Shown piece by piece: positions 1-48,598 of a DNA stretch of 48,598 nucleotides. Position 1 is the stretch's first letter. Every line of letters starts with the position of its first letter. The stretch comes from a virus. The DNA is taken from IMG/VR virus record IMGVR_UViG_3300035698_003454, positions 1 to 48,598 of that record, one strand, 5' to 3'. The notes under the pieces were generated by a model. It ran no database searches. It had not been told where the DNA came from and worked only from the letters and a program-made list of their open reading frames with translations. The translations under genes were made by a program, and so were the position numbers.

Positions 1-6283: not shown

Positions 6284-6595
6284 TTACGCGTCTTCAAGGT
6301 AGCTATTGAAGTGTTTTTCTATCTCATCAACAAAATTATATCTTTCTAACCATTTTATAGCTTCTACCCCAGTAATAGATTCAAGTCCATCACCTTCGCA
6401 ATATGAATTGGTGCCACATAAATGTCTATATTTAGTCATTGCTCCACCTTTCCCAGCAATAAAATATGCTCCTTTTTTTGTTATATATAATGATTCTTTC
6501 CAATAGTTAAAATCATTAGGATATAAATAAGATTCTGTAGCAATGCATATTGCTGTTTCCGTGTTGTATCTTTTTTTATTAATTATTTTAATCAT
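6284..6595 (-). CDS. Conserved mobile-element protein of unknown function
   Basis: A 103-residue protein whose pattern I recognise from many plasmid and phage proteins: MIKIINKKRYNTETA, then SLYITKKGAYFIAGKGGA and a Cys pair region, then a C-terminal helix (AIKWLERYNFVDEIEKHF). Intact by length. Function not established. It lies 12 bases upstream of the DUF932 gene and is probably co-transcribed with it. Confidence 0.7.
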   Translation of the reverse strand: MIKIINKKRYNTETAICIATESYLYPNDFNYWKESLYITKKGAYFIAGKGGAMTKYRHLCGTNSYCEGDGLESITGVEAIKWLERYNFVDEIEKHFNSYLEDA

Positions 6596-6635
6596 TTGTA
6601 TATTCTCCCTGCTGCTGTGAGTAAATACTTGTTTT

Positions 6636-6854
6636 CTATTGATTTAATTCTTTTGGTTCTTCTAGATAAGGTATTTTTACATTGCTTGAATTAATAAGTT
6701 GATATGCAATTTGTATTTTTGCTGTATTTATAATGTTTTTAGCAAACTTGTTTATTTCTCTAGCTTGTTTGATAGAGATTTCTCCTTTTTTAAAGGCAAT
6801 AAATGCATGTATTAATTCATTTCTAAGCTGACTCATATGTTTTATTTCAGACAT
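6636..6854 (-). CDS. Small helical phage protein
   Basis: A 72-residue, mostly helical protein (LRNELIHAFIAFKKGEI, then QAREINKFAKNIINTAKI) ending in a conserved-looking KIPYLEE segment. Similar small proteins occur in many phages; I know of no defined role. AAGGAG precedes ATG at 6854, which lies inside the last codons of the upstream gene, so the pair is translationally coupled. Confidence 0.65.
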   Translation of the reverse strand: MSEIKHMSQLRNELIHAFIAFKKGEISIKQAREINKFAKNIINTAKIQIAYQLINSSNVKIPYLEEPKELNQ

Positions 6855-7144
6855 GTTGTTCTCCTTATTTCTCTTAAAAAAGCTAATTGTAATCTTTTGG
6901 TTAAAATTAGTTCTTGAGGTATATTTTTACAACTTAAATCAGTATTTTGAGTTAATATTTTTTTTATGTAATTATCGTGTAAATTATCTTTTGCTTTTTG
7001 TGCTTCTTTTTTTCTATAAATTTTTACTTTTTTTTTATTGCGTTTTCTCCATGCATAGACATGTATTTTGTTACATTTTAAGCAATATCCATTGTGATAT
7101 ATTTGTGTTTCTTTTCTACATGTTGAACAGATTCCAGATTTCAT
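6842..7144 (-). CDS. Zinc-ribbon basic protein
   Basis: A 100-residue protein. I use ATG at 7144, which overlaps the previous stop as ATGA and has AAAGGA eight bases upstream; a longer frame to 7198 exists. Residues 5-25 hold two CxxC pairs (CSTC and CLKC) around a short hairpin, a zinc ribbon, followed by a strongly basic stretch (YAWRKRNKKKVKIYRKK) that suggests nucleic-acid binding. The zinc-ribbon-plus-basic-arm layout resembles HNH-associated or recombination-endonuclease-like phage proteins, but I see no catalytic HNH residues. Confidence 0.6.
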   Translation of the reverse strand: MKSGICSTCRKETQIYHNGYCLKCNKIHVYAWRKRNKKKVKIYRKKEAQKAKDNLHDNYIKKILTQNTDLSCKNIPQELILTKRLQLAFLREIRRTTCLK

Positions 7145-7460
7145 TTTTTTGTCCTTTTTTGTGTTTCTTTCCATGATTTCTTGTCGGTGTACTTCCATCC
7201 ATCAAGAACGAGGTTTGTTGCTTTATCATTTGTTGTCCTGATAACAATACTTCTCTTTTTGATACATTTCGACATATTGCCTCCATATTGTTGTTCAAGC
7301 ATGATTGCTTGCCAAAGTCTATCAACATCAACAGTAGATATCTTCCTGCAGCAGCAGGCTATTGATATTGATAGGCAATGGTAAATAATCATCTGGCAGA
7401 TCAGAGATCGCCTGATTGGTTCTGACAACTTGACCTACCCTTGGAGCCTTTTAGAGTCAT
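7141..7460 (-). pseudogene. About 105-codon gene broken by two one-base frameshifts
   Basis: The span is 320 nt. Three frames carry coherent protein in turn: the start MTLK from ATG at 7460, then the +1 frame with APRVGQVVRTNQAISDLPDD and onward to QEDI, then the next +1 frame with TVDVDRLWQAIMLEQQYGG to a TGA that overlaps the ATG of the next gene. Removing one base near 7448 (AAAAGGC) and one near 7340 gives 318 nt, a clean 105-residue gene. The downstream coupling supports a formerly functional gene. Family unknown. Two independent lesions make decay more likely than a single sequencing slip, though repeated errors are possible. Confidence 0.6.
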
Positions 7461-7462
7461 AC

Positions 7463-7597
7463 TCAGGACTTGATAGGACGATTCTTAGTTTGAGTTGCAG
7501 CTAGTATGATCGTCATCATCTGCTGCGAATCTTCTATGAACCAAGTTTCACGTATCTTTGGCTCCCAGAAGTCTTTGATCAGATATTCATAAATCAT
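7463..7597 (-). CDS. 44-residue hypothetical protein
   Basis: A short frame starting MIYEYLIKDFWEPKIRETW with a weak GAAGAG site before ATG at 7597. It follows the upstream gene by eight bases and is followed by the start of the broken gene at 7460. It is acidic/aromatic at the N-terminus and ends in a small basic tail. No family recognised. It may be complete or the front of a longer damaged gene. Confidence 0.45.
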   Translation of the reverse strand: MIYEYLIKDFWEPKIRETWFIEDSQQMMTIILAATQTKNRPIKS

Positions 7598-7605
7598 GTG
7601 CTCTT

Positions 7606-7773
7606 CTAGTTTATAGGGATTCTTATATTGAAATCCCGCTGTACTGATCTAGCAGTAACTTCAAGATAGTCATCCCAACCATCTTGATAAGCTCTAGCTA
7701 TCCAAGAGTTATAAGCAGCTTCGATTGCTGCTCTTAACTCTTCATCTTTAATAGTCAACAATAACTCTTCCAT
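7606..7773 (-). CDS. 55-residue hypothetical protein
   Basis: I choose ATG at 7773 because it overlaps the stop of the upstream gene as TGATG, the signature of coupled translation. A longer start at 7788 also has a fair site. The protein is acidic and helical (LRAAIEAAYNSWIARAYQDG, then WDDYLEVTARSV). No motif or family recognised. Confidence 0.55.
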   Translation of the reverse strand: MEELLLTIKDEELRAAIEAAYNSWIARAYQDGWDDYLEVTARSVQRDFNIRIPIN

Positions 7774-7937
7774 CACATATCCCCCCATATATCCTCTCCG
7801 TAAACATCATCAAGTGTTTCCATCTGCTCCATGATATCAACCAAGTCCATACGAACCCCACGAACTTCTTTCTCAGGTAGGTGGTTATACTCTGTTGCTT
7901 GTAATATTTTACCGTTTGGTGTATTCATCCATTTCAT
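7773..7937 (-). CDS. 54-residue hypothetical protein
   Basis: GGAG lies eight bases before ATG at 7937. The protein begins MKWMNTPNGKILQATEYNH and has an acidic C-terminal half (LVDIMEQMETLDDVYGEDI). Its stop overlaps the start of the next gene. No known family. The mid part could be a short beta hairpin followed by a helix. Confidence 0.55.
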   Translation of the reverse strand: MKWMNTPNGKILQATEYNHLPEKEVRGVRMDLVDIMEQMETLDDVYGEDIWGDM

Positions 7938-7969
7938 AACTATTTCTCCATGGGTAAGGGGTAAGTGAC

Positions 7970-8092
7970 CTATGACAAGCGATCATAGACACATGGTGGG
8001 TTATCATGCTTCATTGTGCTGCTCTCTGCACATAACAAGGCATACAGAATAACTATCAACACGACTGCTGTAAGTAAAAGTATCTCAAACAT
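7970..8092 (-). CDS. 40-residue single-pass membrane protein
   Basis: I choose ATG at 8092 with TTGGAGAG directly upstream; the longer frame to 8251 runs back through the intergenic hairpin and into the terminase gene. Residues 2-22 (FEILLLTAVVLIVILYALLCA) form one transmembrane helix, followed by a short hydrophilic tail with a Cys and ending DRLS. It is the first gene of the left minus arm and would be among the first made from the divergent promoter region. Its role is unknown; tiny membrane proteins in this position often act on the host envelope. Confidence 0.6.
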   Translation of the reverse strand: MFEILLLTAVVLIVILYALLCAESSTMKHDNPPCVYDRLS

Positions 8093-8110
8093 GATCTCTC
8101 CAAGTCCGAT

Positions 8111-8148
8111 AAAAAAAGGATAGGGAAAAATCCCTATAAACAAAGAAT
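8111..8148 (-). promoter_or_regulatory. Hairpin motif, copy 1, upstream of the left minus operon
   Basis: An inverted repeat of seven bases (ATAGGGA, four A, TCCCTAT; 8120-8137) with an A-run on one side and AACAAAG on the other. A second copy sits at 9437-9470. Read on the minus strand both copies are TTGT, four bases, TAGGG, a short loop, TTCCCTATCC, T-run. Both lie just upstream of a minus-strand gene (7970-8092 and 9076-9390), so a promoter, operator or leader hairpin for minus-strand genes is likely. Mechanism inferred. Confidence 0.5.
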
Positions 8149-8176
8149 TGTAATACACGTTAAAGCCTGCTATTCT
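8148..8176 (+). promoter_or_regulatory. Possible sigma70-type promoter for the plus arm
   Basis: TTGTAA is followed after about 18 bases by TATTCT, each 4 of 6 to the sigma70 consensus, ending about 20 bases before a strong ribosome site (TAGGAGGTAAC) of the small terminase gene. Weak by sequence alone; position is the main support. Confidence 0.3.
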
Positions 8177-8195
8177 TAAGTAGGAGGTAACATAT

Positions 8196-8627
8196 ATGGG
8201 TGAAGTATATCTAAATCTACTAGATGGACAGCGTAAGAAGTTTGAAGACATAAACCTTCTTCGGGTTGCTATTGATGATTACTTTGAAGACTGTGACGAA
8301 AGACGAGCACCATATACAGTTAGTGGACTAGCATTAGCACTAGAAACTAACCGTAAAACTCTTATGAATATCCAGAAAGCAGACTATTATACTAATGATT
8401 TCAAGCAGTTAGTTAGTCTTGCTAAACAAAAGATACTCTCACGTACAGAGGAAGGAATGTTATCTGGTCATCTAAATGCTACTGGTTCCATTTTCACACT
8501 TAAAAACAATTTCGGTTATGTAGATAAGATAGAACAAGTTAATACAGATGGAAACAATACTAATACACTAGAAATGAACAGGTTACGAGTTATTGAAGCT
8601 AATAAAGTAATAGAATGTGATACATAG
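8196..8627 (+). CDS. terS: Terminase small subunit
   Basis: A 143-residue protein that should recognise the packaging site on concatemeric DNA and hand it to the large terminase. The N-terminal region has the small-subunit pattern: a segment with YFEDCDERRAPYTVSGLALA followed by TNRKTL, a helix-turn-helix typical of the GP3-package type of small terminase; the middle helices (KQILSRTEEGMLSGHLNATG, then FTLKNNFGY) are also standard. AGGAGG precedes ATG at 8196. Placed at the head of the packaging and capsid block, separated from the large subunit by a minus-strand pair and about 340 bases of noncoding DNA, which may hold the packaging site. Confidence 0.85.
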   Translation: MGEVYLNLLDGQRKKFEDINLLRVAIDDYFEDCDERRAPYTVSGLALALETNRKTLMNIQKADYYTNDFKQLVSLAKQKILSRTEEGMLSGHLNATGSIFTLKNNFGYVDKIEQVNTDGNNTNTLEMNRLRVIEANKVIECDT

Positions 8628-8980
8628 AAAGCCTGCTGTTTTTATACTAAGACTATACAGTAACTAACTACCAGCCAAGATAACCAAAAAACCCAATGAA
8701 ACTAAGGCTATCTGATAAAGTAATCTAAAAACAACTTAAAAATATGATCAAAAATAACCAAAAACAACCAAAAACAACCAAAAACAATCAGTATATCCAT
8801 TAAAATTATCAACATTTCGCTGAGAACACCCTAAATCACCCTTTATACCAAGTCATACCATATATGTAAGTAGCTGATATATGGGCACTAAGTGCCAGTC
8901 CTCCACGGGCGGGTAACAAGGTTAAATTGGATGGGGCACAAGATATGGTATTACAATGGCATAAGGGCATGCATAATCCT
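8628..8980. other. Noncoding stretch between small terminase and SSB-like unit
   Basis: About 350 bases with no convincing gene on either strand. It contains four exact-period 10-bp A-rich repeats (8751-8790), an A/C-rich lead-in, a self-complementary GGCACTAAGTGCC near 8885, and a GC-rich patch (CTCCACGGGCGGG near 8900). The contrast with the densely packed genes suggests a cis-acting region such as a packaging or replication site; this is inference. Confidence 0.55.
8751..8790. repeat. Four 10-bp A-rich direct repeats
   Basis: Four consecutive units of consensus AAAAYAAYCA, each exactly 10 bp. A-tracts repeated at the helical pitch bend DNA. A terminase or replication-initiator binding site is possible, as is a bend that assists one. 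Confidence 0.8.
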
Positions 8981-8998
8981 AAAAAGCCCCGAAGGGCT
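8981..8998 (-). terminator. Rho-independent terminator with TTCG loop
   Basis: On the minus strand AGCCC-TTCG-GGGCT is followed at once by TTTTT. It lies downstream of the SSB-like gene and its 19-codon partner and would end that short minus-strand transcript before it runs into the small terminase. Confidence 0.85.
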
Positions 8999-9016
8999 AG
9001 CTATACGAGGCTCCTG

Positions 9017-9076
9017 TTATCGTAACATGGAGTAAAGTCCTGCCAGTAGAACCAGCAGGACAAATACACCGAACAT
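9017..9076 (-). CDS. 19-residue hydrophobic membrane peptide
   Basis: The ATG at 9076 overlaps the stop of the SSB-like gene as TAATG, so ribosomes can restart directly. The peptide starts MFGVFVLLVLLAGLYS and ends MLR: one short transmembrane helix with a positively charged end. It is too short for normal gene calls. The coupling and the terminator just after it support real expression. Function unknown; a membrane effector or lysis-timing peptide is possible. Confidence 0.5.
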   Translation of the reverse strand: MFGVFVLLVLLAGLYSMLR

Positions 9077-9390
9077 TAAAACGGTGCGTTGTAGTCATTG
9101 TCGGAAGGATCATCCTCTTCCTCGATAACCATCTCAGGTTCCCACAGCTTGAGAACCTTGAAGCCTGCTACATACGCAGACTTGCTCTTGAAGATCACCT
9201 CACCATCGTTGTCACGCTTAATCTTTGGGCCAACGGCAGTAACCTCAAAGTCCAGCTTCTGATACTTCTCAGGAACCTGACCCTTGAACGATACCACAGG
9301 GACAGAGATGCTGCGACCATCTGCACGACCAGCGTTGATAAGGATGTTTTCTGCTCCAACGAAGTTTACTTTACCGGTGATAGTTTTCAT
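9076..9390 (-). CDS. SSB-like single-stranded-DNA-binding protein
   Basis: A 104-residue protein. I use ATG at 9390 with AAGGAG seven bases upstream; a longer frame reaches into the noncoding leader. The body is beta-rich and fits a small OB fold. The C-terminus is strongly acidic (MVIEEEDDPSDNDYNAPF), ending in Pro-Phe like the protein-docking tip of bacterial SSB (which ends DIPF). I infer single-strand DNA binding in replication or recombination; no polymerase is visible in the window for it to serve. It is a one-gene minus-strand island between the terminase genes, with its own hairpin motif upstream and terminator downstream. Confidence 0.6.
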   Translation of the reverse strand: MKTITGKVNFVGAENILINAGRADGRSISVPVVSFKGQVPEKYQKLDFEVTAVGPKIKRDNDGEVIFKSKSAYVAGFKVLKLWEPEMVIEEEDDPSDNDYNAPF

Positions 9391-9727
9391 AATAGCTCCT
9401 TGTAAGTATGCAGCACATGATTGTGACTGCAAGGTTTTAAAAAGGATAGGGAAGAACCCCTACACACAAGAGAGAGCATAGGTAGCAGGCAGAGGGATAG
9501 GGTTGTTAGGGTATTGTTTTTTTTGGTCAGAGTACCCCTTTGCCAGACCAAGCCAGACCAATCTAGCCAGCTTACAGGAATTGGGGGTCTACCTACCCCT
9601 ATATACGTTCCTCTCAATCCCAAGAGTCTTTATGAAAAAAAATATGAAATAATTTTCCCTGAGAGCTCTATATTTGCTATAAAGAAAAAATTGTGAAATA
9701 CTTTTATAAGAGAATAAGGAGTTGTTA
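9391..9727. other. Noncoding leader region before the large terminase
   Basis: About 340 bases. It holds the second hairpin motif (9437-9470), a purine-rich patch with repeated GATAGGG/TTAGGG (9497-9520), a run of eight T (9518-9525), a C-rich patch with CCAGACCAA repeated twice (9541-9575) and an AT-rich stretch before the terminase ribosome site. Short ORFs here have no ribosome sites and no coding character. A promoter for the large terminase is likely in the AT-rich part but I cannot place it. Confidence 0.55.
9437..9470 (-). promoter_or_regulatory. Hairpin motif, copy 2, upstream of the SSB-like gene
   Basis: AAAAAGGATAGGGAAGAACC followed by CCTACACACAAG. It is the same design as the copy at 8111-8148, with stem TAGGG/CCCTA and AAAAAGGATAGGGAA shared exactly. 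It lies 47 bases upstream of the SSB-like ATG on the minus strand. Confidence 0.5.
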
Positions 9728-11164
9728 ATGTCATATAATGATGAGTTAACTAAGGATATTGCTGAGTTCACCCATGATCCACTATCTTTTGTTTATTATG
9801 CATTCCCTTGGGGGGAGGGGGAATTAAAGGGGTTTGATGGCCCTGATACTTGGCAGGTAGAGATGTTGAAGAGAGTTGGTGATGGGTTAAGAGCTGGTGG
9901 TGAGTTAGGGGCTATTATTAGAGAGGCTGCTAGTACTGGTCATGGTACAGGAAAATCTGCTCTTGTAGCATGGTTAATTCATTGGGCAATGGCTACTTAT
10001 AGGGACACAACTGGGGTTGTTACAGCTAATACAGAGAACCAGTTAAGGACAAAAACTTGGTCAGAGATGGCTAAGTGGAACAGGATGTGTATTATTAAGG
10101 ATTGGTTTGAGTTAACAGCAACTAGTTTTTTCAGCACAGATCCTAAATACAAAAAGACTTGGAGGTTTGATGTAATTCCTTGGTCTGAGAAAAATACAGA
10201 GGCTTTTGCTGGGTTACATAATCGAGGTAAAAGGATATTACTTATATTTGATGAAGCTTCAGCCATACCAGATACTATATGGGAAGTTTCTGAAGGGGCA
10301 TTGACTGATAAGGATACAGAGATATTGTGGTTTGTTTTTGGAAATCCTACCAAGAATATAGGCAGGTTTAGAGAGTGTTTTGGTAAGTTTAGACATAGAT
10401 GGGCTAATACTAGGGTGGATAGTCGGACCGCTAAGATGACAAATAAGGATCAACTGAATGATTGGATTGATGATTATGGGATACAGAGTGACTTTGTCAA
10501 GGTACGTGTATTGGGGGAATTTCCACAAGCAGGCACAGATCAGTTTATTTCTACAGGTTTAGTAGAAGCAGCAATGGAAAGAGAAGTAGAAGTTCCTTTT
10601 GGTGCTCCTAAGTTATTTGGAGTTGATGTCGCCCGTTATGGTGAAGATAGTACAGTTATTACTAGAGTTCATGGTCGTAAGCTAGAAGAGATTCATGAGT
10701 ATAAGGGTTTGGATACAATGGAGGTAGCCGCTAAAGTTGCTGAAATGTGGAATAGATACCATCCTGATCATGTATTTGTAGATAGTATTGGCATTGGTGC
10801 TGGTGTATTTGATAGACTTAAACAACTAGGATTTTACCCTATAGAGGTCATTAGTAGTAATAAGGCAGAGGATGAGAGACAGTTCTTTAATAGAAGAATA
10901 GAGATGTGGTCTAGAATGAAAGATTGGCTCCGGTTAGCTCAAATTCCAGATGATGTTAAGTTGAAGGATGATCTTATTGGTATATCTTATGGTCATGATG
11001 CTAAGTCTAGACTTCAGTTAGAGAAGAAGGTTGATATGAAAAGGCGTGGTTTAAGTAGTCCTGACCGTGGAGATTCACTTGCTTTATGTTTTTCATATGA
11101 AACACCACCTATAAATATAGTTGATATAAATGAACTATATCCAGATTATTATGAAGATATATAA
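9728..11164 (+). CDS. terL: Terminase large subunit
   Basis: A 478-residue packaging motor. ATG at 9728 has AAGGAG upstream; two codons earlier a TTG is open but less likely. The N-terminal ATPase has Walker A GHGTGKS (residues about 71-77) and Walker B ILLIFDEAS (about 171-179). The C-terminal RNase-H-like nuclease has its acidic residues in FGVDVARYG (D300), FVDSIGIG (D352) and RGDSLAL (D449). Length and motif order are complete. It moves DNA into the prohead through the portal and cuts the concatemer. Followed directly by small genes and the portal. Confidence 0.95.
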   Translation: MSYNDELTKDIAEFTHDPLSFVYYAFPWGEGELKGFDGPDTWQVEMLKRVGDGLRAGGELGAIIREAASTGHGTGKSALVAWLIHWAMATYRDTTGVVTANTENQLRTKTWSEMAKWNRMCIIKDWFELTATSFFSTDPKYKKTWRFDVIPWSEKNTEAFAGLHNRGKRILLIFDEASAIPDTIWEVSEGALTDKDTEILWFVFGNPTKNIGRFRECFGKFRHRWANTRVDSRTAKMTNKDQLNDWIDDYGIQSDFVKVRVLGEFPQAGTDQFISTGLVEAAMEREVEVPFGAPKLFGVDVARYGEDSTVITRVHGRKLEEIHEYKGLDTMEVAAKVAEMWNRYHPDHVFVDSIGIGAGVFDRLKQLGFYPIEVISSNKAEDERQFFNRRIEMWSRMKDWLRLAQIPDDVKLKDDLIGISYGHDAKSRLQLEKKVDMKRRGLSSPDRGDSLALCFSYETPPINIVDINELYPDYYEDI

Positions 11165-11215
11165 TTTGCTTATATAAAAGATATTATGTTATACGATTAT
11201 TATAAGGAGTTCTAT

Positions 11216-11368
11216 ATGGCAACTAAAAAGTTTACTATAAAAGATTTATGTTTAAATAAAGATCCTCGTATGTATTCAGATCCAGAACCTTCCTATGAAT
11301 TTACGAATCGTAAGTTCACTAAAAATAGTGGAAATGTTTATTCCTACGATGATGATGATGATGAATAA
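11216..11368 (+). CDS. 50-residue protein with an aspartate tail
   Basis: ATG at 11216 preceded by AAGGAG. The peptide begins MATKKFTIKDLCLNKDPRMY and ends in a run of Asp (SYDDDDDDE). No family recognised. Its place between terminase and portal suggests a small virion-assembly or packaging accessory, but there is no direct evidence. Confidence 0.55.
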   Translation: MATKKFTIKDLCLNKDPRMYSDPEPSYEFTNRKFTKNSGNVYSYDDDDDE

Positions 11369-11401
11369 GGTTTAATAGCAAGTACATAATTGGGGTTATA
11401 G

Positions 11402-11731
11402 ATGAAAGATAATAGAAGTTTACAAGAAAAGATTTATGAAAATCAAATTTGTTCCTTAGTTGGTAAGCAACTTGAAAAACATTATCCCGGTTGGAAATGG
11501 TGGGTTGAATGTGTTTTAGCTACAGGTATTGTTTCTATACGCAATTTAGAACTAAATGGTGATTATGGATTTTGTATTCCATTAGATAAACTCTTAAATG
11601 AGACTGATCCTAAAATTGTTATGCAAGCTTGCGGTGAGATACTAGAAAGACATCGTATGGATGTTGGAGCTAGAAAACAATTTAATATTAAAAGAGACTT
11701 TGCTGGCTCTGCTATAGGAGATATTAGTTAA
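11402..11731 (+). CDS. Hypothetical protein upstream of the portal
   Basis: A 109-residue protein, compact and mixed alpha/beta, with a tryptophan-rich segment (YPGWKWWVECVLATGIV) and a C-terminal basic helix. Its stop TAA overlaps the portal ATG (TTAATGG), so the two are co-translated. Proteins of this size and place are common before the portal in podoviruses of this type, and I do not know their role. Confidence 0.65.
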   Translation: MKDNRSLQEKIYENQICSLVGKQLEKHYPGWKWWVECVLATGIVSIRNLELNGDYGFCIPLDKLLNETDPKIVMQACGEILERHRMDVGARKQFNIKRDFAGSAIGDIS

Positions 11732-13860
11732 TGGATCTTTTTGGTGAATATAATAAAGATAAAGAAGAAGAACCATTATTATTATCAGACGAAGAACAGA
11801 CACAAGAGCAAGAAGATGAAGATTGGCTTGCTATAGCTAATGATGCTTTTCGCGTTAGTGATAACTTTTTTAACAGTTCTATACGTAAAGAGATTAATAA
11901 AAATATAGATCAGTTTAATAGTAAACATGCTAGTAATTCTAAATATAATTCTTCTTCCTATAAATATCGTTCTAAGATATTTAGACCTAAAACTCGGTCA
12001 ACTATACGAAGACATGAAGCTGCTGCTGCTATAGCATATTTTTCATCTACTGATATTGTTAGTTGTGAAGCTCTTTACCCTGATGATAAAACAGCTAAAT
12101 ATGGTGCTGTAATAGCTAATAATTTAATCAATGGACGGTTAGCAGAACCTGTTATGCGTTGGTTCCAGACATGTTTAGGAGCTTATCAAGATGCAATGGT
12201 ACAAGGTATTGTTATTTCTAAGCAAGATTGGCTTTATAAGGAAAAAACTAAAATTGAAGATGGGATGCTCTTAAATCGAAGAGTAACCGATGATCGTTTT
12301 ACTTGTGATCTTGTACCTGTTGAAAATTTTAGATTTGATCCTAACAGTGACTGGAGAGATCCTATTTTAGATTCTCCTTATTTGATAGAACTTATACCAA
12401 TGTACCGATATGAAGTTAAAGAACAGATGCAGTCACCATCTTCTGTTATTTCTTGGAAACAGTACAATGAAGATATATTGAAAGAAACATCTAGTCCAAC
12501 CAATGAATCGACCATGATGCGAAGAAATGAAGGTCGAACAAAAATAACCAATCAAAACCATGAAGAATCTGATTATGATATTATTTGGCTTCATTCGAAT
12601 ATAATTCGTGTTGATGGTGAAGATGTTTTTTTTCTAACTTTAGGTAAAACTAAGCTACTAAGTAATCCTGTACCTGTTACAGATGTATTCTCACAAGGCA
12701 GACCATATCGTATTGGTGTTTGTAACCTAGAGACACACAAGACGCATCCGGCATCCCCTGTAGAGCTTATTAGAGGCATGCAGATGGAAGCAAATGACAT
12801 AGCTAACCAAAGACTTGATAATGTAAAGCTAGTCGTTAATAGGCGGTCATTTGTTCGGAGAGGTGCTAAAATTGATCTTAGAAGTCTTACCCATTCGGCT
12901 CCGGGAGGTATAACTCTCGTTGAGGATGTTAATCGTGATGTACGTCATGATGCACCACCTGATGTAACAAGTTCAAGCTATGCAGAACAGGATAGATTAA
13001 ATAACGATCTTGATGAACTTGCTGGTTCTTTCAGTAGTTCTTCTGTTGCTAGCAATAGACAAATGAATGAAACAGTTGGTGGAATGCAAATTATGTCTGC
13101 TGATGCAAATAACATAACAGACTTTCAACTAAAAATATTTGCAGAAACTTGGCTTAAACCTGTGTTGATGGATTTTCTTTTGCTTGAGAAAGAACATGAA
13201 TCTGATCCTAAACGTTTAATAGCAGCAAGTTATGGACTTGACCCAGAACAAGCACTTCAAATGTTGAAATCAGATATTCTTGTTAAGCTATCTGTTGGCT
13301 TTGGAGCAACTAACCCTCAAAAACAGGTAGAAAAACTTGCATTTGGTTTACAAACATTAGGTAATTTTTTGCCTAAAAAGATACAACAACTTGATGGTGA
13401 TGAAATTTCTAAAGAGATATTTGCTGCTCTTGGTTACCAAGATGGTAAACGCTTTTTTAAAGATGAGCAACAAGAAGATCCAGAGAAGCAAGAAATGGCT
13501 AAGGTTATCCAAAAACTTCAACAACAACTTCAAATGAAACAAGCTGAGATCCAAGGTAAGATCCAAGTTGAACAAACTAAGCAACAAGGTAATCTCCAAC
13601 GTGAAGAATTAAGAAATCAGGTTAATATGGAAGTTGCTAGGATGAATCAAGAGATTGACTATATTAACCAGCAGATTGATGCTGAGAAGAATGATATTAA
13701 ACGTGCCGAGTTAATTATACAGCGTGAAGCATTTGAGCAGAATAAGAAGATGCAGCAAGTTACTGTAGCTAAAGATGAGCGTGATCGTATGAGCGATATT
13801 CTTATGAATAATGAATATGGCTTAGCTCCGGGGATAGAAGAGAGGCCGGGTAAAGGATAA
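11731..13860 (+). CDS. Portal protein
   Basis: A 709-residue protein, the size of podovirus portals (P22 gp1 is about 725). It would form the dodecameric ring at the unique head vertex through which DNA is packaged and ejected. Recognisable portal-like features are the clip/stem region in the middle (residues about 330-480, including the SAPGGITLVEDVNRD stretch) and the long Gln-rich helical C-terminus (about 575-690: repeated QQ, MAKVIQKLQQQLQMKQAEI) that could form the barrel. Position after terminase and before the scaffold fits. Start chosen by overlap with the upstream stop. Confidence 0.85.
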   Translation: MDLFGEYNKDKEEEPLLLSDEEQTQEQEDEDWLAIANDAFRVSDNFFNSSIRKEINKNIDQFNSKHASNSKYNSSSYKYRSKIFRPKTRSTIRRHEAAAAIAYFSSTDIVSCEALYPDDKTAKYGAVIANNLINGRLAEPVMRWFQTCLGAYQDAMVQGIVISKQDWLYKEKTKIEDGMLLNRRVTDDRFTCDLVPVENFRFDPNSDWRDPILDSPYLIELIPMYRYEVKEQMQSPSSVISWKQYNEDILKETSSPTNESTMMRRNEGRTKITNQNHEESDYDIIWLHSNIIRVDGEDVFFLTLGKTKLLSNPVPVTDVFSQGRPYRIGVCNLETHKTHPASPVELIRGMQMEANDIANQRLDNVKLVVNRRSFVRRGAKIDLRSLTHSAPGGITLVEDVNRDVRHDAPPDVTSSSYAEQDRLNNDLDELAGSFSSSSVASNRQMNETVGGMQIMSADANNITDFQLKIFAETWLKPVLMDFLLLEKEHESDPKRLIAASYGLDPEQALQMLKSDILVKLSVGFGATNPQKQVEKLAFGLQTLGNFLPKKIQQLDGDEISKEIFAALGYQDGKRFFKDEQQEDPEKQEMAKVIQKLQQQLQMKQAEIQGKIQVEQTKQQGNLQREELRNQVNMEVARMNQEIDYINQQIDAEKNDIKRAELIIQREAFEQNKKMQQVTVAKDERDRMSDILMNNEYGLAPGIEERPGKG

Positions 13861-14123
13861 TGGATCAAGTAGAAATTATTGCTCTAGGAGAAGAAGCTAG
13901 GATATTTTTTAACAGTAAGATATTTATCTATCTTTCAGAGAAAGCTGCAAGTGAAGTAGATAACGCTAAACAAGAACTTGTTGATGTTAATGCAGAAGAT
14001 ACTAAGAAAATACGTGAGTTACAAAACTTGGTAATACGTTTTGACTGCTTTGAAAATTGGTTAAAGGAATTAATTTTGGTTGGGGATGCTACTTACGAGC
14101 AGTATCTAGAAGAAGGTGAATAA
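13860..14123 (+). CDS. Small helical head-assembly-region protein
   Basis: An 87-residue protein, helical and acidic (KAASEVDNAKQELVDVNAED, then FENWLKELILVGD). Its ATG overlaps the portal stop (GGATAATGG). AAAGGA serves as ribosome site. No family recognised. Between portal and scaffold, it may assist head assembly. Confidence 0.6.
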   Translation: MDQVEIIALGEEARIFFNSKIFIYLSEKAASEVDNAKQELVDVNAEDTKKIRELQNLVIRFDCFENWLKELILVGDATYEQYLEEGE

Positions 14124-14161
14124 TGTGTTATCTACGGACGCACAAAACGAAGGAGTAAAAC

Positions 14162-15118
14162 ATGGAAAATGAAAAATTGGACGTAGAAGAATCTGCTATC
14201 CAAGAAAAAGTTGTAGAAAAAGTTGTTGAACCTGTTTTAGCAAGAGATGAAGCATCTGATGACATTGCAAAACGTTATCGTGAAAAACGTAATTTAGAAA
14301 CTACTGAAAAATTTGAAGATGAAGAGGATGATAAACTAGAAGAAGAAGAAGAAGTTATTAATCTCAAGGTAGATGGTGAAATTGTCCAAAAAACTCAAGC
14401 TGAAATTGATTCTATGGGTGGAGTGGCAGAGACTCAAAAATCTCTTACCGCAGACCGTAGACTTCAACAAATAGCAGAGGAACGTCAAAAAATTGAATTA
14501 GAGCGATCTGAATTACAATTAGCACAACAACAATTGCAAAAACATCAAACATCATTGGCTAAACAGAATAAAGCTCCAGATGTATCAAATGTAGACATTG
14601 ATAAAGCATATGTAGATTATGCTGATGCTGTGTACTCAGGTGATACAGAACAGCTTATTGCAGCAACAAAGAAACTACAATCAATCAATGTAAGACAAGA
14701 AACAAAGATTGATACAACTGCCGAGATAGATGCAGCTGTAAAACGTACAATCAACGAAACAAATAGAAACACTTCTATTAATCTTGGGAAAAAAGCATTT
14801 GCAGATCAATATAGCAATATTGCCAACAATCCAGAGTTATATAATTTTGCAAATCAAAAGACTATAACGATTATGAATGCTAATCCTACTTGGACTCCAG
14901 AAGAAATTATTATGGAAGCCGGTAAGCAAACACAAGAATGGATTGATAGTATTGCTGGTACTAACCATGTTGATTCTACGTTAGAACAACGAAATGAACA
15001 GAAACGAAAGAAAGTATCCTTATCATCAGCAAAAGCTAAAAAACTTGCTGATGATGGATATAAACCTAAAACACAAGAAGAAATTTTTGCCGACTTCAAG
15101 AAGAGTCGAGCACGATAG
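14162..15118 (+). CDS. Scaffolding protein
   Basis: A 318-residue, highly charged protein with long predicted helices. The N-terminus is acidic (KFEDEEDDKLEEEEEVI), the middle is a Gln/Glu-rich coiled coil (RRLQQIAEERQKIELERSEL), and the C-terminus is basic (QEEIFADFKKSRAR), the usual place for coat-binding helices in scaffolds. Position directly before the major capsid gene fits. It would direct procapsid assembly and leave before or during packaging. The call rests on composition and position. Confidence 0.75.
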   Translation: MENEKLDVEESAIQEKVVEKVVEPVLARDEASDDIAKRYREKRNLETTEKFEDEEDDKLEEEEEVINLKVDGEIVQKTQAEIDSMGGVAETQKSLTADRRLQQIAEERQKIELERSELQLAQQQLQKHQTSLAKQNKAPDVSNVDIDKAYVDYADAVYSGDTEQLIAATKKLQSINVRQETKIDTTAEIDAAVKRTINETNRNTSINLGKKAFADQYSNIANNPELYNFANQKTITIMNANPTWTPEEIIMEAGKQTQEWIDSIAGTNHVDSTLEQRNEQKRKKVSLSSAKAKKLADDGYKPKTQEEIFADFKKSRAR

Positions 15119-15126
15119 GAGTTCAA

Positions 15127-16089
15127 ATGAGCGGCCAACTATGGGGAACCTCCGATCTCGGAGGATATATGTACACTGATGAATTGTCAGATAAATTACG
15201 CTACGAACTAAAGCCTATGGTTCGGTATCGTCAACACTGTGACGCTAAAGACGCAATGAGCAAAGGCTTGAATAAAGGTGAAGAGTTCCATTGGGATGTT
15301 TATTCAAAAATTGCTACTCAAGGTAGTACCATTACAGAAACGCAAGAAATGCCAGAAAGTAACTTTACAATTACTCAAGGTAGCTTGACTGTAACTGAAT
15401 ATGGTAATGCCGTACCTTATAACCAAAAACTTGATAACTTGTCCAAACATAGTGTTGAAGAAGTTATTGATAACGTATTGAAGGATGATGCTGCTAAAGC
15501 ATTTGATATTGCTGCAAGAGCACAATTTGATGCTGCAAAAATTACTGTTAGTGCTACTGCTGCTGGTGTATCAACAGACGATAAGCTTGTATGGACAATT
15601 AATGGTACTTGTGCAACTTCAAATGCTGCTGCAATGAATCTTTATCATGTAAAAGGTATTGTTGATTACATGAAAGAACGTAATATACCGACATTTAGTG
15701 GTGGTGATTATTTTTGTATTGCTCGTCCAGCAACTTTCCGTACATTGAAGAATGATATGGAAGCCCTTTATAAATATGTTGATCGTGGTTTCGGCATGAT
15801 TATGAATGGTGAAATTGGTCGCTACGAAGGTGTAAGATTTATTGAACAAACTAATATTGCTGCTTCTACTGCATTGTTTGATGGCAACGGTAACGTGTCT
15901 GATGATGCTCATTTTTTCGGGAAAGATACTGTAGCTGAAGCTATTGTTGTTCCTGAAGAAATTCGTGGTAAGATTCCTACAGATTATGGTCGTTCAAAGG
16001 GCATTGCATGGTATGCATTAGAAGGTTTTGGTATTGTCCATACTGATGCTACTAATTGTCGTATTGTTCGTTGGACTAGTTCAACTTAA
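15127..16089 (+). CDS. Major capsid protein
   Basis: A 320-residue coat protein. The sequence follows the HK97-fold N4-gp56 type pattern: an N-terminal arm, a long extended loop with KGEEFHWDVYSKIATQGS, then the conserved EMPESNFTITQGSLTVTEYG and VPYNQKLDNLS segments, a spine helix (VEEVIDNVLKDDAAKAFDI) and an axial domain near the end. AGGAG lies six bases before ATG at 15127, nine bases after the scaffold stop. This shell protein should be the most abundant virion component. Confidence 0.88.
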   Translation: MSGQLWGTSDLGGYMYTDELSDKLRYELKPMVRYRQHCDAKDAMSKGLNKGEEFHWDVYSKIATQGSTITETQEMPESNFTITQGSLTVTEYGNAVPYNQKLDNLSKHSVEEVIDNVLKDDAAKAFDIAARAQFDAAKITVSATAAGVSTDDKLVWTINGTCATSNAAAMNLYHVKGIVDYMKERNIPTFSGGDYFCIARPATFRTLKNDMEALYKYVDRGFGMIMNGEIGRYEGVRFIEQTNIAASTALFDGNGNVSDDAHFFGKDTVAEAIVVPEEIRGKIPTDYGRSKGIAWYALEGFGIVHTDATNCRIVRWTSST

Positions 16090-16105
16090 GAAAGGAGAAA
16101 TAAAA

Positions 16106-16477
16106 ATGGCTTATGATAAACCGATGTATCAAACTATTGTAGCACCTGCTAATGCTTCATTAAGCACTGCTGCTCATGTTTTTCAAGGGCAAGGACCAGT
16201 AGGAAAAACTGGTCGTATTGTTCATGTATCTATGGGTTTTACAACCGCTAACTCTACTGCTGCTGGTGGTCTTGATTTTGGAACTATTGGAGATGATGAT
16301 CTTTATGGCACACTTAGCTGTGCAGCAGTTCAAGCTGATAATAGTGCTGTTGTAGCTACTGTTGCACAACTTGCTGCATTCACTACCCTTCCTGCTGATA
16401 CTCTTTTTGTTGTTAGTGGTGATGGTTTAGGGACTGCTGGTGTTGCTGATATTGCGATAACTATTGCTTGGTCTTAA
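16106..16477 (+). CDS. Candidate capsid decoration protein
   Basis: A 123-residue protein, rich in Ala, Gly, Thr and Ser and largely beta by pattern. AAAGGAG precedes ATG at 16106; an upstream start inside the capsid gene is less likely. Immediately after the major capsid gene, small beta-rich proteins of this composition are usually head decoration or cement proteins. No specific family is recognised, so the call is by position and composition. Confidence 0.6.
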   Translation: MAYDKPMYQTIVAPANASLSTAAHVFQGQGPVGKTGRIVHVSMGFTTANSTAAGGLDFGTIGDDDLYGTLSCAAVQADNSAVVATVAQLAAFTTLPADTLFVVSGDGLGTAGVADIAITIAWS

Positions 16478-16479
16478 TC

Positions 16480-16650
16480 ATGTTTGGCATAAGTTTAGAA
16501 GATTATTTCCTTGAAGCCGAAGAAAGGAAACGAACAGTGAAGACTACTAGTGGGAACCAAAAGACTGGTCTTTCGAAACAGGTTAAAATCCCTAAGGGGT
16601 ATAAACCTCGTGGCGAAGGTCAGGGTCAACGTCCAACAGAAGGTAAATAA
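16480..16650 (+). CDS. 56-residue basic hypothetical protein
   Basis: ATG at 16480 directly follows the upstream stop. The first 20 residues are a helix (MFGISLEDYFLEAEERKRTV). The rest is basic and Gly/Lys-rich (KQVKIPKGYKPRGEGQGQRP), probably disordered, suited to DNA or coat binding. It is the last gene before a strong terminator. No known family. Confidence 0.55.
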   Translation: MFGISLEDYFLEAEERKRTVKTTSGNQKTGLSKQVKIPKGYKPRGEGQGQRPTEGK

Positions 16651-16656
16651 CTTTTT

Positions 16657-16686
16657 AAAGGGTAGGGTAATACCTACCCTTTTTTT
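16657..16686 (+). terminator. Rho-independent terminator after the capsid genes
   Basis: A perfect 10-bp stem AAAGGGTAGG / CCTACCCTTT with a six-base loop, then a run of T. It would reduce transcription past the abundant capsid genes and so lower expression of the adaptor and tail genes. Confidence 0.9.
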
Positions 16687-16701
16687 AAAAAAGGGAATCT
16701 A

Positions 16702-16896
16702 ATGGATACTGATAATTCGTATGCACGATGTGGTAGAAATATATATGGAAAACAATATTATAAAGATGAAAAGTTCTATAATAAAAATTTAGAAGAGATT
16801 ACTGATTCTGGAAAAATTGTTCAACAAGTAGAAACCGTGGTAAATGAAGTTAAACCAAAAAAGAAACGTGGTCGTAAACCTGTTAAAAAGGATTAA
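16702..16896 (+). CDS. 64-residue protein with an AT-hook-like tail
   Basis: ATG at 16702 with AAAAAAGGG upstream, the first gene after the terminator. The C-terminus KPKKKRGRKPVKKD contains an RGRKP core like the AT-hook DNA-minor-groove motif. The N-terminal half (YGKQYYKDEKFYNKN) is aromatic and polar. It could bind the packaged DNA near the portal vertex or the AT-rich genome in general. No wider family recognised. Confidence 0.55.
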   Translation: MDTDNSYARCGRNIYGKQYYKDEKFYNKNLEEITDSGKIVQQVETVVNEVKPKKKRGRKPVKKD

Positions 16897-16899
16897 TCA

Positions 16900-17562
16900 A
16901 TGACATTCCTTGAGTTATGCAAAAGAACTCGTAGAGCTTGTGGAATACAAGGCTCTGGACCTGTAACAGTTAGTGATAGATCTGGTATTGAAGCTAATAT
17001 TGTGGATTGGGTTGCTGAAGCCGACCAACTTATACAATCTGAATATCCTGATTGGAAGTTTCTTTGGAATGAGTGGTCTACAGATACTCAAGCTAATGTA
17101 TCACTTTATTCTGGGGATTCAGATTTAGGATATTGGGATCAAAATAGTTTTGTTTTAGATAGAGGAACAGATAGCAGTATAAAATTAAGCTATATAGATT
17201 ATAGTCCTATTGTTTGTTCAGAAGAAACATCATGTCCATCTACAATTAGCATAAGACCAGATAACAAGCTTCAACTTAATTGCAAAGCTGATGATGAATA
17301 TGAACTTTCTGGATACTATTGGAAAGCACCAGCAAAAATGACTGCTAATACGGATGTATCATTAATACCGCTTCAATTTCATATGATTATTGTTAGAAGA
17401 GCAACAATGTTTTTTGCAGAAGAAAAAGAACATATAGACCTTCTCAATTATACATCAAAAGAATATTTAACACTTCTTGATTGGTTAGTAGCACATTCTG
17501 GAGAAAATCTTTATTATCTAAATATGATTGCACCACCAAGTTTAGGAATTAGATCTATATGA
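16900..17562 (+). CDS. Head-tail adaptor protein (head completion)
   Basis: A 220-residue protein. The N-terminus follows a pattern I recognise from many podovirus and siphovirus adaptor proteins: FLELCKRTRRACGIQGSGP, then VDWVAEADQLIQSEYPDWKF. These proteins, like P22 gp4, form a ring under the portal that holds the packaged DNA and carries the tail. The C-terminal half is beta-rich. Its stop overlaps the start of the hub gene in ATGA. Function by family resemblance and position. Confidence 0.7.
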   Translation: MTFLELCKRTRRACGIQGSGPVTVSDRSGIEANIVDWVAEADQLIQSEYPDWKFLWNEWSTDTQANVSLYSGDSDLGYWDQNSFVLDRGTDSSIKLSYIDYSPIVCSEETSCPSTISIRPDNKLQLNCKADDEYELSGYYWKAPAKMTANTDVSLIPLQFHMIIVRRATMFFAEEKEHIDLLNYTSKEYLTLLDWLVAHSGENLYYLNMIAPPSLGIRSI

Positions 17563-19148
17563 ACAAACGTAGAACTACCTATATTCAGCTTAAAGGTGGA
17601 ATAAACACAGAGACTCCTGCTCTTTCGTTGAAGTCTGGAGAATTGAGTACGGCTCAAAATTATACTGTATCAACTAATGGTGGCTATGAGAGAGTTATTG
17701 GATATGAGAGATACGATGGGCATACAAGCCCGTCGAGTCTGCTTTTGTCCGATTCCGGTTTTGATGACGCAACCTTTCAAGCTGCTATAGAAACAGCAAG
17801 AGCTGATATAGATGCTGTTCCTGGCTCTGGATCTATTCTTGGTGTTTGGATGTATAAAGGCGTTGTTTACGTATTCCGAAACAATGTTGGGGGTACTGCT
17901 GCTTTAATGTATAAATCAACCTCTTCTGGTTGGAGCTTGGTGACAACGCCAGCATTGCAACCAAGTGGGCGATATGAATTTGTCAACGAAAATTTTAAAG
18001 GGGATCTGTCTTATTTTCTTATGTATGGATGCGATGGAGTAAATCCAGCCTTTGAATTTAACGGAACAACTCTAACTCAAATTACAACTACAGCATCTCC
18101 AAACACGCCAATACATCTCATACCGTTCAAAAGAAGTTTGTGGTTAGGTTTTGCAAGCGGGGCTATATATTATTCGGTTGTAAATGATCCCACTGATTTT
18201 GTTGCGGTAAATGGGGCTGGACAAAAAGATCTTGGTCAAGCGCATACAGGATTTTCTCATACTGTTGGAGATACTCTGATTGCTTTTACCCGCAACAGAA
18301 CCTATATTTTTACTGAATCTTATAGCGATACTTATCCATTCCAATCTGATGTTCATAGTAGGGATTCGGGAGCTGTTGAATACACTTGTCAGTCAATGGG
18401 GGTTCCTCTTTATTTGGATGACAGAGGGATAACAACCATTAACGCAGTACAAAGTTATGGAGACTTTAAAAATAATACGATTTCAAAAGACTACGATAGG
18501 TTATTGAGAGAGTTGATAACAAAAGATATTTCTTGTTCTGTCAGAGTTAGGGAAAAAAATCACTATAAGTTGTTTTTCGCTAATGGTGAAGCAATTTGTA
18601 TTACCCTGCTTGATGGTAAGGCTGGTGGGGCTACAAGGTTAGATTACGGTAAAAATATTACTACAGTATGTTCTAGCGAAGATAATAACGGTAATGAAGT
18701 CATCTTTTTTGGTGATGATGCGGGATTTGTTTATCAAGATAATGTTGGGACAAGTTTTGACGGATCAGTGATTGACGCATGGCTAAGAACATCTTTCTAC
18801 AATTATAATGCACCAGCAAAAACAAAGAGATTTTTTAAAATTGATATTGAACTTGAAGCATCAAATGCTTTCAATTTGTATGTTCTTCCTGATTTTTCTT
18901 ATGGATCTCCAAATTTTCCATCTCATGCAGAAAGCGAAGTTGATGTTACAGGTGGTGGTGGATATTTTGATTCAAGCTATTGGTCAGAGTTTTATTGGGA
19001 TGCACAAGCTGTTTCAACTGCATATGCATATATCAGCGGAATAGGGACAAATATGTCTCTTTATATTAGATCTGCAGGGATATACGACCAACCGCATAGA
19101 TTGCAAGGAATAATTGTATATTTTTCTGACGGAGGCTTAATACGATGA
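17559..19148 (+). CDS. Tail hub / stabilisation protein (P22 gp10-like role)
   Basis: A 529-residue, beta-rich protein starting with a segment widely seen in podovirus tail proteins (IQLKGGINTETPALSLKSGE, then YTVSTNGGYERVIGYERYDG). Length and position between adaptor and fibre match the head-closure or hub protein, as P22 gp10. I see repeated short beta blades, which suggests a propeller or knob. The start ATG overlaps the adaptor stop; the end overlaps the fibre start. Naming by role, not by strong sequence identity. Confidence 0.65.
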   Translation: MNKRRTTYIQLKGGINTETPALSLKSGELSTAQNYTVSTNGGYERVIGYERYDGHTSPSSLLLSDSGFDDATFQAAIETARADIDAVPGSGSILGVWMYKGVVYVFRNNVGGTAALMYKSTSSGWSLVTTPALQPSGRYEFVNENFKGDLSYFLMYGCDGVNPAFEFNGTTLTQITTTASPNTPIHLIPFKRSLWLGFASGAIYYSVVNDPTDFVAVNGAGQKDLGQAHTGFSHTVGDTLIAFTRNRTYIFTESYSDTYPFQSDVHSRDSGAVEYTCQSMGVPLYLDDRGITTINAVQSYGDFKNNTISKDYDRLLRELITKDISCSVRVREKNHYKLFFANGEAICITLLDGKAGGATRLDYGKNITTVCSSEDNNGNEVIFFGDDAGFVYQDNVGTSFDGSVIDAWLRTSFYNYNAPAKTKRFFKIDIELEASNAFNLYVLPDFSYGSPNFPSHAESEVDVTGGGGYFDSSYWSEFYWDAQAVSTAYAYISGIGTNMSLYIRSAGIYDQPHRLQGIIVYFSDGGLIR

Positions 19149-21736
19149 GCAATGACTATTTTAACCATTCTGCTAATGTTGTTGTGCAGGGTTCTCTTGC
19201 TAGGGCATCACAGGTGAATGATATCGCAACAGAGATTGAAGTTGGACTTGATAAGCTACCCACAGAGAACGAACTAAAGCATTTAAACACTAATTACGTT
19301 GCTGATACTGGTGCTGCTGATGCTTATGTCGTTGCTCTAACTTATACGATTACGAGTTACCCTGCTGGTCTATCTCTGACATTTAAAGCTACATATGCCA
19401 ATACTGGAGCATCTACTCTTGCTGTTGATGGGTTAGCTGCTAAAGCAATTAAACGGACTGATGGCACAGCTTTACAAGCCGCAGATATTACAGCCGATTC
19501 TCTTGTTACTGTGATTTACGATGAGACGAACTTCCAGATTATATCCGCTGTTCAGGGGATGATTACTGAAGCTGAAACAGCACAAACGGCATCAGAGACT
19601 GCACAAACGGCATCAGAGACAGCCCAGACAGCAGCAGAGACAGCACAAACTAATGCAGAGACAGCTGAGACAGCAGCAGAGACAGCTCAAACCAATGCTG
19701 AGACTGCCGAGACTAATGCAGAGACTGCTGAGACTAATGCTGCTCTAGAGAAAACATATGCTGAGGAGTGGGCGCAGAAAGCTGAAGATAGTCTTGTTAG
19801 TGTTGCTGCTGGTGGTGATGGTAGTACAGAATATTCTGCTAAACATTGGGCTGCTAAAGCATATGATAATGCAGGGTTGCCAGATATGGCTGGTAATGCT
19901 GGAGAGTTCTTAACAGTTAACTCAGGAGAAACTGGTGCTGAATGGTCAGAGCTTCCAGCTAAAACACTTGCTACAGAATCTCATACTTTTGCAGTAGCTG
20001 AAGTTAAAACTATTACTCTTTCTGAAGAACGGACTAAAGCATGTGTTGCGGTTACAAAAGAATATACACAAATAGGACAAACAAATAACATATGGACATC
20101 TTCTATTGCAGATTATGAAACTGAAGATTTTTCTGTTAATGAAACTTTAACACTTTCTGCCACTACAGGTGAAGTTACCGCAACATTAGCTTCTTCATCA
20201 TTTACGGACGCTGATATTGGTCGTATCATTACATACTATCTCGGTGGTGTTGGAAATATTGTCTCACAATCAGCAGGTGTAGCCACTGTTGCTGTTTTGG
20301 TTACTTTTTCAACAACTAATCTCATTTCAAGTGGATGGGGTCTTGTCAATATCTATCCAGAAACACTACGTATTGGCAGTGATACTGCGGATAAAAAAGC
20401 AGATGCTTTTAATTTTGGTGATGATGATGAGGACCTTTCTTCAAAAAGTGGGCTTGTTCAAATGGGTAATGGGTATGATTTTTGTTTTAATAATGACGGC
20501 ACTAAAATTTATATTCCAAAACTTTCTGACAAGACAATTCACGAATATCCTCTTTCTACTGCATATATGGTTTCAACCATCGGGACAGAGACAGGATCAG
20601 TGGCTACTGGCCTTGGGAATATTAGTGGAATTTGCATGAAGCCAGATGGAACTAAGATATTTGTTGGTGATGTTGGTGCTGAAGAAATATGGGAATTTGA
20701 TCTATCAACAGCTTATCTTATATCCTCTGCTACGGTCGGGTCAGAATTAACAAATGTTACATACGATGCCACATATTGCAATACTCCTTACAGCTTATAC
20801 ATGGACTCTACTGGAAAGTTCTTATATAACAATGACGGATCAAGAATACTTAAACTAACTTTAAATACTGCTTGGGACGCTTCAGCTAGTTATACAGGTG
20901 GTGGTGCTAGTGGAAATGATGGTAACTTTTTTGGTATTTCGTTTGCCAGTGATGGGCTTTCATATGTAACAGGCTCCCTTAACGATGGTACTATAAAAAA
21001 GTGGGAGCTTGATACTGCTTGGGTATTAAAGTCAACCTCAACCCTTCTTGATACTTATGATATTTCTGCTGGGTCAACCTGTAAAGGTGGTTTTTTTGAT
21101 GATAGCAATAGTAAGTTTTTTTATGTAGACGATGATGTTCTTTATACTGCTATTTTTAAAGATAATATAGTAAAAGATAATGAATATTCCCCTGCCATAT
21201 CACCTGCTATTAACACCACTTATTGGACAGACCTCAATAATATCACAACAGATACAACTGATAACTCTCAAGACATTTTTTGTCTTATATCAGTTGACGA
21301 AAGAACAACTTGGCTTGCCATACATGATACAAATGGAACGAGAGAAGTTGTTAAGGAAATTGCTGGTGTATGGAATTATAATAGCAATGTTACTTTTGAT
21401 AACACAACTTGGACGGCAGCTAGTGTAGATACAGAAATACAAGCAATGAAAGATGCTATGACAGTAGCAGCTAACAAAGCAACTGATGTTGAGCTTAATG
21501 ATACAGCGGATGCTGATTACCCAGAATTAGATATTGCTATTAACTTAGCTGTTATCTTATTTACTGATGATGATTCAGTGTCTCCATTAGTTAGTTCAAC
21601 CGCTATTAATTATAATGCAAATATATTAAAACAAGGAGCAATCCTAGGGACTGATTATGATTATGATCAACCTGAGAATGATGTTATTCGGGTTACAGCT
21701 CTTACTAGTGGTAATTATGACATAAGGATTATCTAA
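19145..21736 (+). CDS. Tail fibre / receptor-binding protein with propeller-like repeats
   Basis: An 863-residue protein. Residues 1-135 form a beta-rich N-terminal domain. About 142-200 are seven-residue repeats (ETAQTAS, ETAQTNA, ETAETNA), a trimeric coiled coil typical of phage fibres. From about residue 440 to 660 there are several copies of a blade-like repeat with DGTKI or similar, about 45 residues apart (FNNDGTKIYIPKLSDKTIHE, KPDGTKIFVGD), resembling YVTN/NHL-type beta-propeller blades. The C-terminal part is beta-rich. The coiled coil should stem from the tail and the propeller would face the host surface. The largest structural gene of the tail block. Confidence 0.75.
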   Translation: MSNDYFNHSANVVVQGSLARASQVNDIATEIEVGLDKLPTENELKHLNTNYVADTGAADAYVVALTYTITSYPAGLSLTFKATYANTGASTLAVDGLAAKAIKRTDGTALQAADITADSLVTVIYDETNFQIISAVQGMITEAETAQTASETAQTASETAQTAAETAQTNAETAETAAETAQTNAETAETNAETAETNAALEKTYAEEWAQKAEDSLVSVAAGGDGSTEYSAKHWAAKAYDNAGLPDMAGNAGEFLTVNSGETGAEWSELPAKTLATESHTFAVAEVKTITLSEERTKACVAVTKEYTQIGQTNNIWTSSIADYETEDFSVNETLTLSATTGEVTATLASSSFTDADIGRIITYYLGGVGNIVSQSAGVATVAVLVTFSTTNLISSGWGLVNIYPETLRIGSDTADKKADAFNFGDDDEDLSSKSGLVQMGNGYDFCFNNDGTKIYIPKLSDKTIHEYPLSTAYMVSTIGTETGSVATGLGNISGICMKPDGTKIFVGDVGAEEIWEFDLSTAYLISSATVGSELTNVTYDATYCNTPYSLYMDSTGKFLYNNDGSRILKLTLNTAWDASASYTGGGASGNDGNFFGISFASDGLSYVTGSLNDGTIKKWELDTAWVLKSTSTLLDTYDISAGSTCKGGFFDDSNSKFFYVDDDVLYTAIFKDNIVKDNEYSPAISPAINTTYWTDLNNITTDTTDNSQDIFCLISVDERTTWLAIHDTNGTREVVKEIAGVWNYNSNVTFDNTTWTAASVDTEIQAMKDAMTVAANKATDVELNDTADADYPELDIAINLAVILFTDDDSVSPLVSSTAINYNANILKQGAILGTDYDYDQPENDVIRVTALTSGNYDIRII

Positions 21737-22093
21737 ATGAAAAAAACTCAAAAAGAATTAGAAGCTATCGTTTTTCCAGCCAAGTATAAACAAATAGCCA
21801 GAACCAAAATTAGGGCAATTAAAGACTATGAAGATGATCTTACTGATCTTAAGCAAGTTGTACAGTTCATGGCTCGTGGTTTTGCTGGAATCTGGTATTC
21901 ACTCCCCAAAGAGGTGAAAGCAGCTAACCCATATAAAGATAACTTCGACATATTTGTTGCAAAGATTATGGACGCAAGAATGAGAATAGATCTCGAAACT
22001 GATCAAGTAGTTAGAATAGGGAAAGTTCTTGCCGATGAAATCATATTTGCTGATATCGTTGATAGAGAATACCTTGGAAAATTAAAGGAGTAA
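21737..22093 (+). CDS. Hypothetical helical protein
   Basis: A 118-residue protein starting directly after the fibre stop, without its own strong ribosome site. Mostly helical (ARTKIRAIKDYEDDLTDLKQ, then MDARMRIDLETDQVV). No family recognised. Placement between the fibre and a 520-residue virion-type protein suggests a small tail or injection-complex component. Confidence 0.6.
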   Translation: MKKTQKELEAIVFPAKYKQIARTKIRAIKDYEDDLTDLKQVVQFMARGFAGIWYSLPKEVKAANPYKDNFDIFVAKIMDARMRIDLETDQVVRIGKVLADEIIFADIVDREYLGKLKE

Positions 22094-22096
22094 CTG

Positions 22097-23659
22097 ATGA
22101 CAATATCAAAATTCATGAATACCGATCAGGATCTTGACTGGGAAAAGGCAAGTGATGATCAGTTACGGCAACAAGCTGGATATTTAACAAGTCAAGTTAA
22201 TCCAAATACAGGAACAAATTTTACTCCTACTGAAATTGCTAATGGAGCTATGGAGTTTGGTGTTAGTCGTGAGAATATGACTAATGCTTTTAGCGTCTCC
22301 GGTGGGGCTGATTATAATAATACAATTAATGATGCTTATAGCTATCCTGCACCGAATACCGTATCTGATTCTCTCAAAACTTATAATTCAGAAGACAATC
22401 ATACCTATACAGATCTTTTAGCGAGGAATGATCCTGCTGCTGATATAGTTAAGGAAGAGCCTAAAAGCCCAACTGACTATTCAAATTATTTTTCTCTTGA
22501 GGACATGCAAGGACTATTGGCTGATCAACAAACAGCACTTAACACAGGTTTTGACACTAGGTTGCAACAAACAAAAGATGATATTTCTGGATTATCACAG
22601 CCACAAGCTATTATTGCCCCAAAATATACAGCTGAAGAATATCAATTTAATCCGGATCAATTAACGTCATATCAACTACAAGGATTGTTAGCAGAAAACG
22701 GACAATATATTCAACAAGCCAGAAATCAGGCAATGAACGAAGCTCGACGTTATGGCATGACAAGTTCTTCAATGGCTGTTGGTGCTGCTCAAGGTGCTGC
22801 TATTGAGAGAGCAGAGATTATTGCTAATGCTGATGCTCTGGCTGCTCAAGAAGCAGAGGTACAGAGAGTTACAGGAATTAATACAGCTAATGCTGATAAT
22901 GCTAAAGCACAACTTGATGCGGCCTTAGCAACTGGTCAAATTGAACAACAACAATATAATACAATGGTGAATAATCTTTTTTATAACCTCGAAGTTCAGA
23001 ACCAAGAAGTTGCTGATCAAATATCTCAAGGAACTACTGCACAAACTGATCTGATTAAAATTGATCGAGCTGGTCAATGGGATATGTCAATGTCGGAACT
23101 TGGGTTTGGTCAAAATAAGACATTAACGCAAATGGGGTTTGGTCATGATTTTGATATGTCAACTCTTGGGTTTGACCAAAGTGTTAAACTAAGTACACTT
23201 ACCCATGAACAAAAAGTCGAATTGCAGAATACACAAATAAATGCTGATAAATGGGAAGCAAGATTAGAGGATACTTTTACCCGTCAGATGGCTGATATGG
23301 ATCAAGAGTATCGCTATGATGAATTAGCATCTGAAGAAAAGATACAACTAATTGAATTATTTGATAATGCTTCACAGCAATATCAAATTCAAGCACAAGA
23401 TATAGCTTCTGATCCAAAAATGGATGATGACGCCAAAATTATTGCTCTGATGAGAGCAGAAAATACTTATGTTGGTGGTGCTATTCTAGCAGCTAATATG
23501 CTTGGATATGAAATATCTTTTGATGATATCGACTTTATGAATGGAGTTACTGAAATAGCTAAGGATCTTGTAGCGGGGGTACCAGCAGCAACTCCTAGAT
23601 ATCCCAGAGGTACAGTTGGGATTAACCCTGAAGCTTGGGCTATGGGTCAGAGCTATTGA
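22097..23659 (+). CDS. Putative internal virion / injected protein
   Basis: A 520-residue, Gln/Ala/Asp-rich, mainly helical protein with AAAGGAG before ATG at 22097. The N-terminal part has the pattern DWEKASDDQLRQQAGYL and ENMTNAF, seen in ejected proteins of podoviruses. The middle has a long helical segment (about 205-300: QQARNQAMNEARRYGM, EAEVQRV) and short similar blocks SELGFGQNK, QMGFGHDFD, TLGFDQSVK at regular spacing, a three-fold internal repeat. It probably leaves the head with the DNA. Family not certain. Confidence 0.6.
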   Translation: MTISKFMNTDQDLDWEKASDDQLRQQAGYLTSQVNPNTGTNFTPTEIANGAMEFGVSRENMTNAFSVSGGADYNNTINDAYSYPAPNTVSDSLKTYNSEDNHTYTDLLARNDPAADIVKEEPKSPTDYSNYFSLEDMQGLLADQQTALNTGFDTRLQQTKDDISGLSQPQAIIAPKYTAEEYQFNPDQLTSYQLQGLLAENGQYIQQARNQAMNEARRYGMTSSSMAVGAAQGAAIERAEIIANADALAAQEAEVQRVTGINTANADNAKAQLDAALATGQIEQQQYNTMVNNLFYNLEVQNQEVADQISQGTTAQTDLIKIDRAGQWDMSMSELGFGQNKTLTQMGFGHDFDMSTLGFDQSVKLSTLTHEQKVELQNTQINADKWEARLEDTFTRQMADMDQEYRYDELASEEKIQLIELFDNASQQYQIQAQDIASDPKMDDDAKIIALMRAENTYVGGAILAANMLGYEISFDDIDFMNGVTEIAKDLVAGVPAATPRYPRGTVGINPEAWAMGQSY

Positions 23660-24132
23660 TTAAAAAATTAACTATCGACGATAAAGATATTCTGAATAGA
23701 ATTGTATCTCATCCTGATGTGTACCCACATATTATAGATGACTATGCAGATAATAGTCTTGTTGACCAGTATGGAGAGTTATTATTAAAAGCAGGATTTC
23801 CTATAATCTCTGATTGTGAAGGGATTGCTTTTATTCTGATGCCAAGAAGCCATACTGTTTTTGATGTCCATACCATAATACTTCCAGAATCAAGAGGTCG
23901 TAAAGCTATTGACACCGCAAAAGAGATAGCACGGTTTGTGTTTGAGAACACGACATGCAAAAAGATTAATTCAGAAATAAGGGTTGGTGATCGGGCAACG
24001 ATGTTGTTTGCCTTGAGGGTTGGATTTAAGAAACAGGGTATTAATACAAAAAGTTTTTTACTTAACGGTGAATTATTAGACCAATATGTTGTCGGTCTTG
24101 AAAGGAGTCAGATATGCCAGCTGGGGCAATAG
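23656..24132 (+). CDS. GNAT-like acetyltransferase-fold virion-region protein
   Basis: A protein of about 158 residues. The start is probably TTG at 23656, which overlaps the upstream stop; a further TTG at 23635 is also open. The central block LPESRGRKAIDTAKEIARFV matches the acetyl-CoA-binding motif of GNAT proteins (R/Q-x-x-G-x-A), and RATMLFALRVGFKKQG matches the last GNAT helix and strand. GNAT-like proteins are known among podovirus internal proteins, where the enzyme activity is uncertain. It could acetylate host or virion lysines, or use the fold structurally. Confidence 0.7.
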   Translation: MIKKLTIDDKDILNRIVSHPDVYPHIIDDYADNSLVDQYGELLLKAGFPIISDCEGIAFILMPRSHTVFDVHTIILPESRGRKAIDTAKEIARFVFENTTCKKINSEIRVGDRATMLFALRVGFKKQGINTKSFLLNGELLDQYVVGLERSQICQLGQ

Positions 24133-24878
24133 GAGCGATTGGTAGTTTTATAGGCAGCCTTGGTGCTAGTGCCGGAGTAGCTACGGGGATAGCCACTGGG
24201 ATGGTTTATGGAGCAGCAATAGGTGGTGTTTCAGCAGCTATAAGCGGAGATAACATTCTTGAGGGAATGTTTAAGGGCGGGGCGATTGGTGGCGTTACTG
24301 GCGGTATTGGTAATGTGTTGTCAAGCGGAGCAAAAGCAGCAGCAACAGCAGCTGAAGCTGGCGCATCAGCCTCTGGGGTGACATCAACAGGGGGTCTTGA
24401 AGGCACCATGTTTGCCGCTGAGAGTGCTGGCACAGGATTAACCACGGGTGGCCTTGAAGGCACAATGTTTGCTGGAGATGTTGGTGGTAATATAATTAAT
24501 GCCGCTCCAGCAGCAGAGCTTGTTAATGGTTCAAGTATTAACAACCCAGGATTAAGTATGTTTCAAAAAAATGCTGGGCTTTTAAAACAAACCAATCCAA
24601 CAAAAGGTGAAATGTTTGACAAGTTAATACATGGTGCCACTAATATGTCCGAAGGTTCAGGAGCATTTTGGGGGCATACTGTTGGTGAATTAGGGCAAGG
24701 GCTTATGGGAAAAATGAGTGCTGATGCACAACGAGAAGCTGAAGAATTAGCTTATCAGCGATCAAGAAAGCACATTAGCCCAGAAGTTGGTACTGCTTTA
24801 AATAGAGTTTCAGCTCCAAGACTTGTTTCTGCTCCGTTATCTTATAGAGAAAAATTACTCGCAAGGGGGCAAGCATGA
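24114..24878 (+). CDS. Gly/Ala-rich putative membrane-penetrating injected protein
   Basis: A 254-residue protein with AAAGGAG before ATG at 24114. Residues 1-75 are extremely rich in Gly, Ala and Ile (GAIGSFIGSLGASAGVATG) with GxxxG-type spacings, typical of proteins that insert in the inner membrane and form an ejection channel (as P22 gp7/gp20 and T7 gp14 do). Two near-identical blocks GGLEGTMFA lie at about 95 and 113. The C-terminus is a polar helix. Overlaps both neighbours. Role by composition and position. Confidence 0.6.
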   Translation: MPAGAIGAIGSFIGSLGASAGVATGIATGMVYGAAIGGVSAAISGDNILEGMFKGGAIGGVTGGIGNVLSSGAKAAATAAEAGASASGVTSTGGLEGTMFAAESAGTGLTTGGLEGTMFAGDVGGNIINAAPAAELVNGSSINNPGLSMFQKNAGLLKQTNPTKGEMFDKLIHGATNMSEGSGAFWGHTVGELGQGLMGKMSADAQREAEELAYQRSRKHISPEVGTALNRVSAPRLVSAPLSYREKLLARGQA

Positions 24879-25399
24879 TTGAACCACAAGTAGAACAAGA
24901 ACAAGGCAACCCCCAGCAACAAACTTTTGACCATTTGTTAGCTAAAGCAATGAAGCTAATTTATAATGACAAAATTAATGCACAATTAATAAAAACAATT
25001 AAAACAGGGGAGCCAGTACAGGCTATCGGAAATATTGTTTTAACAGTTATTGAAAAACTAGAAACATCTGCTGCTAAATCAAACAAACAAATTCCCCAAG
25101 AGATGCTTCCAGATCTTGCTTTGTCTTTAATCGCTCAATTAGTGGAACTGGTAAATGCTGATGGGGAAATTCAGATAGACGAAAAGAAACAATCTTTAAT
25201 ATTTAGTTATGCAGTCCAAGAGTATATGAAAAAAGGGATAGCTTCAGGGAAAATTACACAAGAAGAGGCACAACAAGCTCTTGAATCTCTCAAGCAAAAA
25301 CAAACTGAGACTGCTCCACAACAAGCACAACAAGCACAACCAGTTACACAACCTCAACAAGTACCACAACAGCAACCGACAGGAGGGCTATTAACATGA
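24875..25399 (+). CDS. Gln/Pro-rich virion-region protein
   Basis: A 174-residue protein. Residues 15-140 are helical with repeats of small charged helices. The last about 35 residues are a low-complexity Gln/Pro tract (QQAQQAQPVTQPQQVPQQQP) ending GGLLT. Its ATG overlaps the upstream stop, and its stop overlaps the next ATG, so it belongs to the same operon of injected-type proteins. No family recognised. Confidence 0.55.
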   Translation: MIEPQVEQEQGNPQQQTFDHLLAKAMKLIYNDKINAQLIKTIKTGEPVQAIGNIVLTVIEKLETSAAKSNKQIPQEMLPDLALSLIAQLVELVNADGEIQIDEKKQSLIFSYAVQEYMKKGIASGKITQEEAQQALESLKQKQTETAPQQAQQAQPVTQPQQVPQQQPTGGLLT

Positions 25400-26325
25400 G
25401 TGGATTCGGTTATATTGCAGCTGGGCTATTGTCTGGGGCTGGGAAGGGGATGGTTGCAAATTCTGCTATTAAATCTGATGAAAGAAAAGAAGCGAATAAG
25501 GTTGCTGCTCTAAAAGAAATTGCTGAAGCTAAAGAAGCACATGATTTAGCATTGGAAAAGATACGAAACACAAACAATATGGCAGGTAGACAGTTTACCG
25601 TTGATGAAGGTGCTAAGGCTCAGAAGGTTCAAAATGAGTATACTTCCGATCTATTAACCGCAGAGCAAACACGCCAAGACAATAAAGACGAAAAAAAGAT
25701 AGTTACTAAAGATGTTTACGATGGGGGTACAAGAGAAACATATAGCGTTGACTATCGTAGAGATTCAAAATCTGGAAAGCTGATAGAGGTAGGAAGAACA
25801 CTAAAAAGCGTTGCTAAGCCTGCTGAGATGATCCCACGAGAATCAAAAGATTATGATACATGGACAAAAGATAGAGATAGCCTTGCTGTGCTCAAGAAAG
25901 ACGCTGCTATTGCAAGGAACGGTGGGATTGATAAAAATAGTCTATCTATAATTCCAAACCCACAACTTGCTGCTGAATATGATGCCCAAATAAAAGCTCA
26001 AGAAAAAATGATGCTAGATATGTACAGTAAATATAAATGGTATCAAGACGCTACAGGAGCTACTAAAGAAGCAGCTACATGGAAGCAGGATATGGCTAGA
26101 CTGACGAAGTTATCAGGCATGTCTGAGCCACAAATAACATCAGTCATTGGAACAGATTATACCGATGCTGAAATTAATGATATGGCAACTAACTTTAATG
26201 ATAATAGAACCCAGAAGATACTGACAGTCCTTAAAGATAAGAAGCCAGAGATTTACAGAGAAGTGGTTAAGAGAGCTAAGACAACTAATGGTAAGAAGGA
26301 CGGCCTTTTAAACGTTTTGTTTTAA
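25396..26325 (+). CDS. Putative injected protein, possibly cut short by an in-frame TAA
   Basis: A 309-residue protein with a Gly-rich N-terminus (FGYIAAGLLSGAGKGMV) followed by a helical, charged body. The frame ends in TAA at 26323, but the same frame then stays open for 39 more sense codons to TAG at 26443: GYDPFNKESVDNLSRQEQLQ, followed by a Gln/Arg-rich tail ending GISTF. That tail has normal protein character and fills the otherwise empty gap before the next gene, so the ancestral protein was probably 349 residues. Either a nonsense change or stop-codon read-through would explain it. Confidence 0.65.
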   Translation: MSGFGYIAAGLLSGAGKGMVANSAIKSDERKEANKVAALKEIAEAKEAHDLALEKIRNTNNMAGRQFTVDEGAKAQKVQNEYTSDLLTAEQTRQDNKDEKKIVTKDVYDGGTRETYSVDYRRDSKSGKLIEVGRTLKSVAKPAEMIPRESKDYDTWTKDRDSLAVLKKDAAIARNGGIDKNSLSIIPNPQLAAEYDAQIKAQEKMMLDMYSKYKWYQDATGATKEAATWKQDMARLTKLSGMSEPQITSVIGTDYTDAEINDMATNFNDNRTQKILTVLKDKKPEIYREVVKRAKTTNGKKDGLLNVLF

Positions 26326-26459
26326 GGGTATGACCCATTCAATAAAGAATCAGTTGACAACTTAAGCCGGCAAGAACAGCTTCAAAAAGAAGAGTGGTTA
26401 AGGCAACAGCAAAGGATGACACAGCAAGGCATTAGCACCTTTTAGAATTTGAGGTTGAT

Positions 26460-29400
26460 ATGGGATTTGTAGATAATATTTTTAGTGAAAAAGACGAAGA
26501 GAACGCTGGGTTCCAGCCACTTTCTTTAGATAATGAGTATCAGCAGGTTTTAGAGCAAGAGAAAAGAGACGCTGACCTAGAAGAGCAGCAACGTCAACAA
26601 GAACTTCAATCTGCTAGAGATGCAGAGCCTACTAGAAGCGCACTTGGTGAGGTTGGCACTGGTCTATATACCTCTGCTGTTGATGTACTCCCACAGATGG
26701 CATTCAATGCTCTGGCTGGGGTGGCTTCAGCAGATAGCGATTTAGAGATATGGGCTAACGAACAAGCAGCAGAGCAAGAACGTGATATGCAGTTGCCTAC
26801 CCATGCTCTTCAACAAAATAGACATAATAAAGTAACGAATGCTTTTGCTGCTGGTGCTCAGAGTGCTGCACCTACGTTAGCTATTGGACTTGTTGCTGCA
26901 TTACCTGTTCCTGGGGCTAGACCCGCTGCTGCTGGTATGGCAATGAGTTTGTTCGGCGGGAGTTCCTTTAACGAAACGTACCAGAACATACTAAAAGACA
27001 CTGGAGATGCTGATCTAGCATTCAAGACAGGTCTTAAGACAGGGGTAATAGACGGAACTCTTGATACTGCCATGACAGTAGCTTGGGGTGGGTTCCTTAA
27101 GGCGGCTAAGATTGGTGCTGGTGGGAAGACAGTAATACAAGTGCTTAACAAGATGAAGAACCCTAAAGCACTCAAAACTTTTGCTAAAAACCTTGGGATA
27201 ATGGAAGCATCAGAGATATCAACAGAGATATTCCAAGATATTTCTACTGAGGCGATAGAGAGTAATGCTACTGGTAGAGAACATGCTAACTACATGGACA
27301 TTGCTAAAGAGACAGGTACTGCTACTGCTGCGATGACTCTTATGCTAGGGTCATTAGGTGGTTTTTCACATATCAGGCGTAACATTCACAACCAAGCAAT
27401 TATTAAGACAGTAGAATCAGCAGAATCATCAGCAGACGCTAGGATGGAAGCTGGGTTAAAGATATACAACCAGCTAAAAAAAGTTGACGAAAAGGATGCT
27501 GAGGTTTGGGCTGCTGGTGTAATTGAAGCAGTCGATGAGAACATATCTCTCGACCTAATGAACCCAGGGGATGCTGTTACAGCTAAGAATAAGTTTGATG
27601 AAGCATTAGCTAAAAAGAATAAAACCTCTGAAGAACAAGTTGTTGCAGCACACCAAGCTGCTGAAGAAACTGTACCAATTGAAGGTGATCCTCTTGAAAG
27701 ACAAGAAAAAATCCTTCATCAAGAAACTGCGAATTTGGTTGCTAGTGTTGGAACTCAAAATACTGTTAATCAATTACGGCAAGGACAAACAATAACAGTA
27801 CAAAGCCAAGATGCTGCTATAGATATTTTCTTTTCTCTAGATGCAGCAGAGATGTCAACCCAGACTAAAATAAATGATGATGGTACTGTAACTATCATTC
27901 CTAAGCTCAAAGAAGCACCTGTAGAAGCAAGTGTACCTACGGATAATCCACAAACGGATGCTTACCCTATACCTACTATACCTGGGACAGAAGAAGCTCT
28001 TAATAAGCCTATTTCTGTAGATGATAAACCTTCTGGCGTGATCTTCCAGAGGAATGGTAATACATATAAAACAGAAAAGACTGCTCTTAATGCATTAACT
28101 CTCCGTAAAGATCTAAATACAGAAGATCATGAAATAGTTCCGCATGGTGATGGTTTTGTTATCCAGCCAAAGACATCTATAAATGATGATCTTGCTGGTA
28201 ATCCTGAGGAAGCTTATGTTCCTCCAGAACCAATAGCTAAAGAAGACTTTACTCAGTACAATGAGATCTTTGATAAAGATTTATCTCCTGAAGAAATTGC
28301 TAAAAATCAAGCAGAACATGTAGCTAAGTTACAAGAAGATGATGATGGTGGCTACATATTACAATTATCAAAAGAAGATAGAGAAGAAGTTGATAAAGAC
28401 TTAGAGGTTAAACTAACTGAAACACTTAAGAAGCATGGTGTTGATGTCAAAGTCCTTCCATCTCTTAAGAAGAAATATGGGATTGATGCTCTAGGTGCTA
28501 CTGACGTTGTTAAAAAGATAGTTGCTATTAAAGAAGATAGAGATATTAGCACTCTCCCAGAAGAGACTGCTCACGTAGTTATGGCACTCTCTGGTGATAA
28601 GAAGATCCAGAACCAATTAAACATATTACGCAATGGTATTAAGTCTTGGGATGGTTTTGCTGCTGTTCAAGAAGAATATAAAGATACCTATGGTACAGAA
28701 GCAGAAATCATAGATGAGGCTGTAGCTAAATTAATATCTAGTTCTATTGTAGCTAAAGGCAAGAAGACTCCTCTACACAAACAAGCACTTAATATCATTA
28801 AGGATTTTATTAATTGGATTAAGGCTACTATAGGAAATGATGTTGCTAAGAACAGACTTGCTGCTAATAAAGTAGCTAAAGCCATTCTCAAAGGCAAAAC
28901 AGGCACAACTATTGAGTCTGATAGTAATGTTAAGTTTCAGATGGCTGGAGATAAAAGTGCTACGTTAGATAAGGTTGTTCGTAAGCAGGCTATCTCACTT
29001 GAAAAAGAAGGGAAGACTTCTGAAAAGATATGGAATGAAACAGGCTTTGTTAAAGTTCATGGAAAGTGGAAATATGAAATCAGTGATAAGAACTCAAAAC
29101 TTGTTAAAGGGTTTGACGTAACAAAGAAAAATACCAAGCAAGCTTTACCTCTTCATATAGTCTTAAAGCATGAAACACTTTATCAGGCTTATCCTGAGCT
29201 TCAAGATTACACAATTAAGTTTAATTCTGAAATGGATGAAGGTCATTATGGGACTTTCTTTGCCAAAGACAAGATCATTGAACTAAACAATAGTCTTAGC
29301 GGTGACTTCTTACATGGAGTTATTTTTCATGAGGTACAACATGCCATTCAATCACTAGAAGGCTGGCCTATTGGTCGTGGTGATACATTTACCTATAATG

Positions 29401-30356
29401 ATGAAGTTCAGATGCGTAAAGCATACGACATAGTAGAAGGTGTAGAGAAAGACCTTCTTGCAGGTAAAACATATCAACAATTTTCAGCTAAGTATGATGA
29501 AGGATCAGAAGAGTTAAGTTTAGCAAAAGAACTCCTTGGAGAAGAAAGACAGAAGAATAGCTCGTATAACAATGCATTAATGATGTACTGGAGTTGGAAT
29601 AACCATAAACTCAAAGCAGGAGAAAAGCTTTATAAGAGATCTGCTGGTGAAGTTGAAGCAAGGAATACAGCTCTAAGGTTTAATTCACAGCTAGATGAGT
29701 TCCCTATTAAGACAATGGATGTTGGCCCATCACAACAGTATGTTGAGTTTAATTCTGATGGTAGCTTAGTTCAAGCTTCTAAGACTGTCCAGCCTGTATC
29801 CAAGGTTGGACAAGGAATAAATATTAGTTCTTATGAGGCTGGTCTAGGTAAGAAGCTAACTAATTTTGCATATCTTCCAGTTGTCTTTCGTGGCAAAACA
29901 TATAAAAGATCTGAAGATGCATATCAACAAAATAAAACAAAAGATTTAAGTGATGCTGCTGTTAAGTCTCTGATGGTAGAAGTCTTAACTGCTAAATTAA
30001 CTCAGAATCCAGATCTTGTTAAAGAGATAAATGAACTTGGTGGCATTAAAGCTTTAAATAACTCAACGCATAATCTTATAAAAAATGGTAATGAGATTAA
30101 AAAAGATCGTTGGACAGGTAAAGATGGCTTGTTTATGCAATCTCTTCGTGAAGCATATTCTACCCTGTCTAAGACTGAACAAAAGAAACCTATTGGTAAA
30201 AAAGCTGCTATACCTCCTAACCTAGAAGTAACAGTGCCTAGAATCACAGAAGATGGTGACACAGTCCCGATACAAGTTAATGCTAAAGAAGAACATGCTA
30301 TGTTGACTGCAAAAAAAGATAAACTATCTGTTATCTTGGAGTGTTTGAGAACATGA
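26460..30356 (+). CDS. Polyvalent injected protein: zincin-like and NADAR-like domains
   Basis: A 1298-residue multidomain protein. Residues about 60-310 form a Gly/Ala-rich hydrophobic helical region like those of ejected virion proteins (APTLAIGLVAALPVPGARPA). Around 695-750 is a degenerate zincin-like site, LPEETAHVV, with Glu in place of the first His. At 957-961 is HEVQH, followed at 1063-1068 by GEVEAR, the layout of the polyvalent-protein metallopeptidase-like domain (LPD23 type). Residues about 1119-1240 resemble NADAR: LTNFAYLPVVFRGKTYKRSE, then DAYQ, with the usual H of E-H-A-Y-Q changed to D and the Glu kept. Such proteins are packaged and delivered with the DNA to act on host defences. 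NADAR enzymes remove ADP-ribose from guanine bases. Domain calls from pattern memory. Confidence 0.65.
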   Translation: MGFVDNIFSEKDEENAGFQPLSLDNEYQQVLEQEKRDADLEEQQRQQELQSARDAEPTRSALGEVGTGLYTSAVDVLPQMAFNALAGVASADSDLEIWANEQAAEQERDMQLPTHALQQNRHNKVTNAFAAGAQSAAPTLAIGLVAALPVPGARPAAAGMAMSLFGGSSFNETYQNILKDTGDADLAFKTGLKTGVIDGTLDTAMTVAWGGFLKAAKIGAGGKTVIQVLNKMKNPKALKTFAKNLGIMEASEISTEIFQDISTEAIESNATGREHANYMDIAKETGTATAAMTLMLGSLGGFSHIRRNIHNQAIIKTVESAESSADARMEAGLKIYNQLKKVDEKDAEVWAAGVIEAVDENISLDLMNPGDAVTAKNKFDEALAKKNKTSEEQVVAAHQAAEETVPIEGDPLERQEKILHQETANLVASVGTQNTVNQLRQGQTITVQSQDAAIDIFFSLDAAEMSTQTKINDDGTVTIIPKLKEAPVEASVPTDNPQTDAYPIPTIPGTEEALNKPISVDDKPSGVIFQRNGNTYKTEKTALNALTLRKDLNTEDHEIVPHGDGFVIQPKTSINDDLAGNPEEAYVPPEPIAKEDFTQYNEIFDKDLSPEEIAKNQAEHVAKLQEDDDGGYILQLSKEDREEVDKDLEVKLTETLKKHGVDVKVLPSLKKKYGIDALGATDVVKKIVAIKEDRDISTLPEETAHVVMALSGDKKIQNQLNILRNGIKSWDGFAAVQEEYKDTYGTEAEIIDEAVAKLISSSIVAKGKKTPLHKQALNIIKDFINWIKATIGNDVAKNRLAANKVAKAILKGKTGTTIESDSNVKFQMAGDKSATLDKVVRKQAISLEKEGKTSEKIWNETGFVKVHGKWKYEISDKNSKLVKGFDVTKKNTKQALPLHIVLKHETLYQAYPELQDYTIKFNSEMDEGHYGTFFAKDKIIELNNSLSGDFLHGVIFHEVQHAIQSLEGWPIGRGDTFTYNDEVQMRKAYDIVEGVEKDLLAGKTYQQFSAKYDEGSEELSLAKELLGEERQKNSSYNNALMMYWSWNNHKLKAGEKLYKRSAGEVEARNTALRFNSQLDEFPIKTMDVGPSQQYVEFNSDGSLVQASKTVQPVSKVGQGINISSYEAGLGKKLTNFAYLPVVFRGKTYKRSEDAYQQNKTKDLSDAAVKSLMVEVLTAKLTQNPDLVKEINELGGIKALNNSTHNLIKNGNEIKKDRWTGKDGLFMQSLREAYSTLSKTEQKKPIGKKAAIPPNLEVTVPRITEDGDTVPIQVNAKEEHAMLTAKKDKLSVILECLRT

Positions 30357-30673
30357 TTAAAATAACTAATAAAGAACTGAATAAGCTTCAGATGCAGAAG
30401 AAAGCTCCTGCTCCTAAGCCTAAACCTGCTCCTGTTGTAGATCCTAATATCGCTGCTACTAAAGATTTAGCAGAAGCTATTAAGAGCATATCTATCCAAC
30501 AGACAGAGAAGCTTGATTTATCACCCTTTATCATTGCCTTAACAAGTGTTCAAGAAACACAACTCAAACTTATTGATTCCATGAAGATCAAACCTAAGAA
30601 GGAAGAATGGGAGTTTGCTGTTACCAGAAATAAAAAGGGAGAGATAGAGAAGGTATTCGCTAGAAATGTTTAG
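30353..30673 (+). CDS. Hypothetical protein with a Pro/Lys-rich linker
   Basis: A 106-residue protein. I choose ATG at 30353, which overlaps the stop of the 1298-residue gene in ATGA; an upstream GTG is also open. Residues about 20-32 are a Lys/Pro/Ala linker (KKAPAPKPKPAPVVDP). The remainder is helical, ending in a beta hairpin (WEFAVTRNKKGEIEKVFARN) that I recognise from small phage proteins without a known role. Confidence 0.6.
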   Translation: MIKITNKELNKLQMQKKAPAPKPKPAPVVDPNIAATKDLAEAIKSISIQQTEKLDLSPFIIALTSVQETQLKLIDSMKIKPKKEEWEFAVTRNKKGEIEKVFARNV

Positions 30674-30854
30674 CTCATCATACTTCAATCCAGAATATTT
30701 CAACGAGTTCTTTAAAATATCTGGAACTGTTATAGAAGATGGTGGTGGTAATAGTAGTGTTTATGTTAATTGGCAGCAACTTCAAGCAATGCAACTCCGC
30801 AAAGGTGATGAAGATATTTTAGAGTTCATTGTTGCCTTTGTGTTGAGCCGCTAG
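30666..30854 (+). CDS. 62-residue hypothetical protein
   Basis: The ATG at 30666 lies in the last codons of the upstream gene. Aromatic N-terminus (FSSSYFNPEYFNEFFKI), a Gly-rich turn and a hydrophobic C-terminal helix (ILEFIVAFVLSR). No family recognised. The spacing of eight bases to the 2584-residue gene suggests co-translation. Confidence 0.5.
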   Translation: MFSSSYFNPEYFNEFFKISGTVIEDGGGNSSVYVNWQQLQAMQLRKGDEDILEFIVAFVLSR

Positions 30855-30862
30855 GAGATAAA

Positions 30863-33800
30863 ATGGGATCACTTTTTAATTGTTTAAAAACTCATAATTG
30901 TCCACAAGAACTCCGAATAGAAATCAATGAGCTAAAGAAAGCTTATTTAAAAGAAGGATACCAGTTGTCCCCTGCTGAAATTACGTCTGTAGAAAACCTG
31001 CTGACTGAATCAGAAGATATGATTGCTAGTATTGATAAGCAAGTCTTACAGCATAAGCAAGATTATATGGCTAAGATAAAGCCAGCATCTAATGTTCAAG
31101 AAGAAATCCTTGATGAAGATATGTCTGAAGAACAAATAATGTTGGATGACAACTTTGATGGTGAGATATTAGATGAAGATATTGAAGGTGATAACATCGA
31201 TGATGCTGCTCATGAGATTCTAAATGAAGATACTCCAAAGCTTAAAGGCAAGAAGAAATCAGCTAAAGAAGCACAAAAAGAAGTATACGCAGAAAGACTT
31301 GATAAAGACTTTACTGATGAAGAGAAAGCTGAAGTATTAGCTCAAAGAAAAGAACAAGAAGCAAGAGAAATAGAAGATGCTGTAAAGCAAGAAACAAATA
31401 TGAAGAACAAAGAAGCTCGTCAAGCTGCTAAGGCAAAGCAGAGAGCCTATGAAGCAGAACATAAACTACTACCAAGTAGAATCATCTATCCAGCTTGGAT
31501 GCCTTTAAGTGAGAAAGAACGTCAGCAAGTTATCCATGCATATCATCGTGGTGACATTGATGTATTAACAGGTCATGTCAACAAGTCATATCCTGTTGGT
31601 CAGACTTCTGAGACTTCCGAAGCTAAGGCAATGTATCAGTCTGAGGAAGAGACTAAGAGACAGAAAGCAGAGCGTAGTGATGATGCTCCTCTTGCTGGTA
31701 ATAATAGAACTAGAACAGATGAGGAACACCATGAAGCTGTGTTTGGAAATGAAGATGGTGGAAAGTTTACTGAAGCAAACAGAACAGCTAAACCAAAACA
31801 AGGTGCTAAACCTGCTAGGGTTATTGAGTCTATTCCCGCTGGTATAGAACGTACAGGGTCTATAGCTGCATTAATAGAAGATACCCTTGCCTCCCTTAAG
31901 CCTCTTGCTTCTGCTTGGGGTTCTGTTAACCGTGAAGACTTTGCTGTTCAGGCTGCTACTGATCCTACTGGAGTTGAAGTACAGAAAGCTTCTCAACAGT
32001 TTAAAAGTGTACGCTTGCTCCATGAGCTTCTTTATAAGCAGAATAAGAGCAACACAGGCAAGAGATATAACCTTATAAACAATCTAGTCAATGGCAATAT
32101 CAATGATATCTTTACTACAACTGTTCAAACAGTTAATGAAACAGATGATTCTGAATTTATAGATGAGTTTTATAAAGAGAATGGTGAACAGATAGTTTCT
32201 ATTGGTAAGCAACTTGCTAAGTCTAAGATGGCTCCAGAAGCTCAAGCATATATGATTGAAATGTTAAATGATCTAAGTGATATCATGTCTGTTAAAGATA
32301 TAGTCTCTGAGGTTCTTTCTTCTGATGGATACCTAGGCATAGGACAGCTAGATAACATTCCTGAAGCTCTGTTTGATATCCATGCATATGCCAACACCCT
32401 TAACCATGAATACTATGGTCAATATGCTAATGATGTATTTATCCCTGATTATCGCATTGGTGCTGCTATTAAAGCTTTTGCTAATAGGAATCCTAGGCTC
32501 TATGAATATTATGAGCCAGTTCTTCGTGCATTTTTGACTGATCAAACAAAAATATATGAGTTTGTAAAAGAAGCACAAAGTCTTAGGGACAAATGGCAAG
32601 TTGAATCGTTATTTGAAAAAACATTTTCTACTAAAGATAATGAAATCAAATTCAATGAAGAAATTTATAATCTCTCAAGTCTTTTAGTTGAGAAGAATAT
32701 TATTGAGGAATCTCTTTTTATTAAATCAAATAGGAAAGTTGAAGAAGCTGTTAAGAAGGTACAGAAAGCAGCTAATGAAACTGCTTATGCTGTAGACAGA
32801 GATGGTTTTACAACTGTCATAGAACTTATTGAAACAGAGAACAATAAGCCACTTGATGAAGAGAAGGTATCTGAAAGACTTAAGCAGCATTCTCTGTTTA
32901 ACAATATGGGTAAGCAGAATTTTCGTGCGCTGCTTGAAGCCCTTAGAAGCATAGCCTTTGAGAAAGTAGATGATGTTGGTATAGATGCTAATAGATTGTC
33001 TGTTACTAAGCTTGCTAAGCAGATGCTTGAGCAGAAGCAGACATCAAATGAATTAAAGATGTTTCTTAACCAAGCACTCAGGAAGAATACTGTAGTCCGC
33101 ACAAAAGAAAAAAGAAAGATATCAGTTGCTGGTACAAAATATCTGCAAGCTATTGTTAAAGCATACAATGAAAACAAGTATGGGCAAATACCAGAAGGAA
33201 TCTCTGAAGATGATTATTACGTCTTAGATGAAATCCTTAAGTCCATGAAATACGATCCTTATCTTAATCTAAACTATGATCTTTTGGCTACTAGACTAGA
33301 AAAGCATAAGAACATAACTAATTCTTTTAAAGATTCTATTAAAAAGGCTTTTGATACAGGCCGAGTTGATAAAATAAATAGCAGAACTATATCTGAGGAT
33401 GGTGCTGTTCTTATCCAGAAGATGCTCAAGAGTATCTACCTATTAGACAATAGTTGGATAAATGAATCTGAAGGACTAGATCTTAATGCTGAAGCTATTG
33501 ATGAACTCTTTGATGTAGCTGATAGACGAAAGCAGCAATGGCTAGAAGATAAAGAAGAGCAGACTGTTAATCGTGGTAAAGAAGCTACGATGCCAATTAA
33601 GAAAGCTGCAAAAGAAGACACCGATCAAAGAGATAGAGTTGATAAGGCTGAATGGTACAATGACCTTGCTACCTTAATTGATTATGCTCTACGTCCTAAT
33701 GGACCTATTGAACGTGTTGTTGCAAAGAAGCTTTCTAAGCATAAGATAGCTAAATCTGATTTTGCTATGAAAGTAAGGAATGAATTAATTGCTAGAAGAG

Positions 33801-36800
33801 AAAAGCTTTTAGATCTACTTGAGCGTTCATATAGCAAAGATAGTTTCTTTAAAAAAGGTGGTGGTGCTGCTAATATTAAATATACCTCTACTCATAAAGA
33901 AAGCTTGAAAGTTGTTGATGAGTATCTCAAGAAAGATTTAAGCAAAGAAGAAATAAAAGAAGTCCAAACTATAAGAAACCAGCTTATTGCTAATAAAGAT
34001 CTTACTCTTGAAGCTATGGAGCATAAGGGAACTTCTGGTGATCTTATAAGGTATGGTCGGCTTAAAGATGTAAATGAATCAGATAAAGCTATGAGATGGG
34101 CATTGCTAGACTTACGTACTGATATAGCTGCTGAACACTTTGCTAATAACAACCATAGCCTTGTTAATGACTTTAAAGACTTTGAAGATGGTCAGTTTAA
34201 GGACTTAGGCTGGAGCAGACAAGAAGCTTTAAAGAAGTTTATGTCTGTTGGAGAGAATCCTTCTAGGTTTGCTAAGCTAATAGATCAGAAAAGGATGGAT
34301 AACCATGTTGATGTAGCTGCCTATATGTTTGATAACTCAGATCAAGGCGATCCTTCTGGAGTTATTAGTCATATATTTGGTAAAGATATTAGCAAAACAT
34401 TCCATGATATATTTCTATCTGTAGGCAATAAGGTTGATGGTGAAACTAAATCAATAGGTGATAGGCTTCTTGATCTTACACCTAAAAACCGTCAGAAGGT
34501 TAACGCTGCTAAGAAGATATATGATGCTCTGCTGTCTACTAAGTCAGAAGGGGTAGAGATAGCAACAATCTTAAATGAGGAAGGTATTACTCCTGATTCT
34601 TCTGTAGTGATTACTATTCCAAAGAAGCTATCTAAATATGAAATGAAGATAGAGGCTCAAACTCCAAGAGAGTACAATGCAGATCTTGGTGATAAGGGCT
34701 TGCTTGGTAGATCAATAGGTAAGCTAAGAAGCAAGGCTGCTCAGAAGTTCTATGAAAAGGTAGCTGAGTCTTTAGGTGCAAAGCTTATTGTCATTAATGA
34801 TCTTGGTATGCGGTCACAGTATCGTATTGCTCCAGATGGTACTCCAAGTATCATTGTTAATATCCAAGACGATAACTCCTTTAACAATGTTTTCTCCCAT
34901 GAAGTCTTTCATCATATCCTTAATAAATCTTCTATTCGTTCTGCTGATTTCTTTAAGAAGGCTTTGTACGATAGTGTTGTTAACCAAAAGGTATTTGATC
35001 TTGCTGTAGATAAAGCTATGGAGAATAATCCGTATCTATCTCTTAAAGGTGCTGAAGAAGAAGTCATAGCAGAAGTCTTTGCCAAGTCTCTTAATGATAA
35101 AGACTTCTATAAGGAATTGGTTAAGCTCAAAGGTGGAAACCTATTAGCTGCTGATACTATTAATCGTATTGTAGAACATGCTCTAGCAATAGAGAACCTA
35201 CAGGAAACTGAAGGTGCATTTACCTTTGAAGGACAGAGGTTAATCAATCCAGAGAACCAAGAGCCTCTACAGAAACTTATCTTAGATTTACTTGGTGCTG
35301 TAGAAGACAATGCTCCACTTCAAAGCGAGCAGACTAAGTACCATACTCCTTTACTTGGTAGACAATCTAAAGAATCTCTTGAGCAGCTTGCTAGTAACAA
35401 GAAGAGCTGGCTTAAAGGTATATGGAGAGCAATCTTTCCAGAAGGCACTAAAGGTTATAAAGCCATTATGCAGCGCCTTGAAGATATAGTTAATAACACT
35501 ATCAAATATCTTGCTGAGAAGGCTCCTAAGTTTATCTATGCTGACTTTGGTTCAACTGCTATTGAAAAACGTATTGCTGATCTAGTAGTACATGGGGCAG
35601 AAGAATTAGTTACTGCTACAGGATTCCGTTTAGAGAAACATTCTGCTGCCTTTAAAGGACGTACACAGATAGAACTTGAGTATATCCATGATCGTATTAG
35701 AAAGGGTCTAAAGGTTGTCTTAAAGGATGGTGAGATACAACGTCATAAAGATGGAACAGTTAAATATACCAAAGAGGCTGCTCTAGACTTTAGTAATGAT
35801 GAAGATGTAAAGACTGCTCTTAAAGAAGGCATCCCTCAAGAAGTCATAGATGCATTTAAAGACTTCCAAGAGATAGCAGAGAAACAATATAAGAAGCTAA
35901 AGAGATTTGTCCCTAACCTTAATTATGATCCAAACCACTACGGGCAGTATATACAATGGCGCAATAAGGACTTAAGCCCTGTAGATGATAGTATGGGTGC
36001 AGTAGTAAGCTCAATGTCGAAATTAGAGGGGAATACGGGCTTTCTCGAAGAGAAAAATAGGGATAAGTCTGTAGAAGAAATTAAGAAGTCAGGTAGGAAC
36101 TACCAGACCATAGATCCTATCAAGATGATGATGGGATACATGGAAGCAACTGAACGTATGGTTAATACTCGTAAGGCTATTGATATTGCAATTAGCATGG
36201 GTGTTGGTAAAAAATTCATAGATGATTTTGAAGCTAAAAAAGAAAACATGTACGGAGTTGATGATCTTGCTTTTAGTGTTCTAACTGATAAAGATGCAGG
36301 GATAGGATTCCAGCTTAAGGTAGATGGTGTTTTAGAAGAAGATATCTATGACAATGAAGAAGCTGCTTTAGCTGCTGCTAGTCAAATAGATGCAGAGGTT
36401 GAACTTATTAAGACTTCTGTTGATCAAAAGAAAACTTTATCAGGCTGGAAAGTATATTTAGAGCGTAAAGGTGAACTACCTAAAGAGCTTTCTGAAACAA
36501 CTTCTAAAGAAAGAGCAGAAGAATTAGTTGCTCATTTCATGGATAAGAGAACAGATCCTTCACATATGTTTGTTATTAAACCTCATTTCATTATGCAAAC
36601 AAAGCCAGTATCCCTAGAACAGGTTTATTTCTCTAAAGGTCTTGCTCGTATGCTTAAGACAACTGTTGCTTCTGATCGTTTCAAAAACCTAAAGATATTT
36701 GGTATCTCAGGTAGACAGATTCTTGATTGGAAACATCAACTGACTGCTATTGAATTTGCTTTCTCTACATTCCACTTAATGACAATCATTCCAGAAATGA

Positions 36801-38617
36801 CTGCATCAACAATGACTACTCGTTTTCGCAAGGCTAAGGGTTTAGGTAAGATCAATGCTCTTAACCCTGCTGCTGCTATGTGGGAAGGGTTTAGAAGTGC
36901 TAGAGAGGTCAATGCTTTAGTTCGTGCTGTTATGGCTGATCCTAATCTTGCAAACGATCCAAAAGTAAAGAAATTATTTGATAAGTATTTTGGTACTGAA
37001 GATGCTGATATACAAGATATTGTCTCTATGTTCTTTTCTCAAGGTGGGATTGTAGGTCAAGATGCTGATCTACGTACAAGTCTCTATAGCCATGGCAAGA
37101 TGAAGTACCTACCTGTTAAAAAACAACTGATGTTTGAAGAAGGTCATGCTTATATTGGTCAAGAAGGACACAACACAGTCCGAGGGATAGTAAAAGAGAT
37201 AGGTGGATCATTTGCTGCTCATTATCAAGAAACAATAAATCAGATACCAGAAGGTCCATTACGTGAAGCCTTTGCTGCTCTTAAGACAGTTCAGTACGCT
37301 GGTATGCAGGGTATGTCTGAATGGTTAATGGAACAGACTATCCCAATGGTTAAGATGAAAGTATTTATGGATGAGTATACTCAGAATCTTAAACGTGATG
37401 CTGCTGATATTGAATCGGGTAAAAAAACAAAGCATCAAGTAGCATGGGATGTAATTAAGTTTACTGAAGATAGATTTGGTGAGGTTAACTGGAAGAACAA
37501 TTGGATGGACCCAACATTGAAGTCTTCTTTGATGTTTGCATTTAGATCATTCACTTGGTTTACAGGTTCATGGTTTGCTCTAGGTAAAACAGGTATCGAC
37601 TTTGCTAAAGCAGGATGGGCTGTTACTAAAGGTGATGGACAAAATGTAAGACTAACAGAAAAGGGTATGTGGTTTCTTAATGCTATGTTTGTTCATGCTG
37701 TTACTTCTATAGCCTATGCTTCATTGTTTGCTCTTGTATCTGGTGATGATGATGACTTGGTAGAAGATGATCAAGACATTCCATTGTTCTACAGACTTAT
37801 GTTCCCAAGGTATGAAGCTGCTGATCCTTCTAAGCGGTTACTGATTCCTGGTTACCCAACTGAGTTTATAAAGATCTTCCATCATTTAGGATTTGATGGT
37901 TCAGAGCCAGAAGCAACTAAGATGATTACTGGTCGATTTAGTAGTGTCTTGAGTAAGAGCATAGAAGCGTACCAAGGACAGAACTGGAGAGGTGTACAGA
38001 TAGTAAATGAAGATCATCCTCTTCCAATTAAGGCTATTGAGTACGCTGCTCATATTCTCTTTACTCCTCCTATTTCTATTAATACGATGATGAGTGATTT
38101 CAAAAAGGTTGGGTTTGATCCTAAATTGCCTCTTATGAGGATAAGTGGTCTTACTGATGCGCCTGCTTTTGCTAAACATTCTAGGGCAAGTCTTAAGCTT
38201 AATAAACTTAAAAGAGCTACATTCTCAGAGAATGCTGTACCGATTGAGAAAGCAGAGGATCGTGATGATGTTAGAAGGGCTGCTTATAAATATGCTAAAG
38301 GTAACAAGCAACCACTACTAGATATGATTCCTGAAAGACTTACTGATAAACAAGCTATCAATGCTATTAGTCGCTACAAGGTCATAGATGGACAACCTAA
38401 TAGATTTTATGTAGATTATATTGTTAGAGACTTAAGGAATGCAAGTATCCTTCATGCTCTTGCAGGCTGGAAAGTAATGACTGATTCAGAAAAAGATAGG
38501 TCAAAAAGAATTATAACCAAGAAGTATTATAACTATATAAATAGTAAAGATCATTCACAGAAAGAAAAGAATAAAGCAACAATGTTATACATAGTTTCTA
38601 AAGTAGAGGAGACATAA
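30863..38617 (+). CDS. Giant polyvalent injected protein with a metallopeptidase site
   Basis: A 2584-residue protein with AGGAG before ATG at 30863. The first 400 residues are acidic and low-complexity (DDNFDGEILDEDIEGDN). Long helical regions follow. At 1346-1350 is a full zincin motif, HEVFH followed by another His, with acidic residues 48-58 residues on (EEEVIAEVFAKSL) as possible third ligand. From about 1920 to 2560 is a long helical region rich in Trp, Arg and Met (FGISGRQILDWKHQL, MDPTLKSSLMFAFRSFTWF) resembling the C-terminal polyvalent-protein domain LPD38, with one hydrophobic segment near 2270-2290. Proteins of this build are carried in the virion and ejected into the cell. No RNA-polymerase motifs are seen, so it is not an N4-type virion RNAP. 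Confidence 0.65.
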   Translation: MGSLFNCLKTHNCPQELRIEINELKKAYLKEGYQLSPAEITSVENLLTESEDMIASIDKQVLQHKQDYMAKIKPASNVQEEILDEDMSEEQIMLDDNFDGEILDEDIEGDNIDDAAHEILNEDTPKLKGKKKSAKEAQKEVYAERLDKDFTDEEKAEVLAQRKEQEAREIEDAVKQETNMKNKEARQAAKAKQRAYEAEHKLLPSRIIYPAWMPLSEKERQQVIHAYHRGDIDVLTGHVNKSYPVGQTSETSEAKAMYQSEEETKRQKAERSDDAPLAGNNRTRTDEEHHEAVFGNEDGGKFTEANRTAKPKQGAKPARVIESIPAGIERTGSIAALIEDTLASLKPLASAWGSVNREDFAVQAATDPTGVEVQKASQQFKSVRLLHELLYKQNKSNTGKRYNLINNLVNGNINDIFTTTVQTVNETDDSEFIDEFYKENGEQIVSIGKQLAKSKMAPEAQAYMIEMLNDLSDIMSVKDIVSEVLSSDGYLGIGQLDNIPEALFDIHAYANTLNHEYYGQYANDVFIPDYRIGAAIKAFANRNPRLYEYYEPVLRAFLTDQTKIYEFVKEAQSLRDKWQVESLFEKTFSTKDNEIKFNEEIYNLSSLLVEKNIIEESLFIKSNRKVEEAVKKVQKAANETAYAVDRDGFTTVIELIETENNKPLDEEKVSERLKQHSLFNNMGKQNFRALLEALRSIAFEKVDDVGIDANRLSVTKLAKQMLEQKQTSNELKMFLNQALRKNTVVRTKEKRKISVAGTKYLQAIVKAYNENKYGQIPEGISEDDYYVLDEILKSMKYDPYLNLNYDLLATRLEKHKNITNSFKDSIKKAFDTGRVDKINSRTISEDGAVLIQKMLKSIYLLDNSWINESEGLDLNAEAIDELFDVADRRKQQWLEDKEEQTVNRGKEATMPIKKAAKEDTDQRDRVDKAEWYNDLATLIDYALRPNGPIERVVAKKLSKHKIAKSDFAMKVRNELIARREKLLDLLERSYSKDSFFKKGGGAANIKYTSTHKESLKVVDEYLKKDLSKEEIKEVQTIRNQLIANKDLTLEAMEHKGTSGDLIRYGRLKDVNESDKAMRWALLDLRTDIAAEHFANNNHSLVNDFKDFEDGQFKDLGWSRQEALKKFMSVGENPSRFAKLIDQKRMDNHVDVAAYMFDNSDQGDPSGVISHIFGKDISKTFHDIFLSVGNKVDGETKSIGDRLLDLTPKNRQKVNAAKKIYDALLSTKSEGVEIATILNEEGITPDSSVVITIPKKLSKYEMKIEAQTPREYNADLGDKGLLGRSIGKLRSKAAQKFYEKVAESLGAKLIVINDLGMRSQYRIAPDGTPSIIVNIQDDNSFNNVFSHEVFHHILNKSSIRSADFFKKALYDSVVNQKVFDLAVDKAMENNPYLSLKGAEEEVIAEVFAKSLNDKDFYKELVKLKGGNLLAADTINRIVEHALAIENLQETEGAFTFEGQRLINPENQEPLQKLILDLLGAVEDNAPLQSEQTKYHTPLLGRQSKESLEQLASNKKSWLKGIWRAIFPEGTKGYKAIMQRLEDIVNNTIKYLAEKAPKFIYADFGSTAIEKRIADLVVHGAEELVTATGFRLEKHSAAFKGRTQIELEYIHDRIRKGLKVVLKDGEIQRHKDGTVKYTKEAALDFSNDEDVKTALKEGIPQEVIDAFKDFQEIAEKQYKKLKRFVPNLNYDPNHYGQYIQWRNKDLSPVDDSMGAVVSSMSKLEGNTGFLEEKNRDKSVEEIKKSGRNYQTIDPIKMMMGYMEATERMVNTRKAIDIAISMGVGKKFIDDFEAKKENMYGVDDLAFSVLTDKDAGIGFQLKVDGVLEEDIYDNEEAALAAASQIDAEVELIKTSVDQKKTLSGWKVYLERKGELPKELSETTSKERAEELVAHFMDKRTDPSHMFVIKPHFIMQTKPVSLEQVYFSKGLARMLKTTVASDRFKNLKIFGISGRQILDWKHQLTAIEFAFSTFHLMTIIPEMTASTMTTRFRKAKGLGKINALNPAAAMWEGFRSAREVNALVRAVMADPNLANDPKVKKLFDKYFGTEDADIQDIVSMFFSQGGIVGQDADLRTSLYSHGKMKYLPVKKQLMFEEGHAYIGQEGHNTVRGIVKEIGGSFAAHYQETINQIPEGPLREAFAALKTVQYAGMQGMSEWLMEQTIPMVKMKVFMDEYTQNLKRDAADIESGKKTKHQVAWDVIKFTEDRFGEVNWKNNWMDPTLKSSLMFAFRSFTWFTGSWFALGKTGIDFAKAGWAVTKGDGQNVRLTEKGMWFLNAMFVHAVTSIAYASLFALVSGDDDDLVEDDQDIPLFYRLMFPRYEAADPSKRLLIPGYPTEFIKIFHHLGFDGSEPEATKMITGRFSSVLSKSIEAYQGQNWRGVQIVNEDHPLPIKAIEYAAHILFTPPISINTMMSDFKKVGFDPKLPLMRISGLTDAPAFAKHSRASLKLNKLKRATFSENAVPIEKAEDRDDVRRAAYKYAKGNKQPLLDMIPERLTDKQAINAISRYKVIDGQPNRFYVDYIVRDLRNASILHALAGWKVMTDSEKDRSKRIITKKYYNYINSKDHSQKEKNKATMLYIVSKVEET

Positions 38618-38629
38618 ATCCCCACTATA

Positions 38630-38923
38630 TTACTTAGAAGTTTTGATAAGTTGATATATAAGTTGTGATGTTTGTTCTATAAATTCTTCATCGTCACGTA
38701 ACTCATATTTACCTAGGATATGCATAATGCAATGGAGTGCTTCATGATAAAAAGTTTGTTCAATACTTTCTATTGTTCCATTTTCAGCATCTACATAAAC
38801 AATTTGGTTTCTGTAGTCTGCTGCTCCTGCCATTCTGTTGTCGTCAAGAGTAATTTTTTTTCTTTGTACTTGAAATGGAATCCCCCCCAAGGTGAACTGT
38901 GATGGAATGTTTGCTTTTTTCAT
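38630..38923 (-). CDS. Small zinc metallopeptidase, SprT/ImmA-like
   Basis: A 97-residue protein on the minus strand inside the plus-strand late region. AAGGAAC lies before ATG at 38923. The motif YHEALHCIMH gives HExxH for zinc and the catalytic Glu. The acidic DDEEFIE about 17 residues on could supply the third ligand. The N-terminal beta strands (GGIPFQVQRKKITL, then QIVYVDAEN) fit the minimal fold of small phage metallopeptidases of the ImmA/IrrE or SprT-like type. Its substrate is unknown. The opposite orientation suggests a late acquisition or antisense effect on the end of the giant gene. Confidence 0.75.
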   Translation of the reverse strand: MKKANIPSQFTLGGIPFQVQRKKITLDDNRMAGAADYRNQIVYVDAENGTIESIEQTFYHEALHCIMHILGKYELRDDEEFIEQTSQLIYQLIKTSK

Positions 38924-39031
38924 AAGTTCCTTTCATAATAGGTTTAAGTAATGGTAATTATTTTATTTTATGTGATCGAAACAAAAAAAACTCTCAACTA
39001 GGTTTATGCAAAAAATACAGGAGCTAATATA

Positions 39032-39511
39032 ATGGGATTCTTTTCAGCAATAGGCGGAGCTTTAGGTCTAATAAATTCTAACCCAACTGCATCAGCACTT
39101 GCTAAAGATATTAGTTCAGGTGTGGATATGCTTGTCTACACCAAAGAAGAACAAGCAATAGGTAAGGCTGCTGCGACTGCTAATGCAATGGCTGCTTGGC
39201 TAAGGATGGTGGAAGCGATGAAATCCTCTGAAGCCTACCGTTCTATCACTCGACGCATCCTTTCTACCTTTATCATACTAAATCTTATAACAATGATCTG
39301 GATTTGTATCTGGGCTGAGATATCTTCTACGTTTGGATGGTTTGAGTCTCTTACTACAGTGACTGTTGATGGGTGGGCACTTACGCCTGTAACTTGGAGT
39401 GTTTTGAAAATTGCTTCTGTATTTGAATTAGGATGGGTTTTTTGTACCATCATTATATTTTATTTTGGTCCTCAATTGGTACAGATGCTTATCTCTAAAA
39501 AGGGCAAATAA
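39032..39511 (+). CDS. Holin-like membrane protein
   Basis: A 159-residue protein with AGGAG before ATG at 39032. Two clear transmembrane helices: about 76-94 (ILSTFIILNLITMIWICIW) and about 130-150 (VFELGWVFCTIIIFYFGPQL), after an amphipathic, Ala-rich N-terminal helix. It resembles phage holins of the three-helix type found after the tail genes of podoviruses. It would open the inner membrane at the end of infection. I see no endolysin next to it. Call by topology and position. Confidence 0.55.
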   Translation: MGFFSAIGGALGLINSNPTASALAKDISSGVDMLVYTKEEQAIGKAAATANAMAAWLRMVEAMKSSEAYRSITRRILSTFIILNLITMIWICIWAEISSTFGWFESLTTVTVDGWALTPVTWSVLKIASVFELGWVFCTIIIFYFGPQLVQMLISKKGK

Positions 39512-39967
39512 ATGGACACATATCGTGCTTGGGAGGTTTGGTGCCACAGTAACATTCCCGTAGTTATGCTTATAATTATTTCTGGAACTGGTGGTTTCGC
39601 ATGGATGTTTAACAGGTTGTTAAACCAACATAAAGACTTTTGCGCAATGAAAGAAAACTTTCATAAAGAATTGGAAATTAAACAGAACATGGTGGAAAAA
39701 AGTCAAATTACCAGACTGGTAGATAAGATTGAGGTTTTGGTAGAGCAAAATCGGCAACTTTTCCAGAAACATGATAATCATAATGAACGTTTGAATGGGT
39801 TTGGTCATAGGATTAGCAAGGTGGAAAAAAGAGTAGGTGAAAATACTATGCGGTGTGATGAACGGGAAAAAGTATTGATATCTTTGAAAGCGCAACAAGA
39901 AAGTCATAACAAAGCATTTTTGTGTAGAACCACTAATATATTTCCGAATAGTTCAGCAGATGGATAA
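39512..39967 (+). CDS. Single-pass membrane protein with coiled coil
   Basis: A 151-residue protein starting directly after the holin-like stop. One N-terminal transmembrane helix (about 14-32: IPVVMLIIISGTGGFAWMF) then a long coiled coil (about 45-125, KVEKRVGENTMRC) and a polar end. This is the shape of an inner-membrane spanin subunit or of a second holin/antiholin. I see no outer-membrane lipoprotein partner, so the lysis role is inferred from position. Confidence 0.5.
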   Translation: MDTYRAWEVWCHSNIPVVMLIIISGTGGFAWMFNRLLNQHKDFCAMKENFHKELEIKQNMVEKSQITRLVDKIEVLVEQNRQLFQKHDNHNERLNGFGHRISKVEKRVGENTMRCDEREKVLISLKAQQESHNKAFLCRTTNIFPNSSADG

Positions 39968-40133
39968 TTTTGTGTCTTTAAGTCGTCCAGGGAAATGTGT
40001 TTTTGCTAACACTTCTAAAGAGTATTGTGCTCGGTGTTTTTCCGTAGGGTTACATCATCCTATTTGTAACAGCCAATGGTTTGAAGAGTTGTTAAAAGAA
40101 CAACAAATTAGAAATAAAGGAGATCTATTATGA
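39960..40133 (+). CDS. 57-residue Cys-rich protein
   Basis: ATG at 39960 overlaps the upstream stop. Four cysteines (GKCVF, YCARCFS, PICNS) and two adjacent histidines could hold one zinc. The end (WFEELLKEQQ) is helical. The stop overlaps the next ATG (TTATGA). Too short for the usual gene calls but well embedded in the operon. No known family. Confidence 0.55.
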   Translation: MDNFVSLSRPGKCVFANTSKEYCARCFSVGLHHPICNSQWFEELLKEQQIRNKGDLL

Positions 40134-40300
40134 ACATTAACGTAAAAAAGAAACTTGAAAAAATACAGCAAGAATTAGATCAGGATTTTGGGAAAATTAA
40201 ACGTCTAATGATGCAAGGTTTAATTAGTAAACCTGCCTGGGTCAGGGCGATGGTTTGGTTCATGCTTGGTGCTGCTGCTGTTATTGTTATTACACATTAA
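40130..40300 (+). CDS. 56-residue tail-anchored membrane protein
   Basis: ATG at 40130 overlaps the upstream stop; AAAGGAG lies upstream. A basic helical N-terminus (MNINVKKKLEKIQQELDQDF) is followed by one C-terminal transmembrane helix (VWFMLGAAAVIVITH). This topology suits a holin accessory or antiholin. It lies within the holin-like gene group. No family recognised. Confidence 0.55.
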   Translation: MNINVKKKLEKIQQELDQDFGKIKRLMMQGLISKPAWVRAMVWFMLGAAAVIVITH

Positions 40301-40323
40301 AAATGTCTGGATAAAGAGTTAAA

Positions 40324-40572
40324 ATGAAAACTTGGATAGGTCGTTTAGGTTGTTGGATTTCGCAAGGGTTTAACCTATTCTTGTTTAACGGGTCTGAAGA
40401 TGAGACTGTGAGTAGCCGGATTGGTAAGTATAAAAGAGCCAATAACAATACAGTACTGTTTAAGTGGGAATATAAAATTGTTTTTTGGTGGTTGCTCTAC
40501 AATATACTCAGTAGAGTTCCAATATTAAAAGGACATTTCTTGAATGCGATAGAAGATGATGAAGGTAAATAA
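40324..40572 (+). CDS. Hypothetical small phage protein
   Basis: An 82-residue protein with AAGAG before ATG at 40324. Contains an amphipathic, Trp-rich stretch (WEYKIVFWWLLYNILSRVP) that could lie at a membrane surface, and an acidic end. It resembles small proteins found near holins in other phages. Its end overlaps the next gene by 17 bases. Confidence 0.55.
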   Translation: MKTWIGRLGCWISQGFNLFLFNGSEDETVSSRIGKYKRANNNTVLFKWEYKIVFWWLLYNILSRVPILKGHFLNAIEDDEGK

Positions 40573-40807
40573 CTGTTTCATATATGCACTCTGGAGACAT
40601 TTCCGTAATGGTGACTATATTGTTATTAGACGTACAAGACATAAGTATTGGTGGCCTTTCTGTAAGCACCATTACTTAGTATTACCAAAAAATATAGGAA
40701 ATATATGTCCATACTTTGAATCGTACCACCCAGATAAAGAAGATTTAGGAAAACTACCGTGTCCTCTTTTCAAAGGACATATAACTAAAGGTGACAAGGA
40801 GATTTAA
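40556..40807 (+). CDS. Conserved small phage protein of unknown role
   Basis: An 83-residue protein starting MMKVNNCFIYALWRHFRNGD inside the last codons of the upstream gene. The pattern VIRRTRHKYWWPFCKHHYLV and a Pro/Cys-rich end (KLPCPLFKGHI) is one I recognise from podovirus genomes next to surface or lysis genes. The basic, His/Cys/Trp-rich chain may bind metal. No enzyme motif is visible. Confidence 0.6.
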   Translation: MMKVNNCFIYALWRHFRNGDYIVIRRTRHKYWWPFCKHHYLVLPKNIGNICPYFESYHPDKEDLGKLPCPLFKGHITKGDKEI

Positions 40808-40809
40808 AA

Positions 40810-41226
40810 ATGGCAGATTTTACAGCTTCAACGGGAATACGAGACATTATTGCGACGCACCTTGCAGCATGTTATTACTGGATAACACTGCATGATGATA
40901 CAGGTGGGCTTGTAGCTGCTGACACATATTCAGCAGGAGTTCGGGGAGAACTGGCTACAGAGTTTGGCTATACTCGTGGAACTAAAACTTTATCATTATC
41001 TAATACTGCTGGTGTTTTAGATGGTGCAGATGCGGTATGGACAGCTGATAGCGGGAGTATTGGTCCTGCATCTTATTCAGCAGTCTGGGCAAGTGCAACA
41101 AATTCCATTACTGGTGCTGTACTTATTTCTGTTGATGATAAATCAGCAGATCCACAAACAGCTACAGATGGACAAACTATGACTTCTGGTGTTGCTGACC
41201 CAATTACAATCCCAACTCCATCTTAA
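40810..41226 (+). CDS. Beta-rich tail/surface protein
   Basis: A 138-residue, Ala/Thr/Ser/Gly-rich protein with AAGGAG before ATG at 40810. It is beta-rich (TKTLSLSNTAGVLDGADAVW, SATNSITGAVLISVDDKSAD) and resembles the small structural proteins that precede surface-repeat genes in similar phages. Probably a virion surface or fibre-associated component. It starts a four-gene group of repeat-bearing or beta-rich proteins. Confidence 0.55.
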   Translation: MADFTASTGIRDIIATHLAACYYWITLHDDTGGLVAADTYSAGVRGELATEFGYTRGTKTLSLSNTAGVLDGADAVWTADSGSIGPASYSAVWASATNSITGAVLISVDDKSADPQTATDGQTMTSGVADPITIPTPS

Positions 41227-41237
41227 GGGAGTAATAA

Positions 41238-42908
41238 ATGATAGGCGTAAATTTACAATTATTCGATGGGGCAACTCAGCAAGCGAGCTTATCAAATATA
41301 CAGGCATTATGGTGGGATGTTGAAGAGCCCAAGGATGGGTCAAAACCTGCTGGCAGATCTGATGCTGTAACTACGGATGCGACGGGTTATATTAACCTAG
41401 ATTTATCTAATGTATCTGGTTTGACAGTTGGTAGTAGTGGTTTTTTATTGCTTTATAAACTAGATGACAGTGACCACGAAGATAGCTTGGTATTTTCCGG
41501 AAAAGTGGCAACGTCAGATATCGAATCCGGCATTGATATGTATTATTATGATTCAGGATGGATTCGTCCTGTAGACTGGCCCAGTCTACCGGATAATAGT
41601 GATGGAGTGCAGAAAATATCAGGTTTATTTGCCGTTTACGATAGGGAAACTGATGGCAATAAAGTTATTTTGCGATGTTCTGCGGCTTATCATGTTGTCT
41701 GGGGTGATGGAGCCAGTGAAGATGTTGCGTCAGGCACTTCCATAACACATGCTTATGATTATGATGATGCTGATTTTGCCAACAGTGCAATTATGGGAAG
41801 ATCCGATACACAAAGCGTTACATTTACAGCAGCTACGGATATCGTAAATTGCACTGGACATGGTTATCAAGATGGACAACACATAAATTTTGCCAGTATC
41901 ACAACTACAACCGGCATATCAACATATACTAGATATTATGTTAGAGACGCAGCTGCAAATACATTTAAAGTTGCAACGACTGTCGACGGAGCTGCTGTAA
42001 CATTAACGAATGATGGATCTGGAACGGTATTTTATCCCCTATACAAATGTGCAGTAGTGACTATCACTCCCCAGGCCGCCAATAATTTAACAGCACTTGA
42101 TCTTGATATGGATGTGTCTGGATATCAATCTAGTCAAAAAGCACCTTGGTTAGATTTGCACATTAACGGAAGTTATTTGGAAACACTTGACTTGAGTGTA
42201 TTAACATTTTTGGAGCAATGTGTGATAGGGGAACACGCCGTTACAACTATGACTTATATGTTCAACGGTTGATATTCTCTGCAATCAGTCCCATTATTCG
42301 ATACTTCTTCAGTTACAACTTTTTATAATATGTTCAGCTATTGTTATTCTATGCAATCAGTACCACTATTCGATACTTCTTCAGTAGAGTCTATGTCTTT
42401 TATGTTCAACCGTTGCTATTCTCTACAATCAGTCCCATTATTTAATACATCAGAAGTTACAACTATGTCTTATATGTTCAGCTCTTGTTATTCTATACAA
42501 TTAGTACCACTATTCGATACTTCTTCAGTAGAGTCTATGTCTTATATGTTCAACGGTTGTTATTCTCTACAATTAGTACCACTATTCGATACTTCTTCAG
42601 TTACAACTTTTTATAATATGTTCATCTCTTGTTATTCTCTACAATCAGTACCACTATTCGATACTTCTTCAGTAGAGTCTATGTCTTATATGTTCAGCGG
42701 TTGTTATTCTCTGAGCCGGGCAGCATTCTCAGGAACAGAAGTTGATATTAGTTATCTAAATTGTAACCTTGGCCCTGATGCGCTGGATGAGATATATACA
42801 AATTTAGCCACTGTAACAGATGAAACAATAACGGTTACAGGGAATTGGGGTACTGCATCCGACGATCCAACAATAGCAACAGCAAAAAATTGGACGGTAA
42901 CGGGATAG
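41238..42908 (+). pseudogene. BspA-like (DUF285) repeat surface protein with an internal TGA
   Basis: One reading frame of 557 codons interrupted by a single TGA at 42270. Before it: a beta-rich N-terminal part and a PKD-like segment (YHVVWGDGASEDVASG, then HAYDY). After it: six 24-residue repeats of the BspA/DUF285 leucine-rich type (YSLQSVPLFDTSSVESMSYM, then FNGC or similar) and a short C-terminal beta domain. The TGA stands where every other repeat has a Cys codon (TGT or TGC). Other genes here end in TGA, so the code is standard. As it stands only the first 344 residues would be made, unless the stop is read through. Probably a host-binding surface protein. Confidence 0.75.
42270..42720 (+). 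repeat. Six 72-bp tandem repeats in the surface protein
   Basis: Near-identical 72-bp units coding YSxQxVPLFxTSxVxxxxxM plus F-x-x-C. Several units are almost identical, alternating between SSVTTFYN and SSVESMSY types, so recent unequal recombination is likely. The unit preceding the array ends in the TGA at 42270. Confidence 0.85.
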
Positions 42909-42917
42909 GGAGTCATT

Positions 42918-43238
42918 ATGAGTGCTGGATTTTACAAGAAAAAAACAGAAACTGAATTATACTATGCTCCAAATTTTGTTAAACATAAAGATTTCACTCT
43001 AACAAAAGAAGCTAAAAACTTGATAGACATGAAAGAAACAGGCGGGTGGAAATGGTTTAATACTTCTACCGCTGCTTATCTTTATTTTCATGTAGCTGAA
43101 AAACTTTGGACAGATGAGCGAATAAAAAAACTAGATCAAATGGATGATCTTGAAAAATTGGTTTTGTTGAATACTGCGAATTTAACTCCAGCTAAAATAG
43201 ATACGGAGTTTACTGAGAGAATAATCAGTAATGGCTAA
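42918..43238 (+). CDS. Hypothetical protein between repeat genes
   Basis: A 106-residue protein, basic and mixed alpha/beta (FYKKKTETELYYAPNFVKHK, then GGWKWFNTSTAAYLYFHVAE). GGAG lies nine bases before ATG at 42918. Its end overlaps the start of the next gene. The central W-K-W segment and C-terminal helix suggest a small adaptor or chaperone for surface proteins. No family recognised. Confidence 0.5.
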   Translation: MSAGFYKKKTETELYYAPNFVKHKDFTLTKEAKNLIDMKETGGWKWFNTSTAAYLYFHVAEKLWTDERIKKLDQMDDLEKLVLLNTANLTPAKIDTEFTERIISNG

Positions 43239-44175
43239 TGCACAATTTACAAAGTATTTTGATGCTTCATCCAGAGCACAGTTTGTAGAAAGTTTTAGTG
43301 TAGCTGTTGACGATGGTGGAACATTTAGTTTACCAGTTATTTCAACAACTCCAATTGTTGTAGCATCAATGCTTTCAGGGATACAAATTGGTAGTTTTTC
43401 ACAACCTGTATTAAGTATCACGCCTGCTATAACTGCACCATCTCTTTCAGGGACTGTAGGATCAGATGGGGCATTTACTATCCCTAGTATGTCGACAACC
43501 CCAGTAGTGGTAGCAAATGTTCTTTCAGGGATACAGGTAGGTAGCTTTATACAGCCAAATGTTTCAACTACTCCAATAGTTGATGCAGTTACATTATCAG
43601 GTGTAACTGGTGGTTCTTTTGCAATTCCAGAAGTTAGTTTAACTCCTGTCGTTTCTGCAAATAATTTAGTTGGTTCTACAATTGGTAGTTTTACAATTCC
43701 AGAAGTTAGTTTAACCCCTGCTATTTCAGCAAGTAATCTTGTAGGGATATCTGGTGGAAGTTTTATTTGTTCGTCATTAAATTTAACTCCTGTTGTTAAT
43801 GCAAATAATTTAGTTGGTTCTACGATTGGTTCTTTTGCAATCCCAGAAATTAGTTTAACTCCTGTTGTTTCTATTGGAACACTTAGTAGTTTATCAGAAT
43901 TAGAAAGATTAACATTACGAGTTACAGAATTAGAGGCGATTATGGCAACTATAACCGCAGAGTCATTTGCAGCAGCAGTATGGGAACAAAATTTAGAAGC
44001 AGAATTATCAGCAGAACAAATACTCAAAATTATGGCAGCTAGTCTTGCTGGTACAGTATCAGGAGCTGGTACTGGAACAGTAACATTTAAGGGTATTGAT
44101 GATTTAACTGATAGGATTATTGCTGAGGTTGATGGTTCAGGAAATAGAACTTCAGTGATTAAAGATGCTTCGTAA
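43231..44175 (+). CDS. Tail/surface protein with GSF-IP-TPVV repeats
   Basis: A 314-residue protein. Residues about 28-215 hold eight beta repeats of 20-25 residues with pattern G-S/T-F-x-I/Q-P-x-x-S-x-T-P-x-V-x-A-x-x-L-x-G. The C-terminal 95 residues (LSELERLTLRVTELEAIMAT, then VWEQNLEAELSAEQILKIM and the D-R-I-I-x-E-V-D-G-S-G-N-R-T-S-V end) follow a C-terminal module I recognise from many phage tail proteins, a short coiled coil plus a small beta domain. The last plus-strand gene, followed by a convergent hairpin. Likely a virion surface protein. Confidence 0.65.
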   Translation: MANAQFTKYFDASSRAQFVESFSVAVDDGGTFSLPVISTTPIVVASMLSGIQIGSFSQPVLSITPAITAPSLSGTVGSDGAFTIPSMSTTPVVVANVLSGIQVGSFIQPNVSTTPIVDAVTLSGVTGGSFAIPEVSLTPVVSANNLVGSTIGSFTIPEVSLTPAISASNLVGISGGSFICSSLNLTPVVNANNLVGSTIGSFAIPEISLTPVVSIGTLSSLSELERLTLRVTELEAIMATITAESFAAAVWEQNLEAELSAEQILKIMAASLAGTVSGAGTGTVTFKGIDDLTDRIIAEVDGSGNRTSVIKDAS

Positions 44176-44226
44176 GATATGGACAGGGATAGAGGACTTT
44201 ATTTCTCTACCATGCCCATATCTTCA
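44176..44226. terminator. Convergent bidirectional hairpin
   Basis: GATATGG at 44176 pairs with CCATATC at 44216, and TAGAG with CTCTA inside, a long imperfect stem directly after the plus-strand stop and 20 bases from the minus-strand stop. The following T-run is weak on both strands. It probably separates the two convergent transcripts. Confidence 0.55.
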
Positions 44227-44245
44227 TTTTCTAATCCAATAATTG

Positions 44246-45187
44246 TTAAAAAGTTAATTTTTTAATATTTATGTTCCCAGTTCTTGCAGCTTCTTCTGCT
44301 TTTCTTTGAGAGCAAAACGGTGCAGCAGAACAATAATCAATACATTTAGTTGGTAGTCCGTACCTGTCAACAATTTCATATTCTGAACTTAGATATTGTA
44401 CATTTTCTTCTACAAAAGCTTTTGTTTCTTTTCTGCTAAAAAACTTACGTGTTGCTCTTGTAGATCCTTTCTTCATTATTGCTGTATCTTGGTATGTAGA
44501 CCATTGATCATACTTGCTACATGGCAGCTCTTTATATAGCTCATCTGCTGTTAAGTCTTGCCCAGCTTTTAAGTAGATTAGCTGTTGCTTGATGAATCTT
44601 TCTTGTTCATATGTAGACCATAGCTTTAAATCAATAGGAACAATCTGACATACTGGATAGTTTGGTTTGTATTTTGATTCTGTCTTCTTCCAATCCATCA
44701 AGATAGCAGTGATTTTTAGTGACTTTATTTCATAGCCTTCTTGTCCCATTAGGTAGGCATAGATGTTTGCTTGTTCTTCCCAAGCACGTACATCATTCTT
44801 CTGTAGCTTCCATAGACCACATGTTTTCCAATCAATAATTTGTTTTTTATCAATGTCGTAGCAGTCAACCTTGCCACTAACTACTTTGCCTAAGACCGTT
44901 GCATAGAATCTTTGTTCTTCTATGTAGTTCATGTCTAGTTTAGCAGCAGCCTCAATAGCATTATGGATAATAGATCCTCGCCAAGCATTGAAGTTATCCA
45001 TTATGTCTGATGGTGGGATTTCTTTTTCATGTCGTTTTACTAGGATTGTTTCTTGTATTGGAGATATGAGTTTCGTGGCAGAATAATGACTGAATTTATC
45101 ATTTGGATTTGTATAAAAATCAGTATTGATAGCATCATATATTCCTTTTGGTATATTATGGATATTTGTAGGGGTTTTGTTATTCAT
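44246..45187 (-). CDS. PD-(D/E)XK-superfamily exonuclease
   Basis: A 313-residue nuclease of the RecB/Cas4/lambda-exonuclease-like type. Motifs: GSIIHNAIE (H75 and E79), SGKVDCYD with D108, and IIDWKTC with D119 and K121, the metal-binding and catalytic core. The C-terminus has three cysteines (KCIDYCSAAPFC), fewer than the four needed for a Cas4-type iron-sulphur cluster unless an upstream Cys helps. It probably trims double-strand ends for recombination with the SSB-like protein, or degrades host DNA. ATG at 45187 lies within the end of the upstream gene. Confidence 0.8.
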   Translation of the reverse strand: MNNKTPTNIHNIPKGIYDAINTDFYTNPNDKFSHYSATKLISPIQETILVKRHEKEIPPSDIMDNFNAWRGSIIHNAIEAAAKLDMNYIEEQRFYATVLGKVVSGKVDCYDIDKKQIIDWKTCGLWKLQKNDVRAWEEQANIYAYLMGQEGYEIKSLKITAILMDWKKTESKYKPNYPVCQIVPIDLKLWSTYEQERFIKQQLIYLKAGQDLTADELYKELPCSKYDQWSTYQDTAIMKKGSTRATRKFFSRKETKAFVEENVQYLSSEYEIVDRYGLPTKCIDYCSAAPFCSQRKAEEAARTGNINIKKLTF

Positions 45188-45521
45188 CTCTTTTCCTTAA
45201 TTCTTGGGTTATCATTTCAATATAATGTTTAGCTTTATCTATATCTTCTAGGAAGTCTTCTTTGTCTCTCCATGAATATCTGAGCATGTTGAATTTCAAT
45301 ACTCCTTTTAGTTCTTCATCTGACATATTAGCTAAAAAGAAAGCAGCAGATTGGATCTTCATTTTGCTGTAATGGTCTGATTGAGAGCCATCTTTTTTCA
45401 ACCCCACCTGATACCCTAGTGTGGAGGAGTTTGTGGGTTCTTGCCCCTCTGAGGTGGCTTCCTGATGTTCTTGGTGAACCTTGATTATGTGTTGTCCTAT
45501 ATCGTCATATACGTAATACAT
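45180..45521 (-). CDS. DUF3310-like protein
   Basis: A 113-residue protein. I use ATG at 45521, which has TATGGAG upstream; a TTG in frame at 45554 overlaps a hairpin. The C-terminal half has the DUF3310 pattern SDHYSKMKIQ, then FNMLRYSWRDKEDFLEDIDK and AKHYIEMI. DUF3310 is a common phage family, some annotated as nucleotide-kinase-like, with no proven function. The N-terminal 45 residues are polar and probably flexible. Coupled to the nuclease by an eight-base overlap. Confidence 0.65.
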   Translation of the reverse strand: MYYVYDDIGQHIIKVHQEHQEATSEGQEPTNSSTLGYQVGLKKDGSQSDHYSKMKIQSAAFFLANMSDEELKGVLKFNMLRYSWRDKEDFLEDIDKAKHYIEMITQELRKRDE

Positions 45522-45540
45522 ACATTCTCCATAAAGATTA

Positions 45541-45574
45541 CTAGAGACTCCCAAGGAGGGTTAGGAGTCTCTAG
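45541..45574 (-). promoter_or_regulatory. Perfect 11-bp inverted repeat in the leader of the DUF3310-like gene
   Basis: CTAGAGACTCC and GGAGTCTCTAG enclose a 12-base loop. It ends 20 bases upstream of the ATG and near its ribosome site, with no T-run after it. A leader hairpin, operator or weak terminator is possible. Confidence 0.5.
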
Positions 45575-45655
45575 CCATAACAGTTAGCTATTACCACCGA
45601 ATTGCGCTAATAACTTTCTATAGGTTATTACAATAACCTTATATTGTCGATAGAT

Positions 45656-45727
45656 TCAGGTATCACAATACCCACAACAATTACAAATATTAGAATACAT
45701 TTTACAACCACAATTAGGACATAACAT
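45656..45727 (-). CDS. 23-residue peptide with seven cysteines
   Basis: A strong ribosome site (GAGAGGAG) precedes ATG at 45727. The peptide starts MLCPNCGCKM and ends NICNCCGYCDT: three cysteines in CxxCxC and four in CxCCxxC. It could hold one or two metal ions as a minimal zinc ribbon or metallothionein-like peptide. About 80 noncoding bases follow before the leader hairpin. Too short for standard gene calls; supported by the ribosome site and composition. Confidence 0.45.
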   Translation of the reverse strand: MLCPNCGCKMYSNICNCCGYCDT

Positions 45728-45759
45728 TTTTATAGTTCTCCTCTCTGTACTGTTTCAAA

Positions 45760-46125
45760 TTATGTAATAACTCTTCCACAGTAAATATATCCATTCATGT
45801 CAATCGGTTCTTTTAGTTTTTCTGGTTCAAGTTTGCAAACATATTTATTTGTATACCAAGCAATTCCGCTATTTCTGTCCCGGTTAGCTGGTATTTTCAT
45901 TCTGATTTCAATAACAACATCTTTACCAACATGTTCTCTGGCATTTGGTAGTAACTCTTCAACAATAATTTTTTCCATTTCTTTCTTTGATATATCTATT
46001 GGTATTGTGACAGCTATACCATGCTCTTTTGTTACAAATTTCCTGCTTTTACTTAATAAATAAGAAGGGTTTGCAGCAATAATAGCAACAATAACTGAAG
46101 CTTTAATGAAGCTTCTCCTGTTCAT
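45760..46125 (-). CDS. Small exported protein with Tat-type signal
   Basis: A 121-residue protein starting MNRRSFIKASVIVAIIAANP. The RRSFIK core matches the twin-arginine consensus R-R-x-F-L-K, followed by a hydrophobic segment and a plausible end of signal near SYLLSKS. The mature part is beta/alpha, with an ISKKEMEKIIVEELLPNARE helix and a C-terminal Cys. It overlaps the upstream gene in ATGA. A periplasmic or membrane-anchored early protein is likely. Function unknown; the signal could also be a Sec anchor. Confidence 0.6.
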   Translation of the reverse strand: MNRRSFIKASVIVAIIAANPSYLLSKSRKFVTKEHGIAVTIPIDISKKEMEKIIVEELLPNAREHVGKDVVIEIRMKIPANRDRNSGIAWYTNKYVCKLEPEKLKEPIDMNGYIYCGRVIT

Positions 46126-46442
46126 AATTTTTCTTCTAGTCCTTCATACATACCAATTAATTGATCACCTGTTTTCTTAATAGCAGCATGTAGTTCTTCA
46201 AATGTTTTTATAGGAGTGTTCTTAACCATAAGTTTCTGAGCTTGCTTTAGAGCAGATTCGATACTGCTATGAAATGACATTGTGTTTTGATCAAATTCAA
46301 TTCTATCTGGTTTCTTTCCATATGCTTTCTTAAATGATTTTCTTCCTAAGATGTAGTTATGTTTATCACATCCAAGTGTCCATATTTCTTTCCCAACTGG
46401 TATTGGTATTTCAATTTCTTCATGCATTTGGTCTGGACCCAT
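46122..46442 (-). CDS. Hypothetical early protein
   Basis: A 106-residue protein with GAGGA before ATG at 46442 (a second ATG lies six codons on). Mixed alpha/beta N-terminus (IEIPIPVGKEIWTLGCDKHN) and a helical C-terminal half (SALKQAQKLMVKNTPIKTFE). No family recognised. Its stop overlaps the start of the Tat-signal protein gene, so the two may work together. Confidence 0.55.
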   Translation of the reverse strand: MGPDQMHEEIEIPIPVGKEIWTLGCDKHNYILGRKSFKKAYGKKPDRIEFDQNTMSFHSSIESALKQAQKLMVKNTPIKTFEELHAAIKKTGDQLIGMYEGLEEKL

Positions 46443-46508
46443 AGTATGTATCCTCTTTTTGTTTAATATGCGTTAGATATAGGTTATCCTTGCTTATTGA
46501 TGGTTAAT

Positions 46509-46940
46509 TTAGCATGTAGGTATGTCTGATTGTTCAATTTCTTCAATGACAAGTTCACATCTGGGAGATTCTTTATCTACTTCTCCGAACAGAAAAACAA
46601 TTTCACTGACAATGTTGTAATTATCGTCTTCCATAAAGCTAAGTGCAACAAGGGCATCCTCTGTAAATTTGCAAACTATGCTTAACGGATTCCCCAAATC
46701 TGTTCGCCGTTTTGATTTTGGATAAAGAGTGTAAGTACATTTTACTTTAGACCCATGCGGTATAGGTTTCCACTTCTTACCTAGTGCTTCTGATACAATG
46801 CCAACATATTCCTTCTTGATCTTATTATAGACCGTATAATGTAACTTTCTTTCTATATTCTTATTAAGGTAAATACGTTTATCTGCCTTAGTTTTCTTCC
46901 TGTTCCAGACAAATAATGGAAGAATAAGTTTAACTAGCAT
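46509..46940 (-). CDS. RusA-like Holliday-junction resolvase
   Basis: A 143-residue protein. Residues 78-110 follow the RusA pattern: RRTDLGNPLSIVCKFTEDAL with D81, N84 and D95, then FMEDDNY with D105 and D106. These acidic residues bind Mg and cut four-way junctions. GGAGG lies four bases before ATG at 46940. Length fits the family (about 120-140). It would resolve branched DNA before packaging. It sits with the PD-(D/E)XK nuclease in the recombination part of the arm. The first acidic position differs slightly from RusA itself (DxxN rather than DxDN). Confidence 0.75.
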   Translation of the reverse strand: MLVKLILPLFVWNRKKTKADKRIYLNKNIERKLHYTVYNKIKKEYVGIVSEALGKKWKPIPHGSKVKCTYTLYPKSKRRTDLGNPLSIVCKFTEDALVALSFMEDDNYNIVSEIVFLFGEVDKESPRCELVIEEIEQSDIPTC

Positions 46941-47187
46941 TACACCTCCTGTTGTATTGCGCTGTTACAGCATCTATCTCTTTTTGACTAAATACTTTGC
47001 AGGTTGTTTTAGCTTCTAATCGTATCTCTTCAGTTGTTCTTCCTTTATATTTTCTGTTATATTTATGACATGCATTACAATAAATAGTTTTAAGGATATT
47101 TCCATATTGAAAGTTTTTTCTATGAATTGACACATTTCTACCTGTTTCTTCTGTTATTTTCTTTTTACATCTTGAACATTTCTCCAA
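46930..47187 (-). CDS. Zinc-ribbon protein with a TTG start
   Basis: An 85-residue protein. TTG at 47187 is used because AGGAG lies six bases upstream and no ATG precedes the first zinc pair. Two CxxC pairs (CSRC and CNAC, about 33 residues apart) form a zinc ribbon, followed by a basic stretch (HKYNRKYKGRTTEEIRLE) and a C-terminal helix. The layout is like the recombination-endonuclease/HNH-like small proteins of phages, but no HNH catalytic His pair is obvious. Overlaps the resolvase start. Confidence 0.6.
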   Translation of the reverse strand: MEKCSRCKKKITEETGRNVSIHRKNFQYGNILKTIYCNACHKYNRKYKGRTTEEIRLEAKTTCKVFSQKEIDAVTAQYNRRCNAS

Positions 47188-47196
47188 TGTTATCTC

Positions 47197-47382
47197 CTAT
47201 AGTTGTTTAAGTATGTCTGATACTTGTATCTGCAAGAAGTTGTCACATTTATCTTTTCCATCTTTAGTAACAAATGGATGGAAATTTGTATATGATTGGT
47301 TTTTAGATGGTTTAACTAGAAACCGATAGCAGCGTTTATTAAGTGGACATAGTTTATTCATACAGATCGTTATATCAGGCAT
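47197..47382 (-). CDS. Conserved small Cys-rich phage protein
   Basis: A 61-residue protein with AAAGGAG before ATG at 47382, inside the end of the upstream gene. Four cysteines (CMNKLCPLNKRCYRF and KCDNF) and an aromatic QSYTNFHPF segment match a family of small phage proteins that I recognise but cannot name. A single zinc site is likely. Function unknown. Confidence 0.65.
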   Translation of the reverse strand: MPDITICMNKLCPLNKRCYRFLVKPSKNQSYTNFHPFVTKDGKDKCDNFLQIQVSDILKQL

Positions 47383-47854
47383 TTAGCATTTCTCCTTTTT
47401 CATTCATAAGTTTTTGATTATACATTCTACGATAAAAAGATATTAAAGTTCTTCCGCAACCAAGCTTGTTCATAGTGTCTTTAACAAGAACCTTAGATAA
47501 CATATCTTTTACAATAATTTTTCTTTCTCTTTGATTGATAAGTTTTTGTTTATAGATGTTCTTATTACTATTAGAGATAGCTCCCCTTATATATTGGTCT
47601 GCATTAAATTTATGGTTCTTTTTTGGAACTATTTTATCTATAACTGCTTTTATTTCTGGTATTAATTTAGCAGTTTTACATCCTCCGTAGCAGGTCTTTA
47701 TTTCTTTATTTATAACTTTATTCTTACAGCTACTAATCCAGAAATTATTACGTTTTTCTTTACTTAACAAAGGACAATGCATATCACATGCTATTGGATC
47801 TTTATGTTCTATCCAGCTTGCTCCTTCATAACCAACACTGACACTAACACTCAT
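47375..47854 (-). CDS. Hypothetical protein with a possible helix-turn-helix
   Basis: A 159-residue protein. I choose ATG at 47854, overlapping the upstream stop as ATGA with AAGGAG six bases upstream; a longer start at 47884 uses a duplicated ribosome site. The N-terminal part has four or five cysteines (CDMHCPLL, SCKN, CYGGC), a likely zinc site. The C-terminal part is basic with an ERKIIVKDMLSKVLV, KDTMNKLGCGRTLISFYRR pattern that suggests a helix-turn-helix. It may be a transcription or DNA-binding regulator of the minus arm. Confidence 0.55.
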   Translation of the reverse strand: MSVSVSVGYEGASWIEHKDPIACDMHCPLLSKEKRNNFWISSCKNKVINKEIKTCYGGCKTAKLIPEIKAVIDKIVPKKNHKFNADQYIRGAISNSNKNIYKQKLINQRERKIIVKDMLSKVLVKDTMNKLGCGRTLISFYRRMYNQKLMNEKGEMLNA

Positions 47855-48420
47855 GATTGCTCCTTCCATTTTTGCTCCTTCCATTTTCTTATTGCTTCAC
47901 CTATTTTCTGTTGTCCTGTATATGAGATTGTGTATTTATGCTTTCCTCCCATATCAAGTTGGATAGTTTTCACTTCCATCTCAGCCGCATCCACTACGGG
48001 TTTCATATTAACAATCTTATTTCTCGCATCCATTAAATCTTTACTTAAGTCTGAAGCATATAAAACAGCCTCTTTGCTGCCATTTTTCATGCGGTCTAAC
48101 TCTGCTTCAGCTTCCAAACGTGCTTCCAAACGTGTATGATATTCTACTGAGAATGCTTTTTTAAACTTTTCATTCTCCTGATTTTTTACTTGCTCGTAGG
48201 TATACATTTCGGCCTCCCGCTGCTTTTTGTTCTCTGCCTGTAGTTGTTCGATTAAGTTTTCTAATTCTTCTAAGCAACAAATTAAATTGTTCCGCTTGAA
48301 GTGCCAGTTTTTACCATTCAACAGTTCTTCAACTAAAACTATTGCGGTCTCCTGTAGATTAAATACCTTTGCCAATTCAGCTACCTCCTTCTTGAGTACG
48401 TCTTTTGCAAATACACTCAT
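47851..48420 (-). CDS. Coiled-coil protein of unknown function
   Basis: A 189-residue protein with ATG at 48420 and a modest AAGGCA upstream. Residues about 40-120 form a long, charged coiled coil (LIEQLQAENKKQREAEMYTY, RLEARLEAEAELDRM). A second short helix pair lies near 140-165. The last residues contain a tandem KWKEQ KWKEQ caused by a 15-bp duplication that also doubles the ribosome site of the next gene. No known family. Confidence 0.6.
   Translation of the reverse strand: MSVFAKDVLKKEVAELAKVFNLQETAIVLVEELLNGKNWHFKRNNLICCLEELENLIEQLQAENKKQREAEMYTYEQVKNQENEKFKKAFSVEYHTRLEARLEAEAELDRMKNGSKEAVLYASDLSKDLMDARNKIVNMKPVVDAAEMEVKTIQLDMGGKHKYTISYTGQQKIGEAIRKWKEQKWKEQS
47858..47887. repeat. 15-bp tandem duplication at a gene junction
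   Basis: TGCTCCTTCCATTTT twice in a row. On the coding strand each copy contains GGAAGGAGC, so the next gene has two possible ribosome sites and two starts in frame. A short slippage duplication. Confidence 0.8.
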
Positions 48421-48471
48421 AAATTAAATGCCTTTTTTATTGCATTAATAATTTTTATACGTTGTTGTATT

Positions 48472-48598
48472 TCAACTTGTTGAGATTTTTTGATGAATAG
48501 TGATTATATACCAATGATATGTATTATTATTGGTAATCTTGGTATAAATATCACCAACAGTTTTAGTTTGTAGTTCTTTTATTTTTTCTTGTAATGAA
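48472..48598 (-). CDS. Partial CDS at the right edge
   Basis: An open frame entering from the right edge and ending with TGA at 48472. It encodes 41 residues: SLQEKIKELQTKTVGDIYTK, then an Asn/Thr/His segment and an HQKISTS end. It has no start in the window. Its phase agrees exactly with the open frame leaving the left edge, so in a circular genome the two would form one 61-residue protein beginning MKAYYFSCTDKKL. Function unknown. Confidence 0.5.
   Translation of the reverse strand, partial: SLQEKIKELQTKTVGDIYTKITNNNTYHWYIITIHQKISTS

Follow-up and report, generated by a model that had tools for sequence, protein, structure and literature searches.

The 1298-aa protein described here is a NADAR-bearing protein of the polyvalent type, and its C-terminal domain belongs to a divergent clade of the NADAR superfamily. 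The protein is encoded by a single ORF in the window, which is the whole stretch of 48,598 nucleotides that was analyzed (IMG/VR virus record IMGVR_UViG_3300035698_003454), and combines LPD23, a zincin-like metallopeptidase core, and a NADAR-like domain (Table 1). LPD23 and the NADAR-like domain are unrelated domains joined in one polypeptide, and the gene lies among structural genes, with those for the terminase, portal, and major head protein upstream; both features are used to recognize polyvalent proteins. The motifs listed by an earlier sequence-only reading of this DNA were all located at the residues given there, namely, EETAH at 701-705, HEVQH at 957-961, GEVEAR at 1063-1068, LTNFAYL at 1133, and SEDAYQ at 1151-1156. 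Direct scans of viral contigs and genome contigs detected no close relatives of the 1298-aa protein or of its C-terminal domain.

Table 1. Features of the 1298-aa protein and its surroundings, with positions in the window.
Feature	Residues	Position	Strand	Remarks
Two upstream ORFs (174 aa, 309 aa)		24875..26325	+	Usual site of internal virion proteins, by gene order only
ORF of the polyvalent-type protein (1298 aa)		26460..30356	+	Single ORF; LPD23, zincin, NADAR-like domain
Possible degenerate zincin	690-800	28527..28859	+	EETAH 28560-28574, DEAVA 28713-28727; motif only, unconfirmed
LPD23 (Large polyvalent protein associated domain 23)	827-881	28938..29102	+	Pfam PF18838, E 1.6e-9, 37.9 bits (cut-off 27)
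Zincin-like metallopeptidase core	920-1078	29217..29693	+	HEVQH 29328-29342, GEVEAR 29646-29663
NADAR-like (YbiA-fold) domain, about 125 aa	1118-1242	29811..30185	+	
Equivalent of the catalytic NADAR glutamate (E43/E88)	E1152	29913..29915	+	20/20 in clade
Equivalent of K50/K95, at E+7	K1159	29934..29936	+	17 K, 2 R, 1 I among 20
Candidate last-strand charged residue	H1204	30069..30071	+	20/20 in clade
Clade-invariant tryptophan	W1218	30111..30113	+	20/20
SoxY-like C-terminal stretch	1246-1279	30195..30296	+	Pfam 0.0054, TIGR04488 7e-4, both under cut-off
Giant neighbor ORF (2584 aa)		30863..38617	+	Own HEVFH site at 34898-34912

Regarding the C-terminal domain, profile comparisons and a structure model indicate that it is a NADAR homolog with the NADAR/YbiA fold. 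The isolated domain matched phrog_1017 (E = 1.3e-6), whose phage members L002-L006 in turn all match the Pfam NADAR model PF08719 (5/5, 2e-26 to 2e-18), and a tblastn search with the domain found plasmid giant proteins at 3e-7 to 5e-6. When the profile of the 20-member clade described below was compared by hhalign with five authentic phage NADARs, the score was 71.9 (E 3e-11), whereas 100 column-shuffled decoys reached at most 19.7 and the reversed profile 18.4. The score was 71.3 with the window sequence left out and 65.8 for the window sequence alone. A T4 gp30.3 profile scored 56.2 against NADAR and 35.2 against the new clade, with 60 shuffles at or below 19.5. The window domain is without the insertion that usually follows LTN in the clade, and this region resembles canonical NADARs and T4 gp30.3; thus, the window domain bridges the clade and the canonical NADARs. 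The AlphaFold (AF2) model of the domain had a pLDDT of 88.9 and a pTM of 0.84. In a Foldseek search of the PDB, E. coli YbiA (2b3w) was the best and sole credible fold match (prob 0.99, TMq 0.60, E 0.083). Among viral structures, NADAR proteins headed the list (prob 1.00), and giant proteins of the uncultured phages cr131_1, cr130_1, and cr272_1 appeared lower down. The Foldseek E-values for the domain were modest.

The sequence-only reading had proposed a NADAR-like domain at this site and had named the lack of such a fold in the predicted structure as the finding that would speak against it; the YbiA fold of the model and the hhalign score far above the decoys bear the proposal out. PF08719 gave no match for the window domain, TIGR02464 gave 14.6 bits (cut-off 73.7), and no Pfam or NCBIfam NADAR model reached its cut-off. 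This silence of Pfam, together with a Foldseek E-value above 0.001, would suit a spurious likeness caused by a short SxE-AYQ stretch common to an unrelated domain. That explanation is highly improbable, considering that the decoy-controlled profile match was kept with the window sequence left out, that YbiA stood alone among credible PDB folds, and that NADARs topped the viral list.

NADAR enzymes remove ADP-ribose from DNA bases. Characterized NADARs contain a catalytic glutamate (E43 in P. nicotianae, E88 in E. coli C7; PMC11543638) and, seven residues after it, a phosphate-coordinating lysine (K50/K95), for which arginine is tolerated in vitro (PMC11543638, PMC11125620). A charged residue on the last strand is E or D, and in phages H (PMC11543638, PMC11125620). 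The window domain shares with the phage-class NADARs (T4 gp30.3; phrog_1017; PF08719, PF08010) a YbiA-like fold and the signature LxNF..P....G..Y...E..(Y/L)Q..K, including the catalytic E and the K at E+7, a spacing that is the same in authentic phage NADARs and gp30.3. For the last-strand charged position, H1204 is a candidate. In the model, it lies beside a beta bridge, and from the sequence order and the strand layout of the model, H1204 may be the structural equivalent of the gp30.3 histidine, but the local profile alignment puts the canonical E three residues earlier. N1135 and K1179 are invariant across the clade as well. The change from H to D in the SxEHAYQ motif had been read as a sign of an inactive form. 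This interpretation does not hold, as the position is variable and non-catalytic (A, Q, E, D, or T, never H, in the 20 clade members; authentic phage NADARs have N, A, E, or H there), and the E and the K at E+7 are kept. Judging from its sequence, the domain is likely to be an active glycohydrolase.

The real departure from canonical NADARs, which the sequence-only reading did not see, is a missing pyrophosphate-binding R/W/R segment. In the structure of the oomycete P. nicotianae NADAR, R79, W89, and R93 contact the pyrophosphate, contacts that are not stated as universal (PMC11543638). The segment of ~27 residues equivalent to this stretch, which phage-class NADARs have, is absent from the window domain and from the whole clade alignment. 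Therefore, guanine-ADP-ribose is unproven as the substrate of the domain, and the substrate may differ from it. The window domain also has a GG...(S/C)TH...W motif in contrast to LxE...D..WG in phage-class NADARs, and it is built into a large multidomain protein and invisible to Pfam and NCBIfam, whereas phage-class NADARs are stand-alone.

The clade was reached from one degenerate DNA pattern, which led to L009 and then to plasmids, viral contigs, and genomes, resulting in the 20-member alignment. Its signature consists of NISS..GLG.ALTNPTE, E-x-A-Y..(3)..K with the K at E+7, AKL.QHP, GG...(C/S)TH, and W. The domain sits in proteins of 1400-3700 aa on phage contigs (L021-L031) and on cyanobacterial plasmids (L014-L018), most of which are typed as conjugative; stand-alone copies were found in Variovorax, Agitococcus, and a Burkholderiales bin. 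Among the viral giant ORFs, six distinct ones (L021, L025, L026, L028, L030, and L031) contain the two-barrel RNAP motif DFD[IV]D, a setting shared with the crAss-like virion RNAP giants (phi14:2 gp66 type); crAss-like virion RNAPs are fused to large proteins (PMC10770324). The terminase family phrog_2 was not found in the IMG/VR contigs of the clade, so that the RNAP motif is the basis for assigning them a phage type. Unlike these giants, the 1298-aa protein has no DFD[IV]D motif and belongs to a short-tailed phage with a Pseudomonas-phage-like terminase. A macrodomain lies upstream of the clade domain in L038 (PDB 5e3b, 7e-9), AlkB-like oxygenase domains lie near it in L023, L026, and L028, and L030 has a weak DprA/SLOG-like domain (E 0.005). 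Such neighbors would be expected if the domain acted on ADP-ribose or in base repair.

The sequence-only reading had also described a polyvalent-type layout with a zincin, and this description was substantiated: LPD23 exceeds its cut-off, and an alignment of 32 phage sequences revealed that H135, E136, H139, G241, E242, and E244 (alignment columns), which form the HExQH plus GExE metal site, are invariant. A zincin layout with HExxH and a glutamate from a C-terminal helix has been described for polyvalent proteins (PMC5512222). The arrangement HExQHxIQ..EG...AGEVEARN is common to Pseudomonas phage AF gp16 and a phage from Manatee Spring, and the zincin arrangement of the window protein is present in hundreds of IMG/VR loci. 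The gp16 protein has 2213 aa, and its gene lies downstream of annotated internal virion protein and endolysin genes. HExxH alone would be expected in 3.3% of shuffles of the 1298-aa protein, and the zincin core matched DUF6782 at 5e-4, under the cut-off. In the structure model, a three-stranded sheet is followed by the HEVQH helix, with GEVEAR in a later helix; Foldseek returned a local match to the PprI/IrrE metallopeptidase (1.4 to 3.2 A over 49-56 columns) and no global match. The site at residues 957-961 is thus classed, on the strength of these conserved residues, as a true zincin-like peptidase of the kind seen in phage polyvalent proteins, and its peptidase activity is predicted. None of the 80 phage loci examined (0/80) had a NADAR domain beside the same zincin, indicating that the exact zincin-NADAR fusion is rare.

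A second, degenerate zincin had been suggested at EETAH. The motif is present, and its identity as a zincin could not be confirmed: EExxH arises in 14% of shuffles of the protein and is therefore not beyond chance as a motif, tblastn with the region found no homolog (best E 0.7), and the region did not align with the second zincin of phage AF gp16. The SoxY-like match at the C-terminus, which is ended early by the stop codon of the ORF, is probably a chance match or a lone beta-strand motif.

The window contains structural genes of the short-tailed-phage type in the order GP3-type packaging protein, terminase, portal, major head protein, tail genes, small ORFs, the 1298-aa ORF, and the 2584-aa ORF. 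The nearest terminases are those of Pseudomonas phages such as UFJF_PfDIW6 and AF, and no terminal repeat of at least 12 bases was found in the window. Family searches with the 174-aa and 309-aa upstream ORFs gave no convincing match, and database searches with the 2584-aa ORF gave no match; the 2584-aa protein is probably the largest ejection protein of the phage. A frameshift fusing the end of the 1298-aa ORF (30356) to the next ORF (30341-30673) was considered and rejected, the next ORF looking like an ordinary small gene. No ART toxin gene was found among the neighboring and other scanned window proteins, which included part of the small ORFs, and no ART or defense gene points to a target.

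We give about an even chance to the following role: the 1298-aa protein would be a virion-borne polyvalent protein of a short-tailed phage, delivering a NADAR-fold hydrolase against ADP-ribose-based defense. The long N-terminal part probably anchors the protein in the particle or the ejection channel, and the protein would most likely be packaged with other ejection proteins and enter the cell alongside the DNA. Cleavage by the zincin may release the C-terminal NADAR-fold domain, and the freed domain would cut an N-glycosidic bond, either in an ADP-ribosyl adduct or in an ADP-ribose-derived signal. This target would be made by an ART, TIR, or NADase of the host defense, and its cleavage would precede any phage gene expression. 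Packaging, injection, self-cleavage, catalysis, and substrate are all putative steps. Virion delivery is suggested by gene order and architecture; the position after the terminase, portal, head, and tail genes and the same zincin in phage AF gp16 were counted in its favor. For the proposed role as a whole, the in vitro activity of gp30.3 on guanosine-ADPr and the macro, AlkB-like, and SLOG-like neighbors in relatives were counted as support, and the failure of gp30.3 to rescue from DarT1, the missing R/W/R segment, the modest Foldseek E-values, the sub-threshold Pfam and NCBIfam models, and the rarity of the fusion were counted against it.

Another account keeps the NADAR fold and changes the substrate from ADP-ribosylated guanine in nucleic acids to small ADP-ribose signals (cADPr isomers, ADPr-1''P, NAD-cap products), so that the protein, once injected, would counteract Thoeris-like or other NAD-based immunity. 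It is possible, though doubtful. The missing pyrophosphate-contact segment suggests an altered substrate, the fused macro and SLOG-like neighbors in relatives belong to a set tied to soluble ADPr derivatives (PMC9503650), and the H-type phage NADAR gp30.3 acts on guanosine-ADPr in vitro yet gives no rescue from DarT1 (PMC11125620). Nevertheless, every NADAR tested in that study acts on guanosine-ADPr (PMC11125620), and the AlkB-like neighbors point equally to nucleic-acid base repair. The lost segment, together with the imperfectly kept K1159 position (I in one sequence, R in two), would also agree with a NADAR derivative that binds without catalysis, such as a sensor or sequestrant of ADP-ribosylated ligands, or that serves the ejected protein as a structural module. 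We consider this unlikely, since E1152, H1204, W1218, N1135, and K1179 are invariant in 20 very diverse sequences, a pattern to be expected of an active site and not of a scaffold. Finally, the protein may be unpackaged, an ordinary cytoplasmic late protein whose NADAR acts after gene expression. In favor of this, phage NADARs are typically stand-alone, with some expressed early (PMC9503650). This explanation is improbable in view of the structural-gene position, the zincin and LPD content, and the repeated occurrence of the domain in giants of the virion-RNAP type and of conjugative plasmids.

Compared with known systems, the 1298-aa protein resembles the polyvalent proteins surveyed in phages and conjugative elements (Iyer et al. 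2017, PMC5512222) in being large and multidomain, in its zincin and LPD content, and in its structural-gene location in a terminase-portal phage. It differs from them in having NADAR as a C-terminal effector; the word "NADAR" has 0 occurrences in the main text of PMC5512222, and within the part of the literature that was searched, no polyvalent protein was found to be described as containing a NADAR domain. As a rule, viral NADARs stand alone, and their packaging is considered possible (PMC9503650). The antitoxins of DarT1-NADAR (DarTG1) systems have the same fold and the same catalytic E and K as the window domain, whereas no ART toxin was found adjacent to the latter, whose carrier is an ejection-type protein.

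Host defenses such as DarTG and Thoeris employ NAD-derived modifications or signals. A NADAR domain in an ejected protein, if the proposed role is true, would act before phage transcription, when a defense that modifies incoming DNA is most dangerous. As a tentative generalization, held with somewhat less than even confidence, the clade lacking the pyrophosphate-clamp segment would be standard cargo of pre-delivered giant proteins, namely, those of short-tailed phages and of conjugative plasmids as well as the crAss-like virion-RNAP polyproteins. Acting there together with AlkB-like, macro, and SLOG-like domains, it would erase ADP-ribose-based or base-modifying host defenses in the first few minutes that follow DNA entry. 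Although the clade is present in both phages and conjugative plasmids, neither Pfam nor NCBIfam recognizes it, and naming it would provide an annotation for many giant "hypothetical" proteins. At about 125 aa, the domain is small and well folded in the model, which suits it to direct assay. Its recurrence in giant proteins of phages and conjugative plasmids suggests that the clade may be a pre-delivered counter-defense enzyme.

Some domains of the YbiA-fold NADAR-like clade share giant proteins with a macrodomain or with AlkB-like 2OG-Fe(II) oxygenase domains. In a Fischerella contig (L038), the NADAR-like domain lies a short way downstream of the macrodomain within a single giant protein. In phage contigs L023 and L028, it is immediately preceded by the oxygenase domain, and the giant ORF of another phage contig, L026, also carries both together. 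Some NADAR-like-bearing cyanobacterial plasmid giants (L017, hit H131) carry the annotation "ribonuclease H".

Domains and motifs in the giant proteins
Feature	Location	Basis or context
Macrodomain, Fischerella contig	L038:4458-4910	PDB 5e3b, 7e-9
AlkB-like 2OG-Fe(II) oxygenase domain	L023:1390-2052	same giant ORF as NADAR-like domain
AlkB-like 2OG-Fe(II) oxygenase domain	L028:5221-5925	same giant ORF as NADAR-like domain
HEVFH site with AEEEVIAEVFAKSL after it, 2584-aa neighbor (ORF 30863-38617)	window 34898-34912, and 35066 on	motif

In the 1298-aa protein, the C-terminal stretch NLEVTVPRITEDGDTVPIQVNA (window 30195-30296) resembles a SoxY motif, with scores under every cut-off. Elsewhere, the left arm of the phage contig encodes an IS3-type transposase (rve, HTH_21; 2229-3032, minus strand), and a 192-aa ORF (42330-42908) with a strong DUF285 match (2.4e-26) adjoins a tail-fibre-like gene.

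The 2584-aa neighbor contains its own HEVFH, followed by AEEEVIAEVFAKSL; the rest matches nothing in Pfam, NCBIfam, or phage records. HEVFH and AEEEVIAEVFAKSL probably constitute a second zincin.

Follow-up and report, generated by a model that had tools for sequence, protein, structure and literature searches.

The giant gene and the genes around it

Analysed here is a 48,598-base IMG/VR virus record from an uncultivated short-tailed phage, hereafter called the window. The best matches place its large terminase with those of the epsilon15/phiV10 kind (46-49% identity over 92-97% of the length). The portal aligns with the SU10 portal family (6.5e-30), and many relatives of the capsid protein occur in IMG/VR, with identities of about 68-72% for the closest. 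The phage is an epsilon15/SU10-related podovirus. Portal, capsid and tail genes come first, then GNAT, the small proteins and the giant, and finally membrane genes (presumed lysis) and fibres; the part considered here contains the following features.

23635..24132, plus strand: GNAT-like head or internal virion protein (phrog_651, 1e-11), start of the presumed ejection-protein block
24114..24878, plus strand: small Gly/Ala-rich protein of the ejection block; no family match
24875..25399, plus strand: 174-aa protein of the ejection block, with a weak homologue in L106 (E 0.001)
25396..26325, plus strand: 309-aa protein of the ejection block, no match
26460..30356, plus strand: 1,298-aa polyvalent-type neighbour with LPD23 (residues 827-881) and a zincin-like region (residues 916-969) carrying HEVQH
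30853..30858, plus strand: ribosome-binding site AGGAGA, 4 nt upstream of the ATG, read from the sequence
30863..38617, plus strand: giant gene, ATG start, 2,584 aa, 293.7 kDa, free of internal stops; candidate ejected virion protein of polyvalent type
31097..31240, plus strand: acidic low-complexity head, residues about 79-126, with three EIL[D/N]ED repeats (around residues 80-125), from translation and composition
37682..37738, plus strand: strongest hydrophobic segment of the giant protein (AMFVHAVTSIAYASLFALV), residues 2274-2292, Kyte-Doolittle 1.81

An earlier note on this DNA had described an uninterrupted 2584-codon gene making up about one sixth of the window, with an acidic low-complexity head and a hydrophobic segment near its end, and all three descriptions hold. 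The gene accounts for 16.0% of the window, the chance of a stop-free run of this length at the window's base composition is about 10^-83, and the GC content of its three codon positions (51/33/26%) shows a clear periodicity. Residues 1-200 of the protein have a net charge of -21 and 49% of residues 101-200 are charged; the chain contains only two cysteines, at residues 7 and 13.

Between the GNAT-like gene and the giant gene lie three small proteins, the 1,298-aa protein and a pair of very short ORFs; after the giant gene come two membrane proteins resembling lysis genes, and fibre genes. The giant gene is the end of the virion gene block, a very large chain encoded with virion and late genes, as expected of a polyvalent protein. 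The GNAT-like protein is 36% and 34% identical to the copies in L104 and L106, and BLAST gave no connection between it and the annotated GNAT-like protein of epsilon15, gp13.

The 1,298-aa neighbour carries LPD23 at 1.6e-09 to 3.4e-10, together with a weak DUF6782 match in its HEVQH region. It matches phrog_13543 (3.7e-15), and the PHROG profiles that match it, 1,664-3,427 positions long, represent giant phage protein families. Residues 144-405 resemble a protein of 804 aa encoded in L106 (E 2.2e-05), and the C-terminal 200 residues match phrog_1017, a family whose function is not known (5.4e-06), while a scan for homologues with this C-terminus was empty. A NADAR domain suspected there by eye was not confirmed, although control genomes did match. 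The presence of LPD23 and HEVQH in the neighbour implies that two polyvalent-type proteins lie side by side, each with its own HExxH.

Several other features of the window were observed. The left arm of the contig carries an insertion sequence with an IS3-family transposase (2229-3032, minus strand; integrase core 4e-26) that shares 68% identity with copies from Janthinobacterium and Pseudomonas (ISPpu29). The small terminase (8196-8627; GP3_package, 3e-19) and the large terminase (9722-11164) are separated by about 1.1 kb, the small one lying upstream. The gene at 17559-19148 matches the phrog_5107 'amidase' (2.3e-20), yet it is surrounded by tail genes, its conservation extends to 44 related loci and Pfam gives it no amidase match; the label may be wrong. 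DUF285 repeats (2.4e-26), which take their family name from Mycoplasma proteins, occur in the 192-aa protein encoded at 42330-42908 in the fibre region, and 43231-44175, which adjoins the fibre genes, contains tandem repeats of the type GSFxxPxxSxTPxVxAxxLxG.

A probable zincin domain and the remainder of the chain

A HEVFHH motif in the middle of the chain had been reported before as a complete zincin motif, and our searches agree with that reading. The elements of the domain are as follows.

34739..35125, plus strand: zincin-like metallopeptidase domain, residues 1293-1421, from zincin HMMs of the relatives, weak Pfam and PHROGs leads and a fold model
34898..34915, plus strand: HEVFHH catalytic motif, residues 1346-1351
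35057..35062, plus strand: downstream EE, presumed to include the third zinc-ligand glutamate, residues 1399-1400, equivalent to the invariant E150 and E151 of the zincin alignment

Because 154 of 2,000 shuffles of the giant protein (about 8%) contain HExxH, the motif by itself counts for little as evidence. HExxH followed by a correctly spaced EE-x-x-[AGS]-[DE]-like motif occurred in none of 2,000 shuffles, this pattern having been picked post hoc, after the alignment had been viewed. In a search with an HMM built only from the zincins of the relatives (four sequences), the giant protein ranked next after the training sequences, with a whole-protein E of 0.00066 over residues 1293-1421 and a score of 13.8 bits, the next ORF reaching 3.6; the match spans the strands that precede HExxH as well as the EE motif downstream. 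When the zincin from a giant on a Massilia plasmid was included, giving a five-sequence model, the result became steadier, and with the four- and five-sequence models the protein scored above unrelated ORFs and shuffles (whole-protein E 0.00066-0.00076). The same was true of every version of the five-sequence model with one sequence left out (E 0.0005-0.27), although without L127 the protein rose above background just barely. The values of only 0.06-0.27 with some training sets count against the assignment, as does the fragility of three-sequence models (E 0.018-15), which can drop into noise. Scanned alone, the segment gave weak matches to the Pfam family DUF5700, a putative zinc peptidase (E 0.0021, below the family's cut-off), and to the phrog_87 metallo-protease (E 0.0013).

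An AlphaFold model based on a four-row alignment has low confidence (pLDDT 49, pTM 0.58), but its elements follow the expected order of helix, strands, HExxH helix and later glutamate-bearing helix, with HExxH and the downstream glutamates on helices at model residues 91-106 and 145-161. Plain Foldseek with this low-confidence model found nothing significant (best E 0.48); in VIA-align the nearest solved structures, at low Z (best 3.9), were mostly gluzincins, namely PprI, MATCAP, lethal factor, PPEP and MtfA-like proteins. The protein thus combines HExxH (residues 1346-1350) with a downstream glutamate on a second helix (residues 1399-1400), the gluzincin arrangement, and the relatives' HMMs and the extended post hoc motif link it to zincins of polyvalent type. 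A zincin domain is very likely present in the giant protein.

What the peptidase might cut is a separate matter. Zincins are the commonest domain among polyvalent proteins, and two roles have been proposed for them: processing of the chain, in the head or inside the host, and attack on host proteins (Iyer, Burroughs, Anantharaman, Aravind 2017, PMC5512222). The second of these options would make the zincin an effector whose target, once the protein is ejected, is not the phage chain but a host protein, for instance a defence factor or a transcription factor. The neighbours of the weak model include the substrate-specific lethal factor and PPEP and the regulator-type PprI, and are consistent with such a role. 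However, a single peptidase within a 294-kDa chain better fits processing, for which P1 DdrB provides a precedent (PMC5512222), and recognition of a host target found no support; we consider an effector role unlikely.

Searches with a single zincin recovered only the query's own contig, nothing in phages, and one Massilia plasmid giant annotated PLxRFG. This gene, of about 5,555 codons, is carried on the 87-kb plasmid NZ_CP024609 of Massilia violaceinigra (L144) and contains two HExxH motifs; its first zincin is related to those of the phage giants (28% identity, E 2e-4).

The zincin is the sole recognisable domain of the giant protein and leaves about 2,450 residues without assignment. Searches of the remaining chain against Pfam, PHROGs, NCBIfam, PDB sequences, phage records and plasmids gave no match, nor did pattern scans of IMG/VR and of GTDB genomes, which bears out the earlier statement that most of its length resembles nothing known. 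No whole-chain homologue was found by tblastn of phages and plasmids, and the IMG/VR pattern scans, with the whole chain and with a C-terminal piece, were empty, as were the GTDB genome scans and, carrying little weight alone, the comparison with 50 related records. Because no sequence homologue of the chain was found, its conservation is without direct support. Isolated weak matches to Frankia_peptide, TrpR, AprA winged helix, RNA polymerase beta and SoxY were taken as chance.

The protein had been judged not to be an N4-type virion polymerase, and rightly so: neither Pfam, PHROGs, NCBIfam nor PDB sequences gave a polymerase match above noise, and the only trace was phrog_2044 (E 0.016 across 44 residues). 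The suggestion that it might hold further host-acting domains, or the missing cell-wall hydrolase, was not supported by the profile searches, which a very divergent hydrolase may have escaped. Scanned segment by segment, the chain gave no match to a peptidoglycan hydrolase (lysozyme, transglycosylase or amidase), ADP-ribosyltransferase, methylase or nuclease, and beyond the zincin no LPD, ART, RNase or other catalogued domain was detected. The domain-by-domain check proposed earlier was positive in the profiles for the zincin alone; the single-sequence structure prediction for the C-terminus, made without an alignment, is unusable (pLDDT 37).

An LPD38-like helical end had also been proposed, and membership of that family is not borne out. 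The Pfam scan gave no match to LPD38 (PF18857), a profile of seven LPD38-bearing or LPD38-related C-termini (L124-L126, MetMV, MW202426, Vibrio D96a and Bacteroides BF1-TP2) matched the giant protein no better than shuffles, and hhalign gave a probability of 0.2%. In local mode, a restricted profile comparison beat 149 of 150 shuffles and all 150 window segments, but over 26 columns, and the global mode gave no signal. By eye, the order of hydrophobic helix, D-rich patch, IPxxP and NWxG resembles LPD38. We rejected LPD38 as a sequence-level assignment and, because it is undetected in the protein, use 'LPD38-like' for a resemblance only.

The C-terminus also bears on whether the giant could be a purely structural ejection protein, a channel component of the T7 gp16 kind in which the zincin would act in assembly only or be inactive. 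Ejection proteins are mosaic and diverge beyond recognition, and gp16-like proteins have C-terminal membrane-spanning helices (PMC8954989). The hydrophobic segment of the giant and its place, which matches that of epsilon15 gp16/gp17, fit this description; there is no sequence match, and the C-terminal model offers no guidance. Against it, the giant is about twice the size of T7 gp16, and the retention of HExxH together with the downstream EE argues against an inactive relic. A purely structural role seems to us quite improbable.

Giants at the equivalent place in related phages

Ten distinct giants of about 1,900-3,900 aa occupy the equivalent place in ten related records: those read from contigs G003, G004, G007, G010, G019, G020, G028 and G040 (1,935-3,905 aa) and the annotated ones of UFJF_PfDIW6 and vir555. 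The G037 giant is the same as that of G040 and was not counted twice. HExxH is present in nine of the ten, the exception being G020. Counting against a general rule, no giant ORF was present in the stretch read of G036, G043, G044, G046, G047 and G049. Three of the four giants scanned contain certified Pfam polyvalent-protein domains: LPD5 (3.4e-44), LPD38 (5.6e-40), ART-PolyVal (1e-29) and LPD1 (2.3e-17) in that of L126, InPase (4.3e-53) and RadC (5.8e-16) in that of L109, and LPD22 (4.9e-22) in UFJF_PfDIW6 gp16. The relatives' giants are mosaic, with some stretches common at 45-60% identity and the remainder unrelated.

Compared with these proteins by phmmer without filters, the window's giant has no significant similarity. 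G010 and G020, the closest of the long relatives, have giants of 3,558 aa (with HExxH) and 3,905 aa, respectively, at the same place within the same virion gene order, and the capsid and portal of G010 are 69% and 56% identical to those of the window; nevertheless, neither giant has detectable sequence similarity to ours. The gene has been replaced or has diverged completely relative to the G010 and G020 giants, and the lack of similarity to the G010 giant despite the close capsid and portal indicates that its turnover is much faster than that of the virion genes. That the giant is an orphan by sequence in a recognisable phage lineage thus points to fast turnover of cargo under a constant virion.

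A gene for which no relatives were found in the databases searched might encode a mere head filler without specific function. However, 2,584 open codons with normal codon periodicity and a good start, an intact zincin signature, and the keeping of giants at this place in many relatives despite sequence turnover all speak against it, and we hold it to be extremely improbable.

Proposed role and comparison with known systems

The giant of phage JC1, gp69 (4,515 aa), was detected in purified virions by mass spectrometry (PMC9144972), and gp20-24 of SU10 belong to the virion but are gone once the genome has been released (PMC9509320). In light of these reports and the proposals of Iyer et al., we favour, with moderate confidence, the reading that the giant is a packaged and ejected internal virion protein of the polyvalent kind, whose zincin would most likely serve self-processing. 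The protein would be packaged in the head and enter the cell via the short tail, either before the DNA or along with it; the GNAT-like protein, the 1,298-aa neighbour and the small proteins would accompany it. The mid-chain zincin would most likely cut the giant polypeptide itself, perhaps the neighbour too, into working pieces, either in the head or after entry, and the C-terminal third with its hydrophobic segment probably serves packaging and envelope passage. The earlier note had called the protein injected: it does hold the position of ejected virion proteins, and from gene order and relatives we infer the injection itself. This reading is weakened by the fact that polyvalent proteins are defined by several functional domains, while one is recognisable here.

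A bolder possibility, which we regard as rather doubtful, is that residues of about 130-1290 and 1480-1950 contain host-acting domains of undescribed families, freed by the zincin after ejection, and that a set of two proteins (1,298 and 2,584 aa, each with a zincin) replaces one larger giant. Giants of this sort are believed to belong to the earliest phage proteins at work in a newly entered host, and the two adjacent zincin-bearing proteins offer a concrete system for the proposed self-processing of polyvalent proteins. The protein is a sequence orphan, new to the databases searched, of an already known kind rather than a new kind of system.

Among known proteins, the N4 virion RNA polymerase is another podovirus giant with a reported zincin (PMC5512222), but no polymerase domain was found in the window's giant. 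Polyvalent proteins such as the L126 and L109 giants share with it a giant chain in the virion block, an in-chain zincin and long unassigned stretches, and the window has LPD23 in the neighbouring gene; the difference is that no LPD, ART, methylase, RNase or other catalogued domain could be detected in the window's giant next to the zincin. JC1 gp69, a Bcep22 DarB-like giant, also lies at the end of a podovirus virion block, downstream of a RimL-like (GNAT) gene and before the lysis genes, although it has transglycosylase-like, helicase/methylase-like, LPD3 and LPD38 matches that the window's giant lacks. UFJF_PfDIW6 gp16 (2,039 aa) contains HExxH like our protein but carries LPD22 and has no detectable sequence similarity to it, and epsilon15 has neither a protein of this size nor detectable similarity. 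In both phages, the annotated gene order (epsilon15 gp13-gp17; gp13-gp16 in the Pseudomonas phage UFJF_PfDIW6) is nonetheless comparable to that of the window, the large terminases are 46-49% identical, and epsilon15 gp15-gp17 and UFJF_PfDIW6 gp16 occupy the same place as the giant described here.
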